DNA from: Gammaproteobacteria bacterium
GTDB taxonomy: Bacteria > Pseudomonadota > Gammaproteobacteria > Ga0077554 > Ga007554
Length of the DNA stretch: 64,000 nucleotides
Assembly (NCBI GenBank): GCA_021731145.1
Contig: JAKFXX010000006.1
Span: forward strand, 62,001 to 126,000
Direction of reading: 5' to 3'
A program made the translations under genes and the position numbers. Positions 1 to 64,000 of this stretch are shown piece by piece (position 1 is the stretch's first letter; the number at the start of each line of letters is the position of its first letter). The notes beneath the pieces are model-generated. The model made no database searches, was not told the origin of the DNA, and saw nothing but the letters and a program-made list of their open reading frames with translations.

Positions 1-1
1 C

Positions 2-2038
2 CGCCAGGACATCCAGATTCACTACGTGCCTCTGGAGGACACCCCTGCGGCGATGCGTCGCCTGGCCGACGCCGGGCTGACCACGCGCGAGGCCTGCGGC
101 AATACCGTGCGCAACATCACCGCCTGCCCGCTTGCGGGGGTGTGCCCGCGTGAACATCTCGACATCACGCCGCTGATGGAAGGGACGGTTACGCACTTCC
201 TGCGTCATCCGCTGACACAGCATCTGCCACGCAAGTTCAAAATGAGCTTCTCCGGCTGCGAGGCCGATTGCGCGCAGGGCATGATGCACGATCTGGGCGC
301 GGTGGCGGTCAAGAAGGACGGGCGTTATGGCTTCAAGATCGTGGCGGGCGGCGGGCTGGGCCACAAGCCGCACGAGGCGATTACGGTTGAAGAGTTCATC
401 GAGGAGCAAGACCTGCTGCCCAGCATCGAGGCTATCGTCTCCCTGCACCACCGCTATTCCGACCGCAAACGCCGCGCCAAGGCGCGCATCAAATTCCTGG
501 TGGATAAGTTTGGCGCGCAAGGTTTTGTCGAAAAATACAAAGAGGAATTTGCCCGCACCAAGGCGGCCCTCGCGGACAAACCCCGCCCCGCCGGTGTGTG
601 GACAGGCGGTACGCCGGGTGTAGCCTGCGGCATGGGTGCGCCGCGCCATGTGTTCGCGCAAAAACAGTCCGGCTTGCACGTATTCCCGGTCAGTATTCCC
701 ATCGGTGACATCACCGGCCCGCAGATGCGCGGCATCGTCAAGCTGATGGAAGACCAAGGCTTGCAGGAAATGCGCGTCACCCAGGATCAAAACCTGATGC
801 TGCTCAATGTGCCCGAGACCGCCATCCCGTCAATTCGCGCCGGGATTGAAGCGTTGGGTCTGGGCGAACCCAAGGCCGGTGACGATGTTGTCGCCTGCCC
901 CGGCACCTCCACCTGCCGCCTGGGTATCACCTCCAGCAAGATCATCGGCACCAAGATCTCCGGCGGGACCGCCGATCTGCGCATCCGCGCCAGCGGTTGC
1001 CATAACGGCTGCGCGCAGCCCGAGACCGGCGACATCGGCATCTACGGCGAGGGCAACCGCCTGCATGGCAAGCTGGTGCCGCACTACCAGATGTACTTCG
1101 GCGGCGATGGCCGTAGCGCAGGCGGGCTGGCCCTCAAAGGCCCTTCCGTGCCCGCCGCACGCATCGAGGCTGCGGTTACACGCGTAGAGGAGACCTACAC
1201 CAAGGATCGTAATGAAGGCGAAACCTTCTTCCACTGGGCGCACCGCCACGGTAAGGAATACTTTACGGCGCTGCTGCAAGATCTCGTCAAGGTCGCGCCC
1301 GAGGAATTGTCTTCCGTGCTCCACGATCACGGTGAGGCCAATGACTTCAAAGTGCTGCAACTCGGTGGTGGTGAGTGCGCCGGTGCAGCACAGGAGTTCG
1401 TCGCCTCACACTTTGCCGAGGCAACCTACGAGCGCGATTGCCGCAATTCCTTTGCCTCCCAGCACAAATACCTGGACGCACTGGAGTGCAGCGAAGCGAT
1501 AGGCCGTCTGATCGGCGAGTCATTGCTGTTCTCTTCAGGGCGCGCAGCCGTACCCGGATTGCCCGCAATCGCTGCGGTGTTGCAGGAGTCGTTGCAGCAG
1601 GACGCCCACCTGGGTGCCAAGCTGGCGGAAATGGCCAGCAGCATCGCGCAATTGAAAGACACCTTCGATGAACAGGGATACGCCAGGCTGGTGGCGGATC
1701 AGGATACCTGGATCGCGCAATCCGCCCAGGCCTGCCAAGGCCTTGACCGCCAGCTTAACCTGACCGTCTCCATCACCGCACCTGCGGCGAAGGCCAAAAT
1801 CGCCGAAGTCATAGACTTGTCCACCTACGGTTGCCCGCTGCACTACCTCAAGGCACGCAACGCGCTGAATGCCGTGCAGATAGGCGATGTGGTGGATTTT
1901 CTGCTGGAATCCGGTGAATCCACCCAGCAGGTAGCCTCCAGCCTGGAAGGCGATGGGCACCGCGTGCTCTACAAAGAGGAGCGCGGCACGACAACGCGCA
2001 TCACGGTGAAAAAAGCCGCCGCCGCGCAGCCACACTAA
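2..2038 (+). CDS. Sulfite/nitrite reductase hemoprotein fused to a C-terminal TusA-like domain (5' partial)
   Basis: The frame is open from base 2, so the true start lies upstream of the window. The protein is a siroheme and [4Fe-4S] assimilatory reductase converting sulfite to sulfide with reduced ferredoxin or a similar donor. In the visible fragment a Cys-x5-Cys at about residues 299/305 and a Cys-x3-Cys at 333/337 form the usual cluster/siroheme ligand set. A second, similar set occurs in the N-terminal half (C42-x5-C48, C86-x3-C90). The last ~70 residues form a TusA-like sulfur-carrier domain with YGCPLHYLKA (Cys near 611). cysH follows 23 bp downstream, which supports sulfite rather than nitrite as substrate. 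The ferredoxin-type assignment rests on the family pattern. Confidence is high for the enzyme class and moderate for the substrate. Confidence 0.9.
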   Translation, partial: RQDIQIHYVPLEDTPAAMRRLADAGLTTREACGNTVRNITACPLAGVCPREHLDITPLMEGTVTHFLRHPLTQHLPRKFKMSFSGCEADCAQGMMHDLGAVAVKKDGRYGFKIVAGGGLGHKPHEAITVEEFIEEQDLLPSIEAIVSLHHRYSDRKRRAKARIKFLVDKFGAQGFVEKYKEEFARTKAALADKPRPAGVWTGGTPGVACGMGAPRHVFAQKQSGLHVFPVSIPIGDITGPQMRGIVKLMEDQGLQEMRVTQDQNLMLLNVPETAIPSIRAGIEALGLGEPKAGDDVVACPGTSTCRLGITSSKIIGTKISGGTADLRIRASGCHNGCAQPETGDIGIYGEGNRLHGKLVPHYQMYFGGDGRSAGGLALKGPSVPAARIEAAVTRVEETYTKDRNEGETFFHWAHRHGKEYFTALLQDLVKVAPEELSSVLHDHGEANDFKVLQLGGGECAGAAQEFVASHFAEATYERDCRNSFASQHKYLDALECSEAIGRLIGESLLFSSGRAAVPGLPAIAAVLQESLQQDAHLGAKLAEMASSIAQLKDTFDEQGYARLVADQDTWIAQSAQACQGLDRQLNLTVSITAPAAKAKIAEVIDLSTYGCPLHYLKARNALNAVQIGDVVDFLLESGESTQQVASSLEGDGHRVLYKEERGTTTRITVKKAAAAQPH

Positions 2039-2061
2039 AGTTATAGAGAGCAGAGAAAATC

Positions 2062-2763
2062 ATGAGTCTGGACACGCAGCTTCAACAAAAGATCGACGCC
2101 ACCCTCGCCCTGCTGAAAAGCATTGCCGCAGACTATCAGCCCGTCACCTTCGCCAACAGCTTCGGCGCGGAGGACATGGTGCTCACCGACCTCATCGCCA
2201 AACACGCCCCCACCATCGGCATATTCAGCCTCGATACCGGCCGCCTGCCGGAAGAGACCTATAAACTCATGCAGGACGTGCGGCAGCGTTACAGCAACAT
2301 CGCCATCACCGCCTACTTCCCGCAGGCGTCCGCCGTCGAAGAATACATCCATAGCCACGGCCCGAATGCCTTTTACGACAGTGTGGAGCTGCGCAAACGC
2401 TGCTGCAACATCCGCAAGGTTGAACCACTGAAACGCGCCTTGACGGGCAAAAAGGCCTGGATCACTGGTCTGCGCCGCGAGCAGGCCCCCACCCGCAAGG
2501 ATCTGTCAAACTCGGAGCGGGATGCCGACAACGGGTTGCAGAAATTCAACCCGCTGATCGAGTGGACCAATAACGATGTGTGGAATTATATCCGCCACTT
2601 CGAAGTGCCCTACAATGCGCTGCACGACAAGCACTACCCCAGCATCGGCTGCGCCCCCTGCACGCGCGCCATCACTGTCGGCGAGGACATCCGCGCCGGG
2701 CGCTGGTGGTGGGAAAATCCGGAGAGCAAGGAATGCGGGCTACACGCCAAGAAGGCGGGATAA
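2062..2763 (+). CDS. cysH: Adenylylsulfate (APS) reductase, thioredoxin-dependent
   Basis: This enzyme reduces activated sulfate to sulfite in assimilation, feeding the sulfite reductase encoded just upstream. The 233-residue protein has the PP-loop-like SFGAEDMVL near residues 33-41. It has the paired cysteines RCC (114/115) and CAPC (197/200), which bind a [4Fe-4S] cluster and mark the APS-using type rather than the PAPS-using type. The catalytic ECGLH cysteine lies near residue 225. The ATG follows AGAGCAGAGAAAATC, a weak Shine-Dalgarno sequence. It is almost certainly co-transcribed with the sulfite reductase. An adenylylsulfate kinase is therefore not required, consistent with none being seen here. 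Confidence 0.95.
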   Translation: MSLDTQLQQKIDATLALLKSIAADYQPVTFANSFGAEDMVLTDLIAKHAPTIGIFSLDTGRLPEETYKLMQDVRQRYSNIAITAYFPQASAVEEYIHSHGPNAFYDSVELRKRCCNIRKVEPLKRALTGKKAWITGLRREQAPTRKDLSNSERDADNGLQKFNPLIEWTNNDVWNYIRHFEVPYNALHDKHYPSIGCAPCTRAITVGEDIRAGRWWWENPESKECGLHAKKAG

Positions 2764-2892
2764 TCCTGCCGGAAAGCCAATAACAATTTACGGGGCGGCA
2801 CAATACGCTATAAAATACCCTGTAAATTTTTGGCGCCGGGTAAAACCACACCCTTGGCACACCGTATTTTTAATACTCTTTAAGGAAACACA

Positions 2893-3762
2893 ATGTCCCA
2901 AAAACACCCTGTAGTCGCGGTTACTGGCTCGTCGGGAGCAGGCACCACAACCGTCAAGCGCGCTTTCGAACATATCTTCCGCCGTGAAGGCATCACGCCC
3001 GCCATCGTGGAGGGAGACAGCTTTCACCGCTACGGCCGCAAGGAAATGAAAGAAGCCGTTGAGGTTCTGCGCAAGGAGGGGCGCACCCTGAGCCATTTCG
3101 GCGCCGAAGGCAACCTGTTCGACAAACTGGAAAACCTGTTCCGCACCTACGGCGAAACCGGCAGCGGCGAGATCCGCTATTACCTGCACAACGAGCAGGA
3201 AGCAGCCCCCTACAATCAGGAGCCCGGCACCTTCACCGCATGGCAGCCTGTCGATCCCAATTCAGACCTGCTGTTCTATGAAGGCCTGCACGGCGGTATC
3301 GTCACTGAAGGCGCCGATGTTGCCAAGTGGGTGGACCTGCTGATCGGCGTAGTGCCTATCGTCAATCTGGAGTGGATCCAGAAGATTCACCGCGACACCG
3401 CCGAGCGCGGCTATTCCGCCGAGGCCGTCACGGACACCATCCTGCGCCGCATGCCGGACTATGTGCAGTTCGTCACCCCGCAGTTCTCGCGCACCGACAT
3501 CAACTTCCAGCGCATCCCGATTGTGGACACCTCAAATCCGTTCATCTCCAGGGATATTCCGACGCCTGACGAGAGCTTCATCGTAATCCGCTTCCGTCAT
3601 CCGCAAAAATACGACTTCCCGTATCTCATGCAAATGATTTCTGGCTCCTGGATGTCGCGCCCCAACACCCTCGTCGTGCCGGGCGTAAAGATGGGCTTCG
3701 CCATGGAGATCATCCTCACCCCGATCATCCACGATATGATCGAAAAGAAGCGCGGCGGATAA
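2893..3762 (+). CDS. cbbP: Phosphoribulokinase
   Basis: This is the Calvin-Benson cycle kinase making ribulose 1,5-bisphosphate from ribulose 5-phosphate and ATP. The 289-residue length fits the proteobacterial octameric class. The P-loop GSSGAGTTT is at residues 12-20. The segments EGDSFHRY and FYEGLHGG match the family's substrate and Walker B regions. The ATG is preceded by AAGGAAACACA, a good ribosome-binding site. A 129-bp gap from cysH suggests its own promoter. The gene implies carbon fixation, although no Rubisco gene is in the window. A strong hairpin follows the stop. Confidence 0.95.
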   Translation: MSQKHPVVAVTGSSGAGTTTVKRAFEHIFRREGITPAIVEGDSFHRYGRKEMKEAVEVLRKEGRTLSHFGAEGNLFDKLENLFRTYGETGSGEIRYYLHNEQEAAPYNQEPGTFTAWQPVDPNSDLLFYEGLHGGIVTEGADVAKWVDLLIGVVPIVNLEWIQKIHRDTAERGYSAEAVTDTILRRMPDYVQFVTPQFSRTDINFQRIPIVDTSNPFISRDIPTPDESFIVIRFRHPQKYDFPYLMQMISGSWMSRPNTLVVPGVKMGFAMEIILTPIIHDMIEKKRGG

Positions 3763-3775
3763 ACCGGCATGCTTT

Positions 3776-3807
3776 TTTGCCAGGCAGCATCAGTGCTGCC
3801 TGGCAAA
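3776..3807. terminator. Strong hairpin between convergent genes
   Basis: A perfect 14-bp stem (TTTGCCAGGCAGCA and its complement) with a 4-base loop lies between the stop of phosphoribulokinase and the stop of the convergent PAP2 gene. The position suggests a bidirectional terminator. The stem ends in A/T pairs, but no separate U-run follows on either strand, so its strength as an intrinsic terminator is uncertain. Confidence 0.6.
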
Positions 3808-3808
3808 T

Positions 3809-4585
3809 CTACCTCTTCCGCCGGAAAAGCCAGACCAGATCCGGTACCGCCAGCAGCAGACACACCACCGCAATACCCCGTTGAAACCAGATTGCCTGCT
3901 CATAGCGGCTGTCATAACCCCCCAGCAACACCAGTGCGGCAAGAACCAACAGCGCAGCAAAGGCACGTTGCGCGCCTGTCCGTAGCCCCCAATCCCAGCG
4001 CCGCGCCAAAGCGATGCCGCCCACTGCGCACATCCAGCCTACCGCCGCTCCGCCCAGCACATCCAGCGGCCAGTGCGCACCCACCACAACGCGGGATAAG
4101 CCCGTGGCCGCCGCGACCAGCACCAGCAACGCCATCAGCCAGGCACGATTCATCAACAGACTCACCGCCCCTGCAAATGCAAAGATTGCCATAGTATGGC
4201 CGGAGGGGAACGAGCCGGATTGAAGCGCTGGCCCGATGATGTGGAAGCTCTCCAGCGGCAACACCGCCGCCGGACGCCCGCCACCAATCAGCGCTTTTAA
4301 GGCAGGAGCCGCCAGGGATGCGAGCGCCCCAGTCAGAATCAACGCCCACACCACATCAGGACGCCGCCCCGTAAAGAGCAACACCAGCACAAACACCACC
4401 AGCCCATCGCCAAGAATGGTCAAATTGGCCCACAGCACGTCACCGGTAAACTGGCTGAGCCGGTTGATCGACAAAAACAATGACTGGTTAGCGCCCATCA
4501 AGAGCACGATTAACGCAAGAATCACGGCGATGGCGGGCACGCCCCACATGGTCCCCCGGAGGGGAGGCTGCGCGCTGCCCTTCAT
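3809..4585 (-). CDS. PAP2-family membrane phosphatase
   Basis: This is an integral-membrane type 2 phosphatidic acid phosphatase/haloperoxidase-like protein, 258 residues with about six hydrophobic segments. The three phosphatase motifs are all present: KALIGGGRP (Kx6RP), PSGHT, and SRVVVGAHWPLD (SRx5Hx3D). Members of the family dephosphorylate lipid phosphates such as undecaprenyl diphosphate or phosphatidylglycerol phosphate on the periplasmic side. The substrate cannot be told from sequence. The gene is convergent with phosphoribulokinase and has no obvious operon partner. Confidence 0.85.
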   Translation of the reverse strand: MKGSAQPPLRGTMWGVPAIAVILALIVLLMGANQSLFLSINRLSQFTGDVLWANLTILGDGLVVFVLVLLFTGRRPDVVWALILTGALASLAAPALKALIGGGRPAAVLPLESFHIIGPALQSGSFPSGHTMAIFAFAGAVSLLMNRAWLMALLVLVAAATGLSRVVVGAHWPLDVLGGAAVGWMCAVGGIALARRWDWGLRTGAQRAFAALLVLAALVLLGGYDSRYEQAIWFQRGIAVVCLLLAVPDLVWLFRRKR

Positions 4586-4721
4586 GGGTGCATTGTGCCC
4601 TTCACCGTAAAGGTGTCCATGCCACGGGGGGGCACAATACCCAGAATGAAGAGGTAAAATTTCTGCATTTTCATCCTGATTTGGTTCGTTTATTATGGGA
4701 AAGTGAAATTAGCAACTAGTG

Positions 4722-4848
4722 CATGAACACATAAATTGTGCAGCGTACTGCCGCACGATTGTAGGTCGGCCTTCAGGCCGACATGTCTGGCTAAAGCCAG
4801 ACCTGCATGGGATTCGTGTCATGTTTCGTAATTTATAATTTCATGTGC
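4722..4848. repeat. 127-bp MITE-like repeat, copy 1 (contains a REP pair)
   Basis: This is nearly identical in sequence and identical in length to 46328-46454. The ends form an imperfect inverted repeat (CATGAACACATAAA against CATGAAATTATAAA). Inside are an eroded GC-rich hairpin and a GTAG-headed REP stem-loop GTAGGTCGGCC...GGCCGAC (from 4761), followed by a second stem-loop in opposite orientation ending near 4806. The GTAG head and paired inverted stem-loops match REP elements associated with RAYT transposases; one such transposase gene is at 50018-50464. It is non-coding. Confidence 0.85.
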
Positions 4849-5069
4849 CAGGGAGTATAACGTGAAGCGCGGGCAGGAAGTATGGTGGGTGTGTACGGAG
4901 CGCCTGATGTCGCCGGATAGAGCAAAAGAAATGGGGCGTCTTGGGTGTATTGCATGTTTTATTTGGATCGGGGATGATATAAACGTGGTGCGGGATATGA
5001 ATCTTGTGATGCTTGTCACAAATTTGGCCTAAAGGTTTGCCGCAGAGCGGCCGATAAATATTAATGGCC

Positions 5070-5098
5070 TTGACAAGCGCATCCGGTCGTGTTAAAAA
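5070..5098 (+). promoter_or_regulatory. Sigma-70-type promoter for the secreted-protein gene
   Basis: A perfect -35 TTGACA (5070-5075) is followed, after 17 bp, by TAAAAA (5093-5098). The predicted transcript start is about 75 bp upstream of the ATG at 5182. This was found by eye, not tested. Confidence 0.6.
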
Positions 5099-5181
5099 TA
5101 TCCCCACAGATGTGCTCAGGTGTTTTGGATGGGGTGGAGAGCCTGCCTCTGAATTAGGCGTCATGATTGGGGAGATATGAT

Positions 5182-6084
5182 ATGCGTAACAAAATAATGT
5201 TTATGGTTTCCGCAGGGTCCGCTGCGCTGATTCTTTCGGGTGCGGCGATGGCAGGCGGGGAGCCCATTCCTTTTGGTGGGTGGGACTTGATCGGTACGAC
5301 CATTACTCCTACTGCCGGGTCCTGCTCTGGTGCAACCTGCGTTCCTGCCATGGCCGGCCCTAATTTCCTTCAGCGCAATATTACAGTGCCTGGTGTGGGT
5401 GGCGCGCCTGCCGTGCAATATATCCAGACCATCGTGACGGATGCGACAGGCTTTAAGGATGAAAACTTCGTGCGTTTGGGTGGCGGCGGAAACGGTATTG
5501 CCGGCAAACAGAGCATTGCCGAGGGCACGGCCCCAGGCACTGTCTTTACTTCGTCAGCCGAGTTGCAGACGGGTTGGGCTGCTCCCGCCGCTGGCAACCT
5601 CGTTGTGCTGACCCAGGGTTTGAGCGAGGCTGCCGCGAACTTCACCAGCAACTTTGGTTTCTCTCAGACCACGAATGCGGCCGGTGTTATTCAAGGCAAA
5701 AGTCTGGATCTTGCTCAAAGCGTTGGTATAGCACAAGTGGCGACCGACCCCGACAAGCAGGTTTTCGTGTTGCGTGAGCGTACTGGCAGCTTTAACGCCG
5801 GCGCGGCTAATTCGTTCAAGCTTCAGAATGGTCTCACTCTGGGCTTCAATACTCCTGCAGCGGGTGGTGCTGCAGAACCGGGTGATGACGTGAAGGTTGT
5901 CTGGATCGGGCAAGGGGTTACGCTGGGAGGCGTTGCAGGTACCCAGAATTTTGGTTACCAATCGTATGAGAACCTGACTGACCCCGGCTTCATTAAGCAG
6001 TTTGATTTGGCCACGATGGGTCCGTTTGACCATACTGACAAACCTTGGAACACCGCCTTGTTCGGCGCCGCGCCAAGCTACTAA
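5182..6084 (+). CDS. Secreted protein of unknown function
   Basis: This is a 300-residue protein with a clear signal peptide (hydrophobic core MFMVSAGSAALILSG, likely cleavage after AAMA). The mature part is rich in Gly, Ala, Asn and Thr and has a single close cysteine pair (CSGATC). No catalytic motif, lipobox or C-terminal sorting signal was seen. I do not recognise a family. The ATG at 5182 is preferred over the upstream TTG because GGGGAGA lies 7 bp before it. The gene stands alone between a strong promoter and a strong intrinsic terminator, suggesting an independently and perhaps highly expressed product. Either a soluble periplasmic or an exported surface protein is possible. Confidence 0.75.
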   Translation: MRNKIMFMVSAGSAALILSGAAMAGGEPIPFGGWDLIGTTITPTAGSCSGATCVPAMAGPNFLQRNITVPGVGGAPAVQYIQTIVTDATGFKDENFVRLGGGGNGIAGKQSIAEGTAPGTVFTSSAELQTGWAAPAAGNLVVLTQGLSEAAANFTSNFGFSQTTNAAGVIQGKSLDLAQSVGIAQVATDPDKQVFVLRERTGSFNAGAANSFKLQNGLTLGFNTPAAGGAAEPGDDVKVVWIGQGVTLGGVAGTQNFGYQSYENLTDPGFIKQFDLATMGPFDHTDKPWNTALFGAAPSY

Positions 6085-6116
6085 CGTCTGAACGATCGGC
6101 TGAGGCTGATAAGAGA

Positions 6117-6154
6117 AAGAGAGAGGGGGATTCGTACCCCCTCTCTCTTTTTTT
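6117..6154 (+). terminator. Rho-independent terminator
   Basis: A 12-bp stem (AGAGAGAGGGGG and its complement), a 7-base loop and a run of T follow the stop of the secreted-protein gene by about 33 bp. This is a textbook intrinsic terminator. Confidence 0.93.
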
Positions 6155-6585
6155 GTCTGTAATTTTTCAAGGTGGCAGATGTTGCCCAGAGATCGCTCTC
6201 CGATTTGCCCGCAAGTTGCCGATATTCTGTTGGGCGAGGCGGCGTTTACCGAAAACCTTTCTTGCGCTGCAATTATCCTAAAAAACTCAGTTATCCACGA
6301 AAAAACACGAAAATATTCAGGCGCATATCGCGTGTTGCTTGCCACTCATTCGGTGAATTGCTGAAGCGCTCCCTATTTTTGTTTTATTCCGTGAATTGTG
6401 TGTTTTTCGTGGACAAAAAGGGGTTTTAAGGATTACATCTCGTCAGATATGTCGCCATAACTGGCGAAAATAATCATGTCTCGCACGTCATTCAAGGGGC
6501 AGGCCTTGGCGAGGCATGGTATGCCAGTGTTGGCGCCTCATCGTTGGCGCGCCCCTTGTAGTCTTCGTTAGCCCTTTGAGCAGGC
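6155..6585. other. Intergenic region, no gene recognised
   Basis: This is about 430 bp of mixed composition. Open frames here are short, overlap each other and lack start signals or recognisable protein composition. Towards the end a GGCGCGCCCCTTG motif (6546-6558) recurs at 7247-7259 on the other side of the toxin-antitoxin pair. Confidence 0.5.
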
Positions 6586-6614
6586 TTGACAAACATACGT
6601 CAATGACGTATGTA
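6586..6614 (+). promoter_or_regulatory. Toxin-antitoxin promoter with palindromic operator
   Basis: A consensus -35 TTGACA (6586-6591) is followed by a perfect inverted repeat, ACATACGTCA and its complement around a single A (6593-6613). The palindrome covers the spacer and the likely -10 region. Autorepression by the downstream XRE-type antitoxin, alone or with toxin, is the usual arrangement and is the inferred role. Confidence 0.65.
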
Positions 6615-6937
6615 TTGAGAATATATACGATTGTAGAAACCCCAACTTTTGCGGAAGATGCCAAAGATCTCTCTGGACAGAGGAGGAGCGAGGTGCGTTC
6701 TGTGCCTGGTTGTCCGCCCATCCAGAGGTAGGCAATGTCATTTCAGGTAGTGGCGGTTGCCGTAAAGTGCGCTGGAGCAGGCGAGGTAAAGGCAAGAGCG
6801 GCGGTGTCCATGTTATTTATTTCGCTCGACTTGCCAATGGTGAATTATGGCTATTGGTCATATACGCAAAGAGTGTGCGCGGAAACATCCCGCCTCACAT
6901 ACTGAAATCTATTCGGGAGACCATTGAAAATGAATAA
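6603..6937 (+). pseudogene. RelE/HigB-type toxin, frameshifted
   Basis: Two frames together make one toxin of about 110 residues: an N-terminal part (IYTIVETPTFAEDAKDL) and, shifted by two bases, WTEEERGAFCAWLSAHPEV and onwards. The C-terminal part includes RKVRWSRRGKGKSGG and IYFARLANGELWLLVIYAK, typical of RelE-fold mRNA interferases. The break lies in a CT-dinucleotide run at 6669-6674; removing one CT restores a single frame. The start is uncertain: ATG 6603 sits inside the operator palindrome, so TTG 6615 is also plausible. It may be a real lesion, a sequencing error or an unusual frameshift. The stop overlaps the antitoxin start by 8 bp. Confidence 0.75.
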
Positions 6938-7232
6938 GCGCAACGTAATGACAGGCGAAGAACTTGGCGAAAAGCTTCTGCAGTCGGTGCGTGAAATGAA
7001 GGCGGGCAAAGCGGCTCGCGCCACTCTAATTGCTCCTAATGAGGTGGCTGCCGCGCGCCTTAAAACGGGTCTTTCCCAGTCACAGTTTGCTCAAGCTCTG
7101 CATATTTCTGCACGCACACTGCAAGAGTGGGAGCAGGGGCGTCGCCAACCCTCTGGCGCAGCTCAAGCACTTATACAAATTGCCTTCAAGCACCCGGAAG
7201 TTATTGCAGAGTCATTAAGGCAGGTTGGCTAA
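6930..7232 (+). CDS. XRE-family antitoxin, NadS-like
   Basis: This is a DNA-binding antitoxin of about 100 residues. A helix-turn-helix is visible in the segment ARLKTGLSQSQFAQALHI, followed by SARTLQEWEQGRRQPSGAA, a pattern characteristic of NadS/HigA-like proteins. The ATG at 6930 overlaps the toxin stop (ATGAATAA), so translation is probably coupled. An upstream TTG at 6924 is less likely. The frame is intact while the partner toxin is disrupted, so the antitoxin may persist as an autoregulator or as protection against related toxins. Confidence 0.85.
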   Translation: MNKRNVMTGEELGEKLLQSVREMKAGKAARATLIAPNEVAAARLKTGLSQSQFAQALHISARTLQEWEQGRRQPSGAAQALIQIAFKHPEVIAESLRQVG

Positions 7233-7241
7233 CACGATCAT

Positions 7242-7259
7242 CAAGGGGCGCGCCCCTTG
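7242..7259. repeat. Perfect 18-bp palindrome after the antitoxin gene
   Basis: CAAGGGGCG is followed directly by its complement, 9 bp after the antitoxin stop. Its second half belongs to the 13-bp motif GGCGCGCCCCTTG, also present at 6546-6558 upstream of the module. There is no loop or T-run, so it is a poor terminator. It could be a binding site or a recombination scar. Confidence 0.5.
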
Positions 7260-7459
7260 GTTTCTGAGTTGTCTATGCAGCAAACTGTTTGACAATGTTC
7301 GACAAATCGGGGTAATTTGCTAGTCTAAAATTCGCCGCAAGGGACTTTCTGTATAAAAGAAAGGCTTGGTCTGGAGGAAGAGGTGGCTTTGTATGTTGAG
7401 TTTCATGTGATTACTTTGGCCGCAGGATTAAACTGTAACAATAAAAACAGGAGTCAAGC

Positions 7460-8311
7460 ATGAGTCCATTGACGGATTTGCGTATGAAGCGTTGTGTGAT
7501 GGCACTTTCATTGGTGTTGTCCGGCGTGATAGTTGTGCCCCAGGTTCACGCGGCTCAGGACGGCGCGGGGACTGTGACAGGTGAAGAAGTCGTAAAAAAC
7601 TGTGATTTCAAAAACCCCGGCAATGATCAGCGCTCAAAGTTGGCGATTGTTCTCAAGGATAGCTCGGGAAGTGAAAGAAAAAATGTCTATCTCCGGTTAT
7701 GGAAGGATTACAAGGGGGCCGAGGGCGTCGCAGATAAAATGATCCTCTTCACGGAATATCCGCCGGATGCCCAGGGCGCGGCCTTTATGCGTTGGGCATT
7801 TACCCGTGAGGCGGACAAGAATGCTGATCAGTGGATTTATCTGCCGGCATTGAGAAAGATACGGCGGGTTTCAATCAGGGATCCGGGCGATAGCTTTTTG
7901 GGGTCGGATTTGACGTATGCCGATATCAGCGGCAGGGCATGGGATGAGGATGAGCACAAGCTGATCCGGATCGAACCCGCCAGCAATAACGAGTTTTATG
8001 TGGTGGAGAGTACACCAAAGGAAAAGAACCCGCTGTACAGCAAGCGACTATCCTGGTTCCTGAAGACGCCTAGTTGGGATGGTTGCATCAAGGCGCGAGT
8101 TGATTATTACGACAAAAGGGGCGATTTGCTGAAAAGGCAAAATTTGCGCTGGCAAAAAGTGGGGTCGGCATGGGTGTGGGATAAAGTGGTTGTTCAGAAT
8201 GTACAAACCCTGCACTCATCCCTGTTTGAGGTTACCAACGTGGAGATTAATGTTGGTCTGCAGGATAGCCTTTTTGCTGAAAGGACGTTGGAAAAAGGGT
8301 ATAGCAAGTAG
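7460..8311 (+). CDS. LolA-like outer-membrane lipoprotein-sorting family protein (first copy)
   Basis: This is a periplasmic protein of 283 residues with an N-terminal signal peptide (ending near HAAQ). The body contains the family pattern of aromatic beta strands: RLWKDYKGAEGVADKMILF, then QWIYLPALRKIRRVS and FLGSDLTYADI. This matches the LolA-like (outer membrane lipoprotein-sorting) family often encoded next to MMPL/RND transporters, where it is thought to carry a lipid-like ligand through the periplasm. The ATG has GGAG 6-7 bp upstream. A TTGACA at 7289 may belong to its promoter, but the -10 is weak. A paralogue lies at 21732-22571. The ligand is unknown. Confidence 0.8.
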   Translation: MSPLTDLRMKRCVMALSLVLSGVIVVPQVHAAQDGAGTVTGEEVVKNCDFKNPGNDQRSKLAIVLKDSSGSERKNVYLRLWKDYKGAEGVADKMILFTEYPPDAQGAAFMRWAFTREADKNADQWIYLPALRKIRRVSIRDPGDSFLGSDLTYADISGRAWDEDEHKLIRIEPASNNEFYVVESTPKEKNPLYSKRLSWFLKTPSWDGCIKARVDYYDKRGDLLKRQNLRWQKVGSAWVWDKVVVQNVQTLHSSLFEVTNVEINVGLQDSLFAERTLEKGYSK

Positions 8312-8382
8312 GCAAATTCCCGCTGCATGTTCTGCGGCGAGCGGCGGCGAGGGAGTGCTTAAATAATTGTACCTAGTGGGTA

Positions 8383-8405
8383 TCCCCCCTTTGAAAAAGG
8401 GGGGG
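8383..8405. repeat. C-run/G-run stem-loop
   Basis: CCCCCCTTT, a short loop and AAAGGGGGG form a strong hairpin 70 bp after the LolA-like gene. A similar C-run recurs at 8449-8456. This type of element is common in intergenic DNA of many bacteria. It may terminate transcription, but it has no clean T-run. Confidence 0.55.
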
Positions 8406-8530
8406 AAGAGGGGATTTGATACACGCCGGGTATGAAAATCCCCCCCGCCTGTACCAATCGCGTGCGGATTGCCCTTTGCTCCCCTCCCTTGCCGTCCCTG
8501 GCAGCTTGGCTTTTTTTGACTGTTGACGCT

Positions 8531-8582
8531 CCCTCGATATTTGTATAACATTTGCTTTCCGTTGTTATACAAATATCGAGGG
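8531..8582. promoter_or_regulatory. Perfect 20-bp inverted repeat, probable operator
   Basis: The arms 8531-8550 and 8563-8582 are exact complements over 20 bp, separated by 12 bases. The right arm ends 7 bp before the start codon of the ribbon-helix-helix protein gene. A TTGACG at 8523 with TATAAC inside the left arm could be a promoter, though the 15-bp spacing is short. Autoregulation by the downstream DNA-binding protein is a plausible inference; a leader-RNA hairpin hiding the ribosome-binding site is the alternative. Confidence 0.6.
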
Positions 8583-8589
8583 CAAGTTT

Positions 8590-9021
8590 ATGCGCGAGAT
8601 GCCGATAACCCAAGCGCAGGCCATGCGAGACAAAGCTATGTCTGTTGCGATGAAGCGTAAGGAAGAATTTTTGGGGGCCAGGGTGCCGAAGGTGTTGCGT
8701 GATCGGGTGATACAAAGAGCGAGCGATCTGGGTGTGCCCGTTTCAATCCTGATACGCACGATTCTTGAAGAGGCATTTGCCGAGGGACAAGCTGCCGGGC
8801 GCAATGCTGCGGTGTCGAGCCCCAAAGCAGTGGTAAATACTGCACCTCAACCGGCCAGGTTTCCTTCAGTTTTGGGGTGGGGGGAGATCAAGTTGAATAG
8901 GCAAATGGATTGCTCTGGCTGCGGGCAGCGGCTTGCGCCGGGAATGTTGGTTACTTTGGGGTTGGGGTTGTCCGGCGAAGGTCATGTTATCCTGTGTGAT
9001 CAATGTAAGGATCGGGTTTGA
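8590..9021 (+). CDS. Ribbon-helix-helix protein with C-terminal zinc ribbon
   Basis: This is a 143-residue protein. Residues ~28-65 (FLGARVPKVLRDRVIQRASD, then LGVPVSILIRTILEEAF) fit a ribbon-helix-helix DNA-binding fold. The C-terminus has CSGC and CDQC pairs separated by about 25 residues, a likely zinc-binding ribbon. It is probably a transcriptional regulator. The long perfect palindrome immediately upstream suggests self-control. Its stop overlaps the start of the next barrel gene (TTGA), so the two are translated together. I know no named homologue. Confidence 0.65.
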   Translation: MREMPITQAQAMRDKAMSVAMKRKEEFLGARVPKVLRDRVIQRASDLGVPVSILIRTILEEAFAEGQAAGRNAAVSSPKAVVNTAPQPARFPSVLGWGEIKLNRQMDCSGCGQRLAPGMLVTLGLGLSGEGHVILCDQCKDRV

Positions 9022-10523
9022 AAACAAGAAAGATGCTGCGATGCGCTGCTGCCCTGCTGGCAGCGGCTTTGATGGGTAGCTATCAATCCGCGTTTGCCAA
9101 TGAGGCCAAAGAGCAAGGCACCGATTTTGGGGTGGCCGCTGGCGAGGGTGACGCCCAAAAGGAGAGGTCTTCCATTTGGTCCAAGCTGAGTGTGAGCGGT
9201 TATTTGAAGAATGAAACTGCGTTCCGAGTCCGTGAGCCAAGATCGATCACCAAGATACGGAACATCCTCTATGTGAACGCGCAATACCCTTTTACTTCAA
9301 ATGTTAAGTTTAACTATGCCGGCTGGGCTTATTATGATCTGGCCTATGATTTATTTGACTACCGCACGATTGCGGCCAGACCACAACGTGATTCTCAGCA
9401 ACCTCTGGTTTTTGTAGAAAATCTTGAACATGAGAAAGATTCCCCTGTGGCGGCGACCCGGGAGCTTTATTTTGATGTGTTCCTCAAAAATCTCGATATC
9501 CGTCTGGGTAAGCAGTATGTCGTATGGGGCGTGCTGGAAGGTGTCAGGATCGTAGATGAAGTTAACCCTGTCGACTTCAGAGAGCTGATCCTGCCTGATT
9601 TGCTGGATTATAGGATATCTCAGTGGACGCTGAAGATGGATCATTATCGCGGCGATACTACGTATCAATTTCTGCTGATACCCGACCTCCAATTTCACAA
9701 GTCGGCCCCGCGCGGTTCTGAATGGGAGCTTCTTCAGGAGATACGAGATAATTTTGGAACTGTATTAACCAAAAAACCTCAATCGTTCAAACTACAGAAT
9801 TCCAATGTAGGGCTCAAGGCGACTACCAATATTTTCAATACTGAGGTGTCGCTGAGTTATTTATATACATGGGATTTTTTCCCCACTGTTTTTCGTACAA
9901 TCAGGATGGATCAGCAGGAAGATCCGGTCTTGTACCCAACCTATAACAGAATAGCGATGTACGGTGGAACTGCGGTCAAGCAGATCGGTCCTTTTATCCT
10001 GAAGGGCGAGGCAGTCTATGTGACGGGCAAGTATTTTGGATTGAAAAATACGGTGGACAGGAATAATGACGGTTATCTTGATAATAATGGGGAATTGAAG
10101 CGGGATCATATTCGCTGGGGGATGGGGCTGGACTTCAATATAAAAGGCTTGGATCTGTCGCCTGGGGTTACCCAATGGATAATTTTGAATCATGACCCGG
10201 AATTGATTCAGGCGCGGAACGACAGTTCCTTCAACCTTTTTGGCAGAAAAGAGTTTCCTCAGCACTCCGCGACGGCTCAGTTTCTATGGATATATCTGAT
10301 CAACATGAAGGAGTCGTACCTGAAGCCCAAGGTTACCTTTCAGGTGACCGACAAGTTTCAAGTAGGCGCCGGAATGGATCTTTTTTGGGGTAAAAAGGGC
10401 TTCTTTGGTGATCCCGGCAGCGGTATTTCACCCATTGTTGCTGCCACACAGCAAAGGCCGCAATTTCTTGGTTATTTCCATAATAATGACCGCATTTTTA
10501 TGGATTTCAAGTATTCATTCTAA
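9018..10523 (+). CDS. Outer-membrane beta-barrel protein, DUF1302-like
   Basis: This is a 501-residue protein with a signal peptide (LLAAALMGSYQSAFA) and a long beta-rich body ending in an aromatic residue (MDFKYSF), as in outer-membrane barrels. The stretch LGKQYVVWGVLEGVRIVDEV followed by NPVDFRELILPDLLDYR resembles the conserved block of DUF1302 proteins. Those occur beside RND transporters and LolA-fold proteins in clusters thought to move hydrophobic compounds. The TTG start overlaps the upstream stop and has AAGGA 6 bp before it. ATG 9033 is the alternative. Family assignment is by motif resemblance only. Confidence 0.65.
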   Translation: MKTRKMLRCAAALLAAALMGSYQSAFANEAKEQGTDFGVAAGEGDAQKERSSIWSKLSVSGYLKNETAFRVREPRSITKIRNILYVNAQYPFTSNVKFNYAGWAYYDLAYDLFDYRTIAARPQRDSQQPLVFVENLEHEKDSPVAATRELYFDVFLKNLDIRLGKQYVVWGVLEGVRIVDEVNPVDFRELILPDLLDYRISQWTLKMDHYRGDTTYQFLLIPDLQFHKSAPRGSEWELLQEIRDNFGTVLTKKPQSFKLQNSNVGLKATTNIFNTEVSLSYLYTWDFFPTVFRTIRMDQQEDPVLYPTYNRIAMYGGTAVKQIGPFILKGEAVYVTGKYFGLKNTVDRNNDGYLDNNGELKRDHIRWGMGLDFNIKGLDLSPGVTQWIILNHDPELIQARNDSSFNLFGRKEFPQHSATAQFLWIYLINMKESYLKPKVTFQVTDKFQVGAGMDLFWGKKGFFGDPGSGISPIVAATQQRPQFLGYFHNNDRIFMDFKYSF

Positions 10524-10550
10524 CGGCGTGGTTTAATTCTGAAGTTGTTC

Positions 10551-10637
10551 CATAAAACCCATTCTTTGGGTTTTATGCCATGTGAAATCAGCGCAGGATA
10601 ACGTTCGCAGGCGGGTGGGTTTACTCCCTCCCGCCTG
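10551..10637. other. Two hairpins between the barrel and RND genes
   Basis: The first has CATAAAACCCA paired with its exact complement around TTCTT (10551-10577). The second has CAGGCGGGTGGG paired with CCCTCCCGCCTG around a 6-base loop (10608-10637, one mismatch). They sit in the 142-bp leader before the RND gene. They could act as terminators, attenuators or RNA-stability elements; no T-run follows either. Confidence 0.5.
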
Positions 10638-10665
10638 TCACTGTATAAAGGATGCCGCTACAGCC

Positions 10666-13143
10666 ATGCTGAACAAGTTATACGCCGCAGTTACGAAGTT
10701 CCCCAAGAGCGTGATGCTCGCCATCGCCGCGATCACGGTATTTTTCGCCTTTCAGTTGCCCAAGTTGCAGTGGGAGACGGATGCCCGTGTTTATCTCCCT
10801 AAGGGACATGCCGCGATTCTCTATGATGAAAGGGTTGATGAGGTATTCGGCGTCAAGGATGCCGTCATCATCGGTATTGTCAATGAAAAAGAGGGTATTT
10901 TTAACCCCAAGACGCTGGCACGTATTGCGCGTATTACGGAAAAAATTTCGGCGCTGCCGGGGGTGATTGCCAATCGGACGATAGATGTGGCCTCACTGTC
11001 CACCGCCACTGTGTTCACGGGGACGGAATCGGAGTTGAGCACGCAGCGGCTCATGGATACCGTACCCACCGACCAGGCGGGCATCGAGCGGCTCAAGAGC
11101 ATTGTTTACGGCAATAGCGACTTGTTTGTAGGTAATATTGTCTCCAAAGATGGCACGGGCGCCATGATCCGCGCCAAGCTCAAGGAGGGGATAGCCAACC
11201 GGTATCAGACCTATTGGCAGATTAAGGGGATACTCGCCGCAGAGCAGGGGGGCGGCGCATGGAGCGGTCAGGCGGGTGGCGGCAATTGGCAGCAGGGTAA
11301 ATGGCCGCAAGGCGGCGGGCAGGGCCAGTGGCCGCAACAGGATAAGCCTTCGGCAAAGAGCGATAAGGCCGTCGATAAAAATGCGGATGTGTTTTACATG
11401 GCGGGTCGGCCGGTTATTGAGGTCAGCTCGGGATTTTATGCCATGCAGGATATGAAGGTCATGATACCGCTGCTGATAGTGGCGATCATGGCTGTCCTCT
11501 TTCTTGTGTTTAAAACGTTGCGTGGCGTGGTGTTACCCTTGTTCATTATGGCGGCCGGTATTATCTGGACCATGGGGAGCATGGCGGTGCTGAATGTGCC
11601 GCTATATACCATTTCCACGATGTTGCCAGTGATTCTGGTGGCGGTGGCGATCGGCAATGCTGTTCATCTGTTGACCAATTATTACGATAATGTTTTAAGC
11701 GATCCTTACCGGGAAGGAAAGGTGATTGTTGGGCAGATGCTGGAGGAGCTCGGTCCGCCCTTGATCACGACGTCGCTTACGACGGCGATAGGGTTTCTTT
11801 CCCTGTGGTTTTCGGAAATGCCGCCTTTCAAGACCTTTGGTTTGTTCACAGTGCTTGGCATTGTGTATTGCTGGCTGTTGTCCGTGACCTTTCTCCCCGC
11901 CGCGCTGTGCCAATTGAAGCCGAAGGTCGGTGGCTATCTGGCGAAGCGGCGTGCGATGCGTATTCATTCGGAACAGGACTGGATTACCCGGGTGCTGGTG
12001 GGCTGGGGGGAGGTCATACTCAAAAATAAAAAAGGTGTGAGCCTTGCGTTGATTGTGATGACCGTGCTGGGCGTTTATGGCGCAACACTGCTGCGTGTGG
12101 ATTCAAGCTGGATGAGCGACTTCAAGAAGGATAGCGAGGTGGCGCTTTCCAATGACATGCTGAACAAAAAGTTCGACGGCACGATCTTCCTGAATGTGGT
12201 TGTCGAAGGAAAGCAAAAGGACGCACTCAAGTCGCTGGCGGTATTGAAGAAGATCGAGGCGCTCCAGGTCAAGGTTGAAAGCCTGCCTTATGTGGGTGAT
12301 TCGCTGTCTGTGGTTGATTATTTGAAGAGCATGAATAAAACGCTGCATGCGGATGCGCCTCAATACAACGTGCTGCCGGCCTCTGAAGCGGAAGTTGCCG
12401 AAGACCTCTTTTTGTTTTCCATCTCCGGCCAGCCCGAGCTGCTGAATGAGGTGATAGATTATGATTACCGGCAGGCCAACGTGACCTTTTTCATCAAGAC
12501 GGACCATACCGGTGATCTCAAGGTGATCATTGATGGGGTCAATGATTTTGTGAAAAAGGAAATGTCCGGTTTGGACGTTAAAGTTAATTTGGCGGGTTCT
12601 GCCAATAATTCCTATATTTGGGCCGAGCTGCTGATCAAGGGGCAGGGCATGGCGATTGTGTTGTCAAAGCTGGGTATATTCCTGCTTGCAGCGCTGTTGT
12701 TCCGGTCTTTTTCCATGGGGCTGGTGACCATTATTCCTGTAACACTTGCGACAGTGCTGATTGCGGGATGTGCTGGTTTCATGGGTATCCCCATTGACGT
12801 TTCGACGATGCTGGCGACGGGTGTAGCGATCGGCGTGGGTGTGGATTACGCAATACACTATATGTTCCGTTATCGCCGCGAGCGGCAAAAAGAAAATGAT
12901 CAGCGCATGGCTACGCTGGGTACGCTGCGCAGTGTCGGCAAGACCATCGTGTTTAATGCGATGATTGTTACGGTGGGATTTTTAGTGCTGTTCTTTTCCC
13001 AATTCCCTCCCAACCAGAAACTGGGGTATTTTGTCGCCGCATACATGGTGGTGAGCTGTCTGGCGGCATTGATGGCGCTGCCTGTGGTGTTTTCCTACTT
13101 CAAACCGCGCCTTGCTCAAGGAATGTCTCAAGGTGTTGCGTAG
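10666..13143 (+). CDS. RND-superfamily (MMPL-type) transporter with a Gly/Trp/Gln-rich periplasmic insert
   Basis: This is an inner-membrane exporter of 825 residues built as two halves, each with one leading and five clustered membrane helices (for example LPVILVAVAIGNAVHLLTNY and STMLATGVAIGVGVDYAIHY). This matches the HAE3/MMPL class rather than drug-efflux AcrB types. Such proteins move lipids or hydrophobic molecules using proton motive force. The ATG at 10666 is preferred because the protein then starts at the first helix; a GTG at 10582 would add 28 atypical residues. Residues ~193-227 form a low-complexity insert (GGGNWQQGKWPQGGGQ), unusual for the family and echoed in the nearby ABC ATPase. 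It is flanked by barrel genes and probably acts with them. Confidence 0.88.
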   Translation: MLNKLYAAVTKFPKSVMLAIAAITVFFAFQLPKLQWETDARVYLPKGHAAILYDERVDEVFGVKDAVIIGIVNEKEGIFNPKTLARIARITEKISALPGVIANRTIDVASLSTATVFTGTESELSTQRLMDTVPTDQAGIERLKSIVYGNSDLFVGNIVSKDGTGAMIRAKLKEGIANRYQTYWQIKGILAAEQGGGAWSGQAGGGNWQQGKWPQGGGQGQWPQQDKPSAKSDKAVDKNADVFYMAGRPVIEVSSGFYAMQDMKVMIPLLIVAIMAVLFLVFKTLRGVVLPLFIMAAGIIWTMGSMAVLNVPLYTISTMLPVILVAVAIGNAVHLLTNYYDNVLSDPYREGKVIVGQMLEELGPPLITTSLTTAIGFLSLWFSEMPPFKTFGLFTVLGIVYCWLLSVTFLPAALCQLKPKVGGYLAKRRAMRIHSEQDWITRVLVGWGEVILKNKKGVSLALIVMTVLGVYGATLLRVDSSWMSDFKKDSEVALSNDMLNKKFDGTIFLNVVVEGKQKDALKSLAVLKKIEALQVKVESLPYVGDSLSVVDYLKSMNKTLHADAPQYNVLPASEAEVAEDLFLFSISGQPELLNEVIDYDYRQANVTFFIKTDHTGDLKVIIDGVNDFVKKEMSGLDVKVNLAGSANNSYIWAELLIKGQGMAIVLSKLGIFLLAALLFRSFSMGLVTIIPVTLATVLIAGCAGFMGIPIDVSTMLATGVAIGVGVDYAIHYMFRYRRERQKENDQRMATLGTLRSVGKTIVFNAMIVTVGFLVLFFSQFPPNQKLGYFVAAYMVVSCLAALMALPVVFSYFKPRLAQGMSQGVA

Positions 13144-13147
13144 AGGC

Positions 13148-14089
13148 ATGATGCGCAGGGTTTTTCTGCTATTTATTTCATGCCTGGCAGGTATGTTGAC
13201 GTTTTTCGATGTTGCTTATGCCAAGGAGGATGAGTACCAATGGAGTTTTTCCCCCATCCTCGGGATTCACGCCCCTGGCCTTAGAGTGCTGAATGAAGGC
13301 GTGTTCAGAGCGCCGCTCACATATCAAGCCGATATACTTGTGCAAGATGCGCCCGTTAGAACTGAGGTTCGAGAGTTCAAAAACCCTTTGCCTGGCATTA
13401 ACTATGCTCCTCTGGCGGGCGTTGAGTTTCAATGGAAGCTGGATAAAAAAAATGCACTGCTGATTGGGGGAAGTACGTGGCAAGGCGCATCGGAATCGAC
13501 TGTCAATGGAAGGTTTCCTATCCAGGGATATGTGGATGATAAAGGAGACTTTCCGCAGGTTACAAACGATAGAAGGGCCACGCTTTCCTACAATGATTTT
13601 TTTCTGGGTTGGAAGCACAATGCGATAAGTGTGCCTGATAAATACAATCTGTATTTCCGGTTGTCACTGCACGAAATTTTTGATATCGGCTATAGAGAAG
13701 ACTGGGTATTTCTGTATCTGGACGGTCCTGCCGCAACATTCAAAAAGATCTTTGTCGTTGAATCGAAAGCTACGGGAGCGCTTATGTTGCAGCCGGGGGT
13801 TGGCGGGGAGGTTTTTTTGAAGAAGTGGTTGTCGCTTGGCTTTGAGGCAAATTATAGCTATGGCCTCAGGAAGTTTACATTTAGAAACAACAATCTCAAC
13901 AGCGATTTTTTGGCTACCGACGGCGTTGTTATGTATACCCCCGCTCGGCCCAACCCTGCGGTAAGCGGTGTTTCTGACCCCGAAGATGGCAACCTTGAGT
14001 ATCAGGCGCAAGATGGGTCGGGCTATAAAAAACTCAGACTCTCGCTTGATGGATGGAAGGCATTGTTCAAGATAAATATTTATTATTAG
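13148..14089 (+). CDS. Probable outer-membrane beta-barrel protein, unknown function
   Basis: This is about 313 residues with a signal peptide (RRVFLLFISCLAGMLTFFDV, cleavage near AYA). The body alternates aromatic and polar residues and ends in KINIYY, as in barrel proteins. It starts 4 bp after the RND stop; AGAGG favours the ATG at 13151 or 13148. I do not recognise a named family. The position directly behind the RND gene suggests an outer-membrane partner. A 107-bp dispersed repeat begins at its stop codon. Confidence 0.7.
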   Translation: MMRRVFLLFISCLAGMLTFFDVAYAKEDEYQWSFSPILGIHAPGLRVLNEGVFRAPLTYQADILVQDAPVRTEVREFKNPLPGINYAPLAGVEFQWKLDKKNALLIGGSTWQGASESTVNGRFPIQGYVDDKGDFPQVTNDRRATLSYNDFFLGWKHNAISVPDKYNLYFRLSLHEIFDIGYREDWVFLYLDGPAATFKKIFVVESKATGALMLQPGVGGEVFLKKWLSLGFEANYSYGLRKFTFRNNNLNSDFLATDGVVMYTPARPNPAVSGVSDPEDGNLEYQAQDGSGYKKLRLSLDGWKALFKINIYY

Positions 14090-14192
14090 GGGCCGTTAAG
14101 GAATAACCGGTGCTTTTCTGGTTAAGCCTTTATGGCCCCTTATGCCGTTTCCGCCATTCCAAATGTAAAGATTAATTCTGAACGACGGCTTA
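14086..14192. repeat. 107-bp dispersed repeat, copy 1
   Basis: This is closely similar over its whole length to 34852-34958. The first half folds into a long imperfect hairpin (AGGGGCCGTTAAGG against CCTTTATGGCCCCT, extended by AATAACC/GGTTAAG). The second half ends in CGACGGCTTAG. It is non-coding and starts at the stop codon of the barrel gene. It may be a small non-autonomous mobile element; no transposase with matching ends was seen. Confidence 0.85.
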
Positions 14193-14274
14193 GCGGTGAA
14201 AAACAGCAGAGGGAAGTTAATGGTTTTGTCATGCAATAGTTTCAGTAAGAACGCATAGCCAGGGTGATCGTTAC

Positions 14275-17001
14275 GTGAAGAAAGGGCTGTTGCTGTTTTT
14301 TGTGTTTAATCTATCGTTGCTTCATGAGGCGAGTTTAGTCTTTGCTGCGGAGCAATCATCGATTCCTGACATTAAAAAACCGACTTCCGAATCGCCTGGG
14401 CTCGAGCAGGCTATAGCCCGCGGCAAGGCCCAGATGGATAAGGGTGATCTGGATGGCGCGTTGGTTAGTTTCAATTCTGCAATCAAGATTGCCCCCGAAA
14501 ATGCCGAGGCCGTTTATTACATCGGTGTTATTTACATGCGTAAAAATCAGCCGAACGAGGGTTTGGAATATATAAAGAAAAGTTCAATGCTTGCGCCCGG
14601 AAATTTGAAAGTGCGCGCATCACTTGCGCTTGTTTATGAGCAGTTGAACAGGTTCGATGAGTCTGTGAGGGAGTACAAATTCATCATATCCAAGTCACCA
14701 GCAACGGAGGAGGCCAGAAATGCAGAGAAAAGCCTTTATCTGATCCAGATCCGGCAATATGCGGAGGCTGGCAATGTCGATGAGGCTTTGGGCTTGGCGG
14801 CCGTGCTGCGTAGGGATTATTCCGGCGATCCGCGTGTTATGCATGCCGTGGGGCTGGCCTTTTTTAACTTTAATCGCCTGGATGATGCCGAGGGTGTGTT
14901 CAAGCAAGTGGCGCAGCTTGTGCCGGGTAGCGCAACGCCTCATTTCTATCTTGCCAGGGTTTATGAAAGAAGCGGTAAAATCCCGCTTGCTGTTGAGCAA
15001 TTAAAGCGTGCTATTACACTGGAGCCGGGAAGTGATATTGGGCGTAGGGCTACGGTCAGGTTGGGCCTTATAAAAGGCGTCCAGTTGCTTGAAAAGAAAG
15101 ATATCCAGGGAGGGTTAAAAGAGTTTCAGGGGGTCTTGGCCATTGATCCTAATGAACTGATGGCCCTTTTCAATATTGGAACGATTTACCGCGAGTTAAA
15201 ACAACCGGACGAAGCAGTGGCTACGTTCAAGAAATTGCTGGAGATTGAGCCGCGCCATCTGGAGGCGCGCTTACGGCTTGGCGTGATTTATATGGAGGCA
15301 AATAAATTCGTAGAGAGTTCCAGGGAGTTGGAGGCAGTGGTTTCCATGGGTGCCAACACGCCGTCTGGCCAGCAAGCTGCCGCCATTCTTCGCAATATGC
15401 AGCAGACTTTCGGTGAGAAACTGGCAGAGGCGCGTAAGCTGGCGGATGAGATGGAGGGATATAAAAAGGCGCTGGCAATCAATCCTGATGATTTGGCGGC
15501 GCATTTTAACCTGGGGGTGCTCTATGCAAAGCAGGCGATACGGGATGAGGCGCTCCGTGAATTTCAAGAAGTGGTGCGCATTAATCCCGATCATGCCAAG
15601 GCGCATTACTATATTGGCTTGATTCAGGATGATAAGGGGTTGTACGAAAAGGCGGTCGATGCCTATAACAAGGCCGTTACACTGGAAAAAGAGCCCACAG
15701 AGGCGGAGCGGATTAGAGATAAATTGCAACTTGCCGTGGCAAGAGATTTGTATGCGAAAGATAAGCTGGACCTTGCAAAAAAACATTTTGACGATCTTCT
15801 GCAGAAGAAGCCAAACGACATGGTTGCCTTGTTCTACACGGCATTGATTCAGTCAAGAAAAGGTGAGATGGGGGAGGCGGAACGGACCTATCAACAGATT
15901 ATTGGCCTGAGCCCTGATAATCTTGGCGCACGCGGTAACCTTGCATTGCTCTATGAAAATTCGAATCGTGAAGAAGATGCGCTCAAAGAATACAGATTTA
16001 TAGTGCAGAACGGCGGGGCAAGCCCGCTGGCGGTCACGGCTGAGAAAAAAATCCCGGGGCTCGAGCGCAGAATTAATGGATTTACCTATAACATGGGTTA
16101 TGGGTTGACTTATGACAATAATAGTAATTTGAGCAAAACAGCGCCATTTTATGAATATATATCAAATCTTTCTCTGAATACGACCTACCGCTATAAATTG
16201 AGCAGAAATCTTAGAGGTGGCTTGACGATTAACCCTGCGTACATGATTTATCATTATTCGCAGTCGGATTTTACAAGAATAGATATTGGCCCGTTTGTTA
16301 CTTGGGGACCCAGCAATAGAAACATGACGCTGGGTGGGACACGTAGCGATATCTCGGGTTTGCTCAATGAGCAAAGGGTAAGTATCGGGAACCATGTCTA
16401 TACTGATACTTTATGGCGTTTTGAAATGCCCTCTGTGCTGGGGAGATTGGCGGCGCCCGAGGAAAGAAAAAAGGCGCCTTCCTTGGTGAGGCTCAATTTG
16501 TCTTACAGGGATTTTTTGAGTCAGACCAGTAGTATATTTAATTCCGTGACGTACTCGGCAGGACTATCCTTCAATCAGGGCTTGGGGCTTGGGCGGTCTA
16601 TTTTGCTGAGCTATGATTATAGCCTTAACCGTAATACGCGGCCGGAGGGGCATGATTACGCCTACCAAGGCCACAGTGCCCTGCTGCGTTTTGAGAAGTC
16701 ACTTTCAGCAAGATTGTCTGCTAATGCAGCGTATAACCTCGCTTTTAACTTTTACACCAATCCCGACTCTACCAATTTACAGCAACGCCGAACCAATGTG
16801 TTTAATTCACTGTCCTTGGGTGTGAACTATGAAATCAACGATAAGCTGAGAGCCTTCGCCAGTTATTCATTTCAGAATAACAACTCGAATCTTCCTGTAG
16901 GGCTTATCCTGAGAGCGACGGATATCATAGGCGTGCAAAGCAGGGCCTTGGGAGATTACTCAAAATCCCTCCTTACTGTTGGGATGACCTTGTTTTTTTA
17001 G
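14275..17001 (+). CDS. Large TPR protein with C-terminal outer-membrane barrel
   Basis: This is 908 residues. A signal peptide is followed by about a dozen tetratricopeptide repeats (residues ~45-590, with typical LDGALVSFNSAIKIAPENAE and DEALREFQEVVRINPDHAKA units). From ~600 the sequence becomes beta-rich with aromatic-ended strands and finishes in LTVGMTLFF, a classic outer-membrane signature. The architecture resembles exopolysaccharide porins of the BcsC/PelB kind and Slam-type translocators, which place periplasmic TPRs before a barrel. It starts at GTG 14275. It lies in the envelope-transport neighbourhood and is convergent with an ABC exporter. The cargo is unknown. Confidence 0.82.
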   Translation: MKKGLLLFFVFNLSLLHEASLVFAAEQSSIPDIKKPTSESPGLEQAIARGKAQMDKGDLDGALVSFNSAIKIAPENAEAVYYIGVIYMRKNQPNEGLEYIKKSSMLAPGNLKVRASLALVYEQLNRFDESVREYKFIISKSPATEEARNAEKSLYLIQIRQYAEAGNVDEALGLAAVLRRDYSGDPRVMHAVGLAFFNFNRLDDAEGVFKQVAQLVPGSATPHFYLARVYERSGKIPLAVEQLKRAITLEPGSDIGRRATVRLGLIKGVQLLEKKDIQGGLKEFQGVLAIDPNELMALFNIGTIYRELKQPDEAVATFKKLLEIEPRHLEARLRLGVIYMEANKFVESSRELEAVVSMGANTPSGQQAAAILRNMQQTFGEKLAEARKLADEMEGYKKALAINPDDLAAHFNLGVLYAKQAIRDEALREFQEVVRINPDHAKAHYYIGLIQDDKGLYEKAVDAYNKAVTLEKEPTEAERIRDKLQLAVARDLYAKDKLDLAKKHFDDLLQKKPNDMVALFYTALIQSRKGEMGEAERTYQQIIGLSPDNLGARGNLALLYENSNREEDALKEYRFIVQNGGASPLAVTAEKKIPGLERRINGFTYNMGYGLTYDNNSNLSKTAPFYEYISNLSLNTTYRYKLSRNLRGGLTINPAYMIYHYSQSDFTRIDIGPFVTWGPSNRNMTLGGTRSDISGLLNEQRVSIGNHVYTDTLWRFEMPSVLGRLAAPEERKKAPSLVRLNLSYRDFLSQTSSIFNSVTYSAGLSFNQGLGLGRSILLSYDYSLNRNTRPEGHDYAYQGHSALLRFEKSLSARLSANAAYNLAFNFYTNPDSTNLQQRRTNVFNSLSLGVNYEINDKLRAFASYSFQNNNSNLPVGLILRATDIIGVQSRALGDYSKSLLTVGMTLFF

Positions 17002-17010
17002 CAGGCTCGC

Positions 17011-17772
17011 TCACTCCCGCAAAGAATTAAACGCGTTCACTGCCCAGGCTAGTGTGCCTCCCGCAAACACCAGCAGTACCAGCAGGCCCTTTGAATACAC
17101 GCCGAAGTCGGGTGTTCCTATCAACACAGCTCTTACTGCTTCCACTGCGTAATTGATGGGGTTGATGGCAGCAACATAGCCGATCCAGTCGGGCATGAAG
17201 TTTTCTGGCATGAGCGCGGTGGAGAAGAACATTAGCGGCAGGGTCATCAGGTTGCCTATCATGACCAGCGGTTCTTCGCGTTGCAGTAGGATGGCGAAGC
17301 CATTGGACAGCGCGGCGAACCCTACCCCCAGTAGAAAGATAATCAGCATGGCCATGCTGATATACAGTGGGTTGATGCTGGTGGCTGCGCCTATCGCAAG
17401 GGATACGGCGAGGATAATCAGTGTTTGGGCGAGCACCTGGACGGCCGAGTGCAGAACTCGGCTGAGGACAATGGCGGTGCGCGATACCGGTGCCACGAGC
17501 ATTTTGTCGATGGTGCCCGCTGTGATCTCTCTTAAAAGACTGACGCCAGACCATGACGACCCGAACAGGACGGTCATGATGAGTACGCCAGGGACAAAGA
17601 AATCGACATAGCTGTTGGCCGGAAAGCCGGGGAGCTGAGAGATGTTTTTGAAAAGTTGGCCGAATATCACCAGCCAGATCAACGGCTGGATAAGTGTAAA
17701 GAGCGACCACCAGGGCATTCTGATGGTGATCCGCATGTATTTACCAAACAAGTACCATGTATCCGTGAGCAC
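17011..17772 (-). CDS. ABC-2 type transporter permease
   Basis: This is an inner-membrane permease of about 253 residues with six hydrophobic segments and the ABC-2 signature region (SLLREITAGTIDKMLVAPVS, then NLMTLPLMFFSTALMP). It pairs with the ATPase encoded immediately upstream in the same direction. GTG 17772 with AGGA 8 bp before it is a better start than TTG 17823, which would add a histidine-rich, unlikely N-terminus. Family members export drugs, polysaccharides or lipids; the substrate here is unknown. Confidence 0.87.
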   Translation of the reverse strand: MLTDTWYLFGKYMRITIRMPWWSLFTLIQPLIWLVIFGQLFKNISQLPGFPANSYVDFFVPGVLIMTVLFGSSWSGVSLLREITAGTIDKMLVAPVSRTAIVLSRVLHSAVQVLAQTLIILAVSLAIGAATSINPLYISMAMLIIFLLGVGFAALSNGFAILLQREEPLVMIGNLMTLPLMFFSTALMPENFMPDWIGYVAAINPINYAVEAVRAVLIGTPDFGVYSKGLLVLLVFAGGTLAWAVNAFNSLRE

Positions 17773-17832
17773 GATGTTTATCCTGACTGTGTGATGGTGT
17801 AATGGATGTGGCGTAATAAACAAGGAGGGCTG

Positions 17833-19500
17833 TTAGCCTTTTTTGCCGGGGTCTTGGGTTTCCCCGGTTTTATTTGGCGGCGCGCCGTCCCATTGATTGC
17901 TGTTGTCAGCGGGCCATGGGGCCTGCCCCTTGTTGCGCCACCATTCCTCCATTTCTTCTTTGGTCCAGGTTTGTGCTGGATTCGTAGGTTGCACAGTGGG
18001 TGGTGTGGCTTCCTCACTGGCTGAAGGGGGGGGGGCGGGGGATCCCTGGGTGCCGCTGGATTGGTCCTGATTCTGCCACCATGCTTCCATTTCTTCCTTT
18101 GTCCAGGCTTGTGCCGGGTTCATGGGGCGCACCGCAGGTGGCGTGATTTTCTGGCGGGGTGGAGGGGTGTTTTCAGGGAATCCCTGTGTGCCACTGGATT
18201 GACCCTGGTTCTTCCACCATCCTTCCATCTCTTCCTTGGTCCATGCCTGTGCTGGATTCATGGGTTGCGCGGCGGCTTCCACGTTGCCTTGTCCGGCATT
18301 GCCCGGGACGCTATCGGAGGCTGTGCTGGATTGGCCCTTGTTTTTCCACCACTCAGCCATCTCTTCCTTGGTCCATGCTTGTGCTGGGGATGAAGGAGCC
18401 GTTTCCGATGTTTCGGTGTCTTTTTTCCAGTTGTCCGGGTTGGGGGTGGAGTTATCGTCGCTGGCGTCTTCCTGCCCGCCGCCCCATTTTTTCTGCCAGT
18501 TGCCGCCCCCGCCTTTGCCCGCCCACTGCATCCACCATTCTTGCCCGGTGTCCTCCTTGGTTTCTTCCAGGCTGCTGCCGGTGTATTTCAGGAATACATC
18601 GTCCAGTGTCGGGCGGGAGAGGGACAAAGTCTTGATGTGAACGCCCTGCTGTGACGCGACAAGGGCGATGTGCGGCACGCTTGCCGCGCCGTTTTCAACA
18701 TAAATGTGCAGTTTGTTGCCTTGCCACACGGTATCCTTGATTTCTGGCTGGTTTTTCAAGGTGTGGGCGAAAGCGCCGACTTGTGCGTCGTTCTGTTCGA
18801 AGGTCAACTGCACGGAATCGCCGTGGATGCCGGTTTTCAGTTCCTCCGGCGTGCCGGTGATGCGTATCTTGCCCGCATTGATAATGGCAACCTGATGGGA
18901 AAGTTTGTCCGCCTCTTCCAGGTAGTGGGTGGTCAATAAAATGGTGAGGCCTAATTCGCGGTTCAGTTTTTCAATATAGGCCCACAGGTTTTTGCGGCTC
19001 TTGATGTCCAGCCCTAGCGTCGGCTCATCAAGAAACACGACTTTGGGACGATGGATCAGTGCGGTGGCGATATCGAGCTTTCTGCGCATGCCGCCGGAAT
19101 AGGTGGCGACCAATTGGTCCAGGCTGTCCTTTAGATCAAAATAGGCCGCAAGCTCTTCGACCCGCGCCCGGATGTCGGCTTTTTTCATCCGGTAGAGATG
19201 GCCTTGCAGCACCAGGTTCTCGCGTCCGGTGAGGAAGTAGTCGATGCCGGTCTGCTGCGCGACGACGCCGATGGATTCGCGGACTTTTTCAGGGTCTTTG
19301 TCAACGTCATAACCTGCTACCTGTACGCTCCCGGTATCAAAGCCGGAGAGTGTTGAGCAGATGCGGATGGTAGTGGTTTTTCCCGCGCCATTCGGGCCGA
19401 GCAAGGCGAAGATCTCCCCTTGTTTTACGTGGAGATCCAGGCCATCCACGGCCTTGTTGCCGGAAGGGAATATCTTGGTTAAACCGCTAGCCTGTATCAT
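17833..19500 (-). CDS. ABC-2 transporter ATPase with a repeat-bearing Trp-rich C-terminal extension
   Basis: The first ~310 residues form an ordinary DrrA/NodI-type ATPase: Walker A GPNGAGKTTT, signature YSGGMRRKLD, Walker B VVFLDEPTLGLD, and the accessory domain ending near TLDDVFLKYTG. An extension of about 240 residues follows, which the family normally lacks. It starts with EEWWMQWAGKGGGGNWQKKW type sequence. It then carries four copies of P-A-Q-(A/T)-W-T-K-E-E-M-x-x-W-W-x-N-x-x-Q at residues 372-390, 416-434, 462-480 and 508-526. The linkers are Pro/Ser/Gln-rich. The extension should be cytoplasmic and is probably a binding or scaffolding tail. The permease gene follows. Confidence 0.88.
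   Translation of the reverse strand: MIQASGLTKIFPSGNKAVDGLDLHVKQGEIFALLGPNGAGKTTTIRICSTLSGFDTGSVQVAGYDVDKDPEKVRESIGVVAQQTGIDYFLTGRENLVLQGHLYRMKKADIRARVEELAAYFDLKDSLDQLVATYSGGMRRKLDIATALIHRPKVVFLDEPTLGLDIKSRKNLWAYIEKLNRELGLTILLTTHYLEEADKLSHQVAIINAGKIRITGTPEELKTGIHGDSVQLTFEQNDAQVGAFAHTLKNQPEIKDTVWQGNKLHIYVENGAASVPHIALVASQQGVHIKTLSLSRPTLDDVFLKYTGSSLEETKEDTGQEWWMQWAGKGGGGNWQKKWGGGQEDASDDNSTPNPDNWKKDTETSETAPSSPAQAWTKEEMAEWWKNKGQSSTASDSVPGNAGQGNVEAAAQPMNPAQAWTKEEMEGWWKNQGQSSGTQGFPENTPPPRQKITPPAVRPMNPAQAWTKEEMEAWWQNQDQSSGTQGSPAPPPSASEEATPPTVQPTNPAQTWTKEEMEEWWRNKGQAPWPADNSNQWDGAPPNKTGETQDPGKKG
17923..18387 (-). repeat. Four tandem coding repeats in the ABC ATPase tail
   Basis: There are four units of 132-138 bp, each holding a conserved 57-bp core that encodes the AQAWTKEEM..WW block, plus a more variable linker. 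The repeats stay in frame. Near-identical cores with diverged linkers suggest selection on the protein motif after duplication. Confidence 0.85.
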
Positions 19501-19656
19501 AGGAGGTTCTTCATGGTTCCGGGAGAGGCGTCGCCAGGATGTTTCCCTGGTATTTTCAAGCCATTAAACCTGAAAAGTATATATGATCTTGATGGATGAT
19601 TGCGAAAGATTTGCGTGATCGTTGGGTGGGATGAGTGGGTGAAATAGGAAAAGCGG

Positions 19657-20670
19657 ATGCGTATTCTCGGTATTGAAACCTCGTGCGACGAAACTGGTGT
19701 TGCTATATACGATTCAGCGCGTGGTCTCCTGGCTCACGCGCTATACAGCCAGGTTGCGCTGCATGCGGAGTACGGCGGGGTGGTGCCGGAACTGGCCTCA
19801 CGCGATCATGTGCGCAAGGTGCTGCCCTTGCTGCGGCAGGTAATGACCCAGGCGGACACATGCCCAGGTGATGTCGGTGGGGTTGCCTATACCGCGGGCC
19901 CTGGTCTGGCCGGTGCGCTGCTGGTGGGGGCGGCGGTGGGGCGCAGCCTGGCCTGGGCCTGGGGGGTGCCTGCGGTGGCCGTGCACCACATGGAGGGGCA
20001 TTTGCTCGCGCCGATGCTGGAGGATAATCCCCCGGAGTTCCCGTTTGTTGCGTTGCTGGTGTCGGGCGGCCATACCCAACTGGTGCGCGTGGATGGTGTG
20101 GGACGTTACGCCATACTCGGGGAGTCGCTGGATGACGCCGCCGGTGAGGCTTTCGATAAGACCGCCAAGTTGCTGGGGCTGGGGTATCCGGGCGGCCCGG
20201 CCTTGGCGCACCTGGCGCACTCGGGTGATCCTGCGCGCTTTCATTTTCCGCGCCCCATGACTAACCGCCCTGGCCTGGATTTCAGCTTCAGTGGCCTCAA
20301 AACCTTCGCCGTCAATACTATGCAGACGCAGGGTGATGATGATCAGACCCGTGCTGATATTGCACATGCCTTTCAGGATGCCGTGGTGGATACGTTGGTC
20401 ATCAAGTGTCGGCGCGCACTCCAGCAGACTGGCCTTGAGCGTTTGGTGGTCTCCGGTGGTGTGAGCGCCAACACCGCGTTGCGCGAACGTTTGGGGAAAA
20501 TTGCGGGCGAGGAGGGCGCACAGGTTTTTTATCCGCGCCTGGAGTTTTGCACTGACAACGGCGCGATGATTGCCTATGCCGGTTGCAGGCGTCTCCAGGC
20601 AGGGCAGGCCGAGCCGCTGGAATTTTTCGCCACGCCGCGTTGGCCGCTGGATAAGTTGGCGCCACCGTAA
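19657..20670 (+). CDS. tsaD: tRNA N6-threonylcarbamoyladenosine transferase
   Basis: TsaD transfers the threonylcarbamoyl group to A37 of ANN-decoding tRNAs, with TsaB and TsaE. The 337-residue length is normal. The N-terminal [16 protein letters not shown], the metal-binding HHMEGH and the SGGHTQL nucleotide-binding segment are all intact. It is divergent from the ABC transporter genes. It is followed 18 bp later by the VIT-family gene, possibly in one transcript. Confidence 0.97.
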
Positions 20671-20688
20671 GCACCTGGGCCCCGAAAG

Positions 20689-21717
20689 ATGTCCGTCATT
20701 GAAAGTTGGTTTGAAGAAAAACAATCCGCCTGGTTGTACCGCGCGGTGGCCGAGGCCGAACAGGATGTCCCAAAAAAAATGCTGTTCACCACGTTGGCAG
20801 ATGCTGCGGAGTCGCAGGCATTGTTGTGGGAGCGGCGTATCCGCGAGAAAGGCGATGCAGTCCCTGTGTTTCATCCCTCGCAGCGAGCGCGTCTGGTAAG
20901 GCAGCTTGTTCGGCGATTAGGGCCGCGCGCGTTGCACTCGGTGCTGGCGGCGATGAAAGTGCGCGGTGTGTCCGTGTATGGTGCCGACACTATAGGTCAT
21001 CCGATGCCTGTTGCAGCGGCAGAGAGGGAGGGTAAGCACAGCAGTGTTTCTGGCGGGAACTTGCGTGCAGCAGTGTTTGGTGTGAACGATGGGTTGGTGT
21101 CGAACACCAGTCTGATTATGGGGGTTGCCGGCGCATCGGGCGATTCCAAAATCATCTTGTTATCAGGTGTCGCCGGCCTTTTGGCGGGCGCGTTTTCCAT
21201 GGCGGCAGGCGAATATGTTTCCATGCGCTCGCAACGTGAGTTGTTTGAGTACCAAATCGGGCTGGAGCGGGAAGAGCTTGAGGAATATCCGGACGAAGAA
21301 GCAGAAGAGTTGGCGCTGATCTATAACGCGCGTGGCCTGCCGCTGGAGGAGGCGCGCCGTATTGCGCAAGACTTGATGCGTGACCCGGAGCATGCCTTGA
21401 ACACGCTGGCGCGCGAAGAGCTGGGCTTGAATCCACATGACCTGGGTTCTCCGTGGGGCGCGGCGCTATCCTCATTTTTGGCATTCGCGGCAGGCGGCAT
21501 AGTGCCGCTGTTGCCATTTCTCTTTGGCGCCGGAAAGAACGCGTTGTTTGTAGCGGCAGCATTGGCAGGTGCCGCTTTGTTTGCGGTGGGCGCATTATTG
21601 AGCCTGTTTACCGGCAAGCGCGGCTGGCTGAGCGGGATGCGCATGATACTCATCGGTGGCGGGGCGGGCATGGTGACGTATCTTGTTGGTAGTTTCATCG
21701 GAGTGAGCTTGAACTAA
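20689..21717 (+). CDS. VIT1/CCC1-family iron/manganese transporter with N-terminal ferritin-like domain
   Basis: This is 342 residues. The first ~110 are helical with spaced Glu/His residues, resembling the rubrerythrin/ferritin-like head of MbfA-type proteins. The rest is the VIT1 domain: FGVNDGLVSNTSLIMGVAG, then GAFSMAAGEYVSM and three C-terminal membrane helices. Relatives export or sequester ferrous iron or manganese across the cytoplasmic membrane. Metal specificity cannot be read from sequence. Confidence 0.87.
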   Translation: MSVIESWFEEKQSAWLYRAVAEAEQDVPKKMLFTTLADAAESQALLWERRIREKGDAVPVFHPSQRARLVRQLVRRLGPRALHSVLAAMKVRGVSVYGADTIGHPMPVAAAEREGKHSSVSGGNLRAAVFGVNDGLVSNTSLIMGVAGASGDSKIILLSGVAGLLAGAFSMAAGEYVSMRSQRELFEYQIGLEREELEEYPDEEAEELALIYNARGLPLEEARRIAQDLMRDPEHALNTLAREELGLNPHDLGSPWGAALSSFLAFAAGGIVPLLPFLFGAGKNALFVAAALAGAALFAVGALLSLFTGKRGWLSGMRMILIGGGAGMVTYLVGSFIGVSLN

Positions 21718-21731
21718 CGAGGGATGTTGTA

Positions 21732-22571
21732 ATGAAGAACAGGACTGTTTTGACAGGATGCCTGGGCATTATTGTATTTCTCATCGCGTCTATCGCAGCT
21801 ACCGCCCACGCGGAAGAGCTTTCTGCCGATGTCATCATGAAGAAAACTTTCGAGGTTTATGGCGGGGATGATTCCCTGTCGAAAATCACTTTTATATTTC
21901 AGGAAAAAGGCGAACCTGAAAAAAAGCTGATCTACTCCATGGCGTGGAAAAAATTCAAGGGAGCAGGTGAGGTCGATACAAAAGTCATGATGTTTCGTGA
22001 CTTTCCTCCCGATGCCAAAGGCGTCTCTTATCTAGGTATTTTTTATAAGCCGGAATTCAATAAAAATGACGATGAGTGGCTATACCTGCCAGAGCTGCGC
22101 ATGGTTAGAAGGTTGAGTCATACCGGGCCGAAACATGCCAAGGAAGAGGAGTTTGCAAAGTCAGAGTTGAGGCAGTTCGATCTTGTGCCTAGGAATCCTG
22201 ATGATGACATGCACAAATTGTTGTCATCCGCAGCCATGGAAGGTGTTGATTGCCACGTCATAGAGAGCATTCCCAGGAAAGGCGGCGCGGAGGTTTATCC
22301 CTATGGAAAAGTTGTACGATGGGTATCCAAGGATAACTTCTTGCCGCTGCGAATTGACTATTATGATGAGTACAATAAATTACAAAAACAGCAATTCACC
22401 AAATGGAAAAAGATGAATGATGCCTGGGTGTGGGAGGAAGTGGTGGGAACGAATGTTCAAACGGGGAATAAAACCCTGTTGACTATCACCGACATCAAAT
22501 TGAATGTTGGACTCACTGATGAATCTTTTTCAAAGCGCGCGATGCAGTTGGGTATTGAAAACGTCAAATGA
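21732..22571 (+). CDS. LolA-like outer-membrane lipoprotein-sorting family protein (second copy)
   Basis: This is a 279-residue periplasmic protein with a signal peptide ending near AHAEE. It shares the pattern of the 7460-8311 product: MAWKKFKGAGEVDTKVMMF, EWLYLPELRMVRRLS and a C-terminal NVGLTDESFSKRAM that parallels NVGLQDSLFAERTL of the first copy. The two are paralogues by eye. It starts 14 bp after the iron-transporter stop. It is probably another periplasmic ligand carrier for an RND system; the ligand is unknown. Confidence 0.8.
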   Translation: MKNRTVLTGCLGIIVFLIASIAATAHAEELSADVIMKKTFEVYGGDDSLSKITFIFQEKGEPEKKLIYSMAWKKFKGAGEVDTKVMMFRDFPPDAKGVSYLGIFYKPEFNKNDDEWLYLPELRMVRRLSHTGPKHAKEEEFAKSELRQFDLVPRNPDDDMHKLLSSAAMEGVDCHVIESIPRKGGAEVYPYGKVVRWVSKDNFLPLRIDYYDEYNKLQKQQFTKWKKMNDAWVWEEVVGTNVQTGNKTLLTITDIKLNVGLTDESFSKRAMQLGIENVK

Positions 22572-22636
22572 TGGGGCGATACCATTTGATGGTCGAAGAT
22601 GAACGCTGAACAGGCTTCAATAGTCCAAATTCAGGC

Positions 22637-22669
22637 AATAAAAAACCCCCTCTCCGTGTGGAGAGAGGG
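22637..22669 (-). terminator. Rho-independent terminator of the pst operon
   Basis: On the minus strand CCCTCTCTCC, loop ACAC and GGAGAGGGGG are followed by TTTTTTATT. It lies 28 bp downstream of pstS and also close to the end of the convergent LolA-like gene. Confidence 0.9.
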
Positions 22670-22696
22670 TGAACGGGCGATCAGAAATAAAACCGG

Positions 22697-23707
22697 TTAC
22701 AGCTTCCCTTCGCGCCGCATCAGTTCATCAATGGTGACGCCTATTTCGGGCACGCCACCAAAAAGGCTGCCCAGCTTGCGCTTGTTGGCATTTTCAAGCA
22801 CTAAATTGTAATCGCTGGCGGACAGTGGGATGTAACTTACCTGTTTGACGAGGCTGGCGGCATTCTTCAGATAGAACTCGACGAACTCCTTGACCTCAGG
22901 TTTCTGGATGGATTTCGCGTTGACGTAAATGAAGATCGGGCGCGATAGCGGTTGGTAACTGCCATTTATCACCGCGTTAGGGCTGGGCGTGACGGCGGGC
23001 TTGCTGTCCCGCACCGCGATGGGCACCGCCTTCAGCTTGCTGGCGTTTTCGGCGTAATAGGCATAGCCGAAGTAACCCAGTGCGTTCTTGTCGCGTATGA
23101 CGCCCTGGACCAGCACGTTGTCATCCTCGCTGGCGGTGTAATCGCCACGGCTGGATTTAGCCTTGCCAACGACGGCCTCAGTGAAATAATCGAAGGTGCC
23201 GGAGTCGGAGCCTGCACCGAACAAGCGGATGGGTGCGTCAGGCCAGGAGGGGTCGATCTGATTCCATTTGCTGACTTTACCTTGCGCACTGGGCTCCCAC
23301 ATTTTCTTGAGCTGGGCCACGGTCATGCTCTTTACCCAGCTATTTTCGGAGTTGACCACTACCGTAAGCGCGTCATAGGCTACGGGCAATTCCATGTATT
23401 GAATGCCGGCCGCTTTGCACGACTCCATTTCGCCAGCCAGGATCGGGCGCGAAGCATCCTGGATGTCGGTCTCGCCACGGCAGAATTTCTTGAATCCGCC
23501 GCCCGTGCCGGAGATGCCTACGGTAACGCGGACCGTGCCCTTCTTGGCCTTTTGAAATTCTTCGGCGACGGCTTCGGTGATAGGGAAAACGGTGCTGGAG
23601 CCGTCGGCCTTGATCGTGGGCACGGCCACAGCCGTCATTGACAAACTCGACAGGCCGCCCAGGATGGCGGTCATGACTATCGATTTCCTGATGGATTTAT
23701 TTAACAT
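22697..23707 (-). CDS. pstS: Phosphate-binding periplasmic protein
   Basis: This is the solute-binding component for high-affinity phosphate uptake, 336 residues with a signal peptide ([15 protein letters not shown]). Family motifs [30 protein letters not shown] and [12 protein letters not shown] (phosphate contacts) are clear. It follows the phosphate-selective porin gene by 34 bp in the same direction, and both are probably driven by the Pho box upstream of the porin. pstCAB are not in the window. Confidence 0.93.
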
Positions 23708-23741
23708 GCATGTTGCCTCGATGGTTTAGGGTAAGTTTGCC

Positions 23742-25232
23742 TTAAAAATCAAACTGAGCGCGTAGCGTGACGGCTTTTTCACTCTTGCTGGTGACGTCAT
23801 TGACGGTGATCGGCGTATCAAAGCCGGTCTGCACATAGTTCAACAGAAAGCGTGTATTGGGATTGACGATCCACTTGACGCCCGCGGTCCACGCGCCTGC
23901 CTTGTTGGTGTAGGCGGTTGTCGTTGTCGCAGAGGGGGTGGTGAGACGTCCGGTCCCGGCGGCGTTGGCAGCAGCAAAGTCGGAGGCATCATATTCGGCG
24001 AAGCGCAGCCCCACCTCCCAGGCGCCCCAGCCTTCGGCCAGCGATCCAGGCTGGAAGTTGGTGTTGGGACGGATGCGGCCAAACGCGCCGGCCTTGTAAT
24101 TGTCCGCATATTTTTCGCCGGTGATCAACCAATTGATCGAGGCATACCAGGCATTGATGTCGCGGTCAAAGTTGACGCCAGCCTTGCTATTGCCTTGATA
24201 GTTGGCCGTCATGTGTTCCGCCTGGAACTTGACTGGCCCACGTGCGATCGCGGCCTCGAAGCCATAGCGCGTGCGGTCAAAGTTCTCGCCATCGAAAGGC
24301 GCGGTACGGAAGAAACTGACGCCTCTGGCCTGAGAGCGGGCGCTCAATGCGCCGTCGCCCGGCGCCTGTTCGCCTTTGGATAACGCAATGCCTGCATGGT
24401 AAACGGCGTCTTTCTGTTTCAGGATCTCGGCGAAATTGGCGGTGATGCGGCCAAGCACATCCATCTTGTCCGCCTTGGCGTTGTTCTGCTTGGTCGTGGC
24501 GTCGATGTCCGAAAGCTCTGCCCGGTTGATGCCGCGCCCGTTCGATAGCGCCACGCCATAATTGACGCCCTTGGTGATCTCACCGAACGCCATCGCGCCG
24601 ATTTCCTTGCCAGGCATCAGTTGATTGGCGAGGGAGCGCTCCTGAAAGTCAATAAAATTGGAGCTGGTCAGTTCCTCAAGTCCCATCGGCATTTTAAACT
24701 GCCCAAAACGCAACCCAAGTTTCGGCCACCACAGGGCGTCCAGGTGGGCGATGTCGAGCGCCGCACCACCTGCCCCGAATTCGCCTATCACCTGCACCTC
24801 GTAGCGGTCATAGAATTTTGCCTTGGCGCCGATGCGGCCGCGGCGTATCTCGAAGGTGTCGGCTATCATGCCGTCATTTTCCAGATAATTGCGATAATCG
24901 GCATGCACGCGGCCAGTGAGCGCGATGCTGAAATCCTTGCTGGCGGATTCGATGGCAATGCCATCCTTGAAGGCTGGCTTCAACTCGCCGCGCTTGGCTT
25001 CTGCTTCGCTTTGCTTGATTTCCCGAAGGGTATCCTTGATCTGACCATACTCTTCATTGCTCAACACACCTTTTTCCTTCAAGGTCTTTATTAAATCGGA
25101 AACGGCCTCATTTGCGTGTGCCGGTGCCTGCATTGCAGCGCACAGCAGGCCTATTGACAACGCCATGCCTGCGCGGTGCCTGGATGGACTGTTACGCCGC
25201 TCTTTTTTACGTGACATTTTTGTTACGTTCAC
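23742..25232 (-). CDS. Phosphate-selective porin, OprO/OprP family
   Basis: This is an outer-membrane trimeric porin that passes phosphate or polyphosphate. It has 496 residues with a signal peptide, an N-terminal coiled-coil-like segment (LIKTLKEKGVLSNEEYGQIK), then a barrel with FEIRRGRIGAKAKFYDRYEV and GQFKMPMGLEELTSS, typical of the family, ending in LRAQFDF. The GTG start has GGAGG 10 bp upstream. Together with pstS and the Pho box it forms a phosphate-starvation operon. Confidence 0.92.
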   Translation of the reverse strand: MNVTKMSRKKERRNSPSRHRAGMALSIGLLCAAMQAPAHANEAVSDLIKTLKEKGVLSNEEYGQIKDTLREIKQSEAEAKRGELKPAFKDGIAIESASKDFSIALTGRVHADYRNYLENDGMIADTFEIRRGRIGAKAKFYDRYEVQVIGEFGAGGAALDIAHLDALWWPKLGLRFGQFKMPMGLEELTSSNFIDFQERSLANQLMPGKEIGAMAFGEITKGVNYGVALSNGRGINRAELSDIDATTKQNNAKADKMDVLGRITANFAEILKQKDAVYHAGIALSKGEQAPGDGALSARSQARGVSFFRTAPFDGENFDRTRYGFEAAIARGPVKFQAEHMTANYQGNSKAGVNFDRDINAWYASINWLITGEKYADNYKAGAFGRIRPNTNFQPGSLAEGWGAWEVGLRFAEYDASDFAAANAAGTGRLTTPSATTTTAYTNKAGAWTAGVKWIVNPNTRFLLNYVQTGFDTPITVNDVTSKSEKAVTLRAQFDF

Positions 25233-25319
25233 CGTTATCTTTCCTCCAGTTATGGTGTCGCCTTGCCGTATGGCAGGCTCCCCCCGCTATGAATAAGTGT
25301 TAACAACGGGTGAAATTTT

Positions 25320-25359
25320 ATGATGGTTTTATGACAGTATTGTGACAATGCTGCGACAA
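25320..25359 (-). promoter_or_regulatory. Pho box of four heptamers
   Basis: Read on the minus strand the site is TTGTCGC-AGCA-TTGTCAC-AATA-CTGTCAT-AAAA-CCATCAT. These are four PhoB-type heptamers with exact 4-bp spacers (11-bp period). It lies about 90 bp upstream of the porin start, so PhoB activation under phosphate limitation is expected. Confidence 0.88.
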
Positions 25360-25422
25360 ATGAGGATATTTCATGACAATCTGATGATGTGTGGCGCCTG
25401 ACGGCGCAAATGCAGGAGTTGG

Positions 25423-26322
25423 TCAACTGATTCGTTCTACTATATACCCCGCGATCCATCGTAATGGATCAGCGTGTTCGTCGAGCGTGCCGAGACAGTC
25501 CAGCGCTTCCTGATGGAGATCCCTGGCGCGCTGCTTGGCCTCTGCCATGCCAAGCAGGGCTGGGTAGGTGGGCTTGTCGCGGGCGATATCCGCGCCCTGG
25601 GTTTTGCCGAGGGTTGCGGTGTCGCTTTCGATGTCGAGGATGTCGTCGCGGATCTGGAATGCCAGACCGATGCACTTGGCGTAGCGATCAAGGCGGTTGA
25701 AAACATCGGGGTCAATGTCCGGTTTGCTGAGTGCGCCGAGTGCCACGCTGGCGCGGATCAGGGCGCCGGTCTTGTGGATGTGCATGTCTTCCAGTTCTCC
25801 GAGCGTCAGCGTGCGTCCTACGGCGGCCAGGTCGATGGCCTGCCCGCCCGCCATGCCGCGCGAGCCTGAGGCCAGCGCCAGAGTCTCAATCATCTTCAGC
25901 CGTGCTATGGCGTTCGCCTGGATGGCTGTGTCGTGGGCGAGGACATAAAAGGCGAGGGTTTGCAGGGCATCACCGGTGAGTATTGCGGTGGGTTCGTCAA
26001 ACGCCCGGTGGCAGGTGGGCTTGCCGCGCCGGAGATCGTCGTCATCCATGGCGGGCAGGTCATCATGCACCAGTGAGTAGACGTGAATCAGTTCCACGGC
26101 ACAGGCTGGTCCATCGAGTGCGGCGTTCTCCACGCCTAGCGCGCCGCCAGCGGCATACACCAGCAACGGGCGAATGCGCTTGCCGCCGCCCAGCACGGCA
26201 TAGCGCATTGCTTCGTGTAAATGCGCGGGATGAATCGTGGCCGCCGGTAGCCAGTGGTCGAGGTTTTTCTCGACACGTTCCTGGCAGGCCGCAAGCCAGT
26301 CCTTGAAATCGTTAGTTTTCAT
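25423..26322 (-). CDS. ispA: Farnesyl diphosphate synthase (geranyltranstransferase)
   Basis: This enzyme condenses IPP with DMAPP/GPP to farnesyl diphosphate for quinone and undecaprenyl synthesis. It has 299 residues from ATG 26322, which overlaps the xseB stop by 11 bp; an upstream start would add ten atypical residues. The first aspartate-rich motif DDLPAMDDDD and the second QIRDDILDIESD are intact, with GGKRIRPLL near the N-terminus. The xseB-ispA order is common in gammaproteobacteria; dxs is not seen downstream in this window. Confidence 0.95.
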   Translation of the reverse strand: MKTNDFKDWLAACQERVEKNLDHWLPAATIHPAHLHEAMRYAVLGGGKRIRPLLVYAAGGALGVENAALDGPACAVELIHVYSLVHDDLPAMDDDDLRRGKPTCHRAFDEPTAILTGDALQTLAFYVLAHDTAIQANAIARLKMIETLALASGSRGMAGGQAIDLAAVGRTLTLGELEDMHIHKTGALIRASVALGALSKPDIDPDVFNRLDRYAKCIGLAFQIRDDILDIESDTATLGKTQGADIARDKPTYPALLGMAEAKQRARDLHQEALDCLGTLDEHADPLRWIAGYIVERIS

Positions 26323-26554
26323 TGGCGAACGGTTGCAGCTCCGGCTGCCCATTTTTTTCTGTTAACACCTGAATTTTTTGCTCCGCTTCCTTGAGGGATT
26401 GCTGGCAAGTACGGGTCAGGTTGATGCCGCGCTCGAAGCAGGCGAGCGACTCTTCGAGGGAAATATCGCCTTGCTCCATGCGGCCCACCAGCGTTTCCAA
26501 TTCTTTGAGCGCCGACTCAAAATCGGGCGGGGCTGCTGTCTTTTTTTTGGTCAA
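26312..26554 (-). CDS. xseB: Exodeoxyribonuclease VII small subunit
   Basis: This is the 80-residue small subunit of the nuclease that degrades single-stranded DNA with XseA. The conserved helix pair FESALKELETLVGRMEQGDI and SLEESLACFERGINLTRTCQ is unmistakable. It overlaps ispA by 11 bp and forms an operon with it. Confidence 0.94.
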   Translation of the reverse strand: MTKKKTAAPPDFESALKELETLVGRMEQGDISLEESLACFERGINLTRTCQQSLKEAEQKIQVLTEKNGQPELQPFANEN

Positions 26555-26656
26555 GTCTGAAAAACTCCGTGGGGATTAAACGGCATAAGCAATTCTGCTT
26601 TTGCGTCTGAGCATTTTTGCATGAGCTAAAAAAGGGAACTCTATCAAAAATCCGGC

Positions 26657-27786
<1,130 letters not shown>

Positions 27787-27867
27787 TAGCGAGTTATGGG
27801 TGCCGGGCCGTAACGCGCAGCCCCGAAGCTCGCAAGCCAAAACTTTAAGACTAAAGAAGGAAACCGT

Positions 27868-28194
27868 ATGAGCTTTTTCATCTCCGATGCCTGGGCCGAA
27901 GCTGCCCCCGCCGCCGTTTCCCCCAGTATTATGGAATTTGTCCCCCTGCTGCTGATTTTTGTGGTGTTTTATTTCCTGTTGATCCGCCCGCAGATGAAGC
28001 GTGCCAAGGAACATAAAAAAATGACCGAGGCGCTGGCGAAGAACGACGAAGTGGTCACCACGGGTGGTCTGCTGGGAAAGATCGCCCGTATTGATGAGAG
28101 CTTCGTTACATTGGAAGTCGCCGAGGGTGTCGAGATCAAGGTGCAGCGTAGCGCCATCACTGCATTGATGCCCAAGGGAACCTATAAATCATAA
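27868..28194 (+). CDS. yajC: Preprotein translocase subunit YajC
   Basis: This is a small single-pass inner-membrane protein that associates with SecDF. It has 108 residues with one helix (IMEFVPLLLIFVVFYFLLIR) and the cytoplasmic VVTTGGLLGKIARI motif. AAGGAAACCGT before the ATG is a good ribosome-binding site. Confidence 0.96.
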   Translation: MSFFISDAWAEAAPAAVSPSIMEFVPLLLIFVVFYFLLIRPQMKRAKEHKKMTEALAKNDEVVTTGGLLGKIARIDESFVTLEVAEGVEIKVQRSAITALMPKGTYKS

Positions 28195-28262
28195 GGTGTG
28201 AAACCGCCCGCCTTGTTTTGCTATCCCGTTATTTTGAGTGTTGCTGGCCGGAAGGATGATTC

Positions 28263-30122
28263 ATGATTAATCAGTATCCCCTGTGGAAATACCTGCTGAT
28301 TGTGGCGGTGCTCGTTGTCGGCGTGGTGTATGCGCTGCCCAATCTCTATGGCGAGGATCCTGCGCTGCAGATATCATCGAGCCGTGGCACCCCCATCGAT
28401 ATGTCCACGCGCACCAAAGTACAAGATACCCTCAAACAGGCCGGAATTGCCACGCAGCCGATTGAAGCGGCAGCGGGCAGTCTGCTGGTGCGGTTTTCCA
28501 ATACTGATGATCAGCTCAAGGCCAAAGACGCAGTTGCCGTGGCGCTGGGGGATGACTATATCACCGCTCTGAACCTTGCGCCTGCCACCCCCGGCTGGCT
28601 GACTTCCCTGGCCGCCGCGCCGATGTATCTGGGGCTGGATTTGCGCGGTGGTGTGCATTTTCAGATGCAGGTGGATACCGCAGCCGCACTGGCCCAGGCG
28701 GAAGAGCGTTATGTTGGTGAGATCCGCACCTTGCTGCGCACCGAAAAGTTGCGCTACCTGACAGTGGCGCGGCAAAACACCGGTAGCCTGGAAGTAAAAT
28801 TCCGTGGTATTGAAGAACGTGACCAGGCGCTCAAGAAAATCAATAAGGAATATCCGAGCTTGGTTCTCAAGGACGAGGAGCGTGGCGGTGAGTATTATTT
28901 GCTGGCCTCGATCAGCGAAAAAGAGCAGCTTGAGGTAAGCAAATTCGCCGTGCAGCAGAATATCACTGCGTTGCGCAATCGCGTCAACGAGCTGGGCGTA
29001 TCCGAGCCTGTGATCCAGCAGCAGGGTGCTGATCGCATCGTGGTGCAATTGCCCGGCGTGCAGGACACTGCGCGCGCCAAGGACATTCTGGGCGCCACCG
29101 CCACCCTGGAATTCCGGCTGGTTGATACGGAGCATAATGTTGAAGATGCCGTGGCCGGACGTGTGCCTCTTGGCTCCAAACTCTATAAAGAGCGCAAGGG
29201 TGCTCCCGTGTTGCTCCAGAAGCGCTTGATCATTACCGGGCAGGATATCACCGATGCTTCATCGGGCCTTGATCAGCGCGATGGCAGCTCGGCAGTCTTT
29301 ATTTCGCTGGACGGCAAGGGCTCCAAGATGATGTATAACATCACCAAGGACAATGTCGGCAAGCCGATGGCCGTAGTGTTCATCGAGAACAAGACCGAGA
29401 CGCGCATGGTCGATGGCAAGGCCGTCAAGACCAAAAAAACGGTCGAAGAAGTTATCAACATAGCAACCATCCGCGAGGCACTCAGCAAACGCTTCCAGAT
29501 CACCGGACTGGACGGCTCCAACGAAGCGCGCGACCTTGCTTTGCTGCTGCGCGCGGGTGCGCTGGCCGCACCGATGGATATCGTGGAAGAGCGCACCGTG
29601 GGTCCGAGCCTGGGCGCAGAGAATATCGCCAAAGGGTTCAATTCCACGCTCATTGGTTTCGCCGCCATCGCCATTTTCATGAGCGTCTATTATCGCGTCT
29701 TTGGTGTCATAGCGAGTGTGTCGCTGTTTGTGAATATGGTGCTGCTGCTGTCGGTCTTGTCCATGCTGCAGGCCACGCTTACCTTGCCGGGTATTGCGGG
29801 TATCGCGCTCACGATTGGTATGGCGATTGACGCCAACGTCCTCATCTTCGAGCGCATACGCGAGGAACTGCGCAATGGCAATACGCCCCAGGCGTCGATC
29901 CACGCCGGTTATGAACGCGCCTGGGGTACTATTATTGATTCGAACATCACGACGTTGATCGCTGGCTTCGCTCTGTTCCTGCTTGGTTCCGGGCCTGTGC
30001 GCGGCTTTGCGGTAGTGTTGTGCATCGGCATCCTGACGTCCATGTTCAGTGCGGTGATGGTGTCGCGCGCCATGGTCAATCTGATTTACGGCGGGCGCAA
30101 GCTCACCAAGTTGCCGATTTAA
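28263..30122 (+). CDS. secD: Protein translocase subunit SecD
   Basis: SecD is a proton-driven membrane subunit that helps pull exported proteins through SecYEG. It has 619 residues with the first helix at 8-25, the LGLDLRGGVHF motif, periplasmic P1 domain, and five C-terminal helices (for example IALTIGMAIDANVLIFERI). Length and motifs match gammaproteobacterial SecD. secF follows 16 bp later. Confidence 0.97.
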   Translation: MINQYPLWKYLLIVAVLVVGVVYALPNLYGEDPALQISSSRGTPIDMSTRTKVQDTLKQAGIATQPIEAAAGSLLVRFSNTDDQLKAKDAVAVALGDDYITALNLAPATPGWLTSLAAAPMYLGLDLRGGVHFQMQVDTAAALAQAEERYVGEIRTLLRTEKLRYLTVARQNTGSLEVKFRGIEERDQALKKINKEYPSLVLKDEERGGEYYLLASISEKEQLEVSKFAVQQNITALRNRVNELGVSEPVIQQQGADRIVVQLPGVQDTARAKDILGATATLEFRLVDTEHNVEDAVAGRVPLGSKLYKERKGAPVLLQKRLIITGQDITDASSGLDQRDGSSAVFISLDGKGSKMMYNITKDNVGKPMAVVFIENKTETRMVDGKAVKTKKTVEEVINIATIREALSKRFQITGLDGSNEARDLALLLRAGALAAPMDIVEERTVGPSLGAENIAKGFNSTLIGFAAIAIFMSVYYRVFGVIASVSLFVNMVLLLSVLSMLQATLTLPGIAGIALTIGMAIDANVLIFERIREELRNGNTPQASIHAGYERAWGTIIDSNITTLIAGFALFLLGSGPVRGFAVVLCIGILTSMFSAVMVSRAMVNLIYGGRKLTKLPI

Positions 30123-30138
30123 CCCCGAGGATCATTAC

Positions 30139-31074
30139 ATGGAACTTTTTCGCATCAAGCATGATATTCCGTTCATGCGTTATGCGCGCATTACTACGGT
30201 GATTTCGGCCCTGATGTTCGTGCTGGCGGTCGGAGCCCTTTTCATGCGTGGGCTGAATCTGAGCATCGAGTTTACGGGTGGTACGGTAATCGAGGTTCAT
30301 TATCCCCATGCGGTCAATGTGCAGAATATCCGTGCCTCGCTTGAAGGAGCGGGATATCACGATGTAACAGTGCAAAACTTTGGCACCACTCAGGACGTGC
30401 TTATCCGTTTGCCCGCAAAGAAAGACATGTCTTCGGCGACGCTCAGTGATGAGGTCATGCATGTTCTCAAAACGCAGGATGCCGGTGTGGAACGGCGGCG
30501 AGTGGAGTTCGTTGGCCCGCAGGTCGGTCAGGAGTTATATGAAGGCGGCGGGTTGGCACTCCTGTTGGTGTGCGCCGGCATCATGGCCTATCTCGCGGTG
30601 CGCTTCGAATGGCGCTTCTCGATTGCCGCGATTGTCGCCAACATGCACGACGTTGTTATTATCCTGGGGTTCTTTGCCTTCTTTCAGTGGGAGTTTTCTC
30701 TCACTGTGCTGGCGGGCGTGCTCGCTGTCCTCGGCTATTCGGTTAATGAATCGGTGGTGGTGTTTGACCGGATCCGTGAAAATTTCCGCAAGATGCGCAA
30801 AGCATCTGTTCCGGAGGTTATTGATAATGCTATTACCCGTACCATGTCCCGTACTGTCATTACCCACACGTTGACGGAATTGGTGGTGCTGTCCATGCTG
30901 TTTTTCGGCGGCGAATCACTGTTCTATTTCGCGCTGGCGCTCACTATCGGTATCGTGTTCGGCATCTACTCCTCGGTGCTCGTGGCCAGCCCTATCGTCA
31001 TGTGGTTAGGTATTGACCGGAGTAATCTGATGCCGGTGAAGAAAGAAGGCGAGGGCGTGGATGCACGTCCGTGA
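30139..31074 (+). CDS. secF: Protein translocase subunit SecF
   Basis: SecF is the partner of SecD, 311 residues with six membrane helices. IEFTGGTVIEV near the N-terminus and VLGYSVNESVVVFDRIRENF in the membrane domain are diagnostic. It is the last gene of the operon and is followed directly by an intrinsic terminator. Confidence 0.97.
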   Translation: MELFRIKHDIPFMRYARITTVISALMFVLAVGALFMRGLNLSIEFTGGTVIEVHYPHAVNVQNIRASLEGAGYHDVTVQNFGTTQDVLIRLPAKKDMSSATLSDEVMHVLKTQDAGVERRRVEFVGPQVGQELYEGGGLALLLVCAGIMAYLAVRFEWRFSIAAIVANMHDVVIILGFFAFFQWEFSLTVLAGVLAVLGYSVNESVVVFDRIRENFRKMRKASVPEVIDNAITRTMSRTVITHTLTELVVLSMLFFGGESLFYFALALTIGIVFGIYSSVLVASPIVMWLGIDRSNLMPVKKEGEGVDARP

Positions 31075-31094
31075 GATTTATTGTTAGTTGAGTA

Positions 31095-31127
31095 CAAAAA
31101 AGCCCGCAACTGCGGGCTTTTTTGTTT
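31095..31127 (+). terminator. Rho-independent terminator of the tgt-sec operon
   Basis: AAAAAAGCCCGCA, a short loop and TGCGGGCTTTTTT form a compact stem with a T-run 20 bp after secF. The A-run makes it potentially bidirectional. Confidence 0.94.
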
Positions 31128-31315
31128 TAGTCATAGAGTGAAAAAACACAGAAAATCAGCGTGTGTGGTTTTTGTGACGATCGGGAGCCGACAGTAATCC
31201 CCCGTTTACGATTATCGTTTTTGGCGGGCCAGCAGCGGGTTGCAGGCCATGTGTTTATAACTTGTTGTAATTATGGTAAAATGTGATTTCATTGCGGGGT
31301 TGGCTGGGCAAAGGA

Positions 31316-31345
31316 CTTGAACTTATCAGGCGCCGACCCTATCTA
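31316..31345 (+). promoter_or_regulatory. Possible sigma-32 heat-shock promoter for htpX
   Basis: CTTGAA (31316-31321), a 15-bp spacer and CCCTATCTA (31337-31345, 7 of 9 matches to CCCCATTTA) lie about 33 bp before the htpX ATG. htpX is heat-shock controlled in E. coli, which supports the reading. Confidence 0.5.
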
Positions 31346-31377
31346 ATGATACGGGTTTATAACTTACGAGGTTTTGA

Positions 31378-32265
31378 ATGAAACGCATTTTTCTGTTCCT
31401 GCTTACCAACATCGCTGTGCTGGTTGTACTCAGTGTTTCGATGCGGCTGTTAGGAATTGAAGGTATTCTCGATCAGCAGGGCGTCGATCTGAACATGACT
31501 TCACTGCTCATCTATGCCGCCATCATCGGCATGAGCGGTTCGTTTATCTCGCTGGCGATCTCCAAATGGAGCGCAAAGAACATGACCGGGGCGCGGGTGA
31601 TCGAGCGCCCGGCGAACGCCACCGAGGCATGGCTGGTGGACACCGTGAAGCGCCAGGCGCAGAAGGCCGGTATTGGCATGCCGGAAGTGGCGATCTATGA
31701 CTCGCCCGATGTGAATGCCTTTGCCACCGGCATGCGGCGTAACAACGCCCTGGTGGCGGTGAGCACGGGCCTGCTGCGTTCCATGAGCCAGGATGAAGCC
31801 GAGGCGGTGCTGGCGCACGAGGTCAGCCACGTTGCCAATGGTGACATGATAACTCTGGCATTGATTCAAGGTGTGGTGAATACCTTTGTGATTGTGCTGT
31901 CGCGGGTGGTTGGGCATCTGGTGGACCGATTGGTGTTCAAGACAGAGCGTGGTCATGGTCCGGCCTTTTGGGTAACGTCCATAGTCGCTGAGTTGGTGCT
32001 GGGTGTATTGGCCAGCGCTATCGTCATGTGGTTCAGCCGCCGCCGCGAATTCCGCGCCGATGCCGGTGGCGCGAGTCTGGCCGGGCGGGAAAAGATGATT
32101 GCCGCCTTGGAGCGTTTGAAAATGGGGGCCAACCAGGCTCACCTTCCGGACCAGATGGCGGCGTTCGGCATTTCGGGTGGGATCGGCCACGGGCTGAAAC
32201 GCCTGTTTATGAGCCATCCTCCGTTGGATGAGCGCATTGCCACGCTGCGTTCCCAGCGCAGTTAA
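31378..32265 (+). CDS. htpX: Membrane zinc metalloprotease HtpX
   Basis: HtpX is a quality-control protease of the inner membrane that cleaves misfolded membrane proteins. It has 295 residues: two N-terminal helices, the zinc site HEVSH with a distal Glu in [11 protein letters not shown], and two further helices. ACGAGGTTTTGA before the ATG contains a good ribosome-binding site. Confidence 0.96.
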
Positions 32266-32276
32266 TGAAGTAAAAA

Positions 32277-32305
32277 ACAGAGGCGTCCTTAAAGGGCGTT
32301 TCTGT
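32277..32305 (+). terminator. Hairpin after htpX
   Basis: ACAGAGGCGTCCTT pairs with AAAGGGCGTTTCTGT, with several G-U pairs, just 12 bp after the stop. It is followed by CATTT, a weak tail. Confidence 0.45.
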
Positions 32306-32381
32306 CATTTGGGGCAGGTTGCCATAAAGAAACGGGATTCGCCGCCGATGTAGGCTGTATCCAGGTAAGGAGAATAATAAA

Positions 32382-32924
32382 ATGACCATGACAGATATTA
32401 TCGTCCGGCAGGAAACAGCGGCCGACGTGCGCGCGATTGATGTCGTCAATCTTAGCGCCTTCGAAGGCGAAGCGGAGGCGATTCTGGTCACCGCATTGCG
32501 GCAGTCCGAGCATTTCATTCCCGAATTGTCTCTTGTTGCTGAAATAGATAGCCGTATTGTGGGGCATATACTGCTGTCGCGTGCCTATCTTGGCCGCCCA
32601 GGAGGTGAGTTTGATGTGCTGGTGCTGGCGCCGATGGCGGTGGTGCCCTCGCAGTCGCATCGTGGCATAGGCTCTGTCCTGGTGCGGGCCGCAATCACCA
32701 AGGCGGTGAGCCTTGGGCACAAGGCCATTGTGGTAGTGGGGCATCCCGAGTTTTATGCGCGGTTCGGCCTTGAAAAGGCTTCCAAATGGGATATCCGGTG
32801 CCTTTTGCCCGTGCCCGAAGAGTCTGTGCAGGCTATAGAGCTGGTAAAAGGTGCATTAAGCGGTGGCGGGACACTTCGTTATCCTGCGGTGCTTACCGAG
32901 TTCTTCCGGAAAACGGTGCAGTAG
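32382..32924 (+). CDS. GNAT-family N-acetyltransferase
   Basis: This is a 180-residue acetyltransferase fold. LAPMAVVPSQSHRGIGSVLV is the acetyl-CoA-binding beta4-alpha3 region with an R-G-I-G variant of the Q/RxxGxG/A motif. GHPEFYARFGLEKASKW is typical of the YhbS-like subgroup. AAGGAG precedes the ATG by about 9 bp. The substrate is unknown. The gene is convergent with the first PilZ-like gene. Confidence 0.88.
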   Translation: MTMTDIIVRQETAADVRAIDVVNLSAFEGEAEAILVTALRQSEHFIPELSLVAEIDSRIVGHILLSRAYLGRPGGEFDVLVLAPMAVVPSQSHRGIGSVLVRAAITKAVSLGHKAIVVVGHPEFYARFGLEKASKWDIRCLLPVPEESVQAIELVKGALSGGGTLRYPAVLTEFFRKTVQ

Positions 32925-32991
32925 CTGGTAACAGTCTGGAGAAAAGATGCCGTCACGAAGCCGACGAGTTCAGAGGCTTTTTGGCGGTATT

Positions 32992-34785
32992 TCACATCAA
33001 TTCAAATTCTTTGTCTCCCATCCGTGCGCCGGAGGCAAGCGTGCTGTCGTTGATGTCATGTTCCATCGTGAAACGGAATTGCACGAAGAGGCCAGTGTTT
33101 TGCAGGGGCTCGGTGAGCAGCGCGGTCTGCGTGTTTCCGCTTTTGTCGCCATGAATCTTTATGATCACTTTGTTTCCGGCGCTGAAGATATGCGCAGGCA
33201 CTACCAAGGTGGCGGGTTGATTGATGGCCGTGATCTCTGGCAATAGTAGCCCTGCCGTCTGATCAATGGCGCTCTTTTCCGTGTCGTAACGGCTTAGCGT
33301 TACTGGCTCAGTGATGGGCGCGATCATCTGAACACCAAACTCCATCCGTGAATTTTTGACGTGCTTCATCCAGCGGATGACCGCTATGCCCCATTCCTGA
33401 AGGTTTCCCTGGTTTGTGATGCGGATGCCGATCAACTCACCAATCTTGAATTTCGCCGCTTTGTTGTTTCCTTCCCACGCCAGGCACGCGCCGTTAGCGC
33501 TTTCGTTGACAACGGTGCACTCATGCGTTGCAAAAGGAAGAGTTGCCGCATGGGGTGATGTCGGTTGTTTCTCCTGTTGCTTTGTGTAGTACGCAGTGTT
33601 ATTGACAACATTCCATACGTCCTGTTGCTCCTTCTCCGCTTCCTGCTCATTCCAGCTCTCTTCTGCGCCATACAATCCCATCACAGGGCGGCTGGTGAAA
33701 CTGGCTTTGCCTTTGCGAGCTTCGTGTGCGGGAGATGTGGCGGCTGCGTTGATGGCATTATAGGTGGCGCTCAGGCCCACTGTCACAACAAGAATGGAGC
33801 TTTTATTGATGCGGGAGAAATTGCGTTGAGGGACTGCTTCCCATGATGACATCAATTTGAACAAGAGGTCGTGAGGGAGCAATGTTTTTTGTGACGTCTG
33901 AGTCTCTTGTTGGCTGAGAGTGTTGCGCAGATGATGTATCAGGGGTGAAGTATCCAGCACCCGGCATGATTTTGAAAGGTGGTTGTTTTTGGTTGCCGGC
34001 GATGACGTGGGCTCGTCTTTTTCCGGGTCGATCAGGAATGATTCCGCCAGATTGGTGTTGTCGGAAACGGGTTCCAACCGGCTGAGGGATGCGCATTGAC
34101 CAAGCAACACAACCACAGTACCTATTTCGCTTTGCGATAAATGATAAGGATTGGCCAGGGATAGCAGCAATGCCTGCTTGTAGAGATCGCTGATGCTGTG
34201 GTGTGGAATCGGCGCGCCTTCCGTGGTGTGGATGGCGCTTTCATGGATATGTTTTTGTTCGGCGTAATGATACAGCTGATGAATATCCCGCCATACTGTG
34301 TTTGGACAGGGCGTATATATTTGATAAGAGGTGAGCAGGGCATCAATCAAATACTGCATGGCATGATGCAGCAGCAGCAGCGCCTTGCCGGCGGTGAATA
34401 GTGAGGACTGATGGGTGATCAGATTGTTGAGGGCAACTTTATAGCCAGTTGCCATTTCGCTATGGAGGCCGCGCGCCAGGTGGGCATCTTTAAGGTTTTG
34501 GTCGGATAACGGAAAGGCTGCGCCGATATACTGCTTTTTTAACGCCACTGTTACTTGGCGGACTGGGGTTCTGAACAATTCCAGAATCTGACAACGGTGT
34601 TGCACCGGAAGGGTGGCCCGGTTCAGCGTGGCCAGTGCGCAATAGAGCGCGCGCGCGGTTTCTCCGGTATTGATCGGAGGTAAATGCTCGATCCACTCCT
34701 TTACCTTGACAGGGTGTGGATCAAATGCCATGTCAAGGCTCTTGTCCGGGCACGGTGTTTCCAATTTGATGGCGGTATTCTCCAT
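32992..34785 (-). CDS. Large protein with C-terminal PilZ-like domain (paralogue A)
   Basis: This is 597 residues with no signal peptide and few hydrophobic stretches. Residues 1-250 are helical and are shared with the neighbouring paralogue (KVKEWIEHLPPINTGETARA). The middle is low-complexity. Around residue 420 CTVVNESANGACLAW resembles a PilZ domain, with NESANG matching the (D/N)xSxxG part of the c-di-GMP motif. No Arg-x3-Arg is seen just before it, so nucleotide binding is uncertain. GIAVIRWM and EFGVQMIAP strands fit the PilZ barrel. The function is unknown; a role downstream of c-di-GMP is only a suggestion. Confidence 0.68.
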   Translation of the reverse strand: MENTAIKLETPCPDKSLDMAFDPHPVKVKEWIEHLPPINTGETARALYCALATLNRATLPVQHRCQILELFRTPVRQVTVALKKQYIGAAFPLSDQNLKDAHLARGLHSEMATGYKVALNNLITHQSSLFTAGKALLLLHHAMQYLIDALLTSYQIYTPCPNTVWRDIHQLYHYAEQKHIHESAIHTTEGAPIPHHSISDLYKQALLLSLANPYHLSQSEIGTVVVLLGQCASLSRLEPVSDNTNLAESFLIDPEKDEPTSSPATKNNHLSKSCRVLDTSPLIHHLRNTLSQQETQTSQKTLLPHDLLFKLMSSWEAVPQRNFSRINKSSILVVTVGLSATYNAINAAATSPAHEARKGKASFTSRPVMGLYGAEESWNEQEAEKEQQDVWNVVNNTAYYTKQQEKQPTSPHAATLPFATHECTVVNESANGACLAWEGNNKAAKFKIGELIGIRITNQGNLQEWGIAVIRWMKHVKNSRMEFGVQMIAPITEPVTLSRYDTEKSAIDQTAGLLLPEITAINQPATLVVPAHIFSAGNKVIIKIHGDKSGNTQTALLTEPLQNTGLFVQFRFTMEHDINDSTLASGARMGDKEFELM

Positions 34786-34851
34786 GGCGGATCATTCTCC
34801 TTGAACATATTTCAGGGGGTATTATTGCTATCGGCCAGGATTTTCAAATGT

Positions 34852-34958
34852 TTAGGGGCCGTTAAGGAATAACCAGTGTTTTTCTGGTTAAGCCTTTACG
34901 GCCCCTTATGCCGCTCCCACCATTCTAAATGTACAGATTACAATGAACGACGGCTTAG
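34852..34958. repeat. 107-bp dispersed repeat, copy 2
   Basis: This is a second copy of 14086-14192, with the same length and orientation and a few substitutions that largely keep the hairpin (for example CCTTTACGGCCCCT). It lies between the two PilZ-like paralogues. Confidence 0.85.
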
Positions 34959-35011
34959 AGTAAGGTGCGGAATTCGGGAAAAATTTCCCGGCGCATGGGG
35001 TTGGCTCTTGG

Positions 35012-36769
35012 TCATATAAAGGCCCAAAGCAGCTCGAAATCCTTGTCGTGTGTCTGAGCGGCGGCAGCCAGGATTTCAGGGCTCATAACCTGAACGGGCA
35101 TGAAAATAAATTGCATGAAGCTGCTGGTGTTCTCCAAGGATTCCGTGAGTAGTGCGTGACGTGTTCCGCTGTTCGTGCTGAGGATGATTTCCTTGCCGGT
35201 CTGGAATGCGTGTGCGGGTGTTATCAAGGTAGCGGATTGATTGGTGGCTTTGAGTTCGGGCAACAGCAGGCCATTAAGCGGAGCATCGCCGGACCGGTCC
35301 GCGTCATGGGTGCGTATCAACACCGCCTCGGCGTTTGGCGCCAGCATCTCAATGCCGAATTCCACTTCCGAGCTGGTCACATCCTTTAACCAGCGAATGA
35401 CGGCGATTCCCCATTCATTGTTACTCATTCCATCGGCGGTTTGAATGCCAATTATTTCTCCGGTTTTGAGCGGGGTTGAATTGCCGTCTCCTTTCCATAG
35501 CAAGCCGGAACCGCCCGCGCTTTCATTGATTATAGTGCATGTGTGTGTGGCGTGGGCGCGAGAGGTGTCCGCGTTTCTATGCGCAGTGTTTTGCAGGCCA
35601 CGGGAGAACAGGGCGATAGGATCGCTGTTTCCTCTAGGCGGATTGGGTGGTGAAGAAGGAGCAGGGTGAATATCTTTTTTTCTGAAAGAAAGCGTTGCAT
35701 CCACCACGGATGTGTTGCTGATGAAATGATGGATGGCGTCGAGTCCGATGGCGATGTTGACCCGCCCGGTTTTTCTCAGGCGTGCAAAGCTGCGCCTGGA
35801 GACGATGCCCCATGCCGAGATCAGCCATCGTGCCAAACCAGAAGGTACTGGCGATGAGGGGCTGTCTTCACGTGTGGTGTTCTGCTCTGGTGATCCGGCC
35901 TCGTTTTCCAGTAGCTGATAGAGGTGATATATCAAATCCGTGGTGTCTAATGCCCGGCATGATTCGGCGCCACAATTGTTGTTCACTGCCAGCGATGTGG
36001 GCGGATCATCTCCCGTTAAATTGATGATGAACGATCCCGCCGCGTCGTCGGGATTCGATACCGTATTCAACAGGCCATAAGGCGCCAATTTGACCAGTGC
36101 CGTATAGACCTCTGTAATCCCATCCTGTGATAGTTGGTAGGGATTCGCCAAAGCCAGTAGCAATGCCTGTTTGTAGAGATCGTTGATGCTGCGCTGCGGG
36201 TTGAGGGTGTTCTGGTTGTCCAGTACGGGGCTTTCATGCAGTTTTTTCTGTTCCGCGTAACGGTACATCTGGTGCATGTCGTGCCATGCCGTGGCTGGAG
36301 AAGGCGCATACATCTGATAAGAGGTAAGCAGCGCTTCGCTCAGGTAGCTCATGGCGCGGTGCATGTGCGTCAGCGTCATGCTCGCGGTGGCTTCATTGGT
36401 CAACAGGTTGTCGATGATGATCTTATAGCCATTCGCCATCTCCAGATAGAGTTCTCGCGTGAGCTGCGCGGTTTTGATGCCGATGCTGGATAGCGGCAAG
36501 GTTGAGCAAAGATAATGTTTTTTTAACGCGTTTGCGACATGCTGGATGGACGGTCTGAAGGATTCGAGAATCTGGAAGCGGTGCTGGGTGGCAATTGATG
36601 TGCGGTTTAGCGCGGTCAATTCCTGGTAGACCAGGCGCGCTGTTTCGCCGGTGTTGTCCAGCGGCAGGTGCTCCAGCCACTCCTTTATTTTCAGGGGGTG
36701 GGGCGGACAGGCCAAATGCTGTGGCTCGTCTTTTTGTGGGAAGTGTAAGATGATGCCGCTATTTTCCAT
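35012..36769 (-). CDS. Large protein with C-terminal PilZ-like domain (paralogue B)
   Basis: This is 585 residues from ATG 36769, which aligns with the start of paralogue A (MENSG against MENTA). The N-terminal half matches A closely (KIKEWLEHLPLDNTGETARL, LLTSYQMYAPSPATAWHDMH). The C-terminal TCTIINESAGGSGLLW keeps NESAGG but again lacks a clear Arg-x3-Arg. The middle is diverged and charged. The pair arose by tandem duplication. The function is unknown. Confidence 0.68.
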   Translation of the reverse strand: MENSGIILHFPQKDEPQHLACPPHPLKIKEWLEHLPLDNTGETARLVYQELTALNRTSIATQHRFQILESFRPSIQHVANALKKHYLCSTLPLSSIGIKTAQLTRELYLEMANGYKIIIDNLLTNEATASMTLTHMHRAMSYLSEALLTSYQMYAPSPATAWHDMHQMYRYAEQKKLHESPVLDNQNTLNPQRSINDLYKQALLLALANPYQLSQDGITEVYTALVKLAPYGLLNTVSNPDDAAGSFIINLTGDDPPTSLAVNNNCGAESCRALDTTDLIYHLYQLLENEAGSPEQNTTREDSPSSPVPSGLARWLISAWGIVSRRSFARLRKTGRVNIAIGLDAIHHFISNTSVVDATLSFRKKDIHPAPSSPPNPPRGNSDPIALFSRGLQNTAHRNADTSRAHATHTCTIINESAGGSGLLWKGDGNSTPLKTGEIIGIQTADGMSNNEWGIAVIRWLKDVTSSEVEFGIEMLAPNAEAVLIRTHDADRSGDAPLNGLLLPELKATNQSATLITPAHAFQTGKEIILSTNSGTRHALLTESLENTSSFMQFIFMPVQVMSPEILAAAAQTHDKDFELLWAFI

Positions 36770-36870
36770 GGGGCGTATTTCCAGCAATCAGTTGGGTTCA
36801 TGCCACTGTATCGGCTTGCCCAGCCGATTTTTGAGAGCTGGAAAATCCAGTGCTAAGCGGTACTTCTGGT

Positions 36871-37878
36871 TTACAGCAGGGGTAGTTTGCTCGGCGCGCC
36901 GGATTGTTCATGCACCAGACGGGGGACGAGATAGCCGGGCAGGCGGTTGCGCAGTTCATTCATGAGTCCACGTGCGTGTGCTTCCTCGGTTTCAAAATGG
37001 GCGGCGCCTTGCACTTTGTCCAGCAGGTGCAGGTAATACGGCGTCACACCGGCTTCGAACAGCGCTACACTAAGATCGGCCAGCACCTTGGCAGAGTCAT
37101 TCACGCCGCGCAGCAGCACGGTCTGATTGAATAATGTCACCCCGGCCTGCGCAAGGCGCGACAGCGCATCGCGTACTGAGCCATCAATCTCATTGGCATG
37201 GTTGGCGTGGATCACCATCACCGGCTTCAGGCGGATTGAGCCCAGCCAGGCAAGCAGTGCGTCATCCACACGCTCCGGCAGCACGATCGGCAGGCGCGTG
37301 TGGATGCGCAGCCGTTTAAGGTGCGGGATGGCGGATAATCGTTGCGCCAGGGGAGCCAGGCGTTGATCGGTAAGTATCAAAGGGTCGCCGCCGCTTAAAA
37401 GAATCTCGCTTACGGTAGGGTCGGCGGCGATATAGTCCAGCGCCGCATCCCAGCCATTGGCGGCGGGATTGGCGTCGCTGTAAGGAAAGTGGCGGCGAAA
37501 ACAATACCGGCAATGGATGGCGCACGCGCCAGTGGTCACCAGCAGCACACGCCCTTCATACTTATGCAGCACGCCGGGGGCGGGCATGGCGGCAAGGTCG
37601 CCTACCGGGTCAGTGCTAAAGCCTGCGGCGAGGGATTCTTCGTCACCGAGGGGGAATACCTGACGCAGCAATGGATCGTCAGGGTCGCCCTTGCGCATCC
37701 GCGCCACATAGCCACGCGGCACGCGCAGGGCGAACTGGCGCCGGGCAGCATGCCCCACAGACAGCGCATCCGGCGCAAGATCGAGCATCGCCAGCAGTTC
37801 AAGCGGATCACTAATGGCCTGGGCAAGTAATTTTTGCCAGGAACTGGTCTGCCAAGATGGTGAAATTCGCGGTAACAT
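36871..37878 (-). CDS. epmB: EF-P lysine 2,3-aminomutase EpmB
   Basis: This radical-SAM enzyme converts alpha-lysine to (R)-beta-lysine for attachment to elongation factor P. It has 335 residues. The CAIHCRYCFRRHF motif (Cx3Cx2C) binds the [4Fe-4S] cluster, and SGGDPLIL and the PLP region are present. It is divergent from efp with about 90 bp between starts, so the whole modification system is local. Confidence 0.95.
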   Translation of the reverse strand: MLPRISPSWQTSSWQKLLAQAISDPLELLAMLDLAPDALSVGHAARRQFALRVPRGYVARMRKGDPDDPLLRQVFPLGDEESLAAGFSTDPVGDLAAMPAPGVLHKYEGRVLLVTTGACAIHCRYCFRRHFPYSDANPAANGWDAALDYIAADPTVSEILLSGGDPLILTDQRLAPLAQRLSAIPHLKRLRIHTRLPIVLPERVDDALLAWLGSIRLKPVMVIHANHANEIDGSVRDALSRLAQAGVTLFNQTVLLRGVNDSAKVLADLSVALFEAGVTPYYLHLLDKVQGAAHFETEEAHARGLMNELRNRLPGYLVPRLVHEQSGAPSKLPLL

Positions 37879-37967
37879 AGGCGTAGTTTACCGGAGTCTA
37901 AAGGCAGGGTGTGGGATTGGTTATCCTGCATTCTCACGCAACCGCTGTATTTTTGAACGAGGATGGC

Positions 37968-38537
37968 ATGGCCACATATAGCACCAACGAATTTAAGTCG
38001 GGCCTCAAAATCATGATGGATAATGACCCCTGCTCGATTTTGGAAAATGAGTTCGTCAAACCCGGTAAAGGGCAGGCGTTTAGCCGTGTTAAATTCCGCA
38101 ATCTCAAGAATGGACGTGTCATCGAGCGTACCTTCAAGTCCGGTGACACTGTGGAAGCCGCCGATGTCGTCGATGTCGAGATGCAGTATCTGTACAGCGA
38201 TGGTCAGCACTGGCATTTCATGGTGCCGGAGACCTTCGAACAGATCGCTGCGGACGCCCCTGCCGTGGAAGATACCATCAAATGGCTCAAGGAGCAGGAT
38301 GTCTGCGTGATTACACTGTGGAATGGCGTGCCGCTCAGCGTGATGCCGCCGAATACGGTTACGCTCAAGGTGGTGGATACCGATCCTGGTCTGCGCGGTG
38401 ACACCTCAGGTGGCGGCACCAAACCGGCTACGCTTGAGACAGGCGCCGTGGTGCGCGTGCCGCTGTTTGTCGAGATCGGTGATTTGCTCAAGGTGAATAC
38501 GCGTACCGGGGAATATTTGTCGCGGGCCAAGGCTTAA
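37968..38537 (+). CDS. efp: Elongation factor P
   Basis: EF-P rescues ribosomes stalled at polyproline stretches. It has 189 residues from ATG 37968 (MATYSTNEF), the conserved start. Lys34 in VKPGKGQAF is the beta-lysylation site. The three beta-barrel domains are complete. epmB lies upstream in the opposite direction and epmA downstream. Confidence 0.97.
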
Positions 38538-38571
38538 GTTTTGGTGGTAAAAAATTGGATTAAAGTGCAGC

Positions 38572-39558
38572 TTGCAGGATAACCTTCTTGTTGAATGGCG
38601 GCCTACCGCAGCCCTTGAAAACCTGCGGCTGCGCGCCTGCGTGCTCGCCGCCATTCGCAGGTTTTTCGCCGAGCGCGGTGTGCTGGAGGTGGAAACGCCA
38701 ATACTGTCTTCCACGACGGTGACGGATCCCCATCTGCACAGTTTTACCACCTGCTATACCGGCCCTGGCGCCCCGCAAGGGCGCACCTTGTGCCTGCAAA
38801 CCTCCCCGGAATTCGCCATGAAACGTCTGTTGGCCGCCGGGAGCGGGCCGATTTACCAGATGGGCAAGGTGTTCAGGAACGAAGAGGCGGGGCGGCGGCA
38901 TAATCCTGAATTTACCCTCCTGGAGTGGTACCGGCCGGAATTTGATCTTGCGGCGCTGATGAGCGAGGTCGAGGCTTTGATACGTCTCCTGATCGGCGCG
39001 CCGCAGGCGGAGTGTCTCAGTTATGCCGATGCCTTCGTCCGCCATGCCGGTATCAACCCCCACGCCGCAACGGTGGCGGAACTTAAACATTGCGCCTTGA
39101 TCCAAAATATCAGTGAGCCGCCGGGGCTTGATGATAGTGACCGGGATGGTTGGCTGGATCTGCTGTTGACTCATGTCGTCGAGCCTCAGCTTGGCATAGA
39201 GCGACCCACCTTCATCTTTGACTACCCTCCGTCGCAGGCGGCTCTTGCGTGCGTGCGGCCCGGCAACCCGGCGGTGGCGGAACGCTTTGAGTTGTATATC
39301 AACGGCATCGAGCTGGCCAACGGCTATCACGAGCTGGGTGATGCCGCTGAGCAGCGGCGCCGTTTCGATGTGGATCGCGCAAAACGCCGTGCCGCTGGTC
39401 TGCCCGATATTCTCCCGGATGAGCGCCTGCTTGCCGCTCTGCAGCACGGCCTGCCGGATTGTTGCGGCGTCGCGCTGGGGGTGGATCGTCTGCTCATGAT
39501 TGCAGCAAAGGCCCAAGCGATTGACGAGGTGTTGGCGTTCCCTGTTGATCGTGTTTGA
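38572..39558 (+). CDS. epmA: EF-P--(R)-beta-lysine ligase EpmA
   Basis: This is a truncated lysyl-tRNA-synthetase-like enzyme that attaches beta-lysine to Lys34 of EF-P. It has 328 residues with class II motifs VLEVETPILS, QTSPEFAMKRLLAAG, MGKVFRNEEAGRRHNPEF and GVALGVDRLLM. No anticodon-binding domain is present, as expected. The start is TTG 38572; no in-frame ATG lies near. It is 34 bp after efp, in the same operon. Confidence 0.95.
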   Translation: MQDNLLVEWRPTAALENLRLRACVLAAIRRFFAERGVLEVETPILSSTTVTDPHLHSFTTCYTGPGAPQGRTLCLQTSPEFAMKRLLAAGSGPIYQMGKVFRNEEAGRRHNPEFTLLEWYRPEFDLAALMSEVEALIRLLIGAPQAECLSYADAFVRHAGINPHAATVAELKHCALIQNISEPPGLDDSDRDGWLDLLLTHVVEPQLGIERPTFIFDYPPSQAALACVRPGNPAVAERFELYINGIELANGYHELGDAAEQRRRFDVDRAKRRAAGLPDILPDERLLAALQHGLPDCCGVALGVDRLLMIAAKAQAIDEVLAFPVDRV

Positions 39559-39904
39559 TCTTGCAAAAAATGCGGTGCACATTTTTCCAATGGGCCACGT
39601 TACCCGGATGGGTGATATGTCGAAAAAAGTGTAAATTACCAGAGGATATGTGTCGGTAAACTTTACACCCCGCGTCATTTTTTAATTGTGCTATATAAGC
39701 ATATGCTTCTTTTTCTTTTCTATTAGTTTATAAAAAACAATGTATTATTGTGTTTTTTCCGTTGTTCGGCCCGGATTTTGCTGAGATTTAATAACGGCGT
39801 TATTTTGGCGTCAGTGGCGATTGGGTAGGCGAGGTAGAGAGGCCTTTTTGAGGGTTCCTTTGCTTATGCTACTTCCAAATGGGCGGAAATCGGAGAGTAA
39901 TGTT
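39559..39904. other. Intergenic region with repeated TGTCG...TTACA-type motif
   Basis: This is an AT-rich leader before the PilZ gene. Two related motifs stand out: TGTCGAAAAAAGTGTAAA (39618-39635) and TGTCGGTAAACTTTACA (39651-39667). A third relative, TGTCGGTTTTCCTTACA, is at 40579-40595. They may be binding sites of one regulator. No gene was recognised here. Confidence 0.45.
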
Positions 39905-40237
39905 ATGGAACGCCGCTGGACAGATCGGGCGCCCATATATCTTGATGTCGGGCTTTTTTCTCAAGGCAAAGAGATATCGGTGTGCAAGACACGGGATATT
40001 GGTCTGGGAGGAGTGTTTCTTGAGTGCACCCAACCGCTGCTGCCAAAGGAGGCGCTGGTTGAGCTGATTTTCATGCTGGACTCAGGCGCGCAGCGTATCA
40101 AACATAAAATCCGGGCAAAGGTTGCACGTTTAACGGAAGAGGGAATGGGTCTCGTGTTCCGTGATTTCGATGCAACCGCGTTCCGCTCCCTCCAGGAGGT
40201 GCTGCGTCACAAGGAGAGCGCTGAAACGCCGCATTGA
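39905..40237 (+). CDS. PilZ-domain protein
   Basis: This is a 110-residue single-domain c-di-GMP effector candidate. RRWTDR near the N-terminus supplies Arg-x3-Arg, and DIGLGGVFLE is a D-x-G-x-x-G version of the second binding motif (usual Ser replaced by Gly). ATG 39905 fits the domain start; GGAGAG lies about 8 bp before it. Likely partners include motility or surface systems, not visible here. Confidence 0.85.
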   Translation: MERRWTDRAPIYLDVGLFSQGKEISVCKTRDIGLGGVFLECTQPLLPKEALVELIFMLDSGAQRIKHKIRAKVARLTEEGMGLVFRDFDATAFRSLQEVLRHKESAETPH

Positions 40238-40260
40238 GCTGCGTGTCTCGCCGCAAGCCG

Positions 40261-40446
40261 TTAATCCTTCCCGGTTTTTACGGAATTACTCTCTTTTTTC
40301 AGCCATTTATCAAAGCAATCCGCCCCGCAAAAATGGTGGACATAGTCCTCGGCTTCGACGCTCTTGGCGACCGACGCAGGGATTTCTTTCATGCAGACCT
40401 CGCAATTCAACAGGTCTTCCGGGTGATGTGCTGGTTTTTCTATCAT
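40261..40446 (-). CDS. Small zinc-binding protein, DUF3330
   Basis: This is a 61-residue protein with two cysteine pairs, CEVC and CGADC, and the DUF3330 core EIPASVAKSVEAEDYVHHFC. It is probably a single treble-clef-like zinc site. AGGAGG precedes the ATG by 8 bp, and a TATAAA-like box is upstream. The function is unknown. Confidence 0.82.
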   Translation of the reverse strand: MIEKPAHHPEDLLNCEVCMKEIPASVAKSVEAEDYVHHFCGADCFDKWLKKESNSVKTGKD

Positions 40447-40620
40447 GGCGTGTTCCTCCTGTTATCCTTATTGTTTACTTTATATCATAACGGCTGGAAA
40501 AACCGCAGGCGCTCTGGGTGCATTTGTGGCTTGGCGGCGCAATGCCGCCCAAGACCGTTCTGGTGAGGTGGGGGCCGCTGTCGGTTTTCCTTACAGTTCG
40601 ACTAATCCAAAAAACGCTGT

Positions 40621-41157
40621 TTACCGGCGCAATTTATAGACCATTCTCATTATTGATTCATCCACGCTGTAGTCGCCTATTTTTGCAATCGGCACCCAGG
40701 CAAGATCCTTTGATTCAGCGCTGATTACCAGCGGTGCATGACGATCCGCCTCGAACAGAAAACGCACATCATGGTGAAAATGGGCGGGTTCCTTGGGGGT
40801 GGTGGGGATGTTATGCACGTCTGTGTCAAAGATGTTTTCCGATACGGGTTTGATCTCATTAAGGCCAGACTCCTCGCGCGCTTCGCGCCAGGCGACATTC
40901 AGGATGTCGGGGTCGCCGTCGGCATGGCCGCCCAGTTGCAACCACCGGTCCAGCTTGCGGTGATGGGTCAGCAACACATGGGTTCTTTCCAGGTCGACAA
41001 CCCACGCCGAGCCTGTGATGTGGCCGATTTCCAGCGAGCGTTCAAAGCAGCGTGGCTGGGCGTGTATAAATCGCTCAATCATCGTTGCCATGCGTTTTTC
41101 GGCCTGATCGAACGCGGTATAGGCGTCAAGTTTTTCCAGTAATAAATTTCTGTGCAT
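40621..41157 (-). CDS. Nudix hydrolase
   Basis: This is a 178-residue Nudix-fold pyrophosphohydrolase. The Nudix box is GGHADGDPDILNVAWREARE followed by ESGL, with Asp in place of the first Glu, as in a recognised subgroup. LQLGGHADGD confirms the fold. It acts on a nucleoside diphosphate derivative that cannot be named. It lies 15 bp after the DUF938 gene in the same direction. Confidence 0.9.
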   Translation of the reverse strand: MHRNLLLEKLDAYTAFDQAEKRMATMIERFIHAQPRCFERSLEIGHITGSAWVVDLERTHVLLTHHRKLDRWLQLGGHADGDPDILNVAWREAREESGLNEIKPVSENIFDTDVHNIPTTPKEPAHFHHDVRFLFEADRHAPLVISAESKDLAWVPIAKIGDYSVDESIMRMVYKLRR

Positions 41158-41172
41158 GGTCTTTAATCCTTG

Positions 41173-41769
41173 TTACCCTTTGCGCCATACCAACGTGCGA
41201 TTGTTGGCAGGCATGGCATAATCCTGTAGTAGAGACATGCCCGCCGTCTGCGCGACTCCATCCAGCGACTCAAAATCGCGGATGCCGCTCAACGGGTCAC
41301 GCGCTTTCAGCCACATGTCGAAACGGGCGTTGCTGGGGCTGGTATACGTGCCGCCATAATTGAATGGCCCATACAAAAAAAACACCCCGTTGTCCTGTAA
41401 AATGTGCCCGACGCCTGCAAACAGCCGTTCCACCTGCGGCCAGGACATGATGTGTGTGGTATTGGCGCTGAATACCGCGTCCGCCTGTTTTATTCGCCAC
41501 GGATCGTCATCCACGTCGAGCGCCAGCGGTGGCAGCACGTTCGGCAGCATGGCCTCATCCAGCCAGGCGCGTATCCCATCATGATGCATCGCCACATCGC
41601 TGGTTTGCCACGTCAGGTGCGGGAGATGTCGCCCGAAGTAGACTGCATGCTGGCCTGTGCCGCTGCCGATCTCCAGTACCCGATGTGCATGCGCAAACTC
41701 CTTTTGGAGTATGGCGAGAATCGGGTCTTTGTTTTGATCGCAGGATTCTGAGTAGGGTTTGTGTGTCAT
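41173..41769 (-). CDS. DUF938 SAM-dependent methyltransferase-like protein
   Basis: This is 198 residues from ATG 41769 (MTHKPYSESCDQN, the conserved family start). The SAM-binding motif is RVLEIGSGTGQHAVYFG, followed by SANTTHIMSW and FFLYGPFNYGGTYTS, hallmarks of DUF938. The substrate is unknown. It is probably co-transcribed with the Nudix gene. Confidence 0.9.
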   Translation of the reverse strand: MTHKPYSESCDQNKDPILAILQKEFAHAHRVLEIGSGTGQHAVYFGRHLPHLTWQTSDVAMHHDGIRAWLDEAMLPNVLPPLALDVDDDPWRIKQADAVFSANTTHIMSWPQVERLFAGVGHILQDNGVFFLYGPFNYGGTYTSPSNARFDMWLKARDPLSGIRDFESLDGVAQTAGMSLLQDYAMPANNRTLVWRKG

Positions 41770-41933
41770 GATGGGCCGCAGTGCTTTGATGGTGATCATT
41801 ATGAGGCCCGAAACGGCGAAAGGCAAAAAACACGATTGCGAGAAAGTGAATGGCGGTAGACACTGCCAGTGTTGGAACCAAGAGCCGGAAAGGTACTCAA
41901 TATGTGCCTGCACCACATTACAGGATGAATTAA

Positions 41934-43661
41934 GTGCCCCATGAAGTCAGCCTGATAACAACCATTGCCGCTGCGCTGGGATTGGCGATGGTTTTGGGTT
42001 TTGTTGCGTCGCGTTTGAGGATGCCGCCGTTGGTCGGCTATCTCCTGGCGGGGATCGTGATCGGTCCGGCTACGCCAGGCTTTGTCGCGGATGTCGCACT
42101 TACCAGCCAACTCGCCGAAATAGGGGTGATGCTGCTGATGTTCGGCGTCGGGCTGCATTTCTCGCTGGACGACCTGCTTGCCGTGCGGCGCATCGCAGTC
42201 CCGGGAGCATTAGTGCAGATCGCTGTGGCCACCGTTCTGGGGATGGTGGCCGCCACGTTTTGGGGCTGGGATATCGGTGCGGCGCTTGTCTTTGGCCTCG
42301 CCTTGTCGGTTGCCAGCACGGTAGTACTATTGCGTGCCCTGGAGGCCCGGGGCGTGCTGGAGTCGGTCAATGGACGCATTGCCGTTGGCTGGCTGATTGT
42401 CGAAGATCTGGTGATGGTGTTGGTGCTGGTGCTGTTGCCTCCGCTCGCGAGCCTGCTGGGCGGGAAGACAGATGACGTGGCGCATGCCACCGCTGGCAGT
42501 AACCTATGGTTAACCTTGGGGATCACGCTTGCCAAGGTCGCTGCATTTATCGCGCTGATGCTGGTGGTGGGGCGGCGCGTATTCCCTCGCGTGCTCTGGC
42601 TGGTGGCGCGCACCGATTCACGAGAGCTGTTCACGTTGTGCGTGATTGCGGTGGCCGTTGGAGTGGCCTATGGCTCGGCCGTGCTGTTCGACGTGTCGTT
42701 CGCGCTGGGCGCGTTCTTCGCCGGCATGATGATGCGCGAGTCGGAGTTCAGCCACCGTGCCGCCGATGAATCCTTGCCCCTGCGGGATGCCTTCTCGGTG
42801 CTGTTCTTCGTGTCGGTCGGTATGCTGTTTGACCCTCAAGTGCTTGTGCAGCAGCCGCTCAAGGTGCTGGTGGTCGCAGGCATCATCATGGTCGGCAAGA
42901 CGCTTGCCGCCATCGCCCTGGTGCTGGCATTTCGTTACCCGCTCAATACCGCGCTGACGGTTGGCGCGAGTCTGGCGCAGATTGGCGAGTTCTCGTTCAT
43001 CCTGGCCGGATTGGGCGTCGCGCTGGGTCTGCTGCCCATCGAGGGTCAAAGCCTGATTCTCGCCGGAGCACTGATTTCTATCGCGCTCAACTCGCTGGTG
43101 TTCGCCGCCATCGAGCCGGCGCAAGCGTGGATACGGACCCGGTCGGCACTTGCCCGGCGCCTCGAACTGCGGGACGATCCTCTTGCGGAATTGCCGATGT
43201 CGGTCGACCCGTCTTTCCTGGCCGGGCAGGTTGTTCTGGTCGGGTATGGCCGTGTCGGCCGCCGGATTGCCGATGCTTTGACTGAACACAAGATTCCTTA
43301 TGTGGTGGCCGAGCAGAATCGGGAGATCGTGGAAAAGCTGCGCGCGCGCAATATCCCGGCGGTCTCGGGGGATGCATCCGAAGCGGCCGTGCTGATCCAG
43401 GCGCATATCGCGGGGGCCGGCATGCTCGTCATCGCCACACCGGATACCTTCAGTGTCCGCAAGATGGTCAAGATCGCGCGCAAGCTCAACCCGTCCATCG
43501 AAGTTGTCGTACGAACCCACAGCGAGGACGAGGCCGAACTGTTGTCGAAGGAAAAAATCGGCCATGTCTTTATGGGCGAACATGAGCTGGCGCTGGGCAT
43601 GACGCGGCATGTTCTCTCGCGGATGAGCGGCAGCTCGCACGACGCCGGTTCCCGCCGCTGA
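41934..43661 (+). CDS. ybaL: CPA2-family cation:proton antiporter with TrkA-N domain (YbaL/Kef type)
   Basis: This is an inner-membrane antiporter of 575 residues. Residues ~1-390 form about twelve membrane helices with MPPLVGYLLAGIVIGP and the Na/H-exchanger GALISIALNSLVFA. The C-terminal part is a Rossmann RCK domain (VVLVGYGRVGRRIADAL). The GTG start at 41934 fits the YbaL N-terminus. Ion specificity, potassium or sodium, is inferred only from family. Confidence 0.92.
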   Translation: MPHEVSLITTIAAALGLAMVLGFVASRLRMPPLVGYLLAGIVIGPATPGFVADVALTSQLAEIGVMLLMFGVGLHFSLDDLLAVRRIAVPGALVQIAVATVLGMVAATFWGWDIGAALVFGLALSVASTVVLLRALEARGVLESVNGRIAVGWLIVEDLVMVLVLVLLPPLASLLGGKTDDVAHATAGSNLWLTLGITLAKVAAFIALMLVVGRRVFPRVLWLVARTDSRELFTLCVIAVAVGVAYGSAVLFDVSFALGAFFAGMMMRESEFSHRAADESLPLRDAFSVLFFVSVGMLFDPQVLVQQPLKVLVVAGIIMVGKTLAAIALVLAFRYPLNTALTVGASLAQIGEFSFILAGLGVALGLLPIEGQSLILAGALISIALNSLVFAAIEPAQAWIRTRSALARRLELRDDPLAELPMSVDPSFLAGQVVLVGYGRVGRRIADALTEHKIPYVVAEQNREIVEKLRARNIPAVSGDASEAAVLIQAHIAGAGMLVIATPDTFSVRKMVKIARKLNPSIEVVVRTHSEDEAELLSKEKIGHVFMGEHELALGMTRHVLSRMSGSSHDAGSRR

Positions 43662-43776
43662 AGATCCACGGATTAAGTAGCTCTACCCTTTCTGCGCCAA
43701 TGCTACTAATATTGGCATGCAGACCATAGGCAAGGGTCTTTGGTCTCCATCCGTTCGTACAACCAGGAGGTGCGTC

Positions 43777-44157
43777 GTGACCATCAAAAAACTTTTGTTT
43801 TCTCTACCCCTGCTATGTCTCATCTGTGGAGCGCAGCTTGCGCTCGCCGGAACACAGGCGGTTCGTGACATGGCGGGCATTCTAGCCCATCTTGAGCATC
43901 GCCCCAGCGGCGCGGAAAAAGGCACGCTGAAGGCCATCATCGACAACAAAGCCACGACAGCGCAAGAGCGCGTGCTGGCCACAGCAATTACCAATTTTGA
44001 GCACGCAGCGGCGGATGCCGACAAGCCCAAGCTCAAACAGGTGATGAGCGATGCTTCCGCCCCAGCCGAGGTGCGGGAGATGGCGGGCATCATCCTTGAC
44101 ATGAGCCATCACCCGAGCGGGTCTGAAAAAGACAAATTGCAGAAGATGATGAAATGA
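43777..44157 (+). CDS. Small secreted protein with an internal duplication
   Basis: This is about 126 residues with a signal peptide (LLFSLPLLCLICGAQLALA). GTG 43777 is chosen because AGGAGG lies 6 bp upstream; the longer frame has no such site. The mature part carries two similar ~25-residue segments: VRDMAGILAHLEHRPSGAEK and VREMAGIILDMSHHPSGSEK. They are separated by a helical linker. No family was recognised. It is probably a small helical periplasmic protein. Confidence 0.72.
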   Translation: MTIKKLLFSLPLLCLICGAQLALAGTQAVRDMAGILAHLEHRPSGAEKGTLKAIIDNKATTAQERVLATAITNFEHAAADADKPKLKQVMSDASAPAEVREMAGIILDMSHHPSGSEKDKLQKMMK

Positions 44158-44177
44158 GGTGACATGGTTGGAATAGT

Positions 44178-44219
44178 GTTTCGTACACAGGGGGGCTAGC
44201 CGCCCCCTGTGTGCGAAAC
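44178..44219. repeat. 17-bp inverted repeat upstream of hsdM
   Basis: GTTTCGTACACAGGGGG pairs with CCCCCTGTGTGCGAAAC (16 of 17) around 8 bases, 20 bp after the small secreted gene. It could terminate that gene, although no T-run follows. The rest of the 280-bp gap up to hsdM holds nothing recognised. Confidence 0.6.
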
Positions 44220-44436
44220 GAGTGTGCATTGCCATCTCCACGAAGGTCTGTATCCCGCTTTTGCAGCAGATTCGACTCTAAGCCCGGCAGGCTGCCAGGC
44301 CCATTGGACAAATATCAGAAGGATGGAAGTGCTGGTGCTGGGCTATGCCAAGGCACATGGCCTCACGCCTGACGACGAAACAGCCGCCTTGGTCCCGTCC
44401 AGGTTGGCAAGAATAAAAACAGGAATACCCACGCAC

Positions 44437-46230
44437 ATGAATCAACCCGCCCTCTCCGCCTTCATCTGGTCGGTTGCCGACCTGCTGCGCGGCGACTACA
44501 AGCAATCCGAATACGGCAAGGTTATCCTGCCCTTCACCGTGCTGCGTCGCCTGGACTGCGTGCTGGAAACCACCAAGCCTGCTGTGCTCACCGAATATGC
44601 CAAACAACAAAAAGCCGGGCTGAAACCTGAGCTGTTCCTATTGCGTAAAGCGGGCCAGCGCTTCTATAACACCTCGCCGATGGACATGAAAAAGCTCATG
44701 GGCGACCAGGATCACATCAAGGAAAACCTCTACGCCTACATCCAGGCGTTTTCGCCAGCGGTGCGGGATATTTTTGAACGCTTCGACTTCTACACCCAGA
44801 TCGAGCGCCTGACCAAATCCGGGTTGCTGTACCAGGTCACCGAGCGTTTCGCCCATGTCGATCTGCACCCGGAGGTTGTCAGCAATGCCCAGATGGGCCT
44901 GGTGTTCGAAGAGCTGATCCGCAAGTTTGCCGAGATCTCCAACGAGACCGCCGGGGAGCACTTCACCCCGCGCGAAGTCATCCGCCTGATGGTCAATCTG
45001 CTGTTCATTGAAGACGACGACGTGCTGGCCAAGCCGGGCGTGGTGCGTACCATCTACGACCCTACGGCAGGCACCGGCGGCATGTTGTCGGGGGCGGGGG
45101 AATACCTGGAAGAGCACAACCCGCAGGCGCGCCTCACCATGTTCGGCCAGGAACTCAACGATGAGTCCTACGCCATCTGCAAGGCCGACATGCTCATCAA
45201 GGGCCAGGACGTGGCCAACATCACGGCGGGCAACACCCTGTCGGACGATGGCCACCCGCACAAGAAATTCGATTACATGCTCTCCAACCCGCCCTTTGGC
45301 GTGGAGTGGAAAAAGGTCGAAAAAGAGATCCGCAAGGAACACGAGCAACAGGGCTTCAATGGCCGCTTTGGCCCCGGCCTGCCGCGCGTTTCGGATGGCT
45401 CGCTGCTGTTTCTGCTCCACCTCATCAGCAAGATGCGTCCGGCAGTTGATGGCGGCAGCCGCTTCGGCATCGTGCTCAACGGCTCACCGCTATTCACCGG
45501 CGGCGCGGGCAGCGGCGAAAGCGAAATCCGCCGCTATGTGCTGGAGAATGATCTGGTGGAAGCCATCATCGGCCTGCCCACCGACATGTTCTACAACACC
45601 GGCATCAGCACCTACATCTGGATACTCTCCAACCGCAAACCCGAACACCGCAAGGGGCTGATACAGCTCATCGACGCATCCGCCTTCTGGCAGAAGATGC
45701 GCAAGAGTCTGGGCAGCAAGCGCAAGGAAATGAGCGATGAACACATCGCTGAAGTGACGCGCCTGTTTGGCGATTTTCAGGAGGCGAGCGTAGGTCGGGC
45801 TTCAGCCCGACAAAATGAAAGTCGGGATGAGTCCCGACCTACAACCGAGGTTCCGATCTCGCGCATCTTCAAGAATGAAGAGTTTGGCTACCGCACTATT
45901 ACCGTGGAGCGCCCGCTGCGTGATGCGGCAGGCAAGATTTTGCTGGGCGAAAAAGGCAAGCAAAAGGGCAAGCCTCAGCCGGACAGCAGCCTGCGTGATA
46001 CCGAGAACGTGCCACTTTCGGAAGACGTGGAAAGCTACTTCAAGCGCGAAGTCCTACCCCATGCGTCCGATGCCTGGATCGACCACGACAAGACCAAGGT
46101 CGGTTACGAGATCCCTTTCAACCGCCATTTCTATGTCTTCAAGCCACCGCGCCCGTTGGTGGAGATTGATTCTGACTTGAAGCAATGCACCGACCGGATT
46201 CTGGACATGATTGCGGGCCTGACGAAATGA
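44437..46230 (+). CDS. hsdM: Type I restriction-modification methyltransferase subunit
   Basis: HsdM is the N6-adenine methylation subunit. It has 597 residues with motif [10 protein letters not shown] and motif IV NPPFG, plus the N-terminal HsdM domain ([20 protein letters not shown]). ATG 44437 is preferred; the frame extends upstream, but that leader lacks family similarity. At residues ~452-469 the sequence [18 protein letters not shown] is encoded by a 53-bp REP pair inserted in frame between FGDFQEA and [16 protein letters not shown], which are adjacent or nearly so in relatives. The insert sits in the C-terminal region, outside the catalytic core. The stop overlaps a following ATG (ATGA). 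Confidence 0.95.
45790..45842. repeat. REP pair (BIME) inside hsdM
   Basis: Two stem-loops face each other: GTAGGTCGGGCTTCAGCCCGAC and, inverted, GTCGGGA-TGAG-TCCCGACCTAC. Each carries the GTAG/CTAC tetranucleotide at its outer end. The same family occurs at 47373-47438, 49968-50007, 50468-50522 and inside the 127-bp repeats. The hsdM frame runs straight through it. Confidence 0.92.
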
Positions 46231-46340
46231 GCAATGAAACGGTCTGGCTGACGCAGAAGGCGGCAGTTATTTCCATTTTGGGAACAACTGCCGCCGGAAA
46301 GAGCTACCCGACACGCTACCACTACTACATGAACACATAA
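46227..46340 (+). pseudogene. Short remnant ORF after hsdM, possibly RhuM-like 5' end
   Basis: An ATGA overlap with the hsdM stop opens a 37-codon frame beginning [11 protein letters not shown]. This is reminiscent of the start of RhuM/Fic-associated proteins found in type I loci, then becoming unrelated. A 10-bp inverted repeat (GGCGGCAGTT, 46259-46268, and 46286-46295) lies inside. The frame ends within the 127-bp repeat. It is probably a gene fragment cut by insertion. The RhuM resemblance rests on eleven residues only. Confidence 0.35.
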
Positions 46341-46454
46341 ACTGTGCGGCGTAATGCCGCACGATTGTAGGTCGGCCTTCAGGCCGACATGTCTGGCTAA
46401 AGCCAGACCTACATGGGATTCGGATCATGTTTCGTAATTTATAATTTCATGTGC
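46328..46454. repeat. 127-bp MITE-like repeat, copy 2 (contains a REP pair)
   Basis: This is the second copy of 4722-4848 with the same boundaries. It includes GTGCGGC-GTAAT-GCCGCAC, a GTAG-headed REP at 46367 and its inverted partner ending CTAC at 46412. It separates hsdM from the fic module. The two copies differ by only a few bases. Confidence 0.87.
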
Positions 46455-46504
46455 AACCGCCCCGACAATGCGCGATTCGCTCTTACCAAGGCTGCTGTCT
46501 TCGG

Positions 46505-46568
46505 TATAATTGAACCCAACACACCCGCCATGCCTCTCTGCAATGCACACTTTGTGCGGGTTTTTATT
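46505..46568 (+). promoter_or_regulatory. Promoter and leader hairpin of the fic module
   Basis: A perfect -10 TATAAT (46505-46510) has a weak -35 17 bp upstream. The leader contains GCACA-CTT-TGTGC followed by GGGTTTTTATT (46545-46568), which resembles an intrinsic terminator. CCCGC at 46524 could instead pair with GCGGG at 46556. This could be an attenuator ahead of the antitoxin. Confidence 0.5.
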
Positions 46569-46582
46569 AGGAGATATGCAAA

Positions 46583-46741
46583 ATGCAAATCACTGCTAGC
46601 CTGAATAAACAAATTCGCAAAGCTGTTCAAATCTCGATGCAGATCGAAGGTTACAAACCCTCGCAGACACCTGCAATCAAAGAGCAAGTCAAAGCACTCA
46701 TGGAGCAGCACCGTGTCCAAGTATCAGTTCAGCGCAAGTGA
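46583..46741 (+). CDS. Fic antitoxin (VbhA-like inhibitory peptide)
   Basis: This is a 52-residue protein, MQITASLNKQIRKAVQISM and onwards, ending VSVQRK. It contains S-M-Q-I-E-G at residues 19-24, matching the inhibitory (S/T)xxxE(G/N) helix motif of class I Fic antitoxins, whose Glu blocks ATP gamma-phosphate binding. AGGAG lies 9 bp before ATG 46583. It overlaps the fic gene by 29 bp. The motif and the gene order make the assignment likely despite the short length. Confidence 0.78.
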   Translation: MQITASLNKQIRKAVQISMQIEGYKPSQTPAIKEQVKALMEQHRVQVSVQRK

Positions 46742-47348
46742 CATCTGCCTGCCCGGCACGGACATTCCCAAAAATCGTTTGGGGATAACCGAGCCGGAGC
46801 TATTGCATGAGATCGAAGAAACCCTGTTGCAGCAGGCCTACCAAACCTTCATCGCCGAATGTGAATCCACCACCCGCTTCGACGAAATCTACTTCAAATC
46901 CTTACAACAGCGCACCTTTGAAACACTCTACGACTGGGCTGGTGTGTATCGCACAGTCGATATGAGCAAAGGTGGCTCGGTATTCTGTCGCGCCGCTTAT
47001 CTTGAGCAAGAATCCCGGCGCATCTTTCGCCAACTGGAAGAAGAAGGATTCTTAAAGCAAACCCAGGATGGGCAGCCAGAAAAGTTCGCCGAGCGACTGG
47101 CCCACTACCAATCCGAATTGATCGCCCTGCATCCCTTCTACGAACTCAACGGACGTATCACCCGCTTGTTCTTTGATTTGATCGCCGTTGCCAACGGCTA
47201 CGCTCCTATTGATTACAGCAACGCATTGCTGGGACAACCCATGAATGCCTATATACAAGCCTCCATCGCCTGTGTGCAACAAGCTGATAGCAGCATGCTG
47301 CACCAGATTATCTCGCAAGGGCTGAGCAAACTGGATGCAACAGCATGA
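46713..47348 (+). CDS. fic: Fic-family AMP-transferase (toxin)
   Basis: Fic enzymes transfer AMP from ATP to a Tyr, Ser or Thr of a target protein. It has 211 residues with motif HPFYELNGRITR from His140. The catalytic His, Asn and Arg residues are intact, but the first Gly of the usual HPFx(D/E)GNGR is Leu. The start is GTG 46713, inside the antitoxin gene, so translation is coupled. The TGA stop overlaps the next ATG. Fic genes are commonly found inside type I R-M operons; the target here is unknown. Confidence 0.9.
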   Translation: MSKYQFSASDICLPGTDIPKNRLGITEPELLHEIEETLLQQAYQTFIAECESTTRFDEIYFKSLQQRTFETLYDWAGVYRTVDMSKGGSVFCRAAYLEQESRRIFRQLEEEGFLKQTQDGQPEKFAERLAHYQSELIALHPFYELNGRITRLFFDLIAVANGYAPIDYSNALLGQPMNAYIQASIACVQQADSSMLHQIISQGLSKLDATA

Positions 47349-47461
47349 GTTTGCCGCGTTATCCGAATATGCATAGGTCGGGATTCATCCCGACAATTTT
47401 CGATATACGCGCCGATGTCGGGATGAATCCCGACCTACAAAACCGTGAGGTGCGCGCATGA
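47345..47461 (+). CDS. 38-codon relay ORF linking fic to hsdS
   Basis: The ATG overlaps the fic stop (ATGA) and the TGA overlaps the hsdS ATG (ATGA). The first eight codons (MSLPRYPN) nearly duplicate the hsdS start (MSLPRYPE), and the remainder is encoded by a REP pair and its linker. It looks like the original hsdS start, cut off by a repeat insertion that duplicated about 25 bp. The product probably has no function beyond carrying ribosomes to hsdS. Whether it is translated is inferred. Confidence 0.6.
   Translation: MSLPRYPNMHRSGFIPTIFDIRADVGMNPDLQNREVRA
47373..47438. repeat. REP pair between fic and hsdS
   Basis: TAGGTCGGGATTCATCCCGAC and its inverted partner GTCGGGATGAATCCCGACCTAC are separated by about 22 bp. 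The left tetranucleotide is ATAG, the right one intact (CTAC). It belongs to the same family as the hsdM insert. Confidence 0.9.
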
Positions 47462-48747
47462 GCTTGCCGCGTTATCCTGAATACAAAGCTAGCGGCGTGG
47501 AATGGCTGGGCGAGGTGCCGGGGCATTGGGATATGAAGCGGCTCAAACATAACTTACGGCTACTGACCGAGAAAACTGACCGACGAGAGCACCCGGTTGC
47601 TTTGGAAAACATCGAAAGCTGGTCAGGTCGTTTCATTGAGACCGACAGCGAGTTTGAGGGTGAAGGTGTTGCATTTGAGCGCGGTGACATCTTATTTGGG
47701 AAGTTGCGTCCTTACCTTGCAAAGGCGTACTTGGCCGAGACTGCCGGGGAGGCGGTAGGGGATTTTCACGTCATGCGTCCAGGGACGAACATTAATGGGC
47801 GATTCGCGCAGTACCAGATTTTGAATCGGGAATTTATCACTATCGTTGACAGTTCAACCTTTGGTGCAAAAATGCCCCGCGTCGGCTGGGACTTTCTTGG
47901 CAATATGCTCTTGGCAGCACCACCCATCCCCGAACAAAAAACCATCGCCGCCTTCCTCGACCGCGAGACGGGGAAGATTGATGCCTTGATGGCCGAGCAG
48001 CAGCGACTGATTGCGTTGCTGGCGGAAAAGCGCCAGGCGGTGATTTCGCACGCCGTCACCAAGGGGCTGAACCCGGATGTGCCGATGAAGGATTCCGGCA
48101 TCGAATGGCTGGGCGGAGTGCCGGGGCATTGGGAGGTTGCTCCGCTAGGATACTTGGTAATGTTGATTCAGACAGGCCCGTTTGGTAGTCAGCTTCATTC
48201 GGAAGACTATGTAGAAGGTGAAACACCTGTAATCAATCCATCCAACATTCAAGACGGAAAGCTAGTGGCGGATTGGTCATGCACTGTTACACAAGAAATT
48301 GTTGCTCGCCTTTCACAGCACAAATTGATGTTTGGCGATATCGTATTTGGCAGACGCGGTGAGATGGGTCGTTGTGCGATGGTTACAGTAAACGAGGTTG
48401 ATTGGTTGTGTGGAACCGGTAGTTTGAATGTACGGCTTTCCAGCCGGGCAATCCCAGAATTCGTTTCAATATATCTGAGAACAGCATATGTTCGGGAGTT
48501 TCTAAAGCTGGAATCTGTTGGCTCCACGATGGATAACCTGAATACGCAAATACTATCCTGTGTTCCAGTGCCTTTGCCGCCTCTCGTGGAACAACAAGCT
48601 ATTGCCACCTTTCTTGATAACGAAACTACCAAGTTCGACGCCCTCACCGCCGAGGCCAACCGCGCCATCACCTTGCTGCAAGAGCGGCGTAGTGCGCTGA
48701 TTTCGGCAACTGTGACAGGGAAAGTTGATGTAAGGACATTTGCCTGA
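47458..48747 (+). CDS. hsdS: Type I restriction-modification specificity subunit
   Basis: HsdS recognises the bipartite DNA target and holds HsdM and HsdR. It has 429 residues with two target-recognition domains and two conserved spacer regions. The repeated openings SGVEWLGEVPGHWDMKRL and SGIEWLGGVPGHWEVAPL mark the halves, and IPEQKTIAAFLDRETGKIDA and LVEQQAIATFLDNETTKFDA mark the central and C-terminal helices. The two recognition domains differ, so the target should be asymmetric. The start overlaps the relay ORF stop. Confidence 0.95.
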   Translation: MSLPRYPEYKASGVEWLGEVPGHWDMKRLKHNLRLLTEKTDRREHPVALENIESWSGRFIETDSEFEGEGVAFERGDILFGKLRPYLAKAYLAETAGEAVGDFHVMRPGTNINGRFAQYQILNREFITIVDSSTFGAKMPRVGWDFLGNMLLAAPPIPEQKTIAAFLDRETGKIDALMAEQQRLIALLAEKRQAVISHAVTKGLNPDVPMKDSGIEWLGGVPGHWEVAPLGYLVMLIQTGPFGSQLHSEDYVEGETPVINPSNIQDGKLVADWSCTVTQEIVARLSQHKLMFGDIVFGRRGEMGRCAMVTVNEVDWLCGTGSLNVRLSSRAIPEFVSIYLRTAYVREFLKLESVGSTMDNLNTQILSCVPVPLPPLVEQQAIATFLDNETTKFDALTAEANRAITLLQERRSALISATVTGKVDVRTFA

Positions 48748-48748
48748 C

Positions 48749-49867
48749 ATGGATATTTCAAAGCTGACTAGTGTAGCAAGTTTGCCATCCTCAATATCTG
48801 AGGTAATGAAGCAGTCTATGAATTTTGAGCGGCAAGTGTCCCAGTTTATGAATTCATCTGCTTTGCTTGCTAGCCAATTTGGAGTCGCATCACAACTTGC
48901 CAAGGAGATGACGGATCAGTCCGGCCATTGGAAAAGATTCACCGAGCCATTGTCTCAAATCAGAGAATCTATGTTGTTTTCCGATCAAGTCGCCAAGGCA
49001 ATGGCTTCATCTTCACTAGGTTGGCAAAATACGGCTCGTGAGCTGGCGGAATCTTTGTCCTTTTCCTCATCAGCCATGCGAATGTCGGATGAAATCAGCA
49101 AGCAGATGATGGGAATCTCGGCCTTGCATCTCGAACGATTCGCAGAAATCACTAAGCCATACCAAGGGCTGTTGGATTCAATAGCTTCTGGATCGTTTGC
49201 TGCAAAAGCCGCCAGAGAAATGGCAGTGCAGCATAATTGGGCGCGGCATATTCAACTTCCAGTTATTGATAGCGCAGCCGCTAATGCTATTGCGGCGATA
49301 TGGGGGCGAGAAGGAGTCGAAAGACAACTCAAATCCTTTGGCGTTGAATATCAGCAGCTCTTCGACGACATTGAGACTACGACAGAAAGAACACAAAGCT
49401 CATCACAATTCAAAATTCCTACAATCGATTTTTGGACTGTATTTAACATCCTGCTTGCGATTTTGTTGTTTCTATACCAAGTTCGGGATTCAGCCCAGAT
49501 GGAAAGCCGACTTGTTTCCGAAATCCAGCTTTCAAGGAATGATGTACAAAACGGTACGCATCTTATCGAGCAGTTACTACAGACTCTGATTGAGTCGAAA
49601 CAGCCGAATGAAGAGGGAAAAATCCAGTTCGTTGTTCGTTCCAGAGTGGCGACAATACGCACCTCTCCACGCGCAGGCTCGACAGCTATTGCTGAGATTT
49701 TTCCGAACCAGGTGGTTACGTTGCTAGATGAGGATGGAAAGTGGATTGAAGTCGAATACTTCGATTGGCTAAAACAAGAGATGCGAACTGGCTGGGTATT
49801 AAAGAAATATTTAGTGCGAGTGCCTTCGGTTCGACCGTATTCGAACAATGAGGTGGGCGATGAGTAA
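48749..49867 (+). CDS. Membrane-anchored protein with SH3-like domain, in the R-M operon
   Basis: This is 372 residues. Residues 1-220 are helical and rich in Ser/Met/Gln (MKQSMNFERQVSQFMNSS), resembling a coiled or adhesin-like stalk. One membrane segment (TVFNILLAILLFLYQV) lies near 229-244. A coiled segment follows, then a bacterial SH3 domain at ~294-356 (VATIRTSPRAGSTAIAEIFP). The start is 1 bp after the hsdS stop and the end overlaps the next ATG by 8 bp, so it is an integral member of the operon. Codon use is less GC-rich than hsdM and hsdR. No named family; a defence accessory is possible. Confidence 0.7.
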   Translation: MDISKLTSVASLPSSISEVMKQSMNFERQVSQFMNSSALLASQFGVASQLAKEMTDQSGHWKRFTEPLSQIRESMLFSDQVAKAMASSSLGWQNTARELAESLSFSSSAMRMSDEISKQMMGISALHLERFAEITKPYQGLLDSIASGSFAAKAAREMAVQHNWARHIQLPVIDSAAANAIAAIWGREGVERQLKSFGVEYQQLFDDIETTTERTQSSSQFKIPTIDFWTVFNILLAILLFLYQVRDSAQMESRLVSEIQLSRNDVQNGTHLIEQLLQTLIESKQPNEEGKIQFVVRSRVATIRTSPRAGSTAIAEIFPNQVVTLLDEDGKWIEVEYFDWLKQEMRTGWVLKKYLVRVPSVRPYSNNEVGDE

Positions 49868-50021
49868 TCTGCACAAGGAAATCAACTTCGAAACAGAAAT
49901 CTACGGCTACACGATAGATGAGAACTGCACGCGGCTGCTGTTGGGGCAAGATCGATGTACGCTATGTGTAGGTCAGGCTTTAGTTTGTCGGGTTGAAACC
50001 CGACCTACGGGGATGTTATGA
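49860..50021 (+). pseudogene. hsdR-like 5' remnant running into a REP pair
   Basis: A 53-codon frame starts MSNLHKEINFETEIYG, which matches the HsdR start MSLHKEISFESEICD, then loses similarity. It passes through a REP pair and ends in TGA overlapping the ATG of the RAYT gene. The base-level match to hsdR (50570) is only moderate, so it may come from a diverged allele rather than a fresh duplication. It overlaps the preceding gene by 8 bp, as an intact hsdR would. Confidence 0.6.
49968..50007. repeat. REP pair upstream of the RAYT gene
   Basis: GTAGGTCAGGCTTTAGTTTG is an eroded left REP. GTCGGGTTGAAACCCGACCTAC is an intact inverted right REP ending 10 bp before the transposase ATG. Flanking a RAYT gene with REPs is the usual arrangement. 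Confidence 0.85.
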
Positions 50022-50464
50022 CATACAACGATCTGCGCAAAGGCCGTGTTTCACAATCAGGTTTGGTGTACCACATTACGACGGTGACGCAGAACCGGGC
50101 ACCTCTTTTTGCTTCGCTTGATAACGGGCGCAAGGTGGTGCGGGAGTTGGTGACATTGCAAGCTGAAGGTAGGGCAGAGACGCTTTGCTATGTGGTGATG
50201 CCGGATCATTTGCATTGGCTGATGGTGCTGCAAGCTGGCAAGTTATCCGAGGCAGTTCGGATGTTGAAGGGGCGTTCGGCGCACGCGATTGGGCGGGCGG
50301 TTTGGCAGGCAAATTATTTCGATCATGCAGTACGGAAAGATGAGGATTTTCGGAGGATGGCGCGGTACATTGTGGCGAATCCATTGCGGGCAAATTTGGT
50401 TGAACGGATTGGCGATTATTCGTTGTGGGACGCGGTTTGGTTGGATGAGGCGTTGTCGGGATAA
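50018..50464 (+). CDS. REP-associated tyrosine transposase (RAYT, Y1 HUH family)
   Basis: This is a 148-residue IS200/IS605-like single-strand transposase. VVMPDHLHWLMVL contains the HUH motif (His-Leu-His), and the C-terminal part RRMARYIVANPLRANLVERI is the conserved RAYT helix with the WQANYFDHAVR segment before it. RAYTs recognise GTAG/GGAG-headed REP hairpins and are usually single-copy, domesticated genes. It lies between REP pairs and inside the R-M operon, between the unknown membrane gene and hsdR. The catalytic Tyr is expected in the C-terminal helix (the RYIV tyrosine). Confidence 0.93.
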   Translation: MTYNDLRKGRVSQSGLVYHITTVTQNRAPLFASLDNGRKVVRELVTLQAEGRAETLCYVVMPDHLHWLMVLQAGKLSEAVRMLKGRSAHAIGRAVWQANYFDHAVRKDEDFRRMARYIVANPLRANLVERIGDYSLWDAVWLDEALSG

Positions 50465-50467
50465 TTG

Positions 50468-50522
50468 GTAGGTCGGGTTTTAACCCGACATGTCAGGAAA
50501 GTCGGGTTAAAACCCGACCTAC
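50468..50522. repeat. REP pair downstream of the RAYT gene
   Basis: GTAGGTCGGGTTTTAACCCGAC, spacer ATGTCAGGAAA, and the inverted GTCGGGTTAAAACCCGAC-CTAC. This is the most perfect member of the family in the window. It lies just before hsdR. Confidence 0.93.
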
Positions 50523-50569
50523 GGCCTGACCCTACAAGGTGGTTGGGTAATGGTTTAAGGACATTGCAA

Positions 50570-53500
50570 ATGAGCCTGCACAAAGAGATCAGCTTTGAAA
50601 GCGAAATCTGCGACACCCTGGCCGCGCAGGGCTGGCTGTATGCCGAGGGCGATGCCGCCCGGTATGACCGCGCCCGCGCCCTGTTTCCGGTGGATGTGCT
50701 GGCCTGGATACAGGAAACCCAGCCCAAGGCCTGGGAGACGTTGACCAAGAACCACGGCGCCCAGGCGGAGGCCGTGTTGCTAGACCGCCTGCGCAAGTCG
50801 CTGGATGACCGTGGCACGCTGGATGTGCTGCGCCATGGGGTGGAGCTGCTGGGGTTGCGCCAGCCGCTGGCTTTGGCCCAGTTCAAACCGGCCCTGGCGA
50901 TGAACCCGGAGACGCTGGCCAAGCATGCCGCCAACCGGCTGCGCGTGGTGAGGCAGGTGCGCTACTCGCTGCACAACGAGAATTGCATCGACCTGGTGCT
51001 GTTCCTCAACGGCCTGCCGGTGGCCACCGTGGAACTCAAGAGCGATTTCACCCAGTCGGTGGAGGATGCGGTGGATCAGTACCGCTTCGACCGTCACCCC
51101 CGCCCAAAAGGGCAATCCGCCAGCGAGCCGCTGTTGAGCTTCCCCAATGGTGCGTTGGTGCATTTTGCAGTGAGCAATAGGGAAGTGCGCATGACCACTC
51201 GGCTGGAGGGGGCGAGCACTACATTCCTGCCTTTTAACCGGGGCGACAACGGCGCGGCGGGGAACCCGCCCTCTCCCGACCTTCGGTCACCCTTTCCCAC
51301 GAGTGGGAGAGGGGTTGGGGGAGAGGGCGGCCACCGCACCGCCTACTTGTGGGAAGACGTGTGGGCACGGGAAGGCTGGCTGGAGATTCTGGGGCGCTAT
51401 CTGGTGGTCAGCCGTGACAGCAAGAAGCAGATCACCAGGATCATCTTCCCGCGCTTTCACCAGCTCGATGCCACGCGCAAGCTGCTGGCGGCGGTGCTGG
51501 AAGAGGGGCCGGGCGGCAAGTACCTGATCCAGCATTCGGCGGGATCGGGCAAGACTAACTCCATTGCCTGGTCGGCGCACTTTCTGGCCGATCTGCACAG
51601 CGCCGATCACAAGAAGGTGTTCGATTCGGTGCTGGTGGTGTCCGACCGCACGGTGCTGGATGCGCAGTTACAGGAGGCCATCTTCGACTTTGAGCGCACG
51701 GCGGGCGTAGTGGCCACCATTACCGGCGAGGGCGCCAGTAAGAGCGAGGAGTTGGCCAAGGCGCTGTCCGGCGGCAAGAAGATCGTGGTGTGTACCATTC
51801 AGACCTTCCCGTTTGCGCTGCAAGCGGTACAGGAGCTGGCGGCCACCCAGGGTAAACGCTTTGCAGTGATTGCCGACGAGGCGCATTCGTCGCAGACCGG
51901 CGCGGCTGCCGCCAAGTTGAAGGCGGTGCTGAGTGCAGAAGAACTTCAGGAATTGAACGACGGCGGTGAGGTCTCCACCGAAGACTTGCTGGCGGCGCAG
52001 ATGGTGGCGCGTTCAGCGGAGAGTGGCATCACCTACGTGGCTTTTACCGCCACCCCCAAGGCCAAGACGCTGGAGCTGTTTGGCCGCCGCCCTGACCCTG
52101 CCCAGCCCGCCAGCGCAAACAATCTGCCCGCGCCGTTTCATGTTTATTCCATGCGTCAGGCCATCGAGGAGGGCTTCATCCTCGACGTGCTGCAAAACTA
52201 CACGCCGTACAAGACTGCTTTCAAACTGGCCCATAATGGGGCCGAGTACGACCCCCGATCGGAGCCGGGGGCAGGCGAAAAAGCGGTGGCGCGTAGCGAG
52301 GCGTTGAAGGGGATCATGCGTTGGGTAAAGCTGCACCCCTACAATATCAGCCAGAAAGTGCAGGTGGTGGTGGAGCACTTCCGCGACAACGTCGCCCTGC
52401 TGTTGAATGGCCGCGCCAAGGCGATGGTGGTGGTGTCGAGTCGCGTGGAGGCAGTGCGCTGGAAGCTGGCAATTGAAAAATATATTCAATCGCAGGATTA
52501 CAGGATCAGCACGCTGGTGGCCTTCTCCGGCGAGGTGCATGACCCGGAATCAGGCCCGGATGGTTTCACCGAAACCAGTCAGACCTTAAACCCAAACCTG
52601 CGTGGCCGTGACATTCGCAAAGCCTTCGGCACTGACGAATATCAAATCCTGTTAGTGGCCAACAAATTCCAGACCGGTTTCGACCAGCCCTTGCTGTGCG
52701 GCATGTACGTGGACAAGCGCCTGGCGGGTATTCAGGCCGTGCAGACGCTGTCGCGCCTGAACCGCGCCTATCCGGGTAAGGACACCACCTATGTGGTGGA
52801 TTTCGTCAACGATCCAGATGAAGTATTGGCGGCGTTCAAGACCTATCACGCCACGGCGACACTGGAAAATGTCACCGACCCGAATCTGGTGTATGACCTG
52901 CGTGCCAAGCTGGATGCGGCGGGATTTTACGACGACTTCGAGGTGGAGCGTGTGGTGACCGTGGAGTTGAATCCAAACGCCAGGCAAAGCGACCTGACCG
53001 ACGCGCTGGAGCCGGTGGTGGATCGACTGCTGAAACGCTACAAGGCGGCGCAGGAGCGGTTGACCGCCGCCAAGGCGAAAAAAGATGACAAGGCGGCGGA
53101 TGATGCGAAAAACGAATTGAATGCGTTGGTGCTGTTTAAAGGTGATATGGGCGCCTTCCAGCGCATGTATACCTTCCTGTCGCAGATTTTTGACTATGGC
53201 AACACCGCCATCGAAAAGCGCTATATCTTCTATAGGCGCCTAATGCCGCTGCTGGAGTTTGGCCGTGAGCGCGAGGGTGTTGATCTTTCCAAGGTGATCC
53301 TGACGCATCACACCCTGAAGAATCAGGGCAAACGGCCACTGCCTCTGGTCGATGGCGAATATCCGAAGCTCGAACCCTTCACGGCGGCGGGCAGTGGCAT
53401 GGTGCGGGAAAAGGAGCGGGCGTATCTGGCTGAAATAATCGCCAAGGTAAACGACCTCTTCGAAGGCGAACTGACTGACGACGACCGCTTGGTGTATGTG

Positions 53501-53761
53501 AACAACGTGCTGAAGGGCAAACTGCTGGAGTCGGATATCCTGGTGCAGCAGGCGGTGAGCAACACCAAGGAACAGTTTGCCAATTCGCCCGACCTCTCCA
53601 GCGAGATCATGAACGCCATCATGGATGCCCTTTCCGCGCATAGCACTATGAGCAAACAGGCGCTGGAATCGGAACGGGTGCGCAGTGGCCTGCGGGATGT
53701 GCTGCTGGGGCCGGCACGACTTTATGAGGCGCTACGGGAACGATCAGAAACGAGGCCGTGA
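50570..53761 (+). CDS. hsdR: Type I restriction-modification endonuclease subunit
   Basis: HsdR translocates DNA with ATP and cleaves at a distance. It has 1063 residues from ATG 50570 (AAGGA 8 bp upstream); the frame upstream runs through a REP pair and is not family-like. The nuclease motif VATVELKSD is near residue 150, Walker A SAGSGKTNS near 325 and the DEAH box VIADEAHSS follows, with the C-terminal helical domain complete. Residues ~233-254 come from a 65-bp palindromic repeat inserted in frame between FNRGDNGAAGNPP and GHRTAYLWEDVW. The catalytic and motor motifs are intact. Confidence 0.95.
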   Translation: MSLHKEISFESEICDTLAAQGWLYAEGDAARYDRARALFPVDVLAWIQETQPKAWETLTKNHGAQAEAVLLDRLRKSLDDRGTLDVLRHGVELLGLRQPLALAQFKPALAMNPETLAKHAANRLRVVRQVRYSLHNENCIDLVLFLNGLPVATVELKSDFTQSVEDAVDQYRFDRHPRPKGQSASEPLLSFPNGALVHFAVSNREVRMTTRLEGASTTFLPFNRGDNGAAGNPPSPDLRSPFPTSGRGVGGEGGHRTAYLWEDVWAREGWLEILGRYLVVSRDSKKQITRIIFPRFHQLDATRKLLAAVLEEGPGGKYLIQHSAGSGKTNSIAWSAHFLADLHSADHKKVFDSVLVVSDRTVLDAQLQEAIFDFERTAGVVATITGEGASKSEELAKALSGGKKIVVCTIQTFPFALQAVQELAATQGKRFAVIADEAHSSQTGAAAAKLKAVLSAEELQELNDGGEVSTEDLLAAQMVARSAESGITYVAFTATPKAKTLELFGRRPDPAQPASANNLPAPFHVYSMRQAIEEGFILDVLQNYTPYKTAFKLAHNGAEYDPRSEPGAGEKAVARSEALKGIMRWVKLHPYNISQKVQVVVEHFRDNVALLLNGRAKAMVVVSSRVEAVRWKLAIEKYIQSQDYRISTLVAFSGEVHDPESGPDGFTETSQTLNPNLRGRDIRKAFGTDEYQILLVANKFQTGFDQPLLCGMYVDKRLAGIQAVQTLSRLNRAYPGKDTTYVVDFVNDPDEVLAAFKTYHATATLENVTDPNLVYDLRAKLDAAGFYDDFEVERVVTVELNPNARQSDLTDALEPVVDRLLKRYKAAQERLTAAKAKKDDKAADDAKNELNALVLFKGDMGAFQRMYTFLSQIFDYGNTAIEKRYIFYRRLMPLLEFGREREGVDLSKVILTHHTLKNQGKRPLPLVDGEYPKLEPFTAAGSGMVREKERAYLAEIIAKVNDLFEGELTDDDRLVYVNNVLKGKLLESDILVQQAVSNTKEQFANSPDLSSEIMNAIMDALSAHSTMSKQALESERVRSGLRDVLLGPARLYEALRERSETRP
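51266..51330. repeat. 65-bp palindromic repeat inside hsdR
   Basis: The ends are exact 12-bp inverted repeats (CCGCCCTCTCCC and GGGAGAGGGCGG). An inner hairpin TCCCAC...GTGGGA lies near the right side. The element encodes about 22 Pro/Gly/Ser/Arg-rich residues in the hsdR frame. It is unrelated to the GTAG REP family and resembles the CCCTCTCCC/GGGAGAGGG repeats scattered in many proteobacterial genomes. Confidence 0.88.
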
Positions 53762-53768
53762 CTTTAAC

Positions 53769-53798
53769 TTGACGCTTCTTCCCGCCAGCCTCTACAAT
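53769..53798 (+). promoter_or_regulatory. Sigma-70 promoter of the cobalamin operon
   Basis: TTGACG (53769-53774), an 18-bp spacer and TACAAT (53793-53798) lie just after hsdR. The predicted start near 53805 coincides with the beginning of the riboswitch. Confidence 0.75.
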
Positions 53799-53803
53799 TC
53801 ACC

Positions 53804-54009
53804 CTTCGTTTCAGGTGGCCCGAAGGCATTCGCCCAAGGGCTTAAACGGGAAGCCGGTGCGTTCTGCCTTTCAAGGTGTGAGAGCAAAGCCGGCGCTGCC
53901 CCCCGCAACGGTATACGAGTCAAAGCGTAGCAACACGCCACTGTGCATTGCATGGGAAGGCGCTGCTCTTGGGAATTTTCCCGCTCGTAAGCCCGGAGAC
54001 CGGCCTGCT
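53804..54009 (+). ncRNA. Cobalamin riboswitch
   Basis: This is the AdoCbl/B12-sensing leader. Conserved blocks appear in order: GGGAAGCCGGTG (53849), GCCCCCGCAACGGTA (near 53898), GCCACTGTGC (53937), GGGAAGGCGCTGC (53954) and the GCCCGGAGACCGGCC element (53991). It precedes btuB and the biosynthesis genes, as expected for repression by B12. Confidence 0.96.
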
Positions 54010-54048
54010 GCGTTGTGATGGCATTGCGGAGGGCGATGTCCGGGCATT

Positions 54049-54069
54049 CAGGTGTTACCGCCTGTTTTT
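54049..54069 (+). terminator. Riboswitch expression-platform terminator
   Basis: CAGGTG-TTAC-CGCCTG followed by five T lies 40 bp after the aptamer and 75 bp before btuB. It suggests that ligand binding is coupled to transcription termination. Confidence 0.65.
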
Positions 54070-54144
54070 CCTGACTATTTTCCTCTTGCGTGCCTTAAGC
54101 TCTAACCCGCCGTCGCGCGCTTGTGCGAGAGAGGAATACACCCA

Positions 54145-55992
54145 ATGAAGCTGCGTTTTATACCGGCAGCCATGCTGTTGTTCGGCCCTTATCCTGTTTA
54201 TGCCACGGGCAACGCCGCACCACTTGATACCGTTATTGTTACCGCTACCCGCACTGCGCAGACGGTGGATGAAACCCTTGCGTCGGTGACTGTCATCACC
54301 CGCCAGGATATTGAGCGCCAGCAGGCGCAGTCTGTGCAGGATGTGTTGCGCGGCACGCCTGGGCTTTCTATTTCGAATACTGGCGGATTAGGCAAACAGA
54401 CTTCGTTTTTCCTGCGGGGCGCCAGTTCCAGTCAAGTACTTGTAATGATCGATGGTGTCAAGGTCGGTTCAGCGACCTCAGGCATGGCGGCGTTTCAGGA
54501 TTACCCGATTGACCAGATTGAGCGCATCGAGATCGTGCGTGGGCCGCGTTCAAGTTTGTACGGTTCAGAAGCTATCGGTGGTGTAATCCAGATTTTTACG
54601 CGCAAGGGCGGCGGGGCGTTGACACCGTCCTTTAGCGTGGGCGGGGGTTCCTACAACACGTTCAAGACGTCCGCCAGTATTTCGGGCGGCGGTGAGCGCG
54701 GCTGGTTTAATGCGGGCGTGAGTGGCATGAATAGCAGCGGTTTCAACGCCTGTAACGGTAAGCCATTTCCCGGCGGTGCGGGTTGTTTTACCGTCGAGCC
54801 GGATAAGGACGGTTACAACAACAAGTCGGGGACATTGCGCGGGGGCTATCGTTTTGGCAGTCTCGGGGAGGTGGACCTGCATTGGCTGGGTACTGAAGGC
54901 CGGGTACACTACGACGGCAGTTTCCAGAACGAATCAAAATCGACCCAGCAGGTGTATGGAGGCCGGTTGCTCCTGAAGCCTGTGGGCGGCCTGAATGTGT
55001 CTCTGGCCGCTGGGCGTAGCCAGGATAATTCTGACAACTTCAAGGATGGCATCTTTAGCAGCCGTTTCAATTCCCAACGTGACACCGTGTCACTGCAAGG
55101 CGATTTGTCCATCGCGGCGCAGCAATTGCTGACAGCGGGTTTTGACTACCAAAACGACCATGTTGACAGCACGGCTGTTTACAACGTCACTTCACGCGAC
55201 AACAAAGGGTTGTTTACTCAATACCAGGGAGCGTTCGGCGCGCACGATGTACAGGCCAGCGTACGTCATGATAAAAACCAGCAATTTGGCGAAAAAAATA
55301 CGGGTGGCCTGGCCTGGGGTTACGCGATAGACAAGCAACTGCGTGTAACCGCCAATTACGGTACGGCGTTCAAGGCGCCCACCTTTAACGATCTCTATTA
55401 TCCTGGTTATGGCAATCCCAATTTGAAGTCGGAGCAGTCCCGTAGCATTGAACTTGGCCTGCGGGGCACGCCGACGTGGGGCAGTTGGTCGACCCATGTT
55501 TTTCAGACGGCGGTTAATTATCTGATTGGCTTTGACCCAACAACATTCTCCCCCGTTAATATTGATTCGGCCCGCCTGCGCGGAGTGGAAGGTGCTGTTG
55601 CTACACAGTTTGCCGGATGGAACATGAACGCCAGCCTCACGTTGCTGGACCCCGAGAATCGTGCATCTGGCGCTAACAATGGCAAGCTACTACCGCGCCG
55701 CGCAGAACAAACACTGCGGGTAAATATGGACCGCAGTTTCGGCAATTACCGTGCCGGCGCAACACTTTTCGCCGAAAACAAGCGCTTCGATGACCTCGCC
55801 AATACGCGCACTATGGGCGGTTACGCTACGCTTGATCTGCGTGTCGAGCGCGCATTTGCCAAAAACTGGCTGGTTCAGGCGCGCGTCGCCAACCTGTTTG
55901 ACAAGCGCTATGAAACGGCATCGTATTACAATCAGGCGGGACGCAATTTCTTTATCACGCTCCGTTACCAGCCCGGCAAGTCACCCACATAA
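54145..55992 (+). CDS. btuB: TonB-dependent vitamin B12 outer-membrane receptor
   Basis: This is a gated barrel importing cobalamin with TonB energy. It has 615 residues with a signal peptide, a TonB box-like DTVIVTATRT, plug domain (QDVLRGTPGLSISNTGG, then IEIVRGPRSSLYGSEAIGG) and a barrel ending in LRYQP plus a short tail. ATG 54145 is preferred over an upstream TTG by signal-peptide position. It is the first gene under the cobalamin riboswitch. A 9-bp inverted repeat follows its stop (55991-56019). Confidence 0.93.
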   Translation: MKLRFIPAAMLLFGPYPVYATGNAAPLDTVIVTATRTAQTVDETLASVTVITRQDIERQQAQSVQDVLRGTPGLSISNTGGLGKQTSFFLRGASSSQVLVMIDGVKVGSATSGMAAFQDYPIDQIERIEIVRGPRSSLYGSEAIGGVIQIFTRKGGGALTPSFSVGGGSYNTFKTSASISGGGERGWFNAGVSGMNSSGFNACNGKPFPGGAGCFTVEPDKDGYNNKSGTLRGGYRFGSLGEVDLHWLGTEGRVHYDGSFQNESKSTQQVYGGRLLLKPVGGLNVSLAAGRSQDNSDNFKDGIFSSRFNSQRDTVSLQGDLSIAAQQLLTAGFDYQNDHVDSTAVYNVTSRDNKGLFTQYQGAFGAHDVQASVRHDKNQQFGEKNTGGLAWGYAIDKQLRVTANYGTAFKAPTFNDLYYPGYGNPNLKSEQSRSIELGLRGTPTWGSWSTHVFQTAVNYLIGFDPTTFSPVNIDSARLRGVEGAVATQFAGWNMNASLTLLDPENRASGANNGKLLPRRAEQTLRVNMDRSFGNYRAGATLFAENKRFDDLANTRTMGGYATLDLRVERAFAKNWLVQARVANLFDKRYETASYYNQAGRNFFITLRYQPGKSPT

Positions 55993-56059
55993 TTCCATTT
56001 CCAGATCCATAATGGAATTGTAGGACGCACCCTACATAGTTATTTAAGAGGTAAGACAC

Positions 56060-56170
56060 ATGTTAACGCTTACTCTACGCCACCAGATTATGATTGGCGC
56101 TGCGGTGATGATTCACGCCGCACTGACCGCGTTGAGCAAGCACAGTGTGGCGAGCGCCATCTCAAGATGA
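56060..56170 (+). CDS. 36-codon ORF coupled to cobO
   Basis: MLTLTLRHQIMIGAAVMIHA continues for 16 more residues. AAGAGGT lies 8 bp before the ATG, and the TGA overlaps the cobO ATG. The N-terminal part is mildly hydrophobic. It may be a small protein or simply a coupling leader; no family was recognised. Confidence 0.45.
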   Translation: MLTLTLRHQIMIGAAVMIHAALTALSKHSVASAISR

Positions 56171-56799
56171 ACGACGTGGCCGATATGCCGGGCGCGCCGG
56201 ACACCTCAAGAGAGGAGCGCCACCGGCTGCGTATGCAGCGCAAAAAGGCCGTGGTGGACGCTCATATCGCGTCGGCTACGGAAGAGCGCGGCGTGCTCAT
56301 CGTCAATACCGGTAACGGCAAAGGCAAGAGCACGGCGGCCTTTGGCATGGTGGCGCGAGCGCTCGGCCACGGTATGCGGGTGGGTGTGGTACAGTTCATC
56401 AAAGGCAGTTTTTCTACTGGCGAAGAGGCGTTCTTCCGGCGTTTTCCGGAAATCAGCTACCATGTGATGGGTGAAGGTTTTACCTGGGAGACGCAAGATC
56501 GCGGTCGTGACATTCAGACGGCGCAAGCGGCTTGGGCGGTGGCGGCAACGCTGCTGCGTGATGCCAACACGGCGCTGGTGGTGCTCGACGAACTCAATAT
56601 CGCGCTCAAATACGGCTACCTGTCGCTGGATGAGGTGCTCGATACAGTGGCTGCGCGCCCCGTTCATCAGCATGTGGTGATCACTGGCCGCGCCGCACCC
56701 CCCGCGCTCATTGAGGCTGCGGACACCGTTACCGAAATGAGCCTCATCAAGCACGCCTTCCAGGCGGGTATACGCGCACAAAACGGTGTTGAATTGTGA
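56167..56799 (+). CDS. cobO: Corrinoid adenosyltransferase (CobO/BtuR type)
   Basis: This enzyme transfers the adenosyl group of ATP to cob(I)alamin or cobyrinate diamide. It has 210 residues with P-loop NTGNGKGKSTAAFG and the family segments GVVQFIKGSFSTGEE and VVLDELNIALKYGYL. Its TGA overlaps the cbiA GTG start by 4 bp. It serves both salvage through BtuB and de novo synthesis. Confidence 0.95.
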   Translation: MNDVADMPGAPDTSREERHRLRMQRKKAVVDAHIASATEERGVLIVNTGNGKGKSTAAFGMVARALGHGMRVGVVQFIKGSFSTGEEAFFRRFPEISYHVMGEGFTWETQDRGRDIQTAQAAWAVAATLLRDANTALVVLDELNIALKYGYLSLDEVLDTVAARPVHQHVVITGRAAPPALIEAADTVTEMSLIKHAFQAGIRAQNGVEL

Positions 56800-58115
56800 G
56801 CGCCCCCCGCCACTGCCCGGCGCTGCTCATCACCGCCCCCGCATCAGGCCAGGGCAAGACCACCACCACGGCCGCATTGGCGCGTTATCACCGCAACCAG
56901 GGGCGGCGTGTGCGTGTGTTCAAGACGGGGCCGGATTTTCTTGACCCCATGATTCTTGAACGCGCATCGGGAAACCCGGTGTATCAGCTTGATCTGTGGA
57001 TGGTCGGCGAGGCGCATTGCCGGCAATTATTGTGGGAGGCTGCGGCCGACGCGGACCTGATTCTGGTTGAGGGCGTGATGGGTCTTTTTGATGGTCAATC
57101 TTCAAGCGCGGACCTCGCCGTCAAATTCGGCCTGCCGGTGCTCGCCGTGATCGACGCCGGCGCCATGGCCCAAACCTTCGGTGCTGTCGCGTATGGGCTG
57201 GCACATTACCGGGAGGATCTTGTTTGTGCGGGTGTGGCGGCCAATAAGGTCGCAGGGGAGAGCCACTCCGCCATGCTGGCGGAAAGCCTCCCAGAGGGCT
57301 TGCGCTTGTGGGCGAGCCTGCCGCGAGATGCCGGTATCGCGCTGCCTGACCGGCATCTTGGGTTGGTTCAAGCAGCCGAAATCACTGACATCGAAAAACA
57401 TCTCGATCACTTGGCGGATGTCTGGATGAAGCACGGTTTTACCGATTTTCCCGATACCATTTCATTTGATCCTGTGAACACCACACCGCTGTCGCCACTG
57501 CTCGAAGGTGTGCGCATCGCGGTGGCGCGTGACGCGGCGTTTTCATTTCTTTATCAGGCCAATCTCGACCTGCTCACCGCGCTGGGGGCGGAGCTGGTCT
57601 TTTTCTCACCCCTGCGTGACGCCGCACTTCCTCAAGCGGGCAGCCTGTATCTGCCCGGCGGCTACCCGGAATTGCACAGTGCACAACTCGCCGCCAACCA
57701 CAGTATGATCGAATCCGTGCGCGCTCACCACGCGGCGGGCAAGCCCATCGTCGCCGAGTGTGGCGGCATGTTGTATCTGCTGGAGTCGCTTACCGATCTT
57801 CACGGCCATAAAGCGGAGATGGTTGGGTTGCTTTCAGGCAGCGCAAAAATGCAGGAGAAGCTTGCCAACCTCGGACTGCACAGCGTAGCGTTGCCTGAAG
57901 GGTCGATGCGCGGCCACACGTTTCACTACTCGCAGATGGAGAGTCCGCTGGCACCTGTCGCCGTCAGCGAAGGCGTGCGCGCGGGACGACGCGGCGAGGC
58001 AGTCTATCGTGCCGGTCGAATCAACGCCTCCTATCTGCACCTCTATTTTCCATCGAACCCGAGAGCGACGGCACGCCTCTTCGTACCGTCGCCCTTATTA
58101 ACATCACTAACCTGA
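56796..58115 (+). CDS. cbiA: Cobyrinate a,c-diamide synthase
   Basis: This is an ATP- and glutamine-dependent amidase acting on the a and c side chains of cobyrinate. It has 439 residues: N-terminal dethiobiotin-synthetase-like domain (TAPASGQGKTTTTAALARYH) and C-terminal class I-like glutaminase with AECGGMLYL (nucleophile Cys) and GHTFHYS. GTG start overlapping cobO. It is named cbiA here because the other genes are of the anaerobic type; cobB is the equivalent aerobic name. Confidence 0.94.
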   Translation: MSAPRHCPALLITAPASGQGKTTTTAALARYHRNQGRRVRVFKTGPDFLDPMILERASGNPVYQLDLWMVGEAHCRQLLWEAAADADLILVEGVMGLFDGQSSSADLAVKFGLPVLAVIDAGAMAQTFGAVAYGLAHYREDLVCAGVAANKVAGESHSAMLAESLPEGLRLWASLPRDAGIALPDRHLGLVQAAEITDIEKHLDHLADVWMKHGFTDFPDTISFDPVNTTPLSPLLEGVRIAVARDAAFSFLYQANLDLLTALGAELVFFSPLRDAALPQAGSLYLPGGYPELHSAQLAANHSMIESVRAHHAAGKPIVAECGGMLYLLESLTDLHGHKAEMVGLLSGSAKMQEKLANLGLHSVALPEGSMRGHTFHYSQMESPLAPVAVSEGVRAGRRGEAVYRAGRINASYLHLYFPSNPRATARLFVPSPLLTSLT

Positions 58116-58128
58116 AAAGGAGAAAACC

Positions 58129-58314
58129 ATGCACATTGAACATAGTTTAGAGATCCCTGCCGCAACGCCAGGTGCAGCCCGTCGCCGCTTGCCGGCAGTG
58201 CTGGCGGCGCTCTTTGGTTTGGCGCTCGTCTTTGTTGCAGGGTTTGCTGAAAACCAGATGGCACACAGTGCGGCGCACGATACGCGCCATGCAACGGGAT
58301 TCCCATGTCATTAA
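58129..58314 (+). CDS. cbtB: Cobalt transporter subunit CbtB
   Basis: This is a 61-residue protein with one membrane helix (LAALFGLALVFVAGFAE) and the C-terminal metal-binding signature HDTRHATGFPCH, which defines CbtB. It overlaps cbtA by 10 bp. It supplies cobalt for corrin synthesis. AAAAGGAGAAAACC before the ATG is a strong ribosome-binding site. Confidence 0.94.
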   Translation: MHIEHSLEIPAATPGAARRRLPAVLAALFGLALVFVAGFAENQMAHSAAHDTRHATGFPCH

Positions 58315-59027
58315 GTCGTGCAACGACGATGAGTCGGGGCGCGTTTAAAAACAGAATTACCGTAGCCGCGCTGCTGGGGCTGCTGGTGGGCCTGTTATTA
58401 ACGCTGGCGCAGCAACTTCAGGTGATGCCACTGCTGCTGGAGGCGGAGCAATATGAGCAGGCGACCAGGCATCAGCTCAGTGCAGAGCACGACCATGCTG
58501 CGGCTGACCACGGGCATGAACATGGCGGCTGGCAGCCCGCAGAGGGGTGGGAGCGCACACTCTTCACGGCAGGGGCCAATATTGTGGTGGCGTTTGGTTT
58601 TACCCTCTTGCTGGGGGCGCTGGTAACGCTGCGCAATGCAAAGCTGACCTGGCGTTCAGGTCTGCTGTGGGGGCTGGGTGGTTACGCAGTATTTTTTGTT
58701 GCGCCATCACTCGGTCTGCCGCCTGAACTGCCCGGTACCGAGTCGGCGGCGTTAATGGCGCGGCAGCTCTGGTGGGGAGGGACGGTGGTCGCCACGGCGA
58801 GTGCTCTCTGGCTGATCGTTTTTTCGCGCCGCGCTGCCTTTAAAATCCTGGGTGTGGTGGTGCTCATTGCGCCCCATCTTATCGGTGCGCCACAGCCCGG
58901 CATCCATGTCAGCACGGCCCCGGCGGAGTTGGCGCACGCTTTTGTCGTGGCCACGGCGATCTCCAACGCTCTCTTTTGGCTGAATTTGGGTGCTCTTTAT
59001 GGTTTTTTTCAGAAGTGGGTGGATTAA
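58305..59027 (+). CDS. cbtA: Cobalt transporter subunit CbtA
   Basis: This is a 240-residue membrane protein with about five helices and a His-rich loop (HDHAAADHGHEHGG) likely to bind metal. FVAPSLGLPPELPG and the family's GLLWGLGGYAVFF segment support CbtA. It forms the uptake pair with CbtB. Confidence 0.92.
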   Translation: MSLSRATTMSRGAFKNRITVAALLGLLVGLLLTLAQQLQVMPLLLEAEQYEQATRHQLSAEHDHAAADHGHEHGGWQPAEGWERTLFTAGANIVVAFGFTLLLGALVTLRNAKLTWRSGLLWGLGGYAVFFVAPSLGLPPELPGTESAALMARQLWWGGTVVATASALWLIVFSRRAAFKILGVVVLIAPHLIGAPQPGIHVSTAPAELAHAFVVATAISNALFWLNLGALYGFFQKWVD

Positions 59028-59029
59028 AG

Positions 59030-59833
59030 ATGGGCAAGGTGTGGTTTGTCGGCGCCGGTCCGGGTGATCCCGATCTGATCACGGTCAAGGGGCGTGATCT
59101 GATCGCCTCGGCCTCCGCCATCCTCTACGCCGGTTCGCTGGTCTCAGAGGCGGCGATGCGCTGGGCGCCCGCAGGGTGCGAGATTGCCGATTCGAAAGAT
59201 ATGGCGCTGGAGGAGATCACCGCCTGGCTCATCGCCAAGGCGCAAGCGCATGAGACAGTCATACGTCTGCAAACAGGCGATCCCGGCCTTTATGGCGCCT
59301 TGATCGAGATGGTGCAGCCGCTGGATGCGGCGGGCATCGAGGTCGGCGTGGTGCCCGGCGTCTCATCCGCCATGGCCTCGGCGGCCACGGCGGTTGAGAG
59401 TCTGACGCTACCCGAGGTAACACAGACCGTGATCCTCACCCGTGTCGAGGGGCGCACCCCGATGCCGGAGGGGGAGTCGCTACAAGCGCTGGCGCAACAC
59501 CACTCCACACTCTGCATCTTTCTCTCCATCACCCTGCTGAAAAAAGTTCAGAGCGAACTGCTGGCGGCAGGCTGGAGTGAAGATGCACCTGTGCTGGTGG
59601 TACAGAAGGCGAGCTGGCCCGATGAGGAGAAGATCGTTCGCGGCACACTGAGCGATATCCGCGACAGGTGTATCGCCGAGAAGATCACCAGTCAGGCGAT
59701 GATCATCGTCAGCCCGGCGCTGGGGGCGCGCCACTGGCCGGATCTGAAGAAGTCAAAACTCTACGACAAAACATTTACCCATCGCTTTCGTAAAGCGGAA
59801 AACCCTGTAATTAACGAGCCAGGTAACGAGTAA
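59030..59833 (+). CDS. cobM: Precorrin-4 C11-methyltransferase
   Basis: This is a SAM-dependent methylase of the corrin ring (CbiF in the anaerobic pathway). It has 267 residues from ATG 59030, 2 bp after the cbtA stop. VWFVGAGPGDPDLITVKGRD, RLQTGDPGLYGALIEMV and VPGVSSAMASAA are diagnostic of the family. TAATG overlap with cbiX indicates coupled translation. Confidence 0.95.
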   Translation: MGKVWFVGAGPGDPDLITVKGRDLIASASAILYAGSLVSEAAMRWAPAGCEIADSKDMALEEITAWLIAKAQAHETVIRLQTGDPGLYGALIEMVQPLDAAGIEVGVVPGVSSAMASAATAVESLTLPEVTQTVILTRVEGRTPMPEGESLQALAQHHSTLCIFLSITLLKKVQSELLAAGWSEDAPVLVVQKASWPDEEKIVRGTLSDIRDRCIAEKITSQAMIIVSPALGARHWPDLKKSKLYDKTFTHRFRKAENPVINEPGNE

Positions 59834-60744
59834 TGAAGAGCACCATCCTGTTAGTGGGCCACGGCTCACGCCACACACCCGGCAATGTCGAGATTGATGA
59901 GTTCGCGGCGCAGTGGGCCAAGAAAAATCCGCAGTGGCGCATCGAAACCTGCTTCATCGAGTTTGCCGATGTGCTGCTCGATCAGGGGCTCGACACCGCG
60001 GCCAACGATTCGGAACAGGTCATCATCATCCCGCTGATCCTGAATGCGGCGGGCCACGTCAAGATGGAGATTCCGCACCACATCGACAAGGCGCGCCAAC
60101 GTCATCCCGAAATTGAATTCATCTACGCCCGCCACATCGGCGCGACCGATCAGATACTCACCATCCTCAAGCGCAACCTGCGCAAGGTGATGGCCAAAAT
60201 GGATATGCCCGATCCCAAAACCACCGGCGTCATCCTGCTGGGACGCGGCTCCTCCGACCGCATCGCCAATGGCGAAGTGGCCAAGATGGCGCGCTGGCTC
60301 TTCGAAGAGAGCGACCACGAACTGGTCGATATCGCCTTTACCGGCATCACCCACCCACGCCTTGAGAGCGTGGTGCAACGTCATGCCAAACTGGGCATGA
60401 CCCAGATCGTTGTGCTCCCCTACTACCTCTTCACCGGCACCCTGATCGAGCGCATCAAACGGCAAGTGGCGCGCTTGCAAGAGCAGTATCCACAACTGGC
60501 CATCGCACATGGCGACTATTTTGGTTTTGAAAAAGAGATCTACGAGACGCTCAACAGCCGTGTGCGTGAAGCGCGTGGCGAAACGACCCACCGTGAAAAG
60601 ACCATGATGGAGTGTGATGGCTGCCAATATCGCGCCCTGGCTGAAGAGAGCGACCATGGTCATCATCGCCATGATCATGGCGAGCACCATCATGATGAGC
60701 ATGAGCATGAGCACTGCCGCCACGATCATGATCACAAGATGTAG
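59833..60744 (+). CDS. cbiX: Sirohydrochlorin cobaltochelatase with His-rich tail
   Basis: CbiX inserts cobalt into sirohydrochlorin, the entry step of the anaerobic route. It has 303 residues with two CbiX repeats: LVGHGSRHTPGNVEI in the first and LLGRGSSDRIANGEVAKM in the second. A C-terminal tail (MECDGCQYR, then HHRHDHGEHHHDEH) probably binds cobalt or an iron-sulfur cluster. The siroheme-branch chemistry is shared with the sulfite reductase at the window start. Confidence 0.94.
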   Translation: MKSTILLVGHGSRHTPGNVEIDEFAAQWAKKNPQWRIETCFIEFADVLLDQGLDTAANDSEQVIIIPLILNAAGHVKMEIPHHIDKARQRHPEIEFIYARHIGATDQILTILKRNLRKVMAKMDMPDPKTTGVILLGRGSSDRIANGEVAKMARWLFEESDHELVDIAFTGITHPRLESVVQRHAKLGMTQIVVLPYYLFTGTLIERIKRQVARLQEQYPQLAIAHGDYFGFEKEIYETLNSRVREARGETTHREKTMMECDGCQYRALAEESDHGHHRHDHGEHHHDEHEHEHCRHDHDHKM

Positions 60745-60747
60745 AGT

Positions 60748-60845
60748 GGACACGCTGTTTGTGCCCACCAGCTGTGCCGTTAGGCACTCCTTTAAAAAAA
60801 CAGGTTGTGTGCTGCGCACGCTTGGTGGGCACAAACAGCGTGCCC
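60748..60845. repeat. 23-bp inverted repeat between cbiX and cbiC
   Basis: GGACACGCTGTTTGTGCCCA and three further bases pair with 60823-60845 (22 of 23), around a 52-base loop that itself can fold. It interrupts an otherwise tightly packed operon. It may be a dispersed repeat or an RNA processing/attenuation element. Confidence 0.7.
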
Positions 60846-60958
60846 ACCCTCGGCAACTGCTCCTGCGTTGCTCTACCTCGTGCATCCATGCACTCGTACA
60901 TTTGATGGCGCAGCGTTGACGTTAATAGCATTGACCATAAGATTGAGATAAGAGACAA

Positions 60959-61642
60959 ATGGGCAATATCAACACGATTACCGAGCAGTTGACCCAGGCG
61001 GGGCAACAGATCGAACACGACTCCTTCGCCATTGTCGATCAGGAGGTCGGTGCCCACAGCTACAGCCTCGACCAGTGGCCCCTCGTGCGGCGCATGATTC
61101 ACGCCACGGCGGACTTCGAGTTCAACGGCCTGACGCGGTTTCATCCAGAAGCCATTAAGGCTGGCGTCGCCGCCATCCTCAACGGCAAGCCGATCATCGC
61201 CGATGTCGAGATGATCTGCGTTGGCGTATCGCGGCCTCGTCTCGCCCATTTTGGTGTTGAGCTGCATCAATTCATCAGCGACCAGGATGTGATCGAAGAG
61301 GCGCGTGCCGTCAACAGCACCCGTGCCGTGCAGGCGATGCGCAAGGCGCAGCGGCAGGGGCTGCTCGACGGCGCCATCGTCGCCATCGGTAATGCGCCTA
61401 CGGCGCTGCTCGAAGTTGTACGCCTCATCAATGAAGAGCAGACGCGTCCGGCGCTGATCATCGGCATGCCGGTGGGGTTTGTCTCTGCCGCTGAATCGAA
61501 GGAGATCGTCAGCGAACTGCAAGAGATCCCCTGGATCATCACCCATGGCCGCAAGGGTGGCTCGACGCTGGTGGTCGCCGCGATCCATGCACTGCTGGCG
61601 CTGGCTGAGGCGCAACAGTCCTCATCGTCGCCACAGGGATGA
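60959..61642 (+). CDS. cbiC: Precorrin-8X methylmutase
   Basis: This enzyme moves the C11 methyl group to C12, giving (hydrogeno)cobyrinate. It has 227 residues; RRMIHATADFEF carries the catalytic His, and SRPRLAHFG and ITHGRKGGSTLVVAAIHALL are family motifs. It starts 115 bp after the 60748-60845 inverted repeat. cbiD follows 22 bp downstream. Confidence 0.95.
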   Translation: MGNINTITEQLTQAGQQIEHDSFAIVDQEVGAHSYSLDQWPLVRRMIHATADFEFNGLTRFHPEAIKAGVAAILNGKPIIADVEMICVGVSRPRLAHFGVELHQFISDQDVIEEARAVNSTRAVQAMRKAQRQGLLDGAIVAIGNAPTALLEVVRLINEEQTRPALIIGMPVGFVSAAESKEIVSELQEIPWIITHGRKGGSTLVVAAIHALLALAEAQQSSSSPQG

Positions 61643-61664
61643 TCCAGAGAGCCGCGCCGCCGTG

Positions 61665-62768
61665 ATGGAGAAAAAACCCAAAGGGACACGCACCGGCTTT
61701 ACCACCGGCGCCTGCGCAGCGGCGGCGGCCCGCGCGGCCACGCTCGGCCTGGTGCAGGGCCAGGTTCCCGAAAGTGTGGAGTGTCTGCTGCCCAACGGTC
61801 AGCAGGTCATTTTTTCAGTCACCGAAGGACGAGTCGATGGCCACTGTGCCCATGCAGTGATCATCAAGGATGCGGGCGATGACCCGGACTGTACTCACGG
61901 CGCCCATCTCACTGCTGATGTCTGCCTGCTCGCCGCTTCACCAGATGAAGTAGTGCTCAAGGGTGGCGCTGGTGTTGGCGCCATCACCATGCCCGGCCTC
62001 GGGCTCGATGTGGGCGGCCCGGCGATCAATCCAGTACCACGGCGCAACATCGAAGAGAATGTGCGAGCCGTTGCCGCTTCATTACTGGGGCAGCAGGGGC
62101 TGGAAGTAACCATCTCCGTCCCCGGTGGTGAGGCGATGGCCAAAAAGACATTGAACGCCCGGCTCGGCATCATCGGCGGCATCTCCATCCTCGGCACCAC
62201 CGGTATCGTGCGCCCCTACTCCACCGCCGCTTTTCGCGCCAGTGTCATTCAGGGAATAGAGGTCGCCGCTGCACAGGGTCAAGACACCGTTGTGCTCACC
62301 ACCGGTGGGCGCACCGAAAAATTTGTGATGAGGGAGTTGCCGCAACTGGCCACCGCCTGTTTTGTACAGATGGGCGACTTCCTCCGTTACGCACTGGATA
62401 CCGTGGTCAAAGAGAAGATCCCCCACGTCATCATCGGCGGCATGGTCGGCAAGCTCACCAAGATGGCGCAGGGCGAGACCATTACCCACGCCGGACGCGC
62501 CGAAGTCGATACCGCCCTGCTGGCCGATATCGCTGCCGATCTGGGTGTGGATGAAGATACCTGCAACGACATCCGCAATAACGAAACGGCGCGTTATGCC
62601 AGTGAACGGCTGGAGGCGCTGGGCTTGAGCAGCGCCTTCCACTACGCATTGGCGCAGCGTGTTGTCGCCACCATTGCAGCGCGTTACCCGCGCCAGTTCA
62701 GTTTAAAAGTGCTGGTCTGCGATTTTGATGGCAACAAGATCGCCGAAGCTGAAGGAAATTTAGTATGA
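61665..62768 (+). CDS. cbiD: Cobalt-precorrin-5B C1-methyltransferase
   Basis: CbiD methylates C1 in the anaerobic (early cobalt) pathway, so its presence indicates that route. It has 367 residues from ATG 61665. RTGFTTGACAAAAARAATLG, VLKGGAGVGAITMPGL and FVQMGDFLRYALD are characteristic. The reading frame extends upstream into cbiC, but that part is not family-like. The TGA overlaps the next ATG. Confidence 0.95.
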   Translation: MEKKPKGTRTGFTTGACAAAAARAATLGLVQGQVPESVECLLPNGQQVIFSVTEGRVDGHCAHAVIIKDAGDDPDCTHGAHLTADVCLLAASPDEVVLKGGAGVGAITMPGLGLDVGGPAINPVPRRNIEENVRAVAASLLGQQGLEVTISVPGGEAMAKKTLNARLGIIGGISILGTTGIVRPYSTAAFRASVIQGIEVAAAQGQDTVVLTTGGRTEKFVMRELPQLATACFVQMGDFLRYALDTVVKEKIPHVIIGGMVGKLTKMAQGETITHAGRAEVDTALLADIAADLGVDEDTCNDIRNNETARYASERLEALGLSSAFHYALAQRVVATIAARYPRQFSLKVLVCDFDGNKIAEAEGNLV

Positions 62769-64000
62769 GCAAAGATGAATTTATGGCCTCTGGCGATCAT
62801 CTCGCGCAGCCCTGCCGCATCATCGGCGTACTCGATGATGGCAGCGCCAGCCTCACGCCACGCGCGCTGGCATATATCGCAGAGGCCGATCTTGTCATCG
62901 GTGGTACACGCACCCTGCAACTCTTTGAGAACCATTTTGCTGCCCATGCCGAGCAGTGCGATCTGACCGGCCAGCTAACACAAGTGCCAGAGTGGATACG
63001 CGCTGCGCTGGCAGAGGATAAACGTGTGGTGGTGCTGGCGACAGGTGATCCGCTCTGCCACGGCATCGCCCCATTTCTGCAATCACGGCTCTGTATCGAA
63101 GCGTGTGAAGTGCTGCCCAATGTTTCGACGATACAGCTGGCCTGCGCCCGCCTCGGTATCCCCTGGCAGGAGATGAAGATCTGTTCGGTGCACAGCCGCG
63201 ATGCGGGTGAGTGGCAACAAGGGGCTGGTCGCGAACATGGGCTCTACCCCGTGCTGCATGCCGTACAACAGCACGACCGGCTGGCGATCCTCACCAGCCC
63301 CGCCAATACACCTGACCGTATCGCCCGCATGTTGCTGGCCGAAGGTCTGGATGGTGATTTCCGCATGGCAGTGGCCGAACATCTGTTGCAGGCCGATGAG
63401 CGCATAGTCGCCGATTGCGCCATAGCCGATGCCGCTGTCATGCGTTTTGCAGAACCCAACGTCGTGGTGTTGTGGCGTGCTACAGTGGCAAAAAACGATG
63501 TGCTGTTTGGCCTGGCCGATGAGCGTTTCCGCCAGCGCTACCCCGACAAGGGGCTGATCACCAAACGTGAAGTGCGCGCCGTATCACTGGCGCGCATGCA
63601 GCTACACGCTGACAGCATCGTCTGGGATATTGGCGCCGGTTCTGGCTCTGTGGGACTGGAGACGGCCAGGTTGTGTGCCGATGGTTATGTCTACGCCATC
63701 GAAAAAAACAGCGACGACTTTGCCATCGCCACCGAGAACTGCCGCAACCTCGGCATACACAACTACTCACTCACCCATGGCAAGGCACCGCAGGGGATGG
63801 AGCGGTGGCCCGATCCCGATGCTGTTTTCATCGGTGGTTCCGGTGGTGAATTGCAGCAGCTGATAGAGCTCTGCCTCTCGCGCCTCAAACCCAACGGCTG
63901 GCTGGTGATGAACTTCGTCACCTTCGAGAATGTCGCCATCGCCATGGTCACACTGAAAGCGCTGGATGCAGAGTGGGATATCACCCAACTCCAGGCATCA
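62765..64000 (+). CDS. cbiET: Bifunctional cobalt-precorrin-6B/7 methyltransferase-decarboxylase CbiET (3' partial)
   Basis: The frame is open to the window end (412 codons). The N-terminal half is CbiE: RIIGVLDDGSASLTPRALAY, ATGDPLCHGIAPFL and LPNVSTIQLACARLGIPW. The C-terminal half is CbiT: GLITKREVRAVSLARMQLHA and the SAM motif VWDIGAGSGSVGLE. Together they methylate C5 and C15 and decarboxylate ring C, as CobL does. ATGA overlap with cbiD shows coupling. The last part of CbiT lies outside the window. Confidence 0.93.
   Translation, partial: MSKDEFMASGDHLAQPCRIIGVLDDGSASLTPRALAYIAEADLVIGGTRTLQLFENHFAAHAEQCDLTGQLTQVPEWIRAALAEDKRVVVLATGDPLCHGIAPFLQSRLCIEACEVLPNVSTIQLACARLGIPWQEMKICSVHSRDAGEWQQGAGREHGLYPVLHAVQQHDRLAILTSPANTPDRIARMLLAEGLDGDFRMAVAEHLLQADERIVADCAIADAAVMRFAEPNVVVLWRATVAKNDVLFGLADERFRQRYPDKGLITKREVRAVSLARMQLHADSIVWDIGAGSGSVGLETARLCADGYVYAIEKNSDDFAIATENCRNLGIHNYSLTHGKAPQGMERWPDPDAVFIGGSGGELQQLIELCLSRLKPNGWLVMNFVTFENVAIAMVTLKALDAEWDITQLQAS

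Follow-up and report, generated by a model that had tools for sequence, protein, structure and literature searches.

In the stretch of gammaproteobacterial DNA analysed here (64,000 nucleotides, referred to as the window), a DrrA-type ABC ATPase and an MmpL/RND transporter each carry a tryptophan-rich tract that is predicted to be disordered, and the two proteins are inherited as a pair. The ATPase tail would lie in the cytoplasm and the MmpL insert in the periplasm. Our leading reading, to which we give a probability of roughly 0.4, is that the two tracts are multivalent arrays of Trp, one on either face of the inner membrane, and that both hold a single exported compound, an amphiphile or glycolipid. 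The tail had been described in an earlier note on this DNA as a feature of the window protein; its homologues show that it is not unique to that protein, which corrects the earlier note.

A DrrA-type ATPase with a long tryptophan-rich tail

The ATPase gene (17833-19500, minus strand) encodes 555 amino acids with matches to TIGR01188 and to the Pfam families ABC_tran and DrrA1-3_C. The TIGR01188 score of 329.5 bits exceeds the curated cut-off of 312.45, which places the protein in the DrrA type, and the DrrA C-terminal domain (PF13732) was recognised at residues 216-307 with 36.7 bits against a cut-off of 27.4. The nucleotide-binding domain and the DrrA C-terminal domain make up the ordered part of the protein (residues 1-311; 18568-19500, minus strand). 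AlphaFold2, run on an alignment of 36 rows, predicted residues 1-310 confidently, with pLDDT mostly above 90. A fold search with the ordered part returned 4yer as the best PDB match, and the lipid transporters ABCA7 and ABCA4 also matched. A DrrA-type chain is expected to stop soon past the ...LDDVFLxYTG motif; 247 residues follow this motif in the window ATPase, compared with 8-26 in 30 tail-less relatives. We took the surplus as an extension and kept the DrrA-type assignment. The closest tail-less DrrA relatives found were mostly archaeal.

The tail comprises residues 312-555, and its 244 residues agree with the earlier estimate of about 240 residues following a standard ATPase. It contains 20 Trp, one Phe and no Tyr, and the last 244 of 555 residues hold 20 of the 22 Trp of the whole ATPase (hypergeometric p = 4e-6). 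Four units of the form AQ[AT]WTKEEMxxWW follow one another at spacings of 44, 46 and 46 residues, just as the earlier note had described four Trp-Trp repeats with a period of 44-46 residues; the span it gave for them, 17923-18387, was accurate to within 6 bases. In the extended form PAQ[AT]WTKEEMxxWWxNxxQ, the units begin at residues 372, 416, 462 and 508. Each is encoded by 21 codons on the minus strand: unit 1, PAQAWTKEEMAEWWKNKGQSS (18325-18387, predicted helix at residues 378-387); unit 2, PAQAWTKEEMEGWWKNQGQSS (18193-18255, predicted helix 422-432); unit 3, PAQAWTKEEMEAWWQNQDQSS (18055-18117, predicted helix 468-479); and unit 4, PAQTWTKEEMEEWWRNKGQAP (17917-17979, predicted helix 514-523).

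Most of the tail received pLDDT values below 50 in the AlphaFold2 model, with short helices exactly at the four units and two more in a conserved core that precedes them. We take the WTKEEM unit to be a textbook helix start, with Trp at N', Thr or Ser at the N-cap, Glu at N3 and Met at N4, presumably forming a capping box together with a hydrophobic staple.

A profile of the unit, run against the 2.9 Mb genome to which the window belongs, found only the four places in the tail (next best E = 1.1), and the unit was found in no PDB sequences, plasmids or phages. Wide occurrence in unrelated proteins, named beforehand as a reason to dismiss the repeat, was thus not seen in these sets. The earlier note had remarked that such repeats are not known in ABC-2 ATPases, and the open-licence literature likewise yielded no report of a tail of this kind on an ABC ATPase.

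Two other origins for the repeated pattern were considered and set aside. Recent tandem duplication of the DNA was ruled out because TRF found no tandem array at the tail and because the differences between copies are mostly synonymous (per pair of units, 4-7 synonymous changes and 3-7 amino-acid changes in 21 codons). Control of translation by Trp codons was rejected because the flanking Lys, Glu and Met residues are also kept and the MmpL tract lies in the middle of its protein.

A conserved core and selection on the repeat motifs

The core, EWWMQWAGKGGGGNWQKKW, occupies residues 321-339 (18484-18540, minus strand) and has the consensus EWWxQWAGKGGGxWxKxW. Its five Trp residues are invariant in 36 of 36 aligned homologues, its amino-acid identity within the genus is 100%, and it is better conserved than the repeats. 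The earlier description of the Trp pattern was right about the four repeats and missed this more conserved element before them. Conservation this strong points to one or more specific contacts, which might be with the membrane surface or with the transporter.

Three species of the genus carry 3, 3 and 4 units, and sister genera of the same family carry one, either WSPEEMEAWW or WSKEEMEAWW. In the genus comparison, identity over the 10 residues of the motif is 97-100%, with 0-1 amino-acid changes against 6-7 synonymous ones, while the linkers are 72-83% identical and show many replacements and gaps. Selection acts on short motifs within freely drifting linkers, and the fact that the motif codons are under purifying selection speaks for translation of the tail.

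Distribution of the tail and replacement of its repeats

Among 369 sampled genomes of the class, representing 272 genera, a profile of the core matched 24 genomes from 19 genera, at a single place in each and with no second match. An orthologue of the DrrB-like permease (at least 61% identity) was present in exactly these 24 genomes; the next permease match has 37% identity, and the ATPase adjacent to it lacks such a tail. Because the genomes with the core and those with the permease orthologue coincide, the tail is a constitutive, fixed part of one transporter, which is scattered across gammaproteobacterial families.

The types of repeat were surveyed in 42 tails on named contigs, mostly from uncultured Gammaproteobacteria. 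Lineage-specific repeats follow the core: WTxEEMxxWW; W[ST]xEExxxWQ, in many copies in L059; WQKWQ types; WQGNEWVDxDGxPKxDW, with six copies in L053; and WQNNEWNKxKDSPPDDWKKWASKAGYDV in L047. In these sequences the core is kept across lineages while different Trp repeats have been amplified in each, with Trp and polar spacers retained. Past the first WW, the pooled tails contain 10.5% Trp, 0.2% Phe plus Tyr, 1.9% Ile plus Leu plus Val, and no Cys. Compared with shuffled expectations, W[ST]xxE[MAT] was observed 34 times against 0.8 and WxGNxW 20 times against 0.3, whereas WW pairs were rarer (14 against 31). The W[ST]..E[MAT] pattern is present in 12 of the 42 tails.

The transporter was also seen on a Nitrospirae contig (L057, 9026-10375), where the tail has only one unit, WTEAEMKEWW, and its core is weaker; the permease is present as well, with DUF1329 and DUF1302 genes nearby. 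This suggests that the unit may be old, or that it was transferred. No MmpL orthologue was found at E 1e-60 in the 1.9 Mb incomplete genome of L057, so the pairing of tail and MmpL described below was seen in Gammaproteobacteria only.

A link to sulfur oxidation through dissimilatory sulfite reductase was also considered and rejected, because DsrA scored over its curated cut-off in none of the 24 tail-positive genomes. It did so in 16 of 44 hand-picked tail-negative genomes, and its absence from the tail-positive ones may reflect phylogeny or lifestyle.

The MmpL partner and its tryptophan-rich loop

The MmpL/RND transporter gene (HAE3-like; 10582-13143, plus strand) is co-inherited with the Trp-tailed ATPase. 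Its product belongs to the Pfam family MMPL (PF03176; 125.8 bits against a gathering cut-off of 20.5), and its fold matches MmpL5, MmpL4 and MmpL3. The HAE3 model TIGR00921 was the best NCBIfam match, although its score of 231.2 bits lies below the cut-off of 351.9; the curated HpnN and BstA models scored 93.9 against 751.85 and 22.4 against 1400. Translation of this gene probably starts at the ATG at 10666 and not at the GTG at 10582, because pLDDT stays below 50 over the first 23 residues and matches to orthologues begin near residue 28.

Residues 224-265 (11251-11376, plus strand) form a Trp/Gly-rich disordered insert that begins GGAWSGQAGGGNWQQGKWPQGGGQGQWPQQ. In the AlphaFold2 model, pLDDT falls below 50 at exactly these residues in an otherwise ordered RND fold. 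By the topology rules of the RND family, the insert would lie just before TM2, in the first periplasmic domain or loop.

Of the 24 tail-positive genomes, 23 have an MmpL orthologue (at least 49% identity). None was found in the 345 others among the 369 genomes of the class; those 345 hold only paralogues of 25-34% identity or nothing above threshold. The one tail-positive genome that lacks it (G310) is 91% complete and in 180 contigs. Fisher's test gives p = 1e-35 for this co-occurrence with relatedness ignored, and the positive genomes span about ten families. All 23 orthologues have a loop of 44-149 residues with 3-11 Trp, compared with 9-11 residues and no Trp at the loop position in the seven paralogues checked. 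The MmpL gene is off its usual place in L053/L121 and L058/L140, where a Trp-loop orthologue lies elsewhere; because L053 and L058 keep a Trp-loop MmpL outside the cluster, co-inheritance is independent of adjacency.

The two tracts are alike in composition. Trp makes up 10.5% of the tails and 7.7% of the loops, both are polar with Gly, Ala and Pro and contain no Cys, and hydrophobic residues other than Trp are few in either. Units of the tail type recur in MmpL loops, as EWTEEQMKWW (L144), WTKEEQAQW (L052) and WSPEQQAQW (L140), and the loop of L062 has three WEGNxW repeats that resemble the WQGNEW repeats in the tails of L039, L053 and L058. No other proteins around the cluster carry Trp tracts, and a profile of the MmpL loop matched only the MmpL gene in its own genome. 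Across 31 genomes, neither the lengths nor the Trp numbers of tail and loop are correlated (Spearman -0.24 and 0.01).

In RND proteins an Asp in TM4 takes part in the proton relay; at this position (MmpL residue 359, 11656-11658) the window protein and four family relatives have Asn. The Asp is kept in the other 18 aligned orthologues, and the TM10 Asp (residue 755) is present in 23 of 23. MmpL7 reportedly lacks the relay as well (PMC11539658).

The surrounding gene cluster

The DrrB-like ABC-2 permease of the same transporter (17011-17823, minus strand; Pfam ABC2_membrane, 1.6e-29) is encoded 10 bases downstream of the ATPase gene, and a TsaD gene adjoins this end of the cluster. A LolA-like/DUF1329 protein, a candidate periplasmic carrier (7460-8311, plus strand; PF17131, 1.9e-42), and a DUF1302 outer-membrane protein (9018-10523, plus strand; PF06980) are conserved in the cluster, and a second LolA-like protein (21732-22571, plus strand; PF17131, 1.8e-40) is conserved near it in the same bacterial family. 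A conserved protein with a signal-peptide-like start (13112-14089, plus strand) is likely located in the outer membrane and has no family match in Pfam or NCBIfam. The TPR protein (14275-17001, plus strand; matches to TPR families), also conserved in the cluster, has a C-terminal region whose sequence resembles a beta-barrel.

Several other genes lie beside these. A 305 aa protein with a signal-peptide-like start (5167-6084) matched nothing in Pfam or NCBIfam; in L053 and L058 the cluster is flanked by distant homologues (29-31%), and the protein is possibly a further component or a cargo. A pair of small ORFs at 6710-7232 resembles a RelE/HigB-type toxin with a helix-turn-helix antitoxin. A PstS-like phosphate-binding protein and an OprP/OprO-like porin (22697-25232) adjoin the cluster, also in relatives of the genus.

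Proposed function and alternative explanations

In the proposed mechanism, the DrrA/DrrB-type ABC transporter, the MmpL/RND protein, the LolA-like carriers and the outer-membrane proteins would together make up a single export route. Its product would be amphiphilic, most likely a lipid or glycolipid. The cytoplasmic ATPase tail and the periplasmic MmpL insert would serve as flexible arrays of Trp on polar spacers; the contact of any one Trp or Trp pair would be weak, but many together would hold the cargo, or its head group, near the transporter on each side of the inner membrane. The cargo would be loaded by the ABC transporter and then handed to MmpL and the carriers; in the genus of the window, the units would act as short self-capped helices presenting a WW pair. 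We infer the export direction, the lipid-like cargo, the contact between Trp and cargo, and the role of the cargo as the obvious common ligand of both tracts. The tail and the loop are unlikely to bind each other, because they are on opposite faces of the membrane. A linked cluster whose members use Trp for unrelated purposes would show co-inheritance too; the tracts, however, keep their Trp, belong to two transporters on opposite faces and are inherited as a pair, and this is explained most simply by a ligand common to both. Precedents for cargo contacts of this sort come from DrrA, Wzt and BstA, described below. Against cargo holding stand the missing correlation between tail and loop in length or Trp number and the strong conservation of the core.

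The strongest rival to cargo holding is that the Trp residues are self-associating stickers, so that tails cluster inside the membrane and MmpL loops outside to build an export patch. The Trp-only, polar, Gln/Asn-rich tracts resemble the NANOG tryptophan-repeat domain (PMC9106587), Rv1747 with its disordered cytoplasmic linker makes nanoclusters (PMC9312465), and the number and type of the repeats vary with Trp kept. However, the tails are rich in charged residues and depleted in WW pairs, as the comparison with shuffled tails indicates, and clustering on opposite faces needs two separate events, which explains the constant pairing less simply than a shared ligand does; we regard self-association as a serious but rather improbable explanation. 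The earlier note had likened the repeats to multivalent docking sites, and its proposal is supported by the predicted short helices within disorder, by the near-identity of the WTKEEMxxWW units (97-100%) in a genus whose linkers drift and by the similar WTEAEMKEWW unit of the Nitrospirae homologue. What is not supported is a sequence-specific receptor in the cytoplasm, such as a cargo-making enzyme: units are swapped, most lineages lack the WTKEEM unit and carry other Trp repeats, a like tract is periplasmic in the partner MmpL where a cytoplasmic receptor cannot explain it, and no candidate receptor came to light. Docking to one specific protein is less likely than a shared cargo, and on the whole unlikely.

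The Trp/Lys/Gly make-up of the core, with its five invariant Trp, is that of interfacial peptides, and the tail might then anchor the ATPase to the membrane surface, with Trp and Lys seated among the lipid head groups. The permease already holds the ATPase there, the repeats beyond the core are Glu-rich and near neutral, and an anchor does not need linkers of tens of residues; we consider this quite improbable. Least probable by far is that the tail is low-complexity sequence without function, growing and shrinking through slippage. This would account for the variable repeat number (three or four units within the genus, a single one in sister genera), but the pattern of selection largely refutes it: nearly all changes in the motif codons are synonymous although the linkers beside them vary freely, the core Trp do not vary in 36 homologues, and all 24 class genomes with the transporter have the tail.

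Cargo holding by the two Trp tracts remains our preferred reading. A little more tentatively still, the tracts may be flexible cargo-holding brushes in which the presentation of indoles, and not the peptide sequence, is selected, which would be a new principle for coupling ABC and RND transporters. The two partners share one unusual feature that is easy to mutate and is co-inherited across many bacterial families. The natural designs of the Trp array (helical, WQGNEW-type and short) appear interchangeable, which is useful for understanding disordered Trp-rich sequence in bacteria.

Comparison with known systems

Wzt of the Wzt/Wzm O-antigen transporter grips its cargo via an extra C-terminal domain (PMC9445017), and the window ATPase likewise continues beyond its nucleotide-binding domain into an additional C-terminal region. 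In Wzt, however, this part is a folded carbohydrate-binding domain, whereas the window tail is predicted to be disordered, with no Pfam domain match and pLDDT mostly below 50; the ATPase is thus not of the Wzt type. Rv1747 is an ABC transporter whose disordered cytoplasmic linker is associated with nanoclusters; its FHA domains are joined by a linker regulated by phosphorylation (PMC9312465), while the window ATPase has no FHA domain and its tail is based on Trp. The human NANOG tryptophan-repeat domain, in which eight Trp drive oligomerisation that is abolished by W8A, is similarly a disordered tract with Trp on polar residues (PMC9106587). NANOG is a eukaryotic transcription factor, and we do not claim homology between it and the window tail.

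The BstABC and HpnN systems, for sterols and hopanoids, also combine an RND protein with a periplasmic carrier and serve polycyclic lipids, and the periplasmic domains of BstA bind sterols (PMC10942540). The window RND protein differs from them in scoring far below the curated BstA and HpnN models. In AmeABCD, which has an HAE3-type RND protein, DUF1302, DUF1329/LolA-like and RND genes occur together as they do in the window, but the description of that system includes neither an ABC transporter nor a TPR outer-membrane protein (PMC6394551), and the window RND protein scores below the HAE3 cut-off.

In mycobacterial PDIM export (DrrABC-MmpL7-LppX), deletion of drrA, drrB or drrC abolishes export, the C-terminal domain of DrrA is needed and has been proposed to bind the substrate, and the TM1-2 and TM7-8 loops of MmpL7 matter (PMC11539658). 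The DrrA of that system is only 331 residues long, and its flexible tail is short (S306-R331; PMC11539658), in contrast to the 244-residue Trp tail of the window ATPase. The window system belongs to another phylum with a different envelope, and its cluster adds DUF1302, TPR and another likely outer-membrane protein. In PDIM export an ABC transporter of the DrrA type, an MmpL protein and a lipid carrier serve one product; genes for the corresponding three components, the candidate carrier being assigned by its Pfam LolA-like family, are co-inherited in the window system. How ABC and MmpL transporters share one lipid, a question that mycobacterial PDIM poses too, becomes testable in this family.

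Follow-up and report, generated by a model that had tools for sequence, protein, structure and literature searches.

The DarTG2 toxin-antitoxin pair of E. coli is described as sitting exactly between hsdS and hsdR (PMC12255303), and TgvAB of V. cholerae, a GmrSD-like pair, as lying inside a type I cluster and protecting without HsdR activity (PMC11411939). In Pseudomonas, the Shield core protein ShdA is reported to be membrane-bound and embedded in DISARM-like and type I restriction-modification (R-M) operons (PMC10270631, PMC11090510). Zorya is described as an inner-membrane system in which ZorB binds peptidoglycan and ZorA has a long cytoplasmic helical part; mutation of the wall-contacting domain of ZorB is reported to abolish defence (PMC11890865).

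Here we describe X, a gene in a type I operon of a gammaproteobacterial genome, found in a window of 64,000 nucleotides (the whole stretch of DNA that was analysed). As those reports present their systems, X lies at the same kind of site in type I operons as DarTG2 and TgvAB but, unlike either pair, encodes a lone membrane protein lacking any known enzyme domain. It resembles ShdA in its single membrane anchor, long helical region and several restriction-type host operons. ShdA is described as anchored at its N-terminus and carrying an RmuC nuclease domain in the cytoplasm, whereas the helix of X lies past mid-chain and is followed by a C-terminal SH3 domain; RmuC had no Pfam match in window X and was not among the families listed (25 of 27) for 13 members of the X family. 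An initial automated reading of the window (the first-pass annotation) had considered a membrane protein unprecedented in type I operons, a view that the reports on ShdA overturn (PMC11090510, PMC10270631). Like PrrC as described in ecoprrI (PMC12707154), X is an accessory carried within a type I operon; unlike PrrC, a tRNA nuclease, it has no such domain, and the ATPase and anticodon nuclease domains of PrrC/RloC had no match in X in Pfam, PADLOC or NCBIfam. If the SH3 domain of X is outside, it would be a wall-contacting domain like that reported for ZorB, although X differs from Zorya in having one membrane helix and an SH3 domain in place of the ZorB wall-binding domain. A weak PADLOC match to ZorA (E 9.2e-5), in one of 13 members and not in window X, may only reflect long helices, and a MotA/ExbB-type channel domain was absent from window X (Pfam) and from the families listed for the 13 members. 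TIGR04211 combines SH3 and an anchor by name, as X does, but X scores 12.3 bits against its cut-off of 65.

Results

Architecture of X and its operon

As shown in Table 1, the operon runs hsdM, Fic, hsdS, X, RAYT, hsdR. In an alignment, the N-terminus of hsdM as called extends beyond those of its relatives, and the start of the intact hsdR was picked by comparison with the 5' ends of homologues. The Fic gene (46713-47348) was missed in the first-pass annotation. That annotation correctly placed X (48749-49867) 1 bp after hsdS, whose stop is at 48747. It also had X locked against hsdR by an 8-bp overlap, but the partner in that overlap is a 53-codon open reading frame (ORF) and the intact hsdR begins at 50570, 702 bp beyond the end of X. 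The lock against hsdR thus fails in the window, and the placement in the operon stands for the family, since X abuts full-length hsdR directly in three relatives (L044, L045 and L079).

Table 1. Features of the hsd operon and of the X protein, with nucleotide positions counted along the window.
Feature	Position	Strand	Basis
hsdM (type I methyltransferase subunit)	44209..46230	+	Pfam N6_Mtase E 1.1e-60, HsdM_N E 1.4e-26; PADLOC MTase_I
Fic-domain protein, cargo between hsdM and hsdS	46713..47348	+	Pfam Fic E 9.3e-13; PADLOC PDC-S04 E 5e-50
hsdS (specificity subunit)	47458..48747	+	Pfam Methylase_S E 4.5e-19; PADLOC Specificity_I E 1.7e-124
X (membrane-SH3 gene)	48749..49867	+	ATG start, 372 aa
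X, N-terminal helical region	residues 1-165		
X, conserved motif	residues about 166-202		
X, membrane helix	residues about 223-246		
X, helical stalk	residues about 247-283		
X, SH3_3	residues about 293-360		
53-codon ORF, hsdR-like start	49860..50021	+	comparison of 5' ends
REP-like inverted repeat, upstream of RAYT gene	49967..50008	.	sequence; core repeat by pattern
RAYT (REP-associated tyrosine transposase) gene	50018..50464	+	NCBIfam REP_Tyr_transpos E 1e-39; Pfam Y1_Tnp E 3e-8
REP-like inverted repeats, downstream of RAYT gene	50468..50522	.	sequence; core repeat by pattern
Intact hsdR (restriction subunit)	50570..53761	+	Pfam HSDR_N E 1.9e-16, SWI2_SNF2, T1R_D3-like

The protein features proposed at first pass were borne out. 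Residues 1-120 are rich in Ser (21.7%) and Met (8.3%), residues 223-246 form the single hydrophobic segment, and SH3_3 (PF08239) matches residues 301-355 with a Pfam E of 4.2e-7 and 30.5 bits, above the curated cut-off of 27. AlphaFold confidence was 81-88 in the SH3 domain and below 50 over most of the remainder, and the modelled SH3 part resembles solved SH3 structures. Both structure models were poor except in the SH3 domain and stalk, and we therefore claim no fold for the N-terminal region. Profile matches of X to solved structures were weak, looked like chance helix matches and were set aside.

Identity between X and its Gallionella copy was 63/79/42% at codon positions 1/2/3, our sole measure of selection because dS was not computable. 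This pattern indicates that the protein is under selection, and X is not a chance ORF because it is conserved in other genomes and codon positions 1 and 2 are more identical than position 3. No enzyme domain was found in window X with Pfam, PADLOC or NCBIfam, and no known killing domain in the 13 family members scanned. SH3 models were the only ones to recur convincingly among these 13, all of which matched SH3_3 at E up to 1; PADLOC holds no model for window X. Lysine and arginine were more numerous upstream than downstream of the helix in six of 13 members, equal in six including the window, and fewer in one (L054 was left out of this count, its helix having been misplaced by the script). 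This charge bias is weak, and tied in window X; with uncertainty, we favour an arrangement with the N-terminus inside and the SH3 domain outside.

A family of membrane-SH3 proteins

The single X sequence matched nothing in our genome contigs or viral contigs. A profile of its membrane-SH3 half found 20 loci in the genome contigs, 13 of which (L044-L056) were counted as members. Five loci (L057-L061) were excluded for having only the membrane-SH3 end in common, and two (L062, L063) as other proteins with SH3. The same scan of the viral contigs gave one weak match, which was left unused, and phage records held no match to X. Among plasmids, X matched only one Azospirillum TM-SH3 protein; a remote relative of X also matched an SH3-only protein. 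The family alignment had four matches in 399 genomes of one order, and only G758 (L079) was new; G936 and G776 correspond to L056 and L054 and were counted once each. A weak match in G146 was dropped because it fell within a 905-aa ORF resembling another protein. The family therefore totals 15: the window, L044-L056 and L079. Further matches were not counted; those viewed were a repeat-rich TM-SH3 protein (L065) and an unrelated SH3 protein (L067).

X thus founds a real and conserved membrane-SH3 family, apparently undescribed so far. No SH3 membrane protein in such operons came up in the literature searched, including term look-ups in the available text of PMC12839542, PMC9122601, PMC13092281, PMC9519451 and PMC11090510; the term 'sh3' was absent from the text searched of PMC12839542, a survey from 2026 that covers accessory genes of BREX. 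The gene can decay: in L045 the family-aligned reading frame meets an in-frame stop close to its start, and the L055 copy is truncated.

The wider TM-SH3 architecture also occurs near abortive-infection genes. Two genomes carry closely alike short TM-SH3 proteins of 275 aa, one (L040, 4384-5211, - strand) adjoining an Abi_C gene and the other (L059, 5834-6661, + strand) near an AbiEi-AbiEii pair. The remote protein in L065 (1498-2616, - strand) has an N-terminal part made of near-identical repeats (PKFMERQLATSKMMSEM), and its gene adjoins that of a 308-aa protein, membrane-bound by eye.

Members share a plan of variable N-terminal helical region, conserved pre-membrane motif, membrane helix, stalk and C-terminal SH3. 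In an alignment of 13 members (L055 and L079 left out), the motif residues L170, P171, D174, A178, A182, G186, G189, Q193 and G198 (X numbering) were invariant, as were residues in the SH3 domain, where GKW and GWVLKKY are conserved stretches. Compared with the two other groups, the type I group was 49-51% identical in SH3, 37-38% in the motif and 13-15% in the N-terminal 165 residues, as if one end kept a constant job while the other were fitted to a changing trigger or partner. A tree of 14 members (L055 left out) placed the four type I members in one clade (100/100) and the three BREX members in another (92/94); the third group comprised the GmrSD, type III, integrase-linked and orphan members. 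Between the window and L044/L045, identity was 46-54% for X, 82-87% for hsdM and 75-80% for hsdR.

Genomic contexts of the family

The family was found by sequence search, with context playing no part, and ten of its 15 members adjoin restriction-type genes: four type I, three BREX, one type III and two GmrSD. A rough binomial test gave 3e-14 for this count under an assumed base rate of 2%. X lies between hsdS and hsdR in the window, L044 (Gallionella), L045 (Nitrosomonas communis) and L079, and after mod-res of a type III R-M system in L048 (Limnobacter). The BREX members read brxC-pglX-X-OLD/TOPRIM-DUF2130-Fic-pglZ-brxL in L050 (the DUF2130 gene being named provisionally), X-AlbA-pglZ-brxL in L056 and X-pglX in L053, a 3.5-kb contig in which pglX is the sole basis for assigning BREX. 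X precedes GmrSD in L047 and follows it in L051, about 22 bases apart in each; the two GmrSD proteins are 75% identical, and their occurrence near X in reversed orders is as would be expected of a functional pair.

The next same-strand gene begins about 12-85 bp after X in L044, L045, L047, L048, L050 and L053, and overlaps it in L079. The X family therefore occurs repeatedly inside or beside type I, type III, BREX and GmrSD systems, sharing their orientation and tightly spaced. Five members have no adjoining restriction gene. Of these, L046 has an integrase nearby, by eye; L052 has a 676-aa ORF beside X and an integrase further off; L054 has integrase, kinase and VWA genes with GmrSD about 5 kb away; the truncated X of L055 accompanies Tn7-type TniB/TniQ genes and HNH. 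In L049, X is on its own in a row of chromosomal genes that includes no defence genes, among neighbours that are presumably lptD, surA and rsmA. The co-occurrence check proposed at first pass thus speaks in its favour, with ten of 15 members adjoining R-M, BREX or GmrSD genes. In a genome sample searched from the hsdR side, 31 genomes carry a close hsdR and one of them has X.

The hsdS-hsdR junction is a cargo slot

That sample comprised 399 genomes of one order, searched at E ≤ 1e-200 for hsdR and E ≤ 1e-15 for X, and the one genome with X was G758. X does not belong to the type I core, since 30 of the 31 close-hsdR genomes lack it. The initial suggestion of a built-in type I partner is not supported, given this count and the other genes that hold the slot. 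For 20 of the 32 hsdR matches we inspected the upstream DNA. The hsdS-hsdR gap was at most 181 bp in four (L118, L127, L128, L129) and 390-2023 bp in 15, and hsdS was not found in one stretch (L122). Ten gap ORFs from nine loci were scanned with Pfam: GmrSD (L113), DUF4268/NucS_C (L115) and DUF4357 with a weak GIY-YIG (L117) were matched and the other seven had no match; the gap ORFs of L116 and L126 were L117-like by eye. X was beside hsdR in none of another 20 stretches: 16 held an hsdR relative together with its upstream DNA, one had hsdR right where the contig begins, and three were weak X matches. Given the varied gap genes and the hsdR stretches without X, the hsdS-hsdR junction is a cargo slot with X as one occupant.

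Membrane cargo may be common there: ORFs that show hydrophobic stretches by eye and match no Pfam family occupy the slot in L112 (348-713), L120 (261-1076) and L123 (301-993), all on the - strand. The hsdM-hsdS junction, which holds RhuM in L044 and L112 and Fic in the window, looks like a second cargo slot.

A probable second hsdR start and a REP-RAYT element

The 53-codon ORF (ATG at 49860) that X overlaps by 8 bp begins with 14 residues resembling an hsdR start (MSNLHKEINFETEI) and then diverges; its stop, TGA at 50019-50021, overlaps the RAYT start. Its first 43 bases match the Gallionella hsdR start at 35 positions, slightly closer than the intact hsdR start of the window does, and the sequence beyond them had no convincing match among the collected loci. 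From this comparison, the ORF is probably the remnant of a second hsdR 5' end. The two hsdR-like starts of the window differ (33 matches in 46 aligned columns); this is not a simple target duplication. Our inference is that the DNA upstream of the resident hsdR received a cassette whose end carried a donor hsdR start, and that the REP-RAYT element arrived as well.

Of the eight sites in the genome that match the REP core with at most two mismatches, five lie within the window hsd operon, where REP sites occur at 45790, 47370-47445, 49967-50008 and 50468-50522. One of these five is inside hsdM, at an in-frame insertion of some 17 codons that L044 and L045 lack. On a second contig of the same genome (L033), a second type I operon contains a RAYT-related gene (7904-8374, 31% identical) and, also between hsdS and hsdR, a 557-aa ORF that is AlbA-like by eye.

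Discussion

With our confidence evenly divided, we read X from its sequence and neighbours as a candidate embedded accessory defence protein that would add a second layer of its own at the inner membrane. This reading is favoured by the ten of 15 members adjoining R-M, BREX or GmrSD genes, by the GmrSD pair accompanying X in both orders (L047, L051), by the type I (100/100) and BREX (92/94) clades, by an SH3 domain kept while the N-terminal region diverges between groups, and by the precedents of DarTG2, TgvAB, PrrC and ShdA. Against it stand the five of 15 members without a restriction neighbour, the in-frame stop of L045 and truncation of L055, and a barely supported topology with structure models that are poor outside the SH3 domain and stalk. 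X is probably a movable add-on defence part and not a fixed piece of the restriction enzyme. It would be co-expressed with its host restriction-type system and act as a separate second layer at the inner membrane. The helical region would be cytoplasmic and respond to a trigger, either failed restriction or infection, and the SH3 domain on its stalk would be periplasmic and touch peptidoglycan or a wall protein; the X assembly could then stop phage production by disturbing the membrane or by blocking DNA entry or release. Action as a membrane or scaffold protein is likelier than action as a nuclease because no enzyme motif was found in X, and X may work without a partner, since the L049 copy stands alone with no defence genes around it. 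The first-pass annotation gave a good hint, and the separate effector that it offered as an alternative is, as a prediction, the best fit; yet two of its supports fail, namely the overlap with hsdR and the lack of precedent.

Some of the same evidence would suit a tether or coupling subunit, with the variable N-terminus binding the co-encoded restriction or BREX complex and keeping it at the inner membrane, the entry site of phage DNA, and the SH3 domain fixed to the wall: X clades follow their host systems, the N-terminal region diverges between systems while SH3 is kept, and X abuts hsdR in L044, L045 and L079. We think this rather unlikely, as the 30 close-hsdR genomes without X imply that the type I enzyme can do without it, and one sub-clade mixes type III, GmrSD, integrase-linked and orphan members where a dedicated tether predicts otherwise. 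A guard of the PrrC/PARIS type would be silent under an intact complex, freed by a phage anti-restriction protein, and would kill or arrest the cell via the membrane. PrrC is reported to lie inside a type IC operon and to sense loss of EcoprrI (PMC12707154), X is found with several restriction-type systems, and the X of L050 adjoins an OLD-TOPRIM gene, of a kind described as a proposed BREX backup effector (PMC12839542). This role is unlikely for X, however, given that the 13 members scanned lack a known killing domain and that the orphan in L049 has nothing nearby to guard.

X might also be a passive passenger, with a function unrelated to defence or restriction and a mobility that would land it in the often-recombining cargo slots of restriction operons. 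The hsdS-hsdR slot takes many unrelated genes, REP elements entered the window operon several times, two copies are damaged (L045 and L055), and integrase or Tn7-type genes are close to four of the five members that have no restriction neighbour (the L046 integrase by eye). Nevertheless, mere chance landing is distinctly improbable in view of the recurrence of X in four unrelated kinds of restriction system, its system-specific clades, the GmrSD pair in both orders and the selection on the protein.

The embedded accessory protein is thus our preferred reading, and X is a further case of defence genes embedded in other defence operons. A bolder proposal, which we hold to be quite doubtful, is that X is an envelope module: a wall-touching, membrane-spanning sensor with an exchangeable cytoplasmic arm that would tell type I, III and IV and BREX systems of a breach of the envelope by a phage and recruit or trigger them at that place. 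The usual picture of restriction and BREX is one of DNA surveillance in the cytoplasm. A family common to four unrelated DNA-modification or modification-sensing systems would point, beyond what the defence catalogue used here (PADLOC) contains, to an envelope-linked layer or a shared backup effector.

Follow-up and report, generated by a model that had tools for sequence, protein, structure and literature searches.

The window analysed here, a stretch of 64,000 nt from a contig of a Gammaproteobacteria bacterium, contains an hsd locus in which a palindromic repeat is read in frame within hsdR whilst a second insert is read in frame within hsdM. The locus raises the question of what the hsdR repeat is, how it came to lie within the coding sequence of a restriction enzyme, and whether the segment that it encodes makes any difference to that enzyme. 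The features of the locus are as follows.

44209-46230, forward strand: hsdM (start codon uncertain)
45790-45842, forward strand: pair of GTAG-type REPs whose hairpins face each other, within the hsdM frame
46713-47348: Fic-family gene between hsdM and hsdS
47417-47438, reverse strand: GTAG REP between the Fic-family gene and hsdS
47458-48747, forward strand: hsdS
48740-49867: ORF with an SH3-like domain
49987-50008, reverse strand: GTAG REP upstream of the RAYT gene
50018-50464, forward strand: RAYT (REP-associated tyrosine transposase) gene with GTAG REPs on both flanks (NF047646, E 1e-39)
50468-50522, no strand assigned: GTAG REP pair between the RAYT gene and hsdR
50570-53761, forward strand: hsdR, 1063 aa, intact; HSDR_N nuclease domain at residues 118-215, SNF2-type motor from residue 297, the insert between them

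The Fic-family gene matches the PADLOC PDC-S04 candidate defence models.

The insert in hsdR and its limits

On the coding strand of hsdR positions 51266-51330 read CCG-CCCTCTCCC-GACCTTCGGTCA-CCCTTTCCC-ACGAGT-GGGAGAGGG-GTTGG-GGGAGAGGG-CGG, and can be divided thus:

51266-51268, forward strand: CCG, host bases, aligned with a Pro codon of uninterrupted homologues (placed in the element by the initial annotation)
51269-51327, forward strand: the TM/PIT-type palindromic element proper, 59 bp, in frame, as defined by its arms, folding, homologue alignment, family model and the TM description in PMC4666352
51269-51277, forward strand: left outer arm CCCTCTCCC
51278-51289, forward strand: 12-bp spacer GACCTTCGGTCA with a 4-bp mini hairpin, common to the copy in an unrelated hsdM (L157)
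51290-51327, forward strand: core TM unit, the hairpin CCCTTTCCC-ACGAGT-GGGAGAGGG, then GTTGG, then a second purine tract GGGAGAGGG, which is also the right outer arm
51328-51330, forward strand: CGG, host bases, aligned with C and the GG of a GGC Gly codon in uninterrupted homologues (also placed in the element by the initial annotation)

From the sequence alone the insert had been described as a 65-bp element with exact 12-bp terminal inverted repeats, encoding 22 residues within a stretch that is short and conserved in HsdR proteins. The inverted repeats, CCGCCCTCTCCC (51266-51277) and GGGAGAGGGCGG (51319-51330), are indeed exact, and an alignment of ~80 HsdR homologues (65-82% identity) bears out the short conserved stretch, typically GNPxNxxGHRTAYLWE, with the insert absent. 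The size has to be revised, as the codons of these homologues align with the window sequence on both flanks of the insert in what amounts to an empty-site form, so that the outer CCG and CGG are host bases, three at each end, and the element proper is ~59 bp with 9-bp arms. By the same comparison (homologues read GNPP-NEH/NEQ-GHRTAYLWE) the figure of 22 residues gives way to 19 in place of 3 (57 nt for 9 nt), a net gain of 16 residues and 48 nt. Compared with a MITE, which has terminal inverted repeats and a target-site duplication, the element shows its 9-bp arms, no duplication is seen and ~9 nt of host sequence appear to have been replaced; these points and the junctions themselves are judged against diverged homologues only, the closest hsdR without the insert being 84% identical over the tree columns.

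The element strand folds better than all 200 of 200 dinucleotide shuffles (z -3.97), and CCCTCTCCC occurs four times in the window against 0.33 expected, with three of the four inside the element. The 1063-aa frame stays open across it; the difference in length is divisible by three and the repeat has few stop codons, which is why the gene stayed open, and five of the six frames of the element are open. The scarcity of stop codons in TM copies is accounted for by base composition (5.22 open frames per copy compared with 5.07 in shuffles).

The host protein has the marks of a type I HsdR, namely HSDR_N, the SNF2-type motor and intact conserved motifs, and is matched by TIGR00348 below the curated cut-off. 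It departs from the other sequences at none of 376 positions conserved in at least 97% of them, a supporting and not an independent result given that the homologues were picked by similarity to this HsdR, which biases the test in its favour. The insert residues are rich in Pro, Gly and Ser (SPDLRSPFPTSGRGVGGEG, by inferred translation) and the loop is predicted to be disordered, with residues 237-252 below a pLDDT of 50 in an AlphaFold model of moderate overall quality (mean pLDDT 70.5, pTM 0.49). A profile alignment places the corresponding region of EcoR124I HsdR (2w00) between the nuclease and motor domains as well.

The TM family in the genome and across the class

The core unit (51290-51327) consists of three consecutive 9-nt tracts, one of pyrimidines and two of purines, separated by short loops, with one mismatch in the first tract relative to Table 1 of PMC4666352. 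Judged on this sequence, the hsdR repeat is a member of the known G/C-rich triplex motif (TM, or PIT) family, CCCTCTCCC...GGGAGAGGG..GGGAGAGGG. The G/C-rich intrastrand triplex motif (TM, TM_ECO; earlier PIT elements) was described by Holder et al. 2015 (PMC4666352) and has the same order of C-tract, loop, G-tract, loop, G-tract, and the same habit of dispersed copies, sometimes in inverted pairs. The hsdR copy is a composite, in which the TM core is joined by an extra 12-bp mini-hairpin spacer and an outer arm.

A search of the genome for other copies, which the initial annotation had proposed as a check, was productive: with a covariance model built on the core unit, the 2.9-Mb genome yields 17 loci (E <= 0.025), and the exact hairpin pattern finds 10 loci where a reversed control finds none. 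By inspection of open frames the TM loci are mostly intergenic (L115 and L117, near contig ends, were left out), and a second in-frame copy follows RRL in the GDP-fucose synthase gene fcl (L120 570-1622; element at C24 11846-11880), where an epimerase domain is recognised across the copy. Shortly 3' of this copy the fcl gene has a further, unexplained extra segment, PGRMPKCGERRDAQEPP.

Strong TM copies are present in 66 of 369 genomes of the class. When 92 sampled copies were read with 1.5 kb per side, four were in frame, with Pfam domains flanking or surrounding the element:

L185: in-frame TM copy in mfd
L223: in-frame TM copy in lnt
L226: in-frame TM copy in metG
L248: in-frame TM copy in a UDP-sugar dehydrogenase gene

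In-frame copies are therefore a small minority and are not confined to restriction genes; with no restriction gene among these four clear cases of the class sample, an enrichment of the family in restriction genes is not claimed. Four other candidates (L213, L229, L263 and L176) were rejected as in-frame cases, the element lying either between domains that belong to different genes or on the 5' side of the domain that was recognised.

The composite form is far more restricted. In the 369 class genomes there is only one other near-full-length match (E 1e-8), a copy 85% identical in genome G142, where an unrelated hsdM reads it in frame, with its HsdM_N domain on one side and its N6_Mtase domain on the other. 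The pattern of spacer plus arms occurs once in the window's own genome and many times in some others (40 in G121, 17 in G276), with none in the reversed control, and those composite-pattern matches that were examined elsewhere are of smaller size and for the most part do not fall within long open frames. In G121 (1.8 Mb) and G276 (1.1 Mb), both small genomes, a shorter relative, GGGAGAAGGTGGCCGAAGGCCGGATGAGGG, is present in dozens of copies. Plasmid records gave partial matches only, with no more than 60% of the query covered; one such match lies under a gene annotated for cobalamin biosynthesis. The G142 hsdM (L157 1039-1851) apparently loses its reading frame later, after QSEK, as a result of either a pseudogene or a sequencing error.

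Recurrence at one HsdR loop and the origin of the hsdR copy

A similar segment in distant HsdR proteins had been named as evidence against an insertion, and one other HsdR does have such a segment: that of Methylomonas koyamae R-45383 (L055) has an inverted pair of TM units in this very loop. This pair is also the only TM sequence found in 720 kb around 80 hsdR homologues. In a tree built without the insert columns L055 is sister to a Nitrosomonas HsdR without an insert (support 100/99), and both it and the window HsdR fall within a well-supported clade of six sequences, the other four members of which have no insert. The insert trait needs two changes on this tree, and none of 200 bootstrap trees permits one, so that the M. 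koyamae segment looks like a second insertion. Two separate gains at this loop would be the most economical reading of the tree, the alternative being one gain followed by several losses in the six-member clade. Short, unrelated, non-TM expansions are found at or near the loop in two further homologues (L065 and L072), which fits a loop that is tolerant of extra sequence.

The insert in hsdM is of a different kind. It comprises two facing GTAGGTCGGG... hairpins with the GTAG tag, and homologues have a different sequence at the REP site, in a loop that is naturally variable in length. The claim that two different repeat families have entered two subunits of the same enzyme consequently holds, the hsdM insert being a GTAG-type REP that homologues lack at that site and the hsdR insert a TM. 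Of the ten GTAG REP hairpins of the genome, six cluster in the hsd locus around the RAYT gene (45790-50522), which suggests that the locus carries the RAYT transposase and its repeats along when it moves. The seven other genomes of the family yielded nothing close to this HsdR (30% identity at best), and sequences from different phyla are intermingled in the HsdR tree; both findings indicate horizontal transfer of the hsd locus. As the composite subtype is single-copy here and multicopy elsewhere, it more likely arrived with the locus than transposed within this genome.

We consider that a copy of a widespread non-autonomous TM/PIT palindrome, here in composite form, entered the loop between the HsdR nuclease and motor domains; the gene stayed open and HsdR would have gained a flexible loop. 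In all likelihood the insert is tolerated as a passenger, of little consequence for the enzyme, and it probably came with a horizontally acquired hsd locus. Its route of mobilisation is inferred, no cognate transposase having been identified in the genome for the TM family. We put the probability of an in-frame TM/PIT insertion in the HsdR linker, tolerated as a passenger and probably brought in with the locus, at roughly 85%.

It could instead be that the insert has been selected, with a longer linker or an mRNA hairpin tuning restriction or hsdR expression. Such a role would suit the finding of two HsdR lineages hit at the same site, of inserts in two subunits of one enzyme, of a strong predicted RNA hairpin (-48.8 kcal/mol) and of an hsdM as the home of the sole other near-full-length copy in the class sample. 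However, tolerance alone would also yield recurrence at a permissive loop, TM copies in mfd, lnt, metG, UDP-sugar dehydrogenase and fcl mean that restriction-modification genes are not exclusive targets, and the later loss of frame in the G142 hsdM gives no hint of benefit; we regard selection as unlikely. The wider proposal, that the HsdR linker, and type I restriction genes more generally, are recurrent landing sites for palindromes whose loops alter nuclease-motor coupling or hsdR expression and so tune restriction, is similarly doubtful.

The RAYT encoded just upstream of hsdR (50018-50464), which presumably mobilised the GTAG repeats, might be thought to have mobilised the hsdR element too, since it sits in the same locus and the literature ties RAYTs to REP mobility. 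Its flanking repeats are GTAG-GTCGGG REPs, though, to which the hsdR element has no sequence relation; there is no GTAG or CGTC tag at 51266-51330, and none of the 17 TM loci adjoins any of the ten Y1 transposase genes of the genome. As its repeats differ, the RAYT was rejected as the source, which we hold to be improbable. Even less probable is that the segment is an ancestral HsdR loop, palindromic by chance and lost elsewhere. The Pro/Gly-rich segment of M. koyamae at the same place in the same clade might seem to speak for common ancestry, but that segment consists of two TM units, members of a family known to be mobile, and differs in architecture, the four clade members without it would demand one gain and at least three losses where no bootstrap tree allows a single change, and the DNA of the hsdR element matches intergenic repeats elsewhere in the genome. 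The assembly is a draft of 47 contigs, and an assembly artefact or a chance GC-rich palindrome has also to be weighed; yet the element lies ~90 kb inside a 204-kb contig, keeps the frame, matches a repeat family and has an 85% identical composite counterpart in an unrelated single-contig genome, all of which make this the least credible explanation. The preferred reading thus remains that of a tolerated TM insertion.

In-frame palindromic repeats and the HsdR site

In-frame palindromic repeats are a known phenomenon, of which the TM family and the HsdR site are a new instance. Intragenic GTAG/CGTC REPs are short palindromes read in frame, often as 20-30 aa, many of them in DNA repair genes, and in two Xanthomonas species recB has been hit at nearly the same position (Di Nocera et al. 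2013, PMC3733652). The hsdM insert of the window fits this class, whereas the hsdR element differs from it in having no such tag. The Rickettsia palindromic elements (RPE) are palindromic repeats found in frame in unrelated protein genes (reviewed in PMC10969869), and the hsdR repeat resembles them, as a phenomenon, in being read in frame in a gene whose homologues are without it; RPEs themselves are ~150 bp and confined to Rickettsia and relatives. The REPINs of the RAYT system (PMC3116915) are paired, inverted, dispersed hairpins, as is the insert of M. koyamae, but unlike REPINs no TM copy in this genome has a RAYT beside it, and for TM the link is one of analogy. In E. coli MG1655 TM has been reported to be always intergenic, as an observation and not a definition (PMC4666352). 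Unlike the MG1655 repeats, copies here are in frame in genes, and the hsdR copy has its extra spacer and outer arm.

The hsdR insert is a clear and testable instance in which repeats scattered through a genome provide new stretches of protein. In several genes of other proteobacteria a repeat reported from E. coli as exclusively intergenic forms part of the coding sequence, and on the most parsimonious account a single protein loop has acquired it on at least two occasions. An effect of the loop on restriction activity would offer a simple route from repeats to altered phage defence; if it is without effect on restriction, the insert would mark a natural tolerant site in HsdR.
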